DNA from: Thiotrichaceae bacterium
GTDB lineage: Bacteria > Pseudomonadota > Gammaproteobacteria > Thiotrichales > Thiotrichaceae
NCBI GenBank assembly: GCA_015486375.1
Contig: WFRR01000143.1
Location: 1-32,561, forward strand
DNA length: 32,561 nucleotides
Reading direction: 5' to 3'
In this document: positions 1 through 32,561 of the stretch, one piece after another
Numbering within the stretch: the first letter of the stretch is position 1
Layout of the letters: each line of letters opens with the position of its first letter
Notes under the pieces: model-generated
Told to the model about the DNA's origin: nothing
The model's input: only the letters and a program-made list of their open reading frames with translations
Database searches by the model: none
Translations under genes and position numbers: made by a program

Positions 1-420
1 GCTAGGGTCATTATTGGCATCGTGGGGTTCGTCCTGTGTGTACTGTTTTCCCCATGTGGCAAAATCAAAATTAATGGACACAATGGAACCAAAACTGCCT
101 TTGCGTTTTAGGATGATATTACGCTCATAGAGGCGTTTAAGAATGAAATTGGAATGGTCGTAGCGAATATGGGTGAGTTGCTGTAAACGTTTGCCTGCAA
201 GGTCATCTTCCCATTTATTAAAATCAATGGTTTGGTGATAAATCGCGTTAAGAATACGCAGGTAATTACCTGAAATTTTTTGCTTAATCAGGTGAGCATT
301 CCATTCAAAGGTAATGCTATTGAGGTGTTCGGGTAACAATCCAAGTGGATCATTAATCGGTTGAGCCTTGCCTATGGATGCACCTGCATAGGCGGTCGCG
401 TAAGATGCGCGGTCGTGCAT
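1..420 (-). CDS. Phage RepO-like winged-helix replication protein (partial, 3' end off window)
   Basis: The minus strand is open from an ATG at 418-420 to the left edge: 140 codons without a stop, so the C-terminus is missing. A good ribosome site (AAAAGGAGATT) sits just upstream of the ATG. Residues about 30-115 read like the N-terminal winged helix of phage replication protein O (Pfam RepO_N family): an aromatic and Asn motif (FEWNAHLIKQKISGNYLRIL), a central helix ending in TIDFNKWEDDLAG, then a recognition-helix-like stretch (HSNFILKRLYERNIILKRKG). In phages such proteins bind the origin and recruit helicase; in bacterial accessory regions they mark plasmid- or prophage-derived DNA. The assignment rests on remembered family patterns and was not searched. 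The gene points away from the rest of the window, so its partners are not visible. Confidence 0.55.
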   Translation of the reverse strand, partial: MHDRASYATAYAGASIGKAQPINDPLGLLPEHLNSITFEWNAHLIKQKISGNYLRILNAIYHQTIDFNKWEDDLAGKRLQQLTHIRYDHSNFILKRLYERNIILKRKGSFGSIVSINFDFATWGKQYTQDEPHDANNDPS

Positions 421-696
421 AATCAATCTCCTTTTAAATGTTTGGATTGAGTCTGTAAAGTTCTGTCGAGTTGTTCATAACAACAACCAACAGAGCCAAA
501 TGATTAACAAGTAAGAATAGCCATTCTGTGCTGAACGTTTATCCTTGTAACGCCGCCTACTCTACCTTCCTTTGCCTATTTAATTCAAGTGGTTTTTTCA
601 CCGCACTCTCAATTTTCGCCCAATATTTTCGCTTTTTTTCGTTTAACTCGCATTGATGGCTATCGTGTAAATACTTGTTTTTTCATAAATTATCAA

Positions 697-795
697 ATAA
701 AAAAACAACAACAAACATAAGCTTAAATTTTACTCAATTTTTTTAATTCGCGCCTGTTTCTGTTTTGTTGTTTGTTTTTTTATATTTGTTTATGT
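697..795. repeat. Imperfect A-tract/T-tract inverted repeat
   Basis: The left arm (697-720) is built of ATAAAAAAACAACAACAAAC. The right arm (about 761-783) is close to its reverse complement (TTGTTTTGTTGTTTG followed by a T-run). About 40 bases of AT-rich DNA separate them. It could form a long weak cruciform or hairpin. Function unknown. Confidence 0.4.
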
Positions 796-836
796 ATGCC
801 CAAGAGTCGGTTAATTGCAGCGTGAAATAACCTAAC

Positions 837-890
837 TTTGGTTAGGCAATACCAAGAACGGGGGTATTCGTACCAAGGGTTGGGTTATTG
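837..890. repeat. REP-like palindromic repeat (copy 1)
   Basis: TTGGT-TAGGCAAT-ACCAA forms a short stem-loop, followed by a second ACCAAG and GGGTTGGGTTATTG. A closely related sequence lies at 25257-25292, which suggests a dispersed intergenic palindrome family in this genome. Confidence 0.45.
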
Positions 891-952
891 AGAAATTTTT
901 GGATAGACAACTTCTTTGTTTAAAGAATATGCCCACTGGGTAAAAGTAATGA

Positions 953-1144
953 CATAAATTCAGAACCAAAATAGGTGTGCCACTCAAGCTAGCCATCAGT
1001 ATCGGAGTTAGTTCAAAAAAATACTATCGTCTCGCCAAAATCAAAGCGATGCAAATGGGCTTAACTAAGCAAAGGCTTAAAACCCAAGGATTCGTGTCTT
1101 TAAGAAATCAATGGATTAAGTGCCGTTATCCAAACGGCGAGTGA
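953..1144 (+). pseudogene. C-terminal remnant of a group II intron reverse transcriptase/maturase
   Basis: This 63-codon frame has a stop (TGA, 950-952) immediately upstream and no plausible start, and ends at TGA 1142-1144. Its translation carries the end signature of group II intron-encoded proteins of the LtrA family: an Arg/Lys-rich helix with a Ser-Lys-Lys-Tyr-Tyr-Arg-Leu motif (SSKKYYRLAKIKAMQMG) and the final block KTQGFVSLRNQWIK. In intact proteins this part follows the maturase (X) domain. The polymerase and most of the maturase domain are missing, so only the tail survives. The sequence just after the stop (GAGTGAACCGCC) matches the usual junction between maturase ORF and the intron's 3' domains, which supports the call. 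Confidence 0.7.
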
Positions 1145-1216
1145 ACCGCCCCTTGCGGAGCCGCATGAGGAGTGGGATGGGGAGGGTTAGAGAGAAACTA
1201 GTCCTTACCTGATTTA
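1142..1216 (+). other. Decayed group II intron 3' end (domain V/VI-like region)
   Basis: Directly after the maturase stop comes TGAACCGCC, a small GCGG-ag-CCGC hairpin, a G-rich strand (GGGATGGGGAGGGTTAG) and a pyrimidine-rich end (GTCCTTACCTGATT). Many bacterial group II introns end in the same order: GAACCGCC, hairpin, purine-rich strand, CTCCTTACYYGAT-like terminus. Pairing looks imperfect and the domain V signature is not canonical, so this is probably a dead remnant. The exact 3' boundary is uncertain. Confidence 0.45.
1192..1216. repeat. 25-bp dispersed repeat, copy A
   Basis: Starts GAGAAAC and ends CCTTACCTGATTTA. It differs from copy B (2858-2882) at two positions (TA instead of CT). 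Read on the minus strand it forms the last codons of the 375-residue ORF (Lys-Ser-Gly-Lys-Asp), and the copy-specific CTA supplies that gene's TAG stop. It also lies where the 3' end of the group II intron remnant is expected. Confidence 0.7.
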
Positions 1217-2325
1217 TGTCTTTTTTTGTTTTTTATTGGGCCTTTTGATTTTATCTTTATCTTTTTATTTTCTTTAGACTTTTTTAACAAGAGTTTTAAC
1301 ATTTCAGATTCTTCGACCGACAAACTCTGAGACTCTGGAGTTGCTTTTTCAAAAATTTCATTCTCAGTTTTTGAATCATCTTTATCATTAACATTATTAG
1401 GTTCAGACCATGGAGAAACTAACAGTTTAGGTTCAGGTTTCATTAATTGTTTAGGGTCATGATTACTTACAGCTTCTAGTTCGGGTATTGTAGCCCCAGC
1501 TTCAATAAATTGTGTTGCACCAGTTATTGTTTTTCTTTTTAGTAACTCAGCTTCTTCTCTTCCTATTGATCCACTATCTTGGAGTTGTGCAATTCTTTCA
1601 AGAATCGGGAGAGATTCTGAAATCAATGCCAAGCTCTCGCTTACATGCCTCTGCCTGTGAAAAACCCTTCGATCCCATATAGCAATGATTATTTCCTTAA
1701 CTTCTTCCATTATTTTAGGAATACCTAAAAAATCGAATGATTTATCGCTGCCAGAGTCACAAGCTAAAACTATTAAATCATTCTCACTTTCTTTTTCAAT
1801 TAGAGCCACGACACTATATAAATTTGTTATTGCCTCAAGCGCACTTGTGAGCCTTAATGGACTAGAATATTGCCCCTCATCCTCTACAATTAATACAGTT
1901 AAAAGCGACTTTCCTTTTAGATCTTCAGGTAAATCGGAACTCTGCTCTTTAATATCAGAAATATGATCCTGCTTAGCAAGATCCATAATTTTTGGTAATT
2001 GTGTCAGTGTAAAGTTGACTGATTGCATCATTTGATGTAATTCTTTAAGACTCTTTGAGGTCGTAATACCCTCCCAATACTGAGCTTTTAATAACTCTGA
2101 AATGTCAAGTATCTGCATTATTTTTATATAATCTTCATTATAGCTTTGTGTTGCTAACATATACTTCTGAAATAAGATTAATGGTATTGGAAATGAAGTC
2201 TCAGAACCTTTTGATGACCCATTCCTATATTCACCCATTAAAAGTGAAAAAAATTCTAAAATACCACATTCATCAATATCATAAATTATTCTTTTAATAG
2301 AGTTGTATAAAATCTCTCTTCTCAT
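1198..2325 (-). CDS. Protein of unknown function with Lys-rich tail
   Basis: This 375-residue protein has an ATG start preceded by a strong ribosome site (AGGAGA, 2331-2336), so it is very likely translated. I cannot assign a function. No signal peptide or membrane segment is visible. Residues about 100-290 look helical and contain LIVLACDSGSDKSFDFLG followed by a conserved-looking IWDRRVFHRQRH stretch. Residues 290-335 are polar and Pro/Ser/Asp-rich, and the last 30 residues are very basic (KENKKIKIKSKG), suggesting nucleic-acid or membrane-surface contact. The last five codons and the stop come from the 25-bp repeat, so the native C-terminus may have been replaced. It lies beside a restriction-modification pair and an intron remnant, in an accessory region; a defence role is possible but unproven. 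Confidence 0.75.
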   Translation of the reverse strand: MRREILYNSIKRIIYDIDECGILEFFSLLMGEYRNGSSKGSETSFPIPLILFQKYMLATQSYNEDYIKIMQILDISELLKAQYWEGITTSKSLKELHQMMQSVNFTLTQLPKIMDLAKQDHISDIKEQSSDLPEDLKGKSLLTVLIVEDEGQYSSPLRLTSALEAITNLYSVVALIEKESENDLIVLACDSGSDKSFDFLGIPKIMEEVKEIIIAIWDRRVFHRQRHVSESLALISESLPILERIAQLQDSGSIGREEAELLKRKTITGATQFIEAGATIPELEAVSNHDPKQLMKPEPKLLVSPWSEPNNVNDKDDSKTENEIFEKATPESQSLSVEESEMLKLLLKKSKENKKIKIKSKGPIKNKKRHKSGKD

Positions 2326-2673
2326 TTTATCTCCTAAATAGCATTAGTAGTATGTACATGTAGAATATTCATTCAAATCTAATTTATCAAGTGGTTTATA
2401 GACTCCACGGGAAATACTTTGAGGACATAACAGTATGTTTTAACGGGAATTCCCACCAATTATAAATTCTAAAATCCATTGCAACCTTATAAGTATTTGT
2501 TAAACAAATAAAAAATTAATAATTCCTTGAAAATACTATTTATTAACATTATCGAATCCCCGCATGGAAAGAGCAAAGCGTCATCCTTTGAGTCAATATT
2601 TTAACGATTTCTATTTGCGCTATTATTGCAGGATGCAATGATTTTCAATCTATTTCAGATTCCTTTAAGGAAA
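2326..2673. other. Intergenic region, no gene seen
   Basis: It contains the ribosome site of the 375-residue gene (AGGAGA on the minus strand at 2331-2336) and a perfect 10-bp palindrome GGGAATTCCC (2445-2454). A possible minus-strand promoter reads TTGAAT, 17 bases, ATACTA, but it is weak. The rest is AT-rich without a recognisable gene. Confidence 0.5.
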
Positions 2674-2854
2674 GATGTCATAAGCTATCGCGTACTTTTT
2701 GAATCGCTGCGGTATCATCAGCACTGAGTAAAGGGGATTGATAACTTAAGATTTCGTCAATTTCTTTAGCACGCTTCGGCTTTTTTTCTCTAAAACCATG
2801 TGTTTCCGTCGCATCTGGATTACTTAAATCCTCAACCAAAGCGGTTTTATATTG
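2674..2854 (-). pseudogene. Displaced 3' fragment of the SH3-domain lipoprotein gene (181-bp repeat, copy 1)
   Basis: The minus strand encodes the last 60 residues of the SH3-domain protein (from QYKTALVEDLS to KVRDSL and stop) without start codon or upstream part. It aligns without gaps to 5038-5218, the 3' end of the intact gene, with six mismatches in 181 bp by my hand count. Five are synonymous and one changes Asn to Ser. The two copies bracket the restriction-modification genes as direct repeats, so this piece is the 3' end cut off when the cassette entered, or a duplicated target. Confidence 0.9.
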
Positions 2855-2857
2855 GAT

Positions 2858-2882
2858 GAGAAACCTGTCCTTACCTGATTTA
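2858..2882. repeat. 25-bp dispersed repeat, copy B
   Basis: Identical to copy A at 23 of 25 positions and to copy C at 23 of 25. It begins three bases after the end of the displaced 181-bp repeat and lies 8 bp downstream of the endonuclease stop codon, at the left inner edge of the restriction-modification cassette. Confidence 0.75.
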
Positions 2883-2890
2883 GCCGATTT

Positions 2891-3913
2891 TTAGCCGTTA
2901 GGTGATTTTTCATGCGGACCAAGAAACCTGTCCCCATTGAAATGTATTAAGTGCTGAGGCGTATCAACTAGCCAAACTTCTGTTTCCCACGCTATTTGGG
3001 GAAGCCATCTTGCAAAATATTTTTTACTTAGAAATGCTGTTACAAAGACAACGCCGTACGGACAGTCTTTTAAAATACTGCGTTGCAATTCAATACACCG
3101 CTCAGGATTTAATGGATTTGAAGAGTGAACTGCTTCAATGAGATAAAGCCAGTTTTTCTTTGAGCTAAATGCAACAATGTCAGGCAACATTCCACGATCT
3201 TCGATATTGAGTCCAAGCTTTATCATTTGCTCTGAATATTCATGCATATGTTTGTTTGAAGTATCTCCAAGATATAGAACTTTGGCACTATATCCATATA
3301 TGGGAAGAAACTCTTCAATAACAGCTTTTTGGATTTTATTATGTGGTCCTTTATCCAGCGATACAACAACCCCTTTTTCTAAATGAACCTCAAGCTTTTC
3401 AAGTTCTCGTTTACTATGGAACTGGTCAATATATTCTTGATCAAGCTCAAATTCACTTAAAGCCTGAGTCCATTTTTCACTGCCATATTTTTTGATTAAT
3501 TCTGCAAAATTTTCTTCTAAAGCATAACCTCGTGTTCCATCATTAGTGTCTGCATCTGGTCTATTCGCACTTTTGATAACAAGCCCCATACCAACTAAAC
3601 GAATAAGATCTTTTCTCCTAATGTCGTCGTAACTTCCTAAGCTTATATTTTCTTCAAAATTTTTATTTATATAGGTAATAATTTCTCGCGTTCTTAAAAT
3701 ATGTCCATCAGTGATGGATGATATTTTATTCCAAGCTACCGATTTAGTCATGGCACAAAGAGACAATAACGACATTGACATCTTTTCTAGACGACGCACA
3801 GTAAGGTCTCCTATTGGAACACCTACAGCCTCTATTATCTCCACCCCTGACTGAATTAACTTCCGTACTTTGAGGGATTTATTCTTTGCTATTTTTTTCT
3901 TATCTACTGCCAT
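2891..3913 (-). CDS. BsuBI/PstI-family type II restriction endonuclease
   Basis: The 340-residue protein fits the BsuBI/PstI family (about 315-340 residues). The N-terminal half (1-180) is helical and probably contains the DNA-reading winged helices. The C-terminal half holds the nuclease core: RGMLPDIVAFS with Asp245, and LYLIEAVHSS with Glu260, followed by Arg/Glu-rich ERCIELQRSIL. This is the Pro-Asp...Glu arrangement typical of the family's PD-(D/E)xK fold. The C-terminal HLIHFNGDRFLGP also matches the family as I remember it, so the protein appears full length. It should cleave unmethylated host-specific sites; BsuBI and PstI themselves cut CTGCAG, but the site here cannot be read from sequence. 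The start overlaps the methyltransferase stop by 10 bp, so the nuclease is translated after the protecting methylase. No controller (C) protein gene is visible. Confidence 0.88.
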   Translation of the reverse strand: MAVDKKKIAKNKSLKVRKLIQSGVEIIEAVGVPIGDLTVRRLEKMSMSLLSLCAMTKSVAWNKISSITDGHILRTREIITYINKNFEENISLGSYDDIRRKDLIRLVGMGLVIKSANRPDADTNDGTRGYALEENFAELIKKYGSEKWTQALSEFELDQEYIDQFHSKRELEKLEVHLEKGVVVSLDKGPHNKIQKAVIEEFLPIYGYSAKVLYLGDTSNKHMHEYSEQMIKLGLNIEDRGMLPDIVAFSSKKNWLYLIEAVHSSNPLNPERCIELQRSILKDCPYGVVFVTAFLSKKYFARWLPQIAWETEVWLVDTPQHLIHFNGDRFLGPHEKSPNG

Positions 3914-4905
3914 GAAAATGCTAACTGCCCCTGCTGGCTTGTTTCTGTAATTTTTCCCTTAATGTATGCCAGCATCGCTTTTGCAATATGATATGACATT
4001 AAAGGCGGAACTGCATTTCCAACTTGATAAAACTGCGAACTTTCAGTTCCTTTAAATTTATACCAGTCAGGGAAGCTCTGTAATCTTGCACCTTCTCGGA
4101 CTGTTAATCTCTTTCTCCTCCCATCAGGCAACTTCACCCTAAGCATGTCTCCTGTAGCTCCTGCCAAATTTCTACAAGTAACTGTTCTTGATGGACGATC
4201 CATGTATAAGTCTCTTGGATTAATGCATTTAGATGCTTTTTCATATTTAGCAATATATGTATCTTGGCTTTTAGTTAGAAACTTACTATTTTTATCTGTT
4301 TTATATGCGATGTCTAAAATTGCATCACTCACAGTAAATTTAGCATCTTTTTCTATAGGAAATTGAAAACCTCCCTTATGACCAACAACCACAAGTCGCT
4401 CTCTATTTTGTGGTACTTCGTAGTTAGAAGCCTTCATTAATTGATAGCTTATTGTATAACCAAGTGACTCTAAGTTTTTTATTATTTCTTGAAGATATTC
4501 TTTATTTCTATACAACATCCCTCGAACATTTTCAAAGAGCCACATTTGAGGTTTTCTTTGTTTAACTGCATTTATAAACACAGGAAAACCATCTCTAGAA
4601 TCATCTAAACCTAGCTGCTTTCCACCTACACTAAAAGGCTGGCATGGTGGGCCACCTATAATAATATCTACCGCAGGAAAAATTGTATCTGTTGTCAAAA
4701 GCTCTTCATGACACTTTCCATCTAAGTTAGAATTATATGTTTCTACTGCATCTTTATCTTTTTCATACCCAACCGTCTCAAATCCCAAAGCCTCAAAGCC
4801 AAGAGCCAGCCCTCCACACCCAGCAAAAAGATCAAGAACCTTAAAATTGTTTTTTTCTACGCTCTTGAGACTCAATGATGTAAGGAGTTCTAAGTATTCA
4901 GACAT
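3904..4905 (-). CDS. C5-cytosine DNA methyltransferase (type II modification enzyme)
   Basis: The 333-residue protein shows the ordered motifs of m5C methyltransferases: motif I VLDLFAGCGGLALGF (23-37, SAM binding), motif IV GGPPCQPFS with catalytic Cys88, motif VI ENVRG (Glu125), motif VIII QNRERLVVVG (about 166-175), a short target-recognition stretch around RTVTCRNLAGATGD, motif IX RLTVREGARLQSFP and motif X QVGNAVPP. It transfers a methyl group to C5 of cytosine and protects DNA from the adjacent nuclease. The upstream region (4906-4972) is AT-rich; no strong ribosome site was found. The BsuBI and PstI systems use adenine-N6 methyltransferases, so this pairing with a C5 enzyme implies a different protecting base and possibly a different site. 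Confidence 0.95.
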   Translation of the reverse strand: MSEYLELLTSLSLKSVEKNNFKVLDLFAGCGGLALGFEALGFETVGYEKDKDAVETYNSNLDGKCHEELLTTDTIFPAVDIIIGGPPCQPFSVGGKQLGLDDSRDGFPVFINAVKQRKPQMWLFENVRGMLYRNKEYLQEIIKNLESLGYTISYQLMKASNYEVPQNRERLVVVGHKGGFQFPIEKDAKFTVSDAILDIAYKTDKNSKFLTKSQDTYIAKYEKASKCINPRDLYMDRPSRTVTCRNLAGATGDMLRVKLPDGRRKRLTVREGARLQSFPDWYKFKGTESSQFYQVGNAVPPLMSYHIAKAMLAYIKGKITETSQQGQLAFSWQ

Positions 4906-4972
4906 TTGTAAACCTACGTAATTATTTCTTAAAATTATAGCAGTTTTAACTTTGAGTTCAGAATACTTTAAA

Positions 4973-4997
4973 GAGAAATCTGTCTTTACCTGATTTA
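4973..4997. repeat. 25-bp dispersed repeat, copy C
   Basis: Matches copy B at 23 of 25 positions, same orientation. It lies 44 bp downstream of the SH3-domain gene stop and upstream of the methyltransferase, so copies B and C sit near the two inner edges of the 2.2-kb cassette. Confidence 0.7.
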
Positions 4998-5037
4998 CTC
5001 AATACACGAACTAATATTTCTGCCCATTTAGAGAAAG

Positions 5038-5218
5038 GATGTCATAAGCTATCGCGTACTTTTTGAATAGCTGCGGTATCATCAGCACTGAGTAAAGGGG
5101 ATTGATAATTTAAGATTTCATCAATTTCTTTAGCACGCTTCGGCTTTTTTTCTCTAAAACCATGTGTTTCTGTTGCATCTGGATTACTTAAATCTTCAAC
5201 CAAAGCGGTTTTATATTG
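5038..5218. repeat. 181-bp direct repeat, copy 2 (3' end of intact SH3-domain gene)
   Basis: Partner of 2674-2854. Outside these bounds the two flanks differ: copy 1 ends into GATGAG and the 25-bp repeat, while copy 2 continues as gene. This copy completes the functional reading frame. Confidence 0.9.
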
Positions 5219-6142
5219 ATTGATTGCCTGTTTGAATAGCTCGGTATTTTTGCTAAAGTCTGTCATTCTTTTCAGCAAATAAATATGTTTACCTTGACCT
5301 AATAAGCTATCACCACCGTAATCCCATGTTTGTTCCATCCAAGCATAGAAAAAGCTCTCTCTACCGACAAACTGTTCATCTAAATCTTTCTGTCCCCAAT
5401 CGTACATATCGATAGAAATGGCTAAAAAGTTATTATCAGCAGCCCCTTCTGTTTTATCAGCGACCTTGAGCATTTGCTTAAAATTAGTGAAAAGATAATA
5501 CATTGTTCCTTCTGCAACCCGAGCAACACGATAACCGGGCATCACAGCTTCTAGCCATGTCATATCCATAACATTTTTATCATCAACCTCGGCTTTCTTT
5601 TCTAGCACCGCTACCATTTTTTCACGCAGTTTTTGCCCTTTTTCATAGTTCTGTGCAAACTGTTTATCGTTACTCGTGGTATGGTAAATATGACGGTATT
5701 GAGTAATTTCCTTAGCCAAGGACTCACCAAAAAAGCTATGACTACGCAGGACTGCAAATTTTTCGACTAATGGACTGCTAACCTTGGTATCGATTTTTGC
5801 CGCCGCCGCATAAATCCATCCTTCTGATTGATTATTTAATTTTATCCTGATCCATTGGGTATTAAATTTAACACTATTAATTTTAATCGCATCACGTTTT
5901 TGGCTAATTTCACCGCTCCACATCACTTTATCTTGCTTAGAGAGTTTTGAGATAACCTTGGACTTTGTATTAGGGGCATCGCGTACTCTTAATTTATTCA
6001 GCACGATATTTAGTTGAATGGCACTAACGCTTTTGACATCCTTTACATCGCTAGGATGAGAGGGCTTGGGTGTACTGGTTTCTGCATTGCAAGCGGATAA
6101 ACCGAGGCAAAGCAGTGCAGAAAAAATAATTGGATGATTCAT
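5042..6142 (-). CDS. SH3b-domain lipoprotein of unknown function
   Basis: The 366-residue protein begins with a lipoprotein signal (about residues 1-18, lipobox LSAC with Cys18), so it is probably anchored to a membrane facing the periplasm. Residues about 46-120 form a bacterial SH3 domain (NKLRVRDAPNTKSKVISKL, then WIRIKL and EGWIYAAAA), a fold that often binds cell-wall peptides. Residues 125-366 are helical and Trp/Tyr/Lys-rich and match no family I recognise. The region containing the last 60 residues is duplicated at 2674-2854, so the 3' end may have been supplied by the incoming restriction-modification cassette. It is transcribed divergently from the carbon-uptake operon, sharing the 359-bp region 6143-6501. 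The ribosome site is weak (AAGAGATAG). Confidence 0.75.
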   Translation of the reverse strand: MNHPIIFSALLCLGLSACNAETSTPKPSHPSDVKDVKSVSAIQLNIVLNKLRVRDAPNTKSKVISKLSKQDKVMWSGEISQKRDAIKINSVKFNTQWIRIKLNNQSEGWIYAAAAKIDTKVSSPLVEKFAVLRSHSFFGESLAKEITQYRHIYHTTSNDKQFAQNYEKGQKLREKMVAVLEKKAEVDDKNVMDMTWLEAVMPGYRVARVAEGTMYYLFTNFKQMLKVADKTEGAADNNFLAISIDMYDWGQKDLDEQFVGRESFFYAWMEQTWDYGGDSLLGQGKHIYLLKRMTDFSKNTELFKQAINQYKTALVEDLSNPDATETHGFREKKPKRAKEIDEILNYQSPLLSADDTAAIQKVRDSL

Positions 6143-6501
6143 GTTGATTCTATCTCTTAAGGATACATCTTATTAATTATAGTGAAAACAAGGCTGGAAT
6201 GAATAAGCACTGGATCAGTGCATGACAAACAGACAGAAATCGCTTACCAAGAGTGAAAATCTAGCATTTCACAGTTTGACACGATTGTTAAAAATTTAAC
6301 GGTACAAATTACAGGGTTTCTATCTCTGATATATTGCAAAAATTACCCCGTGTGTAATATATCCATAGGGTAGAAGAACAGTGTATTATAATTTTCTAAT
6401 GTACCTAAGCTAACCATCGATCCATTCATGGATGAATTCGTAGTCAAAATGTGTTATCTAGGCTCTATTTTTGATGTAACTGACACATAATTGGCATAAT
6501 A
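6143..6501. promoter_or_regulatory. Divergent promoter region of the SH3-lipoprotein gene and the carbon-uptake operon
   Basis: No ORF. Candidate elements are a perfect TTGACA (6276-6281) without a convincing -10 at the right distance; a perfect TATAAT (6387-6392) without a good -35; an inverted repeat GATATATT/AATATATC (6328-6335 and 6356-6363, 20-bp spacer); and a palindrome ATCCAT-tc-ATGGAT (6420-6433). The inverted repeats are plausible operator sites for a LysR-type or other dimeric regulator, since carbon-uptake genes are usually induced by low CO2, but no regulator gene lies in the window. There is no obvious Shine-Dalgarno in front of the ATG at 6502. Confidence 0.4.
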
Positions 6502-7980
6502 ATGTTGTACTCTAGTCTCTTGGTTTTGTTGTTTCTTCCCTTATTTGGCGCAATACTGATTGCAATATTACCGAGTAAACAAGTGAGGCTGATTCGTGCA
6601 ACGGCCATTGTCTTTTCAGGACTGAGCCTCCTCCTTTCTATCTATTTTATTACCTTTGGGGATATTACTCCGAACGATAAAGGTCTCTGGCTAAGCTATA
6701 CCCAAGAGTGGAATTCACGTTTAGGCACATCCTTTTCGATTGGTGTCGATGGTTTATCTTATGCAATGGTGATATTAACGACCCTCTTAGTTTGGGTTGC
6801 GGTCATGGCATCAGGCTCAATTAAAAAACATCCTAAAGGGTATTACCTGCTAATTCTTGGTTTAGAAACCGCGATTATTGGCGTGTTTATGGCAAGAGAT
6901 TGGGCATTGTTTTATGTTTTCTGGGAATTCACCTTAATTCCTTTGTTCTTTCTCATTGATCGCTGGGGCGATCGTGATCGACAAACGGCTTCATTAAAAT
7001 TTGTACTCTATACCATGGGCGGCTCGGTATTTATGCTACTGAGTTTATTAGTATTATTTGATGCAACCCCCGCACACTCTTTTTCCTTTGAAGCGATTGC
7101 TCAAGGCGCAAAAAGTTTAGACGAATCCGAGCAAGTATTACTATTTTTCGGCTTATTAATTGGCTTTGGGGTCAAAATGCCTATTTTCCCTTTGCACGGT
7201 TGGTTGCCACTGGCCGATGTTGAAGCACCTGGACCCATTAGTATTTTACTTTCAGGCATCTTATTAAAAATGGGGGCATACGGTTTGATTCAAACCACCA
7301 TGATGTTGCCATTAGCAGCCCATGCCTTACAAAGCTTACTAGTCATTTTAGCTTTAATTGCTATTATTTACGGTGGATTACTGGCATGGAAGCAAAGCGA
7401 TTTGAAAAAGATGATTGCTTATTCTTCCATTGCTCATATGGGCGTGGTGTTACTCGGTATATCGAGCTTAAACAGCAGTGGTATCACAGGTGCAATTTAT
7501 CAAATGATTGCCCACGGTTTTGTCGCAGGCGCATTGTTTATGCTTATTGGTTTGCTATATGAAAGAACCGATACTAAAGATATTAATGATTATGGTTCTT
7601 TGCTGTATACCACGCCAAAATTTGCTTTCTTTATTATTATTGGCTTTATTGCAGGGACGGGCTTACCTGGTACCGTCGGCTTTATTGCTGAATTACACGT
7701 TATGATCGGTGGCTTTGAGCAATGGGGCTGGTTAATGGCTTTCCTCGGTTTTGGAATATTAATTACGGCGGCCTATGGCATTCGTACCATTAAATATTTA
7801 TTTACAGGCCCTGAGAAAATGGAAATGCAAGCGGTGCAGGATTTACGTCCGACTGAAGTCTTAGCCGCTACGGTGTTAATCGTGGGTATTTTAGTTTTTG
7901 GTTTTTACCCCACACCGATTCTCGACATGATTAGCCACAATGTGGATCAATTTGTTCAATTAACTCAAATCAAGGGGTAA
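6502..7980 (+). CDS. NuoM-like antiporter subunit (first gene of expanded DAB operon)
   Basis: The 492-residue, strongly hydrophobic protein (about 14 membrane helices) belongs to the MrpD/NuoM/ND4 family. The ion-path residues are intact: Glu142 in FYVFWEFTLIP (helix 5), Lys225 in GFGVKMPIFPLHGWLP (helix 7) and Lys256 in ILLKMGAYGL (helix 8). It ends in GFYPTPILDM, typical for NuoM. No other complex I genes are near; the next gene, dabA, starts 4 bp after the stop. I infer that it works with DabA/DabB as an additional proton or sodium channel rather than in NADH dehydrogenase. The first ATG was chosen because it gives a normal NuoM N-terminus, although no ribosome site is visible. Confidence 0.88.
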   Translation: MLYSSLLVLLFLPLFGAILIAILPSKQVRLIRATAIVFSGLSLLLSIYFITFGDITPNDKGLWLSYTQEWNSRLGTSFSIGVDGLSYAMVILTTLLVWVAVMASGSIKKHPKGYYLLILGLETAIIGVFMARDWALFYVFWEFTLIPLFFLIDRWGDRDRQTASLKFVLYTMGGSVFMLLSLLVLFDATPAHSFSFEAIAQGAKSLDESEQVLLFFGLLIGFGVKMPIFPLHGWLPLADVEAPGPISILLSGILLKMGAYGLIQTTMMLPLAAHALQSLLVILALIAIIYGGLLAWKQSDLKKMIAYSSIAHMGVVLLGISSLNSSGITGAIYQMIAHGFVAGALFMLIGLLYERTDTKDINDYGSLLYTTPKFAFFIIIGFIAGTGLPGTVGFIAELHVMIGGFEQWGWLMAFLGFGILITAAYGIRTIKYLFTGPEKMEMQAVQDLRPTEVLAATVLIVGILVFGFYPTPILDMISHNVDQFVQLTQIKG

Positions 7981-7984
7981 AACA

Positions 7985-10900
7985 ATGATGGCTAGTTCAC
8001 CCAATATTGATCCGTCTCAAGCAATGTTTACAGATTTACTGGAACACCTCGCCCATGTCTTGCCTGCACAAGCACCGATTCTAGATTTTGTACATCACAA
8101 TACCTTGCATGGTTTTGAACATTTACCCTTTATAGAAGCATTAGCGGCTGCAAATAAGTTAACAGGTGCCTATGGCTATTGGCGACAAGCCACCTTTAGG
8201 GAAAAATATTTACAAGGGCGCATTAACGATGCCGATATTGCTTGGTCTTTATCGCAAGATGAAAGTCTAGAAGCAGATCGACTCGTGTTTCAAGCAGGTG
8301 ATCGTAAAATCACTAAGAAAGATATTTTACAAATTGCTTTGTTATTTCCGATTGAAAATATTACGACCTGTCAGTTTAACTTTCAAACGGATGAAGCCCA
8401 CGCATTAGAAAACTTTCAAACAGATATACCTAATTCAGTTCGCCGTAAACTTTTGAGCTTAGCCAAAGCCTACGGTCAAGATGATGAAGCAACCGCAATT
8501 AAGGAATTATGGACAGCCTGTAGTGAAGTGTTAAAGCTAGATGCAGAGTCGATTCATCCTGAAGACCTTAGTAATTTATCGCCACAATACGCGACAAAGA
8601 TGTTGGATAGCTTAGCTTTAGATTTGAAAAACAATGATTCTGAATCAAAATTAGAAGTGATTATTCGTAAAGAAGCATGGCTACAATTAGAGGCTTTATC
8701 AGATAAAGTCGGCTCAGAAATTACCTTACGCACCTTCTTACAACAGATTACAGGCATTGATATTCAGAAAGATATTAATACCTATTTACAACCGCATTTA
8801 GCTAGTTGGATAGACCAAGGCATTGCGGCTTGGAATGCTGAAGATCGTCAAATGGGCTTTTATCAAGCATGGAAAAAATCGGCATTACAGGATGAAAGCT
8901 GGCTTTTTAATGAGCTGGATGATTGGAAAGAGCATATTGAAGGCCTTCCTGATAATTCCATTGAAACCCTGATTTCTGAGCTAAGTTTGATGGGAATACC
9001 ACAAAATAAATGGGCAGCTTATCTTGAACGCTTAGCTTTAGATTTACCCGGTTGGTCTGGGATGTTTTATTGGCGACATTGCAATCCTGATTATGAAGGA
9101 TGCAGTGATATTAATGTTAATATGCTGGATTATCTAGCGGTACGTTTAGTGACAGAACACTTATATGCACGGCGTTTATGTCGCAAGTATTGGTTAATTG
9201 AAGCTAATCTAAGTGCCTTAAAAGGACAATTTCACCATCAATATCATGAGTTTTTAGTTCGCTACGCGCTCAATCAACAGCGTTTGCCTGAATATTTAAT
9301 TATGTTGGCACAACAATTGGTTGAACGTCACACCAATCAAACTAATTTAGAGCAAGAGTGGCAGTTGCTATCACATATGGTGTGGACATGGCGAAATAGC
9401 TCGCGTTCAGATGAACAAAAAAGTTATGTGCTACATCATGAAGCATGGAAACTATTCCGTTTAAGTCAACATTTAGGTTTGTGTAATAGTGATATCTATC
9501 CCCTCGACACTAAAACGTTAGACGATATTTTTGCATGTATTCACGAACTGGATCAGGAAAATTCAGGCTTTCTATTATTACAAGCCTATGAACACCACTA
9601 TCGGGAAGAAGTCTTTAGTGCAGTGGCTAATAATCATGGGCGAGGCACATGGGAAAATCGTAACACTCGTCCTGAAGCCCAGATTATTTTTTGTATGGAT
9701 GATCGTGAAGAGGGTGTACGTCGGCATTTAGAATTTTTAAATCCCAAGATTGAAACCTTTGGGGCGGCTGCCTTTTTTGGGGTTGTCATGAATTGGCAAG
9801 ACCTCGATGCCAAAAAGCCTGTGGTGCTTTGTCCTGTGGTGGTAACACCTGTACATCAGGTCGCAGAAATTGCTGCCTGTGGACATGAGCAGAACATTAA
9901 AGAGCATAAAAAACGCTATCAATTACGCAGTCAAATTAATGATGTGATTCATCAAGAAACCCGTCGTAATTTACTTACTAGTACCGCCTTAATGGGACTG
10001 AATGCTCCGCTGGCTTTATCGCGTTTAGTCGGAAAAATCTTTATGCCGCTAACATGGGGCAATATCGAAAAAAGTTTACAAACTAAATTTGATAAAGAAA
10101 AAGTCACGCGTATTACTAGCACGGCATTACAACAACGTAAAGATCGAGATACTAAAAACAATCAACAAGGTTTTACCCATGAGGAACAAGCCAATATTGT
10201 TGAAGGTTTTTTGCAAAATAATGGTTTATTGTCAGGCTTCGGACAGCTTGTGATTTTAATGGGGCATTACTCTAGTAATCAAAATAACCCACATACTGCA
10301 GCTTATGGTTGTGGTGCTTGTAGCGGTAAATACAGTGGTCCCAATGGTCGCGTTTTTGCGGCAATGGCAAATAATTCTGAAGTGCGGAATTTACTCTTTC
10401 AACGTGATATTAAAATTCCCGATGATTGCTGGTTTATCGGTGCAGAACACGACACCTGTAATGAAGATATTGCTTGGTTTGATCAAGATATTATTCCTAA
10501 AACTTTATCAGCAGCATTTCGTAAATTACAACAAGAGTTAGCTATTGCAACTCGACACTCCGCGCATGAACGCTGTCGAAAATTGGCATCTGCGCCCAGA
10601 AATCCAAACTTATCCCGTGCGATTAAACATATTGCCGCGCGGGCTGTTGATTTCTCACAATCACGTCCTGAATTAGGACATGCCACCAATGCTATTGGCT
10701 TTATTGGACGACGCTATTTAACTCAAGGAACATTCTTAGATCGACGCTGTTTTTTAATTTCTTATGATGCCAGTGTCGATCCAGAAGGAAAATTCTTAGA
10801 ACGTATTTTACTCTCAGCTGGTCCTGTTGGAGCAGGAATTAACCTTGAGTATTATTTCTCCTGTGTCAATAACGATAAGTTTGGTTGTAATTCTAAAATT

Positions 10901-11266
10901 GTACATAATTTGTCGGGTTTATTTGGAGTAATGGAAGGCACGTCCAGTGATTTACGTACTGGTCTACCGCAACAAATGATCGAAATTCACGAACCGATGC
11001 GTTTACAGCTAATGGTTGAAGCCAGCATAGAAACGTTAACAGCGATCTATCAACGCCAAGCTATGATCCGCCAATTAGTCGGCAATAACTGGCTATTACT
11101 CTCCTCTAAACATCCTGAAACAGGTGAAATTAATACTTTCAATCCTAAAAAAGGCTGGGAGCTTTGGCAAGCTCAGCAAGAAACCCCACGCGTTAATGAA
11201 TCTGTGGACTGGTATTCAGGTCACACCGATCATTTAGCACCTGCATTAATTAAAAGGAGTGCGTAA
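7985..11266 (+). CDS. dabA: DabA: zinc-containing subunit of the DAB inorganic carbon pump (DUF2309)
   Basis: The 1093-residue protein matches the DUF2309/UPF0753 family (DabA, MpsB). The carbonic-anhydrase-like zinc site known from Halothiobacillus DabA (Cys, Asp, His, Cys) can be read here: Cys570 and Asp572 in IIFCMDDREEGVRRHLE, His761 in LMGHYSSNQNNPH, and Cys776 in YGCGACSGKYSGPNGR. The His-Cys spacing of 15 is as in the characterised enzyme. The N-terminal LDFVHHNTLHGFEHLPF also fits the family. It is soluble and expected to sit on the cytoplasmic face of the membrane partner, hydrating CO2 to bicarbonate in one direction with energy from a cation gradient. It has a good ribosome site (AAGGGG) and is spaced 4 bp from the upstream gene and 2 bp from dabB. 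An ATG-ATG doublet leaves the start uncertain by one codon. At 1093 residues it belongs to the longer members of the family. Confidence 0.95.
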   Translation: MMASSPNIDPSQAMFTDLLEHLAHVLPAQAPILDFVHHNTLHGFEHLPFIEALAAANKLTGAYGYWRQATFREKYLQGRINDADIAWSLSQDESLEADRLVFQAGDRKITKKDILQIALLFPIENITTCQFNFQTDEAHALENFQTDIPNSVRRKLLSLAKAYGQDDEATAIKELWTACSEVLKLDAESIHPEDLSNLSPQYATKMLDSLALDLKNNDSESKLEVIIRKEAWLQLEALSDKVGSEITLRTFLQQITGIDIQKDINTYLQPHLASWIDQGIAAWNAEDRQMGFYQAWKKSALQDESWLFNELDDWKEHIEGLPDNSIETLISELSLMGIPQNKWAAYLERLALDLPGWSGMFYWRHCNPDYEGCSDINVNMLDYLAVRLVTEHLYARRLCRKYWLIEANLSALKGQFHHQYHEFLVRYALNQQRLPEYLIMLAQQLVERHTNQTNLEQEWQLLSHMVWTWRNSSRSDEQKSYVLHHEAWKLFRLSQHLGLCNSDIYPLDTKTLDDIFACIHELDQENSGFLLLQAYEHHYREEVFSAVANNHGRGTWENRNTRPEAQIIFCMDDREEGVRRHLEFLNPKIETFGAAAFFGVVMNWQDLDAKKPVVLCPVVVTPVHQVAEIAACGHEQNIKEHKKRYQLRSQINDVIHQETRRNLLTSTALMGLNAPLALSRLVGKIFMPLTWGNIEKSLQTKFDKEKVTRITSTALQQRKDRDTKNNQQGFTHEEQANIVEGFLQNNGLLSGFGQLVILMGHYSSNQNNPHTAAYGCGACSGKYSGPNGRVFAAMANNSEVRNLLFQRDIKIPDDCWFIGAEHDTCNEDIAWFDQDIIPKTLSAAFRKLQQELAIATRHSAHERCRKLASAPRNPNLSRAIKHIAARAVDFSQSRPELGHATNAIGFIGRRYLTQGTFLDRRCFLISYDASVDPEGKFLERILLSAGPVGAGINLEYYFSCVNNDKFGCNSKIVHNLSGLFGVMEGTSSDLRTGLPQQMIEIHEPMRLQLMVEASIETLTAIYQRQAMIRQLVGNNWLLLSSKHPETGEINTFNPKKGWELWQAQQETPRVNESVDWYSGHTDHLAPALIKRSA

Positions 11267-11268
11267 TT

Positions 11269-12828
11269 ATGCCTAATTGGAGTATTGCACTGATCCCATT
11301 GTTACCATTATTAGCCACTCTTTGGATTGCAGTCGGATTTAGCTTTGGTTGGAATCGGGCTGAAAAAGGTGAAAAAGAAACCGCCTATGTTGCCAGTATC
11401 AGCATATTGTTATCCTTTCTATTAGTACTGGGCGTAGATGTCAGTGTTTTTCTAGAAAGTGTCCAGAATCGTGTTCAAGTAGCAACATGGCTATCCACGG
11501 CAGATTATCAAATTACCATCGCCTTTATTTTAGATCAACTCAGCTTAACTATGGCGACTTTGGTTAGTTTCATTGGTTTATTGGTCACGCGCTTTTCAAT
11601 TAATTACTTACATCGAGAAGCAGGCTATCAACGCTTTTTTATGTTGCTGTCATTATTTAATGCAGCGATGTTACTGATTGCACTATCAGCCAATGCCGTT
11701 TTAACCTTTATCGCATGGGAATTAGCAGGGGTTAGCTCGTTTTTACTGATTGCTTATTCATGGCATCGTGATATTGCGACCCATAATGCCATTCGCGCCT
11801 TTATCAGTAATCGTATTGGTGATGCAGGATTTTTGCTTGGTATCGCACTTGCCTTCTTTTGGCTGGGTACCATTGAATGGACAGAGCTTGCAAGTGCCGC
11901 TAAAGAGAAAGATGTTTCAGAAATTTTTCTCAGTATTATCCTATTAGGATTTTTACTGGCTGCCTTAGCTAAATCAGCTCAGTTTCCTTTTTGTGCATGG
12001 ATCACACGCGCTTTAGAAGGTCCAACCCCCTCTAGCGCCATCTTTTACGGGGCGATTATGGTACATGCAGGCGTATATCTATTACTACGCTTACAGCCCT
12101 TACTAGAGCAAGTTCCTACTATCATGGTGATTATTATGATTATTGGCTTAATCACCGCGAGTTATGCCTATTTGGTCGGCTTGGTACAAACGGATGTTAA
12201 ATCATCCTTTATGTTTTCTACCCTTGCACAAGTCGGTTTAATGCTGGTTTGGATTGGTAATGCGTGGTTTAGTCTGGCATTAATTCATCTGGTGTTACAT
12301 GCAATTTGGAGAAGCTATCAATTTTTACACGCGCCTTCCTTTATGCAACAAATTAATCGTCCTGCCCGTCCCGTGCCTAAATGGCTAACGAAACAGTCAT
12401 GGCTATACAATGCTGCATTACAGCGTTTTTGGTTAGATAGTATTTCAGATTGGTTATTCACCAACCCAACCACAACAATTGCCCGTGAAGTACAGATTTT
12501 TGATGAGCAAATTGTTGATCGTTTAACGGGAACACAGTCCCACGCTAATATGCTGTCATCCTTATCACATTGGGAAGCCCATCAACAAGGTCGTTTGATT
12601 TTAAAAACTGAAATTGGCACAGGTAGTGGTTTATTTGGTAGTTTTATTCAAGGTTTAGCCGCTGCATTTTATTGGTTTGAAGAACACCTTATTCTTAAAA
12701 GTAGTGGTGAAGGTTTGTTAAAACTGATTCGTCATCTCGGTAAACACATGCAAAGTATCGACCGATTATTGACCCAACCACGCTATTTATTGTTGCTCAT
12801 TATGGCAACATTTGTTGTTGTATTGTAG
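11269..12828 (+). CDS. dabB: DabB: NuoL/MrpA-like membrane subunit of the DAB pump
   Basis: The 519-residue membrane protein of the NuoL/ND5 (proton-conducting transporter) family directly follows dabA, the standard DAB arrangement. Seen residues are Glu151 in FIAWELAGVSSFLLIAY and Lys235 in LAKSAQFPFCAWITRALEG, followed by PTPSSAIFYGAIMVHAGVYL, the NuoL-type helix 7/8 region. The N-terminal 340 residues hold the antiporter core. From about 345 to 490 the chain becomes more polar (YQFLHAPSFMQQINRP onward), probably the part that contacts DabA, and it ends with one more hydrophobic segment. DabB is thought to pass H+ or Na+ down its gradient to drive CO2 hydration by DabA. The ribosome site AAGGAG precedes the ATG. 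Confidence 0.92.
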   Translation: MPNWSIALIPLLPLLATLWIAVGFSFGWNRAEKGEKETAYVASISILLSFLLVLGVDVSVFLESVQNRVQVATWLSTADYQITIAFILDQLSLTMATLVSFIGLLVTRFSINYLHREAGYQRFFMLLSLFNAAMLLIALSANAVLTFIAWELAGVSSFLLIAYSWHRDIATHNAIRAFISNRIGDAGFLLGIALAFFWLGTIEWTELASAAKEKDVSEIFLSIILLGFLLAALAKSAQFPFCAWITRALEGPTPSSAIFYGAIMVHAGVYLLLRLQPLLEQVPTIMVIIMIIGLITASYAYLVGLVQTDVKSSFMFSTLAQVGLMLVWIGNAWFSLALIHLVLHAIWRSYQFLHAPSFMQQINRPARPVPKWLTKQSWLYNAALQRFWLDSISDWLFTNPTTTIAREVQIFDEQIVDRLTGTQSHANMLSSLSHWEAHQQGRLILKTEIGTGSGLFGSFIQGLAAAFYWFEEHLILKSSGEGLLKLIRHLGKHMQSIDRLLTQPRYLLLLIMATFVVVL

Positions 12829-12837
12829 GAGTGACTA

Positions 12838-14337
12838 ATGCAGTTTACTGAAATTCAAGCCACATGGCCGTTATTAGAAAGCCTACAACTCGTACCCCTG
12901 ATATTTGCACTTATTTTCTGGCATTTCAAAGGCGCAATGAGTGCAGGCTTTGCTTTACTCACTGCAGTTATAGAGTTTGCATTAGCAATTTATCTCTATC
13001 TAAACTTTGATGCCCATTTGGATAGTATGCAATTTGCTAATCAGGTCAATCTGCTGGGTTTACCTTATCATGCTGCTGTGGATGGCATTAGTGTTGTATT
13101 TGTATTATTGACTGCACTATTGGGCTTACTGTCTGTATTTTTTATTATTTTTAGAAGCTTCTATCACACCAATATATTAGCCGTTATTGCCTTTATTCAA
13201 GCAACTTTAATGAGTCAATTTGTCACCGTAGATTTGCTTTGGTTTACTGTGATGTCAATACTAGAGATCATCGCGACAGGTTACTTACTCTATCGTTGGG
13301 CAACCTTTGTCGATGGTAAGCCAATGATTATTCGTTACTCACAATTTATGAGTATCAGTATTCTATTGTTATTGGTCGGCACTTTTATGTTGGGCTGGAA
13401 TCATTCAATGGCAAATGATTCATGGTCATTTGATTTGTATGATTTAAGTACCACAACCGTCGCGCCTGAAATTGCGACCTTTATATTCTTTTCACTCTTC
13501 TATGCATTGGGTATACGGATTCCAATATTCCCCTTGCATGGTTGGTTACCCATGACAATGCAATACGGCAATGTGACCATTGCGCCTATTTTACTCTTAG
13601 GTTTAAAAGTTGGATTTTTTGGTTTATTGCGCTTTGTATTTCCTATCCTTCCTGATGCGGTTAAAGAGTGGAATAACATTGCCATTATCTTTGCCATGAT
13701 TGGAATTTTCTACGCCGCGTTATTAGCAATGCGACAAAATGATTTACGTCGCTTAATGGCATACGGTGTCATTAGTCATACAGGTATTTTAACGATCGGC
13801 TTATTTACTTTAAATCGCGCAGGTTTTGAAGGCAGTATTATGCTGGCGATTAACTTTGGCTTAGCGATTTCAGGCTTAATGTTTATGACAGGTTTGGTCT
13901 TTCATCGCACTAAAACAGCAGCGATGGATCACCTTGGTGGACTATTCCAATATATGCCTTTAGTCGGAGTGGCTTTTCTTATTGCAGGCTTAGCCATTGT
14001 GGCAATGCCTGGAACACCAGGATTCGATGCAGTACATTTAGTTTTGGAAGCATCCATTTCTGAGTTTGGAGCATTAACAACCGCCGCAGCCGCTTTAGGC
14101 AATGTGACTGCAGCAGGTTTCTTATTGTATGCTTTTCAACAAGCCTTTTTAGCTAAACCAGAATTCAGTACGGCTGCTTGGGATAAAAGCCCCTCTAAAA
14201 TAACCGAGAAAATTATGGCAATCAGTATTATTTTCGTCGTTTTAGGAATGGGATTTTTCTCATCACTTTGGTTAGATTTATTTGAACATACACTGAATGG
14301 ACTAACGAGTTTATACAGTAAGGGCGAAGGTCACTAG
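12838..14337 (+). CDS. Diverged NuoM/NuoN-like antiporter subunit in DAB operon
   Basis: This 499-residue, about 14-helix membrane protein is of the proton-conducting transporter family, but key residues have changed. Where its sister subunits have the helix 5 glutamate (FWE), this one has Met139 (LLWFTVMSILEII), with a glutamate four residues later (Glu143). The helix 7 lysine is Arg227 (YALGIRIPIFPLHGWLP). The helix 8 lysine is kept (Lys257 in GLKVGFFGLLRF). The usual GxxxE motif in the later core reads MPGTPGFDAVHLVLE. It may therefore be a structural or gating subunit, or conduct ions by a shifted path. The gene is preceded by AGGAG, starts 9 bp after dabB and abuts the next gene (1-bp gap), so all five genes are probably translated from one transcript. 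Confidence 0.85.
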   Translation: MQFTEIQATWPLLESLQLVPLIFALIFWHFKGAMSAGFALLTAVIEFALAIYLYLNFDAHLDSMQFANQVNLLGLPYHAAVDGISVVFVLLTALLGLLSVFFIIFRSFYHTNILAVIAFIQATLMSQFVTVDLLWFTVMSILEIIATGYLLYRWATFVDGKPMIIRYSQFMSISILLLLVGTFMLGWNHSMANDSWSFDLYDLSTTTVAPEIATFIFFSLFYALGIRIPIFPLHGWLPMTMQYGNVTIAPILLLGLKVGFFGLLRFVFPILPDAVKEWNNIAIIFAMIGIFYAALLAMRQNDLRRLMAYGVISHTGILTIGLFTLNRAGFEGSIMLAINFGLAISGLMFMTGLVFHRTKTAAMDHLGGLFQYMPLVGVAFLIAGLAIVAMPGTPGFDAVHLVLEASISEFGALTTAAAALGNVTAAGFLLYAFQQAFLAKPEFSTAAWDKSPSKITEKIMAISIIFVVLGMGFFSSLWLDLFEHTLNGLTSLYSKGEGH

Positions 14338-14338
14338 C

Positions 14339-15814
14339 ATGGAACTACACAGTATGGATTTTTCGTGGCTAAGCACATTAATACTGCTGTTGCCATTGGG
14401 TGCAGTCGTCACATTATTGCTTTCTGAGCAGCACGCACGTTGGTCAGCGTTAGCAACTAACCTTGTTGTACTGATACTGAGCTTAGGCATTGCATTTAAT
14501 TTTGATCCTCAATTAAGTGGCTTTCAGTACGTTGAAAAATCAGAATGGATTCGCTCATTAAATATTAATTTTTTCTTAGGTGTAGATGGTCTTTCCGTCC
14601 TATTCCTACCTGCAACCGCGCTCTTATTTACAGCGGTTACATTAGCATCATGGAACTCCATTCAGAAACTACGTCGAATTTACTTTAGCCTTATACTATT
14701 ATTGGAATGCACCATTCTTGGCGTATTTACCTCGTTAGATACGATGTTCTTTATTCTATTTTGGGAAAGTACGCTAATTCCTTTGTACTTCTTAATTAGC
14801 TTATGGGGAGTCGGAGCAAACCGTCGTCATGCTGCAACTAAATATGTATTATTTATGATGGCGGGTGGAATTCCAATTATGTTTGCCTTTATTTTATTGG
14901 CAATTCAAGCAGATGGAAACTATATTTTTGACTACACCCAACTGCTAACACTGAAAGAAGCTAATCCTTATGAAACAGTAATATTTTTCTTGTTGCTGTT
15001 CGGCTTTGGTATCAAAACCCCCTTATTCCCTTTGCATACATGGCTACCTTTAGTCTCTCAAGAAGGGCATCCCGTTATGATTGCAACTGTGATTGGTTTA
15101 AAGCTGGGGGCATACGGACTACTACGCTTTGCTGTACCGCTTGCACCGACTGCCGCAGAAACCTTTCAAGGTTTATTAATTGCACTAGGAATTATTGGTG
15201 TTATTTATGGTGCAGTCGCGGCATTAAATCAAACCAATCTACGTCGTATGCTAGCTTTTTCAAGCTTAAGTCATGCGGGTATGATTTTGTTAGGTATTGC
15301 AACCTTTAGTCAAGCAGGCATACAAGGTGCTGTGTTTCAGCTTTTAAATTTAAGCCTGATTGTAGGCGGATTATTTTTATTGACAGGGTTTTTACATCAG
15401 CGTATTGGCTCAAACGATATTATTAGTTTAGGTGGTGTTGCAAAAAGTATGCCCTTACTCAGTGCCTTTTTCTTCTTTCTTGGGCTGGCTAATATGGGTA
15501 TTCCTGCCACCAGTGTGTTTCCTGCGGAATTATTAATTACCTTGAGTGTGTTAGATCAATATACAGGAGTCGGTCTTGCCATATTATTTGGCATTATTCT
15601 TACTGCTGCTTATTTCCTCAATATTTACCGTAAAGCATTCTTAGGCGAGTGCCGCCATTCAATCGTTGCCAATGCCATTGACCTAAAGGCTCGCGAGAAA
15701 TTGATTATCATGACGCTATCATTATTAGTGTTGGTCTTTGGTTTATATCCACAAGTCATACTCGATACGCTGAGTGTTTCCAGTACGGCTTGGGTTGAAT
15801 TGTTAAAACGCTAA
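14339..15814 (+). CDS. NuoM-like antiporter subunit (last gene of expanded DAB operon)
   Basis: The 491-residue MrpD/NuoM-family membrane protein has the ion-path residues: Glu143 in FFILFWESTLIPLYFLISLW, Lys226 in FGFGIKTPLFPLHTWLP and Lys255 in VIGLKLGAYGLLRF. It is a separate paralogue of the first gene and not a recent copy, since the sequences differ throughout. It ends in FGLYPQVILDTL. An AAGG ribosome site lies within the end of the preceding gene. No terminator is visible: only 9 bp separate its stop from the stop of the convergent queD, with a small CGCTATAGCG palindrome inside queD's end. I infer a role as a third standard cation channel in the expanded carbon-uptake complex. An unrelated antiporter role is the alternative. 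Confidence 0.87.
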   Translation: MELHSMDFSWLSTLILLLPLGAVVTLLLSEQHARWSALATNLVVLILSLGIAFNFDPQLSGFQYVEKSEWIRSLNINFFLGVDGLSVLFLPATALLFTAVTLASWNSIQKLRRIYFSLILLLECTILGVFTSLDTMFFILFWESTLIPLYFLISLWGVGANRRHAATKYVLFMMAGGIPIMFAFILLAIQADGNYIFDYTQLLTLKEANPYETVIFFLLLFGFGIKTPLFPLHTWLPLVSQEGHPVMIATVIGLKLGAYGLLRFAVPLAPTAAETFQGLLIALGIIGVIYGAVAALNQTNLRRMLAFSSLSHAGMILLGIATFSQAGIQGAVFQLLNLSLIVGGLFLLTGFLHQRIGSNDIISLGGVAKSMPLLSAFFFFLGLANMGIPATSVFPAELLITLSVLDQYTGVGLAILFGIILTAAYFLNIYRKAFLGECRHSIVANAIDLKAREKLIIMTLSLLVLVFGLYPQVILDTLSVSSTAWVELLKR

Positions 15815-15823
15815 GCGATCTAT

Positions 15824-16204
15824 TTAAACTTCGCTATAGCGCACACAAGCCCGTTCTGTTTCCCACAGTGTTAATGCTGACACACTGACTGTTTCAGTAT
15901 TGATGCGTTGGGCTAACTCTCGGAAAAAATATTGGGCAATATTTTCAGCGGTAGGATTAATTTCGAGAAAAGGTTCTAATTCATTCAGATAGTAATGGTC
16001 TAAACTTTTAGCAATGGCGCGGACTTCACGTTTAATATCTTTGAAATCAATCGCCATACCGACTGCATTTAATTGCGTCGCAACAACTTCAGCTTCAATT
16101 TTCCAGTTATGTCCGTGCATACGATTACACGCACCGGGATAATCCCTGAGTGTATGTGCTGCTGCAAAATCAGCGAGGACTTTAAGTGTGTATTGAGCCG
16201 CCAT
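15824..16204 (-). CDS. queD: QueD/PTPS-family 6-carboxytetrahydropterin synthase
   Basis: The 126-residue protein has the family's usual length and site residues: His17, His30 and His32 (zinc ligands, in FAAAHTLRDY and CNRMHGHNW), Cys26 as the catalytic cysteine, and LDHYYLNEL with the Asp-His pair about residues 69-70. QueD converts dihydroneopterin triphosphate to 6-carboxytetrahydropterin, an early step of queuosine (tRNA wobble base) synthesis. Other queuosine genes are not in the window. It converges on the carbon-uptake operon and is divergent from the recJ-linked gene. Confidence 0.9.
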   Translation of the reverse strand: MAAQYTLKVLADFAAAHTLRDYPGACNRMHGHNWKIEAEVVATQLNAVGMAIDFKDIKREVRAIAKSLDHYYLNELEPFLEINPTAENIAQYFFRELAQRINTETVSVSALTLWETERACVRYSEV

Positions 16205-16342
16205 AATAGATCACGTGTGAAGCATAGAAAACCCTCGAATACTAACCAAGCCGCTACGGTTAAGCAATATCAGATCAACTATTTAAGTCAAAATCATGTT
16301 AGCATCGCGCCAAAATCCACTAGTCAGGCTATTTATAACCCT

Positions 16343-17365
16343 ATGAATGATCTACATATCTTAATTCCCAGTCTCTTATCGCCTCTCACACTTTGGCACA
16401 AGGATTTTTTATTCACGCCTGAGTCATCCTTGCTCTCTTCATTATTAGCTCATGCAGATTACAAAAAACAAGGCTATACAGGTTTAGATCGTTCACTGTT
16501 TAGCTTATTGAATTACCCAGAGCAGCAAGAACTACCCAGTGCCTATTATCGTTATCAACTGGATTTTACCGAATTACCGACCAGCGCAATTATGTGTGCA
16601 GACCCTGTACATTTAGATGTTGGTATTGATGAAATTATCTTAAGCCCAGAACCCATTAATGATTTATCACCTGCCGAATATACAGAACTTGTAGAAAACC
16701 TAAATCAACATTTTGCCCAAGATAATTGGTATTTTGTCGTGGCAAAATCAGGACATTGTTATTTGCAATATCAAGATAATGAACAGATTCAAACCACCGC
16801 TTTAGATGCTGTACGCGGTAAAAGCATTTTTAATTATTTACCCCAATCCGAAAATTTAAATTGGCACAGCCTGCAAAATGAAATTCAGATGTTGTTACAC
16901 ATGACTTCCTTAAATCAAAGTCGAGAAATAGCAGGGCAACGAGCAATTAATAGTTTATGGTTTTGGGGCGCAGCTCAAGCACAAACACTACAACATAATA
17001 TCAACGCAATTTGGGGTGGTGGCGTAGCCGCTCAAATCGTAGCAAAAGCAGCAAAAATATCACATTATAAAAAGGTAGATGATTATTCTGATTTAAGTTC
17101 AGGACAACATATTGTTGTATTTGATCAGCTTGTTTCAGTCGCTCTTGATGATCAATATTCACACTGGCAAACGATTCTTAATGATTTAGAAAATAAGCAA
17201 TTAATCCCTCTGCTGCAATCTGCTAAAAAACAGAAAAAAACCGTCCATATTCATGATTGCAATGGACATACCTTTACAGTTCGCCCCCCTAAACGACAAT
17301 GGAAGTTTTGGCAAAAATCTGTGATTGAACTACACAGCTTAGCTAAGAAAATACAGGATAAGTAA
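16343..17365 (+). CDS. Conserved recJ-linked protein (COG4255 / phosphoglycerate mutase-like annotation)
   Basis: The open frame extends back to 16073, but the part before 16343 lies over queD on the other strand and does not look coding, so I take ATG 16343 (340 residues). The start MNDLHILIPSLLSPL resembles soluble proteins encoded beside recJ in beta- and gammaproteobacteria, often annotated as COG4255 or, loosely, 2,3-bisphosphoglycerate-independent phosphoglycerate mutase. Recognisable blocks are MCADPVHLDVGIDEIIL (about 95-112) and INSLWFWGAAQ (about 205). No signal peptide or membrane helix is present. The metal-binding motifs of a true mutase are not obvious, so the enzymatic annotation is doubtful. 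The stop is 2 bp before recJ, so the two are co-transcribed. No strong ribosome site was seen. Confidence 0.75.
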   Translation: MNDLHILIPSLLSPLTLWHKDFLFTPESSLLSSLLAHADYKKQGYTGLDRSLFSLLNYPEQQELPSAYYRYQLDFTELPTSAIMCADPVHLDVGIDEIILSPEPINDLSPAEYTELVENLNQHFAQDNWYFVVAKSGHCYLQYQDNEQIQTTALDAVRGKSIFNYLPQSENLNWHSLQNEIQMLLHMTSLNQSREIAGQRAINSLWFWGAAQAQTLQHNINAIWGGGVAAQIVAKAAKISHYKKVDDYSDLSSGQHIVVFDQLVSVALDDQYSHWQTILNDLENKQLIPLLQSAKKQKKTVHIHDCNGHTFTVRPPKRQWKFWQKSVIELHSLAKKIQDK

Positions 17366-17367
17366 TT

Positions 17368-19086
17368 ATGCAACTCAAACGCCGTGAAGTAACAGGAAAA
17401 CTGTTACAACAAGAAACCCAATTAGACCCCTTAATTGCACGAGTATTTGCTGCACGCGGGATTAATTCCGAAGCCGAATTACAGTGTGATTTATGCCAGT
17501 TACATCCTATATCTCAATTACTCAATGTTGAAAAAGGTGCAGCCTTAATTGCAGAGGTAATGCATAAACAGCAACAAATTTTAGTCATTGGTGATTTTGA
17601 TGCAGACGGCGCAACTTCCACTGCATTGATATTACGAGCGATGCATTTAATGGATTATCAAAAAATTGATTTTTTAGTGCCTAATCGCTTTGAGTATGGC
17701 TATGGACTTAGCCCTGAAATTGTTGAAGAAGCGGAGCGATTTAAACCGCAGTTAATTATTACAGTTGATAATGGTATTTCTAGTTTTGAAGGGGTTGCAG
17801 CCGCGAAAGCAAAGGGCTGGCAAGTATTAGTTACCGATCATCATTTACCTGCTAATACCGTACCCGATGCCGATGTCATCGTAAATCCTAATCAAGAAGG
17901 GGATGAGTTTCCCTCGAAAAATTTAGCAGGGGTTGGAGTAAGTTTTTATGTGGTCTTAGCCTTAAAAAAGGCTTTGCACAGCCTAGGTTGGTTTAATCAA
18001 CAGGGGATTGAACCACCTAATTTAACTAGCTTATTGGATTTAGTCGCTTTAGGTACGGTTGCGGATGTCGTGCCATTAGATCGTAATAATCGTATTTTAG
18101 TCGAGAAAGGTTTACGTAATATTCGGCAAGGACATTGTTGTTTAGGTATTAATGCTTTATTTAATATTGCAGGTAAAAATGCTCGACGCGCTGTGGCAAG
18201 CGATCTAGGTTTTACCTGTGGTCCTCGGCTAAATGCTGCGGGACGTTTGGATGATATGAGTATCGGCATCGAATGTTTATTAACTGACGATAATTATATC
18301 GCGCAACAAGCTGCAGCGGCTTTAGATACTTATAATCGTGATCGACGTGAAATCGAAGAAGATATGAAAGAGCAGGCGTTGGAGTTATTAGAAGAAATGG
18401 ACTTAGCTTCTGAAAAAAATATTCCTGCTATTTTCTGTTTATATAATGAAGATTGGCATCAAGGCGTTATTGGCATTTTAGCAGCAAGAATTAAAGAACA
18501 GTTTAATCGCCCTGTGATTGTGTTTGCTGATGGTGACGAAGATGAAATAAAAGGTTCAGCGCGATCAATTAAAGGTTTACATATTCGAGACTTATTAGAT
18601 GAAGTTGCAACACAATCTCCTCAGTTATTAAATAAATTTGGTGGTCATGCCATGGCGGCTGGCTTAAGTTTATATAAAAAAGATTTAGCTTTATTCACCA
18701 CAAAAATAAATAAAGTAGTCTTAAAAAATTGTGATGATGAAACTTTTACGGAAATACTTTATAGCGATGGTGAGTTATCTGTACAGGACTTTAATTTAAC
18801 CATAGCTGAACAATTACGAAATGCTGCACCGTGGGGGCAACAGTTTCCAGAACCTCTATTTGATGGTTCATTTGAGATTATGCAAAAACAAGTTCTTAAA
18901 CAAAAACATCTGCGTTTATTACTGAAACCTGAACAGGGGCAGAATACAGTTTCTGCAATTGCCTTTAATACTGATGTAATTAATTGGCCTGAGCAAGGTG
19001 AAAATGTGGATCTATTATATCAATTCGATGTAAATGAATTTCGGGGTAAATTAAGTCCACAATTAATTGTTCGTAAACGAATTTAA
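17368..19086 (+). CDS. recJ: RecJ single-stranded-DNA-specific 5'-3' exonuclease
   Basis: The 572-residue protein has the DHH phosphoesterase motifs in order: VIGDFDADGATSTALILRA (about 73-91), TVDNGIS, VTDHHLP (Asp-His-His), GTVADVVPL, then the DHHA1-type GGHAMAAGLSL (about 430-440) and a C-terminal OB-fold region. RecJ degrades single-stranded DNA with a 5' end in recombination, mismatch and base-excision repair. The length matches the Escherichia coli enzyme (about 577). A GGAT ribosome site lies in the short gap after the upstream gene. The N-terminus is normal and all motifs are intact. Confidence 0.96.
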   Translation: MQLKRREVTGKLLQQETQLDPLIARVFAARGINSEAELQCDLCQLHPISQLLNVEKGAALIAEVMHKQQQILVIGDFDADGATSTALILRAMHLMDYQKIDFLVPNRFEYGYGLSPEIVEEAERFKPQLIITVDNGISSFEGVAAAKAKGWQVLVTDHHLPANTVPDADVIVNPNQEGDEFPSKNLAGVGVSFYVVLALKKALHSLGWFNQQGIEPPNLTSLLDLVALGTVADVVPLDRNNRILVEKGLRNIRQGHCCLGINALFNIAGKNARRAVASDLGFTCGPRLNAAGRLDDMSIGIECLLTDDNYIAQQAAAALDTYNRDRREIEEDMKEQALELLEEMDLASEKNIPAIFCLYNEDWHQGVIGILAARIKEQFNRPVIVFADGDEDEIKGSARSIKGLHIRDLLDEVATQSPQLLNKFGGHAMAAGLSLYKKDLALFTTKINKVVLKNCDDETFTEILYSDGELSVQDFNLTIAEQLRNAAPWGQQFPEPLFDGSFEIMQKQVLKQKHLRLLLKPEQGQNTVSAIAFNTDVINWPEQGENVDLLYQFDVNEFRGKLSPQLIVRKRI

Positions 19087-19194
19087 TTGTTTATTAATAT
19101 CTTTCTATGATTAAATTTCCTACCGTTAGTCGTCTATCTTTTTTACATAAAAAATCCTTATGTTACCTTTATTTTCATAATTTGGTGAATTCTT

Positions 19195-20172
19195 ATGCTA
19201 AAAATTGGTCAGTATAAATTAGTAAACAATTTATTACTTGCCCCTATGGCAGGTATTACAGATTACCCTTTTCGTAAGCTCTGTCGTTCTTTTGGTGCAG
19301 GCTTGACAACCTCGGAAATGGTGACCTCAGATACTCGTTTATGGAAGAGTAATAAATCGCGAACTCGGTTAATTCATCATCAGAGCGATGATTTTATTAA
19401 CAGTATACAAATCGCAGGTTATGAACCTGCGATGATGGCGAATGCAGCACAAGCGTGCGTTGATTTGGGCGCACAACTCATTGATATTAATATGGGTTGT
19501 CCTGCTAAAAAAGTCTGTAATAAGGCCTCAGGTTCGGCACTTTTGCGTGATGAAAGCCGTGTCAAGGATATTTTATCAGCAGTCGTGTCAACTGTATCTG
19601 TACCTGTAACGTTAAAATTCAGAACGGGTTGGTCGCCTGAATTAAGAAATGCGATAACAATTGCAAAGATAGCGGAAGAAGTTGGAATTTCTGCTATTAC
19701 GCTTCATGGTCGAAGCAAGCAAGATATGTATAAAGGATTTGCTGAATACGAGACCATTCGGCATGTAAAAGCATCCATTCAGATTCCCGTTATTGCTAAT
19801 GGCGATGTTCAATCTGAAAATGATGTTGCTTTTATATTACGTTACACCAAAGCAAATGGAATTATGCTGGGTAGAGCGAGCTGGGGACAACCCTGGATCT
19901 TTGAGCAACTGTCGCATTATCTAAAAACAGGTGAGCAATTAAATTCACCATCACTCGAAGAACGTTTAGGGATTGTGTTAAAACATGTTAAAGATATACA
20001 TCAGTTTTATGGAAATAAAATGGGTGTACGAATTGCTAGGAAGCACATAGGGTGGTATCTGGATCGAATAACTTCAGAGACTCGCTTTAAAAAAAGGATT
20101 TTTGCAATCACGAACCCTGATAAACAACTGTATGAGATTGAAAAAGTATTTTTTCATTTCATGTACTCATAA
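19195..20172 (+). CDS. dusB: DusB tRNA-dihydrouridine synthase
   Basis: The 325-residue flavoprotein has the Dus signatures: APMAGITDYPFRKLC (FMN-binding loop, 16-30), INMGCPAKKVCNKASGSALL with catalytic Cys102, LHGRSKQDMYKG and VIANGDVQSENDV. It reduces uridines in the D-loop of tRNA using FMN and NADPH. The length matches DusB (about 321 in Escherichia coli), and the gene is followed 26 bp later by fis, the conserved gammaproteobacterial arrangement. An unusual extra Cys108 follows the catalytic motif. The 108-bp gap before it may hold its promoter; no clear boxes were fixed. Confidence 0.95.
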   Translation: MLKIGQYKLVNNLLLAPMAGITDYPFRKLCRSFGAGLTTSEMVTSDTRLWKSNKSRTRLIHHQSDDFINSIQIAGYEPAMMANAAQACVDLGAQLIDINMGCPAKKVCNKASGSALLRDESRVKDILSAVVSTVSVPVTLKFRTGWSPELRNAITIAKIAEEVGISAITLHGRSKQDMYKGFAEYETIRHVKASIQIPVIANGDVQSENDVAFILRYTKANGIMLGRASWGQPWIFEQLSHYLKTGEQLNSPSLEERLGIVLKHVKDIHQFYGNKMGVRIARKHIGWYLDRITSETRFKKRIFAITNPDKQLYEIEKVFFHFMYS

Positions 20173-20198
20173 CTTTAATAAAATAGGTTGCATAAATA

Positions 20199-20459
20199 AT
20201 GAAAATGACAACACCACATGCTAGAAATTTACAAACATCACTTTCTGAAACAGTTGATACTGTTATGAGAGAATATCTCGATGTATTAGGTGAACACGAA
20301 GCTTCTAATATCTATCGCTTAGTCATGGACGAAGTAGAACGTCCACTAATGGATGTAATGATGGAATATACAAGAGGCAATCAATCTAAGGCTGCTAAGT
20401 ACTTAGGAATTAATCGTGCCACTTTACGTACTAAATTAAAGCGTTATGACTTAATCTAG
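20199..20459 (+). CDS. fis: Fis nucleoid-associated DNA-binding protein
   Basis: The 86-residue protein carries the Fis helix-turn-helix at its C-terminus (MMEYTRGNQSKAAKYLGINR, then ATLRTKLKRYDLI) and the dimerisation helices before it (VMREYLDVLGEHEASNIYRL, VMDEVERPLMDV). Fis bends DNA, shapes the nucleoid and controls rRNA and many growth genes. It is a little shorter at the N-terminus than the Escherichia coli protein (98). It forms an operon with dusB and is closed by a strong terminator at 20488-20513. The dusB-fis pair is the best taxonomic clue to Gammaproteobacteria in the window. Confidence 0.95.
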   Translation: MKMTTPHARNLQTSLSETVDTVMREYLDVLGEHEASNIYRLVMDEVERPLMDVMMEYTRGNQSKAAKYLGINRATLRTKLKRYDLI

Positions 20460-20487
20460 TCTTTAGATAAGTTATAAAACACAATGG

Positions 20488-20513
20488 CAAGCTCTTCGGA
20501 GCTTGTTTTTGTT
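20488..20513 (+). terminator. Rho-independent terminator after dusB-fis
   Basis: A perfect 7-bp stem CAAGCTC / GAGCTTG encloses the very stable TTCG loop and is followed by TTTTTG. It lies 28 bp after the fis stop and touches the stop codon of the convergent gene at 20512. Confidence 0.92.
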
Positions 20514-21111
20514 ATACCTTCCTATTTAATTTCGTAGAAATGTAAATAAATATTAATAACAAACTCAGTATAGTCATATAAATTATACTAAATTTATAAA
20601 AATAATCGATAGGAAATAACTGTGTTAAACGACTTTCAGGGTAAAATATCCACGTATTGTTAGTAAAAAATAGCTTATGAAGCGAATGAAATAGATAAAT
20701 AAATTCTTCCGATAAAACCAAACATAACAATAATAAAATACTAGCAAAGCCTAAATAAACCATTTTAGTAAGTAAATTATTAATATTTAGGTAAAACATA
20801 GCGATAAGAAAAATACAGATATTAATTATACAACTAAATACTAGTACCTTATCATTAAAAGAAAATAATATTTTTACATCTAATAAATGTCGTTTTTCAT
20901 AAACATTTAAATAGTTAACATTAAATAAACCATAATAGTGTTGATCTAAGAGATAATCAATCGTCTCTCTTTGCCATGTAGAATGCTGAACAAAATCAGT
21001 ATAATTATATAATAATATCACCCATATCGTACAACATAAGCAAAAAAGGCAAAAAAAACTAATTGAATAATAAAGTATTTCTGTTAAAAACCGTTGCTTA
21101 ATTCGCTCCAT
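20512..21111 (-). CDS. DUF1461 / Lit-like integral membrane protein
   Basis: The 199-residue protein has about five membrane helices. It resembles the DUF1461 (TIGR01906, Lit) family: an N-terminal helix, an outer loop with YYGLFNVNYLNVYEKRHLLD and VKILF, and the signature FHSLHKLFFTNNTWIFYPES followed by RLTQLFPIDYFYK near the end. In Firmicutes, Lit moves an acyl chain within lipoproteins to make lyso-form lipoproteins; the role of distant gammaproteobacterial relatives is not known to me. Its start lies inside the end of the Calx-beta gene (28-bp overlap), so the two are translationally linked. A lipoprotein cytochrome is encoded just upstream of that pair. AT content is higher than in its neighbours. 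Confidence 0.65.
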   Translation of the reverse strand: MERIKQRFLTEILYYSISFFCLFCLCCTIWVILLYNYTDFVQHSTWQRETIDYLLDQHYYGLFNVNYLNVYEKRHLLDVKILFSFNDKVLVFSCIINICIFLIAMFYLNINNLLTKMVYLGFASILLLLCLVLSEEFIYLFHSLHKLFFTNNTWIFYPESRLTQLFPIDYFYKFSIIYMTILSLLLIFIYISTKLNRKV

Positions 21112-22658
21112 GCTACTGTCTGTGTGTAATCGGCAATATTATCACCACTGGTATCGGTATCAATCGTAACAGAAGTATTGCTATTCACTGTTACAGTAAT
21201 ATTCATAGTAGCATCTTGACGTTGAATGGTGAATTTTCCCTCATAAGGATAACTATCAGCAGGGTGGATTTTTAGAGTATTCACAATCTCTGTACTATAC
21301 GTACCATTATTGGAACTATTACTTAAAGTTAGTGTGCTGGTATAGGTCTGAATTTTACGCTCATCCGAAAGTTGCTCTGTAACAACTTGTGTACTCAAAT
21401 TGCTAAAAGCATAATTAATTCCTGCACTGCTTAATTGTAAATTACTGGATGTAATCGCTAATACATCATCACCCGTATCTGTTAGTGTAGTTTCAGTACC
21501 TAATAAACCATTAAAATTACTATCTGTTGTTCCATCATTAACCGCTAGATTTGTTAATGTTACAGCGGTATTTGTAATTGTGCCATTAACACTGCTGATA
21601 TTAAGATTATAAGCTCCCGTGGAACTTGTTGTTCCATCTTGACAAGCATTTGTGGTAATTAACAAATTATCACCTGCACTTGAATACAGATTATCTGCAT
21701 TATTATCTGTCACTGTATATTCAAAAGTGCCACTGCTTGGGCAGTCCAATATTCGACTATTAAGGTTAAGTGCAAGCGTGAATGCAATGGGATCTTTTAA
21801 CAGATCAGGTTGATCTAATAAAGTTTGTACACTTAACATAGCAGGAATACCTGCTAACATTGTTTTAGTTAGACTTCTTGCAATCGCTTGAGTGTTATCT
21901 ACAGCAGCAAAATCATCATTTAAAATTGTATGAGTTGCAACAACTTCAGTAATATCTGTCGGAAATATTCCTCCAAGAGGGTTGCTTAAGACTAAATCAA
22001 AGGTTTCATTATTTTCTTGACTACTATCACCTAAAATAGGCACGGCAATTAAGGTCTTAGTTTCTCCTGCTGCAATAGTGGCTGTACCTGATACGGTAGT
22101 ATAATCTTGTCCCGCTACTGCAGTACCGTCACGGGTTCGATAATCTACAGAAGCATTAACACTTAATGCTTCTCCTAGTTCTAAAAGAAAGTAGTTGGTG
22201 AGATTACTATTCGTTTCACTAAAGCTGGTTTTAATATCATCATTTAAAATCGTATGCGTCACGCTCAATTCTGATATACCTTCTGGAAATATTCCCCCCG
22301 AAGGGTTTGTGAGCAATAATGAAAACGTTTCATCGCCTTCAACAGTAGTATCACCAATAATTTCGACGGGAATCAATACACTACTTTTTCCTGCATCAAT
22401 GCTAATTATTCCAGATTTAGTAATATAATCACTGCCTGCTAAGGCTGTGCCATTTTTGGTTTGATAACTGACTGTTGCATCAACACTTAAGGGAGTACTT
22501 AAGGCTACTTTGAAGTAATTAATATGGTTACTTGTGCCTTCATAAAAACTGCTCTTAGCTACATTAGCTGCAACTACGGATATATTATTTATTGATATAA
22601 AAATTAGTACATAAACATATATCCATCGTCTTTTAAAAGTATTAAACATTATTTTCAT
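21084..22658 (-). CDS. Secreted protein with two Calx-beta domains
   Basis: The 524-residue protein has an N-terminal export signal (hydrophobic segment about 13-31 after Lys/Arg residues). Two tandem Calx-beta domains follow: about 36-142 (SYQTKNGTALAGSDYITKSG ... DETFSLLLTNPSGG ... HTILNDD) and about 143-252 (DYRTRDGTAVAGQDYTTVSG ... HTILNDD). Calx-beta domains are beta-sandwiches that often bind calcium in surface proteins. Residues 253-524 are Thr/Ser/Asn-rich and beta-like, with no family I recognise; no membrane anchor is seen at the C-terminus. The first domain is clearly related to the Calx-beta domain of the cytochrome lipoprotein encoded upstream. The gene overlaps the DUF1461 gene, so a joint function at the cell surface is likely but unspecified. 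Confidence 0.82.
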   Translation of the reverse strand: MKIMFNTFKRRWIYVYVLIFISINNISVVAANVAKSSFYEGTSNHINYFKVALSTPLSVDATVSYQTKNGTALAGSDYITKSGIISIDAGKSSVLIPVEIIGDTTVEGDETFSLLLTNPSGGIFPEGISELSVTHTILNDDIKTSFSETNSNLTNYFLLELGEALSVNASVDYRTRDGTAVAGQDYTTVSGTATIAAGETKTLIAVPILGDSSQENNETFDLVLSNPLGGIFPTDITEVVATHTILNDDFAAVDNTQAIARSLTKTMLAGIPAMLSVQTLLDQPDLLKDPIAFTLALNLNSRILDCPSSGTFEYTVTDNNADNLYSSAGDNLLITTNACQDGTTSSTGAYNLNISSVNGTITNTAVTLTNLAVNDGTTDSNFNGLLGTETTLTDTGDDVLAITSSNLQLSSAGINYAFSNLSTQVVTEQLSDERKIQTYTSTLTLSNSSNNGTYSTEIVNTLKIHPADSYPYEGKFTIQRQDATMNITVTVNSNTSVTIDTDTSGDNIADYTQTVAWSELSNGF

Positions 22659-22860
22659 TCACATTCATAAAAACCTGTAGTACTAGCTGTATGATCTTTC
22701 TCATAATTCAATACCCATCCACTATTTTTTCAATATTATAAAAATTAACTAAAAACAAGCTACATTTTTCTAAAATCACTGTTATGACGATACTCATCAG
22801 AGATAATATACCGAATAAGGATAAATTCTTAACGAATATATAAACTATACTCTACCGCAT

Positions 22861-22893
22861 AAACATCAATCCCTACTAAGGGAATTGATGTTT
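22861..22893 (-). terminator. Hairpin downstream of the nine-haem cytochrome gene
   Basis: AAACATCAATCCC pairs with GGGAATTGATGTTT (one bulged base) around a short loop. It lies 10 bp after the stop of the cytochrome gene. On the minus strand the stem ends in GATGTTT, a weak T-tract, so it is a probable terminator or a 3' stabilising hairpin. Confidence 0.6.
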
Positions 22894-22902
22894 ATTGCCA
22901 GA

Positions 22903-25125
22903 TTAATCTTCAGTTGGCCCATTGTGACAGTCATAACAACCGATTTGATGTTTTGCTTGGAAGGTTTTTCCACCATAAACATTAAATTGTCGTGTGGCTT
23001 TAACCTCACTTAATGGACTACCTCTGAAATCACTGCCATGACAAGTGGCACAAGATGCCAGCATACTGTTATTATCTTCAACAATATCACCATGACGATT
23101 TACCCAGTCGATATCCGTTGCATGCATTCCGTGTGGACCACCATTAATCGTTTGTGGGACAGGATTATGACAACTTGAACACTCCGAAATTGTACCTTCA
23201 TGGCCTTGTAAAGCAACGCTGTATACATTGTCATTCGGCTTACCACTGGGGAAAATAGCGTGGGTTGAACCATGACAGGCTTCACACTGTAAACCACCAT
23301 GCCCTGTACTGAAACGGAATAGACTTTTACCTGCACTAGGCGTATCTGCATTAGTTGCAAAACGTTGATCTGTTACGGTCTTTAAATTGCCATTGGTATC
23401 TAATGCATTCGTATCACGTTGTCCATCATGGTGACAACTTTGACAATCGGGTTCATCTAACCAACCTGACCGCTTAAAGCTTCCGACCTCAGACAAATTA
23501 CCATGACAGCTTTGACAAGAAATATTATCGTGTCCACTGGAATCTTTAGATTGTCCCATTGCCCCACGTAAACATTGAGTTTTATTACCTGGATGACAAA
23601 GATAACAAGAAGTACGATCATTAATACTATCCAGTCTTTTACCACTCGTGGGTTCGGCGACAGAAGCATGTTTACTATGTATCGCTTGGGTTAAGGGTGG
23701 AATACCTGTAATCCCTGTTCCTGGTAATGCGTTTGAGGCGTGACAACCTGCACATAAAATTGCTGTACCTTCATCTGCGGTTGCCAATAACCCATTAGCA
23801 TTATAACCCTTGGTATCTAAAGCTTGGCGATAAGTAGATGAACTACTGTGTTTTTCATCATGTAAACGGAGAATATTACGACGAAAATCCTTTTCAGGGT
23901 TAGGGTCAAATAACCAACCTTGTGCAGGTTCTGCATCTGCTGCAAAGTTTAATGACGTGCTAGAGGCATGACAAAGTTTACAGTCCATCTCATCACTAAC
24001 AGGGGTAACAATATCTGCACTGGCTAATACATTACCTGACGCATCTTTAGCAACCACTTTAACCATTGGATAAGCATTGGTTTCACCATTATCATCAATG
24101 GGAATACGAGGAATACCTGTTGCTTCAAACCATTGTTCTTTGGTGTTAAATGCCATCGCTTGAGGAACAGCCGAGGCAGTTTTATTACCTGTTAAACCCG
24201 TATTTTCAGCAAGATCAACCCCAAATAAGCTTTTTTCATGATCCCAAAAATTACTGTATTTAGCACTATCGGTAGAAATTGAACCTGAAGTATCCGCAAT
24301 CGCTTCATAAGTTAAATTTACACCCGATGTGAGTAATTTACCGTCATGAATCAGTTGAGCATTGACATTATTGAATGGGGGTAAAATAGAAAATACAGAA
24401 AAATCACTGTCTAAACAGTGCATTCCCAAATCATTCCAAGCCGTTAATTGATAGCCTGTATTGCTCTGTCCACCCGTTGTTGTAGAGTCAGAAGTATCGC
24501 CATCAGTAATGGTATGAGCTACCACAATTTCAGTGACACCTGTTGGAAAACGCGCACCAATGGGATTAGTTAATACCAAAAAGAACTCTTCCGCAGATTC
24601 AGTTTGTGTATCCGCAATAATTTCTATACCAATTAATGTTTGTGTCTTTCCCTTTCGAATAACTGCAACCCCAGATTTAAAGAGGTAATCTTTTCCTGCT
24701 TTAGCTGAGCCATTACGCGTCTGATAAGACACACTTATATCAATAGAGGAGGCTGTATTTATACTTAAACGAAAGTAGTTGATGTGGTTTTTTGACCCTT
24801 CAGAGGTATTAGAATTAATATCATCTTGATCATTATCCGTAGCATTTTGATCATTGTCCTTGTCATCTTTATCGTTATCGTCATTCTTATCTTTGTCGTC
24901 TTTATCATCATCATCCTTGTCGTCTTTATCATCACCCCGCGAAACCAATTTTCTTGACAATGGACTTGAAGTATCAAGAGAAATAAGAGGTAAACTCTCA
25001 TTCTGAGATTCAGTCGTTTGTTGATCTTCATCATTAAAACTATTACTGCCTCCGCCACCACATGAGGCAATCAATAACCCCATTAATCCAATAAAAAGTA
25101 TCCTTGTTAAACTTCTTAACCTCAT
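22903..25125 (-). CDS. Lipoprotein fusing a Calx-beta domain to a nine-haem cytochrome c
   Basis: The 740-residue protein starts with a lipoprotein signal (lipobox IASC, Cys22, then Gly4). Residues about 60-105 form an extremely Asp/Lys/Asn-rich linker (DDKDDKDDDDKDDKDKNDD), followed by a Calx-beta domain (about 110-210; SYQTRNGSAKAGKDYLFKSG). A region with TAWNDLGMHCLDSDFSVFS follows, and then nine CXXCH haem motifs between residues about 382 and 734: CKLCH, CAGCH, CYLCH, CQSCH, CQSCH, CEACH, CSSCH, CATCH, CYDCH. It is therefore an envelope-anchored multihaem electron carrier, perhaps in sulfur, nitrogen or metal electron transfer; no catalytic partner gene is adjacent. The AGGAGC ribosome site upstream supports the start. 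The Calx-beta domain is homologous to those in the downstream secreted protein, which suggests a shared scaffold. Confidence 0.9.
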   Translation of the reverse strand: MRLRSLTRILFIGLMGLLIASCGGGGSNSFNDEDQQTTESQNESLPLISLDTSSPLSRKLVSRGDDKDDKDDDDKDDKDKNDDNDKDDKDNDQNATDNDQDDINSNTSEGSKNHINYFRLSINTASSIDISVSYQTRNGSAKAGKDYLFKSGVAVIRKGKTQTLIGIEIIADTQTESAEEFFLVLTNPIGARFPTGVTEIVVAHTITDGDTSDSTTTGGQSNTGYQLTAWNDLGMHCLDSDFSVFSILPPFNNVNAQLIHDGKLLTSGVNLTYEAIADTSGSISTDSAKYSNFWDHEKSLFGVDLAENTGLTGNKTASAVPQAMAFNTKEQWFEATGIPRIPIDDNGETNAYPMVKVVAKDASGNVLASADIVTPVSDEMDCKLCHASSTSLNFAADAEPAQGWLFDPNPEKDFRRNILRLHDEKHSSSSTYRQALDTKGYNANGLLATADEGTAILCAGCHASNALPGTGITGIPPLTQAIHSKHASVAEPTSGKRLDSINDRTSCYLCHPGNKTQCLRGAMGQSKDSSGHDNISCQSCHGNLSEVGSFKRSGWLDEPDCQSCHHDGQRDTNALDTNGNLKTVTDQRFATNADTPSAGKSLFRFSTGHGGLQCEACHGSTHAIFPSGKPNDNVYSVALQGHEGTISECSSCHNPVPQTINGGPHGMHATDIDWVNRHGDIVEDNNSMLASCATCHGSDFRGSPLSEVKATRQFNVYGGKTFQAKHQIGCYDCHNGPTED

Positions 25126-25256
25126 TATTACTGCTCCTAATAGTTAGCTCGACACCATATCTTTGTGAGTTGTCACGATGCTCAAACGAATGTTTGTGCT
25201 TAAATATAATAAAGGTTTAAACTTAAGAAATGATTACGTCCATCAAAAAACGGTAG

Positions 25257-25292
25257 TGCTTGGTTAGGGACTACCAAGCGTTGGGTTATTGG
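25257..25292. repeat. REP-like palindromic repeat (copy 2)
   Basis: CTTGGT-TAGGGACT-ACCAAG is a perfect stem-loop, followed by CGTTGGGTTATTG. It is related to 837-890. It lies between the stop of the ArsC/Spx-like gene and the start of the cytochrome gene, where it could also act as a weak terminator. Confidence 0.5.
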
Positions 25293-25332
25293 GGTTTTTG
25301 AACTATTTGAGCAATACGCAGATGAAAAACGA

Positions 25333-25677
25333 CTAGGAAAGTAGCTTTTCCGTATAAATATTTTCTGAAAACCCGACTAAAATACCTGTTGACATTTCCA
25401 GTACAGGGCGTTTAATTAAGGTTGGATTTTCTTCCATTAAAAAAATAGCCAGTGTTTCATTAATTTCCGTTTTAGTTTCATTAGGCAGATTACGCCATGT
25501 GGTACTGCGCTTATTGAGCAGCTTTTGCCAACCCGCCTCAGCAACCCATGCCCGTAATTGCACAGGGTTAATACCCTCCGTGCGAAAATCATGAAATTCA
25601 TACTCAATTTCATGAGCAGTCAGCCATTTTCTCGCCTTACGAATCGTGTCGCAATTTTTAATTCCATAGATAATCAT
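25333..25677 (-). CDS. ArsC/Spx-family protein (YffB-like)
   Basis: The 114-residue thioredoxin-fold protein starts MIIYGIKNCDTIRKARKWL with a single active-site Cys9, continues with FHDFRTEGI, and has the family's IKRPVLEM block near residue 90. This fits the YffB/Spx/ArsC-like family. The partner cysteine of CXXC-type members is absent. Members close to YffB probably act on glutathione-linked thiols; true arsenate reduction cannot be claimed. It is encoded 6 bp after the aminotransferase gene and is probably in the same operon. Confidence 0.85.
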   Translation of the reverse strand: MIIYGIKNCDTIRKARKWLTAHEIEYEFHDFRTEGINPVQLRAWVAEAGWQKLLNKRSTTWRNLPNETKTEINETLAIFLMEENPTLIKRPVLEMSTGILVGFSENIYTEKLLS

Positions 25678-25683
25678 AGTGTT

Positions 25684-26973
25684 TTAACCTTGATAGTATT
25701 CATCGATTGCATCCGCAATATATTGGAGTGTTTGGCTAAATACAGTCGCATCATTTTGTAATAATGTCATTCTAAAACCATTAAGCTGTGAACCAAAACC
25801 TGAAAGTGGCACAACACAAATTCCTTGACTGCCCATAAGCTCATAAGCAAATTGAAAATCTTGTTGTAATGTTTGCTGCTCTAATTCATTTAAATACAAA
25901 CGAACCGCTTTATTTTTGGCTTCTAACTGTGCATAAGGCAGTTCAAGCAATTCAATCACTAAATAAAATACCCCCCGAGGTTTATTAATCCGTACTTGTG
26001 GAATATTTTTGAAGAATTGATAGGCTTCTTCTGCCCGTTGTTGGTATTTTTGGATACGCGTTTTAAGCAATTGATCAAATTCAGGGTGCGCGTAAATCGT
26101 CGGTAAAACCTTTTGGGGTAAGGTGGTTGAACAGACCTCTAACATCTTAGCAAGCAGTAGCATATTAATATAATCACGGAAATTAACATCCGCTTCTACA
26201 TTGTAAACTTCAATCCAGCCACAGCGAGAACCAGGCCAAGGTACATCTTTACTAATGCCCTTCATACTAATTCCCGGTACATCCCCAATAATTTCATAGA
26301 GCAAGGTACTTTCAATTCCATCAAAAACCATGTGATGATAAATTTCATCAAAGATTAGGAAACAATCGTATTTTTTCGCAATCGCCACAATCTTTTCTAA
26401 GGTTTCACGCTGATAAACGCTGCCTGTAGGATTATTAGGATTGATAACCAAAATAGCGACAATTTGCTCGTTATAACGAACTTTGTTCTCAATTTCATTT
26501 AAATCAGGTTCCCAATTATTCGTTGGATCAAGCTGATAAGAAATAAAATCACATCCCGCGTGCATTGCCTCTGCGGTTGCATGAGAAGGATAGGTTGGAG
26601 AAGGCACTAAAACCCGCGCTTCTTTCGGTAGATTATTTAATATTTTATTAATCGCTTCACCTAAGCCATTAAAAAATAAAATATCATTAATCGTACACAC
26701 TTTTTCACTGGAAAAATGTTCAAGTACATATTCACGCGCAGCAATATCACCGCGTGAATCCGTATAAGCAAAGGTATCGCAACGGGTCGCCTTATCATGA
26801 ATAATCTTTTTCATCCATTCAGGAATTGTTTCACCTGCGGTTACAGGATCACCAATATTCTCCCAAACCATGGAGAAATGCCCCCGTTTTTCGAGTTGTT
26901 TACCAATTTCCACGACCTCACGAATGGGGTAACGTAGTAGCGTACTGTCTGCACGTAATAAATTTTGTCTCAC
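25684..26973 (-). CDS. Class I/II PLP-dependent aminotransferase (AlaA/AspC-like)
   Basis: The 429-residue protein has the fold-type I aminotransferase landmarks: VINPNNPTGSVY (about 177-187), IFDEIYHHM with Asp209 and Tyr212, and the cofactor lysine Lys242 in KGISKDVPWPGSRCGW. The start codon is GTG (26971-26973). The N-terminus LLRADSTLLRYPIREVVEIG fits a subgroup longer than Escherichia coli AlaA (405 residues). It probably moves amino groups between alanine or aspartate and 2-oxoglutarate; the substrate cannot be fixed from sequence. It lies upstream of the ArsC/Spx-like gene in the same direction. Confidence 0.88.
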   Translation of the reverse strand: MRQNLLRADSTLLRYPIREVVEIGKQLEKRGHFSMVWENIGDPVTAGETIPEWMKKIIHDKATRCDTFAYTDSRGDIAAREYVLEHFSSEKVCTINDILFFNGLGEAINKILNNLPKEARVLVPSPTYPSHATAEAMHAGCDFISYQLDPTNNWEPDLNEIENKVRYNEQIVAILVINPNNPTGSVYQRETLEKIVAIAKKYDCFLIFDEIYHHMVFDGIESTLLYEIIGDVPGISMKGISKDVPWPGSRCGWIEVYNVEADVNFRDYINMLLLAKMLEVCSTTLPQKVLPTIYAHPEFDQLLKTRIQKYQQRAEEAYQFFKNIPQVRINKPRGVFYLVIELLELPYAQLEAKNKAVRLYLNELEQQTLQQDFQFAYELMGSQGICVVPLSGFGSQLNGFRMTLLQNDATVFSQTLQYIADAIDEYYQG

Positions 26974-27040
26974 GATGCCTGTCTATGTATTTGCAAGAAA
27001 GGCGAAATAGTAGCAAAACCGCTGGGTTAAGCACTAAAAA

Positions 27041-28687
27041 TTATAATCCACTTCCAGCATATTCAGTATATTTTTTAAATATATTCTCTGCCTCTGAGTA
27101 TTCTTCGGTTTCCACATTAAACAGACTCAATAAAGAGTGCGATACATTATCGTGAGAATAGGCTTTATTAGCCGTATTTCTTAATAAATGCATATTGATT
27201 TTATGATTATGCTTAAAATCATTAGAAAACCATGCGATAAAAGGAATATGTGTTTGTGCTTTGGGGGCTAAAAAGTAAGGTAAACCATGTAGATACACAC
27301 CATTTTCTCCTAATGATTCACCATGATCTGACACATACACCAAGAAAGACTCGTATTTCTCAGCATTTTGCTTTAGGAAATGGATAATTTGGCTCAAAAT
27401 ATAATCGGTATAAAGCAATGTATTATCATAAGCATTACTCACTTCTTCATCCGAACATTCTTGGGGTGAATTTTTCTGACAGTAAGGGGTAAATTTTGCA
27501 AACTTCTCAGGATAACGACGATGGTAAGAAGGTCCATGACTGCCTAAGGTATGCAGAACAATTAATGTGTCTGCAGTATTATTAGCGATAAAAGGCTTCA
27601 TTTCTTCCAGCAATTTTTCATCATAGTACTCACCGTCACTGTAATACTCTGAACTTGAATCAGGATTATTACGAATATTATCTGTTTCTATTCGTTCACA
27701 TACGCCTTTACAGCTTGAGTTATTGTCAATCCAAATAGACTTGATATTCGCTTTTGCAAGTACATCCAGAATATTGGATTGCCGACTGGCTTTATCAGGG
27801 CTGTAATCGTCGCGATTCATAAGAGAAAACATACACGGCACAGAAAAAGCCGTGGATGTACCACAAGATGAAACATTACTTAAATTAATAATATCTTCTC
27901 CTTCCAGTAAAGGGTTAGTTTTACGTGTATAACCATTTAAAGAAAAGTGATCCGCTCTCGCGGTTTCACCAACAACCATAATACCCACAGTCCGTTTTTT
28001 TCCTTGTTTATTTTGTACCGCATGTATACCTAACTTTTTAAAGGGCTGTTTTTTACTGCTAAGCGTTCCCTCAATATATTTATAACTGGATAATGCTGGA
28101 AAGACTGGATTAACCCAAACTCGTAAATCTCTGTTTTCTCTCGAAAAATAACTCACATATTTAAAATTTAGCATGACCATAATAAGTAATAATAGCGTAA
28201 CGCCACTCCCATAGAGCAAACGAGACACAACTTCTTGAGTAAGCTTCTTATACTGTATTTTTATCATCACTATGATCATAGAAGGAATCAAACCTAACCA
28301 AAAAAGGTGTACAAGCAACGGCTGTGACAATAGTTCAATCGCTTCTTGTTGGTTATTATCTTTAACCGTTTCAATAATATTTCGTATCATATCGACATTA
28401 AAAACAATGCCAAGCGCTTGATTAAAATAGCTGATTACTGCTGCCATTATTACAACAATAATCATCAACGGTTTCAGTAAGTATTTTTGCCCTAAACTAA
28501 GAAATATTAAAACTAATATCAAAACCATCAATAAATAAAACGTTGCAACATAACCCATCCCAGAAAAAGAAAATATATCTAAACGTTGTATAAGAGAAGT
28601 AAAAAAAACTTGGTTATTAATAAATGTCACAAAGATGGAAACGAGCAAGATTATCTGCCCTGAAGAAACGGTAGGTCTAGTTATCAT
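27041..28687 (-). CDS. eptA: EptA/MCR-type lipid A phosphoethanolamine transferase
   Basis: The 548-residue protein has five N-terminal membrane helices (about 10-175) and a periplasmic sulfatase-fold domain. Catalytic features, by comparison with known EptA/MCR enzymes, are MVVGETARADHF with Glu241 (zinc), SCGTSTAFSVPCMFS with the nucleophile Thr279 between Cys275 and Cys285 (disulfide), GSHGPSYHRRYP, and VSDHGESLGENG with the Asp-His zinc pair. It adds phosphoethanolamine to lipid A, which lowers surface charge and can reduce polymyxin binding. It is a complete single gene with no neighbouring two-component system. Intrinsic envelope modification is more likely than acquired resistance. Confidence 0.92.
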   Translation of the reverse strand: MITRPTVSSGQIILLVSIFVTFINNQVFFTSLIQRLDIFSFSGMGYVATFYLLMVLILVLIFLSLGQKYLLKPLMIIVVIMAAVISYFNQALGIVFNVDMIRNIIETVKDNNQQEAIELLSQPLLVHLFWLGLIPSMIIVMIKIQYKKLTQEVVSRLLYGSGVTLLLLIMVMLNFKYVSYFSRENRDLRVWVNPVFPALSSYKYIEGTLSSKKQPFKKLGIHAVQNKQGKKRTVGIMVVGETARADHFSLNGYTRKTNPLLEGEDIINLSNVSSCGTSTAFSVPCMFSLMNRDDYSPDKASRQSNILDVLAKANIKSIWIDNNSSCKGVCERIETDNIRNNPDSSSEYYSDGEYYDEKLLEEMKPFIANNTADTLIVLHTLGSHGPSYHRRYPEKFAKFTPYCQKNSPQECSDEEVSNAYDNTLLYTDYILSQIIHFLKQNAEKYESFLVYVSDHGESLGENGVYLHGLPYFLAPKAQTHIPFIAWFSNDFKHNHKINMHLLRNTANKAYSHDNVSHSLLSLFNVETEEYSEAENIFKKYTEYAGSGL

Positions 28688-29080
28688 AGGTAATTTTCTT
28701 CAAAATTATAATGCGGAGAAACTATCATATAATACTTAAGAAATCATTATGTAAAATATTTTTATCTGGGTAAATAACTAGCATAAAATTACATTCTACT
28801 TAATTATTTTATCGAAAATTATCAAAAACAATATATAACTTAATATATAGTTAATATATAGCGTAAGTTTCTGTAGAAACCGAAAAATGACCTTATCCTA
28901 AATTAACGATTATTAGAATTTTAAATTATGTGATCAAGATTATAATAAAAATACATGAAATTTAATTATTTCTTAAGTTTCATAGCTTATTATTTTTAAG
29001 CATGGATATCTACTAAAGACATTCCTAATGTTAGTGTGAATACACACTCTAATTTTAGTAACAATTAAGAGGAATTAAAT
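28688..29080. promoter_or_regulatory. AT-rich divergent upstream region with direct and inverted repeats
   Basis: No ORF. It contains a tandem 11-bp direct repeat TTAATATATAG (28840-28850 and 28851-28861) and an inverted repeat AGTGTG-aata-CACACT (29033-29048), 32 bp before the ATG of the Asn/Asp-rich gene. The second may be an operator or a leader hairpin. A good ribosome site (AAGAGGAATT) follows it. No unique -35/-10 pair stands out in such AT-rich DNA. Confidence 0.4.
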
Positions 29081-29500
29081 ATGTCATATTGGGAATATAA
29101 TACTACTAGCTACAATAATAATGATCGCAACGACCGTTTTAATAACGACCGCGATAACGATAATGACCGTAATAATGACAGTGATCGCAACGACCGCTTT
29201 AAAAACGATCGGGATAACGACAATGATCGCAACGACCGCTTTGATAACGACAGTAATAACGACAATGATGAGTATACTTTTAACTACTTAAATTTTAATA
29301 ACATTGACGATCAAGGAAACAATAATGATGATTTCGTCTACATTGCTAATAGCCGCTACGATAGCAATACTAAAAGTAGTAACGATAATGATGATCTTAA
29401 CTATATTGCTAGTAATCGTTATGATGACTTTGAAAATAATAACAATGATTTAGCAACCACTGGTTGGCAAAATATAACTTTAGATGATTTTCTATTTTGA
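29081..29500 (+). CDS. Asn/Asp/Arg-rich repeat protein, function unknown
   Basis: The 139-residue protein has a clear ribosome site (AGAGGA) seven bases before the ATG. More than half of the residues are Asn and Asp. Residues 16-63 consist of three repeats beginning RNDRF (20, 14 and 14 residues), such as RNDRFKNDRDNDND. A second repeat pair, YIANSRYD and YIASNRYD, follows at about 87 and 108. The C-terminus, TTGWQNITLDDFLF, is hydrophobic and distinct. No signal peptide or membrane helix is present. It should be disordered and acidic with scattered Arg, perhaps binding cations or nucleic acids or forming condensates. I recognise no family. Its own leader contains an inverted repeat, and it appears to be a single-gene unit or to be followed by a very small ORF. 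Confidence 0.75.
   Translation: MSYWEYNTTSYNNNDRNDRFNNDRDNDNDRNNDSDRNDRFKNDRDNDNDRNDRFDNDSNNDNDEYTFNYLNFNNIDDQGNNNDDFVYIANSRYDSNTKSSNDNDDLNYIASNRYDDFENNNNDLATTGWQNITLDDFLF
29126..29269. repeat. In-frame tandem repeats of the Asn/Asp/Arg-rich gene
   Basis: Three units begin CGCAACGACCG: 29126-29185 (60 bp), 29186-29227 (42 bp) and 29228-29269 (42 bp). The first unit carries an 18-bp insertion. All lengths are multiples of three, so copy changes keep the frame. Confidence 0.85.
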
Positions 29501-29521
29501 TATATTAAAAAGGGGGGGCAA

Positions 29522-29620
29522 ATGACTGATTATAATGATGTTAATCACTTATACATCGACCACTTTCATATTTTAAAACATGGAGATGCAGGGATGATAG
29601 AGCAATTTTTAGTAGTGTAA
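29522..29620 (+). CDS. Possible 32-residue small protein
   Basis: The ATG at 29522 follows AAAAAGGGGGGGC, an unusually G-rich ribosome site with a run of seven G (29512-29518). The ORF encodes 32 residues (starting MTDYNDVNHLYIDHFHILKH, ending GMIEQFLVV) and a TAA stop. It lies 21 bp after the Asn/Asp-rich gene and could be co-transcribed. It may also be the remnant of a larger gene. No family is recognised. Confidence 0.35.
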   Translation: MTDYNDVNHLYIDHFHILKHGDAGMIEQFLVV

Positions 29621-29735
29621 ACTGACACTTAATTTAAAATATACGCCTAGATCGAGCTGTTTTGCGCTTGTAGCGTTGCTTATAAGTGGTACACTTCGCC
29701 CGTTTATTAACAAATGCTAATATTGGGCCTTATCA

Positions 29736-31466
29736 ATGACACTTACTTCCCTGTTCCCCTTTTTAGTTTGGTTTAGACTCGTAACAAGAGATTCTATTAA
29801 GGCTGATCTTTTGGCTGGCTTAACTGGGGCTGTTATCGTACTACCGCAAGGTGTTGCATTTGCAACCATTGCAGGTTTACCTCCTGAATATGGACTTTAT
29901 ACGGCAATGGTGACACCAGTCATTGCCGCCTTATTCGGTTCATCTTTTCATTTAGTTTCTGGTCCAACAACCGCTATTTCTATTGTAATTTTTTCTGCTA
30001 TTAGTCACCATGCTGAGCCAGGAACACCTGAGTTCTTATCATTAGCATTGACACTAACGTTTCTTGCAGGTGTTTATCAATTAGCTTTTGGTCTAGCGAG
30101 ACTTGGTGCATTAGTAAATTTTGTTTCTCATACCGTTGTTATTGGTTTTACCGCAGGGGCAGCTATCCTAATTGCAACCAGCCAAGTTAAGCATATAACA
30201 GGTATTTTTGTCCCCAAAGGTGAGTCCTTTTTACATACGTGGGCTGATTTATATCAAGGCATTGGAGAGATAAATTTTTACTTGATATTAATTGCTGTCA
30301 TTACTTTATTGACCGCGATTGCAACTAAAAAAGTATTTCCCAAAATCCCTAATCTTTTAATTGGAATGATTATTGGTAGTTTTGCCGCTTTATATCTAAA
30401 AGATTACACCTCGGGTATTAAATTAGTCGGTGAAATACCTGCACATTTACCGCCTTTTTCAATGCCCGACTTCTCATTTGTATCGATAAGAATGTTAGCA
30501 CCTGAAGCATTTGCAGTGGCTTTACTCGGCTTAATCGAAGCAGTATCTATCAGTCGAGCAGTTGCAACCAAGTCAGAACAACGTATTAATTCCAATCAAG
30601 AATTTGTAGGGCAGGGAATGTCTAATATGTTTGGTAGCTTCTTTTCCAGTTATGCAGGTTCCGGGTCTTTTACACGTTCAGGCGTGAATTATGAAGCAGG
30701 TGCAAAAACACCACTTTCAGCCATTTTTGCAGCCATTTTCTTAGTGATTATTGTTTTATTAATTGCGCCATTAACAGCCTATCTTCCAATTGCGGCAATG
30801 GGCGGAATCATACTACTCGTTGCCTATAACCTAATCGATATACATCATATAAAACAGACATTAAGTTTTAGTAAATCAGAATCTACCATCTTATTAACAA
30901 CATTTGCAGCAACTTTATTCCTTGAATTAGAGTTTGCGATTTATCTGGGTGTGCTTTTATCGCTGATCTTGTTCTTAGCCAAGACATCGACCCCGAATAT
31001 TCCAATACTCTCAATTGATGCTGATTCTGATAATAACCATCGAAAATTCATCGCTGTTGATGAAAAACCAATCCAAGAATGTCCACAGTTAAAAATAATA
31101 CGTATTGATATGTCTATCTATTTTGGTTCTGTCAATCATATCCAAAAGTGTATTTCTGACATCACCGAAAAGGAAAAAATAAAGCATATTCTGATTGAAG
31201 CCAGTGGCATTAATTTTATAGACCTTGCAGGGGCAGAAGTCCTCGTTGCTGAGAATAGACGATTAATAAAACAAAATGGTGGACTCTATTTTGTAGGTTT
31301 AAAACCTTCTGTATATGAATTTGCAGCTAAATCCTGTTTTATTAAGCAAATAGGCAATAATCATTTCTTTGATACTAAATCACAAGTCATTCATCATATT
31401 TACAGCCGTTTAGACAAAAAAACTTGTTCTCAGTGTAAAGTGAAAATATTTAATGAGTGCAAATAA
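29736..31466 (+). CDS. SulP-family anion transporter with STAS domain
   Basis: The 576-residue protein has the SulP membrane core (10-14 helices, about 1-430) with the family's LLAGLTGAVIVLPQGVAFA and GLPPEYGLYTAMVTPVIAAL near the start and SGPTTAISIVIFS. A cytoplasmic STAS domain (about 440-555; IRIDMSIYFGSVNHI, HILIEASGINFIDLAG) follows. The tail ends Cys-Ser-Gln-Cys and Asn-Glu-Cys, a small cysteine cluster not general to the family. SulP proteins carry sulfate, bicarbonate (BicA) or other anions. In an autotrophic sulfur oxidiser both bicarbonate import and sulfate movement are plausible; the substrate cannot be set here. No clear ribosome site precedes the ATG. The preceding 115 bp hold no further gene. 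Confidence 0.9.
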   Translation: MTLTSLFPFLVWFRLVTRDSIKADLLAGLTGAVIVLPQGVAFATIAGLPPEYGLYTAMVTPVIAALFGSSFHLVSGPTTAISIVIFSAISHHAEPGTPEFLSLALTLTFLAGVYQLAFGLARLGALVNFVSHTVVIGFTAGAAILIATSQVKHITGIFVPKGESFLHTWADLYQGIGEINFYLILIAVITLLTAIATKKVFPKIPNLLIGMIIGSFAALYLKDYTSGIKLVGEIPAHLPPFSMPDFSFVSIRMLAPEAFAVALLGLIEAVSISRAVATKSEQRINSNQEFVGQGMSNMFGSFFSSYAGSGSFTRSGVNYEAGAKTPLSAIFAAIFLVIIVLLIAPLTAYLPIAAMGGIILLVAYNLIDIHHIKQTLSFSKSESTILLTTFAATLFLELEFAIYLGVLLSLILFLAKTSTPNIPILSIDADSDNNHRKFIAVDEKPIQECPQLKIIRIDMSIYFGSVNHIQKCISDITEKEKIKHILIEASGINFIDLAGAEVLVAENRRLIKQNGGLYFVGLKPSVYEFAAKSCFIKQIGNNHFFDTKSQVIHHIYSRLDKKTCSQCKVKIFNECK

Positions 31467-31605
31467 AAGCGCATTAAATTTACTCAAGAATGAAAAACCG
31501 ATCCGTTTAGGCGTTAAAAATAAACGTCTCAAAGCAGGTTGGGATAATACTGATATGTTAGTCAATAGTGACACTAAACATTCTGAGTCATTAAATCCCG
31601 AATAG
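31453..31605 (+). CDS. Possible 50-residue small ORF overlapping the SulP stop
   Basis: The ATG lies inside the last codons of the SulP gene (14-bp overlap), and the frame runs 50 codons to TAG. The translation contains KPIRLGVKNKRLKAGWDNTD, a basic stretch then a Gly-Trp that faintly recalls the C-termini of small antitoxins, but this is weak. It also overlaps the 3' end of the minus-strand gene by 32 bp. It could be a translationally coupled small protein or chance. Confidence 0.3.
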   Translation: MSANKSALNLLKNEKPIRLGVKNKRLKAGWDNTDMLVNSDTKHSESLNPE

Positions 31606-32561
31606 CATATTCACTTTGTTTGAGGGTTGAGCAGAGTTCTTGCCAAAAATCCATTTGGTCTTGATCTTCAATATATTGCTCGACGCTCATATGATTGGCT
31701 TGGGCTTCGGTTTGGTAATACTCTAAGTAGTGCTGTTTATTCAAATCAGCGGTGTGGCGAACCGTCTCTAACTCCCCAAAACAACGATCAAACTCATGTT
31801 GTTGCGGGGTTTTATCGCCTCTGGCACGGGCTATTAAGGTTTCTGTGTCTTCAATATCGAGTTCACCCGTTTGTAATCGTTGCATTAAATGGGCAAAATC
31901 GACAATGGGATTTTGTACAGGCTGATTGGGATTACTCAATTGTGCGCTAAATATATCTAATAACTTTTGCGCCTGTTGACCTGCTTCAGGCAATAATTTG
32001 GCTAATTCTTTTCGTAATTCCATTGGAATATTATCCGCATAGTGCAAATTTTCTAAGTCCAATGAGGGGGCAGTTTGATTGTGATCAATATCTGATTCGG
32101 GCGGATTATGATCATTTGAATCAATATCTGATTCGGGTTGATGATGATCATCTTGATCAATGCTTGTATTACTCAAAGATGCTGTTACCGCATTAAGAAT
32201 ATGAGGTGAAACATGCAATGGACTCTGTGGTGGTATTGGAAATTCTGCTTGAATAAAAGGGTTGTTATGGGGGTTATTATTTTGGTTATCAGGCTTGATA
32301 TTCTGAGTATGATTTTGATTATCCGCCTCAATATGATCCGTTTGATTGAATCTTTTATTCTGTTGATCTAATTGATTTTCATCAATCTGTTTAGTCTCAC
32401 GTTTTGTTTCAGCCTTTGTTTCAGTTTGAGCCATTTGGGTTTGATAGGTGGCAATTTTAGCTTGTTGTTGTACTTGTTTTGCCTGTAGCTCTGCGTTTTC
32501 TTGCCGAGTTTGTGCCATTTCTTTTTGTTGTTGTATGGCGTATTCCTGTGCGGCTTGTTCA
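31574..32561 (-). CDS. Gln/Asn/Asp-rich protein of unknown function (5' end off window)
   Basis: The minus strand is open from the right edge to the stop at 31574-31576. An ATG at 32516-32518 exists, but the frame continues upstream (EQAAQEYAIQQQKE) to the edge, so the true start is outside. The N-terminal part is a Gln/Ala/Lys/Glu-rich likely coiled coil. The middle is low-complexity Asn/Gln/His/Asp/Pro, including 12-residue repeats ending PESDID. The last 150 residues are a compact helical region (ELRKELAKLLPEAGQQAQKL, later LETLIARARGDK-like and QMDFWQELCSTLKQSEYAIR). No known domain is recognised. The coiled coil plus disordered linker resembles accessory or phage-like structural or partner proteins, but this is a guess. 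Confidence 0.6.
   Translation of the reverse strand, partial: EQAAQEYAIQQQKEMAQTRQENAELQAKQVQQQAKIATYQTQMAQTETKAETKRETKQIDENQLDQQNKRFNQTDHIEADNQNHTQNIKPDNQNNNPHNNPFIQAEFPIPPQSPLHVSPHILNAVTASLSNTSIDQDDHHQPESDIDSNDHNPPESDIDHNQTAPSLDLENLHYADNIPMELRKELAKLLPEAGQQAQKLLDIFSAQLSNPNQPVQNPIVDFAHLMQRLQTGELDIEDTETLIARARGDKTPQQHEFDRCFGELETVRHTADLNKQHYLEYYQTEAQANHMSVEQYIEDQDQMDFWQELCSTLKQSEYAIRDLMTQNV
32084..32155. repeat. Two 36-bp in-frame tandem repeats
   Basis: Units starting ATCAATATCTGATTCGGG lie at 32084-32119 and 32120-32155; a third begins at 32156 (ATCAATGC) but diverges. They encode 12-residue PESDID repeats in the right-edge protein. Confidence 0.8.

What the first reader, a model, noticed from the sequence alone, without database searches (positions are those of the whole stretch)
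6502..15814. Expanded DAB carbon pump: DabA-DabB embedded among three extra NuoM-like channels
Seen: five genes with gaps of 4, 2, 9 and 1 bp encode NuoM-like, DabA, DabB (NuoL-like), diverged NuoM/N-like and NuoM-like proteins; no other complex I subunits are present. DabA keeps the zinc ligands Cys570, Asp572, His761 and Cys776. Known: the characterised DAB/MpsAB pump has one DabA and one DabB and uses a cation gradient to drive one-way CO2 hydration. Inference: four antiporter-like subunits on one DabA would make a larger machine that couples more ions per bicarbonate or reaches a higher concentration gradient. I do not know whether this arrangement has been described.
Basis: partly seen in the sequence, partly recalled or inferred. 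Interest (0 to 1): 0.75.

Follow-up and report, generated by a model that had tools for sequence, protein, structure and literature searches.

The report
Five-gene carbon-dioxide pump with degenerate subunit
A conserved set of five genes in sulfur bacteria, methane eaters and others appears to encode an enlarged, membrane-powered machine that turns CO2 into bicarbonate, combining a known CO2-converting enzyme with four proteins related to the ion channels of respiratory complex I, of which two keep every ion-channel residue checked, one is shortened and one is altered in a fixed way.

Summary
Five genes (6502-15814, gaps 4/2/9/1 bp) encode NuoM-like P1, DabA, DabB, diverged P4 and NuoM-like P5. 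The order recurs in 56 complete loci (Thiotrichaceae, Methylobacter/Crenothrix and relatives, Magnetococcales, clam symbionts). In six genomes the genes are scattered or fused but all five are kept; in one genus DabB and P4 are a single 1045-aa protein. The genome has its own complete complex I, so these are not spare parts of it. Residue checks change the reading. P1 and P5 keep all four complex I channel residues tested. P4 has lost or changed three of them in 68/68 sequences, as has the single extra subunit of planctomycete three-gene systems. DabB appears to lack TM12-15 and keeps a TM5 Glu that two-gene DabB proteins lack (0/53). DabA keeps the zinc site but lacks the finger Glu essential in DAB2 (0/77). 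Best reading: a PMF-driven vectorial CO2 hydratase with core DabA-DabB-P4 plus two pump-competent modules, coupled differently from DAB2; two full ion channels, not four. Co-occurrence of DabA, NuoL and NuoM genes, and a subunit-number/ion-number idea, were published in 2017 (COGNAT); I found no description of the five-gene composition, P4 or the coupling switch. No assay exists.

The parts
6502..7980 (+). P1: NuoM-like antiporter subunit, 492 aa; E142, K225, K256, E397 (TM5/TM7/TM8/TM12 channel residues) all kept
   Evidence: PF00361 245 bits; NuoM TIGR01972 483 bits; residues kept in 72-73 of 73 orthologues (positions); sister clade of complex I NuoM
7985..11266 (+). DabA: beta-CA-like catalytic subunit, 1093 aa
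   Evidence: PF10070 754 bits; aligns to DabA2 9rd0_A, E=8e-63; AF2 model pLDDT 84
9692..9706 (+). DabA C570-x-D572-x-R574: zinc ligand Cys and Asp-Arg dyad
   Evidence: invariant in 161 DabA; positions
10265..10312 (+). DabA H761 and C776: zinc ligands
   Evidence: H 161/161, C 160/161; positions
9887..10042 (+). DabA finger hairpin (res 635-686); the position of DAB2 Glu444 is G671, no acidic residue in the second finger helix
   Evidence: AF2 helices 635-661 and 663-686; Glu absent in 77/77 five-gene DabA, present in all 54 DabA of the two-gene clade
11269..12828 (+). P3 = DabB: NuoL-like, 519 aa; TM1-11, then non-membrane C-terminal part and one C-terminal TM
   Evidence: PF00361/PF00662; hydropathy; AF2 and Foldseek to NuoL 3rko_B, 1.6 A over 358 columns
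11719..11721 (+). DabB E151 (TM5 Glu; Ile151 in DabB2 of DAB2)
   Evidence: Glu in 74/74 orthologues, 0/53 two-gene DabB
12370..12534 (+). DabB res 368-422: segment resembling the NuoL/NdhF lateral-helix region
   Evidence: profile match to NdhF 560-615, E=0.0025, weak
12838..14337 (+). P4: degenerate NuoM-like subunit, 499 aa; I141 (no TM5 Glu), R227 (TM7 Lys to Arg), K257 kept, V399 (no TM12 Glu)
   Evidence: 68/68 orthologues; shared with the three-gene antiporter; fused to DabB in L166/L210
14339..15814 (+). P5: NuoM-like antiporter subunit, 491 aa; E143, K226, K255, E397 kept
   Evidence: PF00361 183 bits; residues kept in 65/65 orthologues (positions)

Best explanation
The five genes encode one enlarged DAB-type complex: a membrane-anchored, PMF- (or cation-gradient-) driven vectorial carbonic anhydrase making bicarbonate from CO2 in the cytoplasm. 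DabA does the chemistry at a Cys2His zinc site. DabB (NuoL-like, TM1-11 only) and P4 (NuoM-like, channel residues changed) form the constant membrane core that holds DabA; the minimal form of this lineage is the planctomycete three-gene set. P1 and P5 are added modules with intact channel residues; inward ion flow through them would drive CO2 hydration by long-range charge coupling as in complex I, replacing the proton path that in DAB2 runs through DabB and Glu444 of the DabA finger. The job is likely bicarbonate supply for carboxylations generally, since several hosts have no detectable Rubisco. Shown by computation: gene content, conservation, co-retention, fusion, residue changes, loss of hydrophobic TM12-15 segments. 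Inferred: physical assembly of all five, ion flow through P1 and P5, direction, ions per bicarbonate.
For: Same order and strand in 56 complete loci. Three genomes keep a compact P1-P3-P4-P5 operon while their only DabA found lies elsewhere. G130 and G260 keep P1 and P5 as lone genes, DabA alone, and DabB-P4 as one protein; G390 is split into three places. A second DabB-antiporter fusion, in L103. P4 orthologues (>=539 bits, next score 344) in 17 of 369 genomes, 16 with DabA, against 83/369 overall. P1 72/73 and P5 65/65 keep four channel residues; P4 changed in 68/68; three-gene antiporter changed likewise and sister to P4 (0.957). DabB TM5 Glu 74/74 against 0/53. Zinc site invariant, finger Glu absent. 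Own complex I complete. DAB2 precedent: PMC13144422.
Against: No biochemical or proteomic data; no complex modelled, since the tool folds single chains. The residue switches fall on one deep split of the DabA tree, so they are about one evolutionary event and cannot establish causality. Co-retention shows functional linkage, not contact, except where genes are fused. P4 keeps its TM8 Lys (68/68) and often has a Glu (52/68) or Gln (13/68) two residues past the TM5 site, so it may not be inert. 23 of 77 five-gene DabA have Asp at the finger position. Some lineages have orphan DabA without a nearby antiporter.
Confidence: 0.6

Rival explanations
1. Structural rather than stoichiometric: P1, P4 and P5 belong to the complex but only scaffold, anchor or assemble it; coupling still uses about one proton path, so the ion:bicarbonate ratio equals that of DAB2.
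For: P4 is degenerate in all sequences; planctomycetes manage with one degenerate extra subunit; DabB keeps K235, S256, K311, H340, H344 of the NuoL-type path, with Arg at 348.
Against: P1 and P5 keep every channel residue across distant lineages, unexpected for scaffolds; DabB has lost TM12-15 and DabA its finger Glu, so the DAB2 path looks incomplete.
Confidence: 0.18
2. Two machines in one operon: DabA-DabB(-P4) hydrates CO2, while P1 and P5 form a separate Mrp-like antiporter that balances pH or Na+ for it.
For: P1 and P5 move away as single genes in G130/G260 while DabA and DabB-P4 stay adjacent; another genome has DabA inside a complete Mrp-type operon.
Against: None of the small Mrp subunits (B, C, E, F, G) is in the five-gene cluster (gaps of 1-9 bp); P1, P4 and P5 group with NuoM rather than with the MrpD included; order and set are conserved over wide distances.
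Confidence: 0.13
3. It runs the other way (the COGNAT 2017 idea): the DabA reaction is exergonic and the subunits pump ions out.
For: By analogy to complex I several antiporter subunits would allow pumping; proposed in PMC5700660.
Against: Characterised relatives hydrate CO2 and accumulate DIC at the expense of PMF (PMC13144422); CO2/bicarbonate interconversion yields little energy; the zinc site is invariant.
Confidence: 0.06
4. The NuoM-like proteins are extra or replacement subunits of complex I.
For: P1 is the sister clade of NuoM and scores above the NuoM cut-off.
Against: The genome has one NuoH and a full NuoL/M/N set beside it; P1-P5 stay with DabA/DabB, not with nuo genes; P4 lacks channel residues.
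Confidence: 0.03

Closest known systems
DAB2 / DAC complex (DabA2-DabB2, Halothiobacillus neapolitanus; PDB 9rd0; PMC13144422)
   Same: DabA family with the same Cys2His zinc site and Asp-Arg dyad; NuoL-like DabB with conserved Lys/His path and K235/D185/R182; DabA finger hairpin predicted.
   Different: DAB2 has two subunits, DabB TM12-15 present, DabB Ile151, finger Glu444 essential; two-gene relatives read here have the DabB gene before DabA. Here: five subunits, DabB without TM12-15, Glu151, no finger Glu, DabA gene before DabB.
DAB1 (hneap_0907-0909) and MpsAB
   Same: DabA/DabB pair supplying DIC; DAB1-type DabA is of similar length (about 1040-1060 aa).
   Different: DabB gene first, at most a small TM protein added, no NuoM-like subunits; finger Glu kept in the long two-gene type.
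COGNAT 'clade C' operons: YbcC (DabA) upstream of NuoL homologue with NuoM and/or SulP (PMC5700660, 2017)
   Same: Same gene polarity and presence of extra NuoM; the authors suggested that the number of membrane genes reflects the number of ions.
   Different: No function assigned; pumping outward proposed; three distinct NuoM-like positions, degenerate P4, shortened DabB, residue switch, scattering and fusions are not mentioned in the text read.
Respiratory complex I membrane arm (NuoL/M/N) and cyanobacterial NDH-1MS CO2-hydration complexes
   Same: Several antiporter-like subunits of the NuoL/NuoM type; vectorial CO2 hydration by NDH-1MS is a functional analogue (named in PMC13144422).
   Different: No redox or quinone module here; the catalytic subunit is DabA, unrelated to CupA/CupB (own knowledge).
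Mrp Na+/H+ antiporter
   Same: PF00361 subunits; one related genome has DabA within an Mrp-type operon (L154/L212).
   Different: No small Mrp subunits in the five-gene cluster; P1, P4 and P5 are NuoM-type.

Membership tests
DabA family (PF10070) | Pfam profile match over the whole domain | tested here: met
   754 bits, cut-off 25
DabA family (PF10070) | Zinc site Cys/His/Cys plus Asp-Arg dyad | tested here: met
   C570, H761, C776, D572, R574; near-invariant in 161 DabA
Two-subunit DAB2-type pump | Only DabA and DabB | tested here: not met
   Four PF00361 genes with one DabA, conserved in 56 loci
Two-subunit DAB2-type pump | Essential Glu444 in the DabA finger | tested here: not met
   Gly at the aligned position, no acid in the helix; 0/77 five-gene DabA have Glu
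Two-subunit DAB2-type pump | DabB with TM12-15 that receive the finger | tested here: not met
   No hydrophobic segments between about 345 and 500; AF2 C-terminal part low confidence and not a TM bundle
Two-subunit DAB2-type pump | DabB lacks the TM5 Glu (Ile151) | tested here: not met
   E151, 74/74 in the group
DAB / DIC-accumulating complex (function) | PMF-dependent DIC accumulation, rescue of CA-deficient cells | not testable with these tools
   Needs expression and assay
Respiratory complex I | Redox, quinone and NuoH/A/J/K subunits with the antiporters | tested here: not met
   None in the cluster; the single NuoH is on C109 with its own L/M/N
Mrp antiporter | Small subunits MrpB/C/E/F/G with MrpA/D | tested here: not met
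   Gaps of 1-9 bp leave no room; none flanking
Functional antiporter subunit (NuoM-type) for P1 and P5 | TM5 Glu, TM7 Lys, TM8 Lys, TM12 Glu | tested here: met
   72-73/73 and 65/65
Functional antiporter subunit (NuoM-type) for P4 | TM5 Glu, TM7 Lys, TM8 Lys, TM12 Glu | tested here: not met
   Only TM8 Lys kept; Arg at TM7 68/68; no Glu at TM5 or TM12

The most novel reading that the evidence does not exclude
A third class of CO2 pump: a DabA catalytic head on a complex-I-like multi-subunit antiporter arm (DabA-DabB-P4 core plus pump modules P1 and P5). The proton path of two-subunit DABs has been replaced by long-range coupling to two dedicated NuoM channels, so that several ions are spent per bicarbonate, a redox-free relative of complex I's coupling mechanism.
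Probability: 0.4. Interest if true: 0.85.

Novelty: new variant of a known kind. Interest (0 to 1): 0.62.

Why it matters
How distant antiporter-like subunits are coupled to chemistry is a central open question of complex I. Here the same kind of subunits seems coupled to a redox-free reaction, with naturally varying numbers of modules (DabA-DabB; DabA-DabB-P4; five-subunit; Thiothrix seven-gene), which makes the relation between module number and ion stoichiometry directly testable. It also warns that such 'orphan NuoM' genes score as complex I subunits in annotation but belong with a CO2 pump, and it shows this pump in hosts without a detected Rubisco gene, such as the Methylobacter genomes checked.

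Tried and rejected
Complex I spare parts: rejected, complete complex I elsewhere. Mrp operon: rejected, no small subunits. Carboxysome-linked CCM: no BMC shell protein in the genome, Rubisco scores as PRK13475, which I read as form II, no beta-CA; alpha/gamma CA not tested. Plasmid search with P4 found only NuoM-level matches of 27-31%. Fold comparison of DabA with the PDB gave nothing, apparently because the library (entries to April 2026) lacks 9rd0; sequence comparison does find 9rd0. HHalign of the DabB C-terminus with NuoL was not significant; the lateral-helix resemblance rests on one weak profile hit. Promoter/terminator scans were near shuffle level. Distance-matrix correlations between the five proteins are high (0.90-0.96), but shared ancestry alone gives this, so they are not used as evidence.

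Full report
OBSERVATION. The five ORFs are at 6502-7980, 7985-11266, 11269-12828, 12838-14337 and 14339-15814, all on +, with gaps of 4, 2, 9 and 1 bp. I call them P1, DabA, P3 (DabB), P4 and P5. DabA matches PF10070 at 754 bits; the others carry PF00361, and P3 also PF00662. P1, P4 and P5 score above the NCBIfam NuoM subfamily cut-off (483, 268 and 439 bits against 263.8). The window is a whole contig of a 2.67 Mb, 97% complete draft genome. Named close relatives are Thiotrichaceae (Cocleimonas, Leucothrix, Thiothrix).

GENOME CONTEXT. The genome has one DabA and seven PF00361 genes: four here and three beside the only NuoH on contig C109. P1, P4 and P5 are therefore not the missing parts of a complex I. 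There is one Rubisco matching PRK13475, which I read as form II from its length and model, no BMC shell protein and no beta-CA (alpha and gamma CA not tested).

CONSERVATION. Using DabA as bait in named genomes, in the order and in 369 sampled genomes of the class, and reading the neighbourhoods, the order P1-DabA-P3-P4-P5 on one strand is found in 56 complete loci, the window included: Thiotrichaceae, Methylobacter, Crenothrix and other Methylococcaceae, Magnetococcales, a Solemya symbiont, Ca. Thiodiazotropha, a Rhodocyclaceae MAG and others. Thiothrix has a seven-gene form with a second DabA-DabB pair inserted (L051, L083). Planctomycetes and a few others have DabA-DabB plus one antiporter. 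Most other DabA genes in the class belong to two-gene systems with DabB first.

CO-RETENTION AND FUSION. In G039, G044 and G019 the four membrane genes form a compact operon with no DabA between P1 and P3, and the only DabA found is elsewhere. In G130 and G260, P1 and P5 are lone genes on other contigs or far away, DabA stands alone, and DabB and P4 are one 1045-aa protein. In G390 the set is split into P1-DabA, DabB, and P4-P5. A separate fusion of DabB with a P4/P5-like protein occurs in L103. P4 orthologues, clearly separated in score (>=539 against <=344 bits), occur in 17 of 369 genomes; 16 of them have DabA against 83 of 369 overall, and the exception is 77% complete with a contig starting inside P4. 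This supports one functional unit of five products, with contact between DabB and P4.

RESIDUES. Four residues of the complex I antiporter channel were read from alignments. P1 keeps all four in 72 of 73 and P5 in 65 of 65. P4 never has the TM5 Glu at the canonical position, has Arg for the TM7 Lys in 68/68, keeps the TM8 Lys in 68/68, and has Ala, Val, Gly or Ile for the TM12 Glu in 68/68. A Glu (52/68) or Gln (13/68) two residues past the TM5 site may partly replace it. The single extra subunit of three-gene systems lacks the TM5 Glu as well, has Arg for the TM7 Lys in 8/9, lost the TM12 Glu in 8/9, and is the sister clade of P4 (support 0.957). The five-gene set therefore looks like the three-gene core plus two intact modules; P1 is the sister of NuoM (0.999).

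DabB. The first 350 residues match NuoL (AF2 model to 3rko_B, 1.6 A over 358 columns). TM12-15 of NuoL and DabB2 appear absent: no hydrophobic segment between about 345 and 500, and the AF2 model shows low-confidence helices there. A short part (368-422) resembles the lateral-helix region of NdhF (E=0.0025), which is weak. The TM5 Glu is present in 74/74 DabB of this group and in those of three-gene systems, and in none of 53 two-gene DabB proteins with the DabB-first order. Of the DabB with Glu but no extra subunit in sight, most lie on cut contigs or are fused (L103, L115, L118, L121); L202 is a real exception. DabB2 has Ile151 there, and restoring Glu in DAB2 halves growth (PMC13144422).

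DabA. The zinc site and Asp-Arg dyad are kept in essentially all 161 DabA. Glu444 of the membrane finger, essential in DAB2, is present in all 54 members of the two-gene clade and absent in all 106 of the other half of the DabA tree. In the window the position is Gly671 and the second finger helix has no acid; 23 sequences, those shown being of the Methylobacter type, have Asp. The finger hairpin itself is predicted.

MECHANISM. Because the DAB2 path (DabB TM12-13 plus finger Glu) looks dismantled while two intact NuoM channels are added and the DabB TM5 Glu is kept, I infer that ion entry runs through P1 and P5 and is coupled to DabA through the antiporter array, as in complex I. P4 would be the fixed partner of DabB. 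Shown: gene facts and residues. Inferred: assembly, ion path, direction, stoichiometry. The residue correlations rest on essentially one deep split of the tree and are not independent events.

ROLE. Of 16 genomes carrying the cluster, 4 have a Rubisco hit; none of the Methylobacter/Methylococcaceae or Magnetococcales genomes tested does. General bicarbonate supply, as for MpsAB, fits better than a Rubisco-specific CCM.

PRIOR WORK. COGNAT (PMC5700660) reported in 2017 that DabA (YbcC) upstream of NuoL often comes with NuoM and SulP genes and proposed that subunit number tracks ion number. The 2026 DAB2 structure paper and the 2024 DIC review, as searched here, do not mention multi-NuoM systems. 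Desmarais 2019 was not held, and Schmid 2021, cited in that review, was not read, so novelty is stated with that gap.

Noticed in passing
L154:386-9102 (-), L212:4877-14001 (-) (genome G087): DabA followed by a complete Mrp-type operon (MrpE, F, G, B, B, C, D, NuoL-like, NuoM-like) with SulP upstream; another way of pairing DabA with an antiporter array, branching at the base of the two-gene DabA clade.
   Followed up: partly
L051, L083 (Thiothrix), also L053 and L123: Seven-gene form P1-DabA-DabB-DabA'-DabB'-P4-P5 with a second DabA, 42-44% identical to the window's.
   Followed up: partly
L055, L056, L057, L133, L116, L044:1075-4329: Orphan DabA genes with no antiporter gene nearby; in some genomes the membrane genes sit elsewhere, in others a second, complete cluster exists.
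   Followed up: partly
L103:12880-16041 (+): DabB fused to a P4/P5-like antiporter (1054 aa) in a deltaproteobacterial MAG, separate from the G130/G260 fusion.
   Followed up: partly
window 29736-31466 (+): SulP transporter with STAS domain (PF00916, PF01740) 14 kb downstream on the same contig; SulP genes often lie near DabA, so it may carry bicarbonate.
   Followed up: no
window 2891-4905 (-): Restriction-modification pair: BsuBI/PstI-type endonuclease with a C5-cytosine DNA methylase, an unusual-looking combination.
   Followed up: no
window 21084-25125 (-): Two Calx-beta proteins, one with a multihaem cytochrome c7/c3-like part (740 aa).
   Followed up: no
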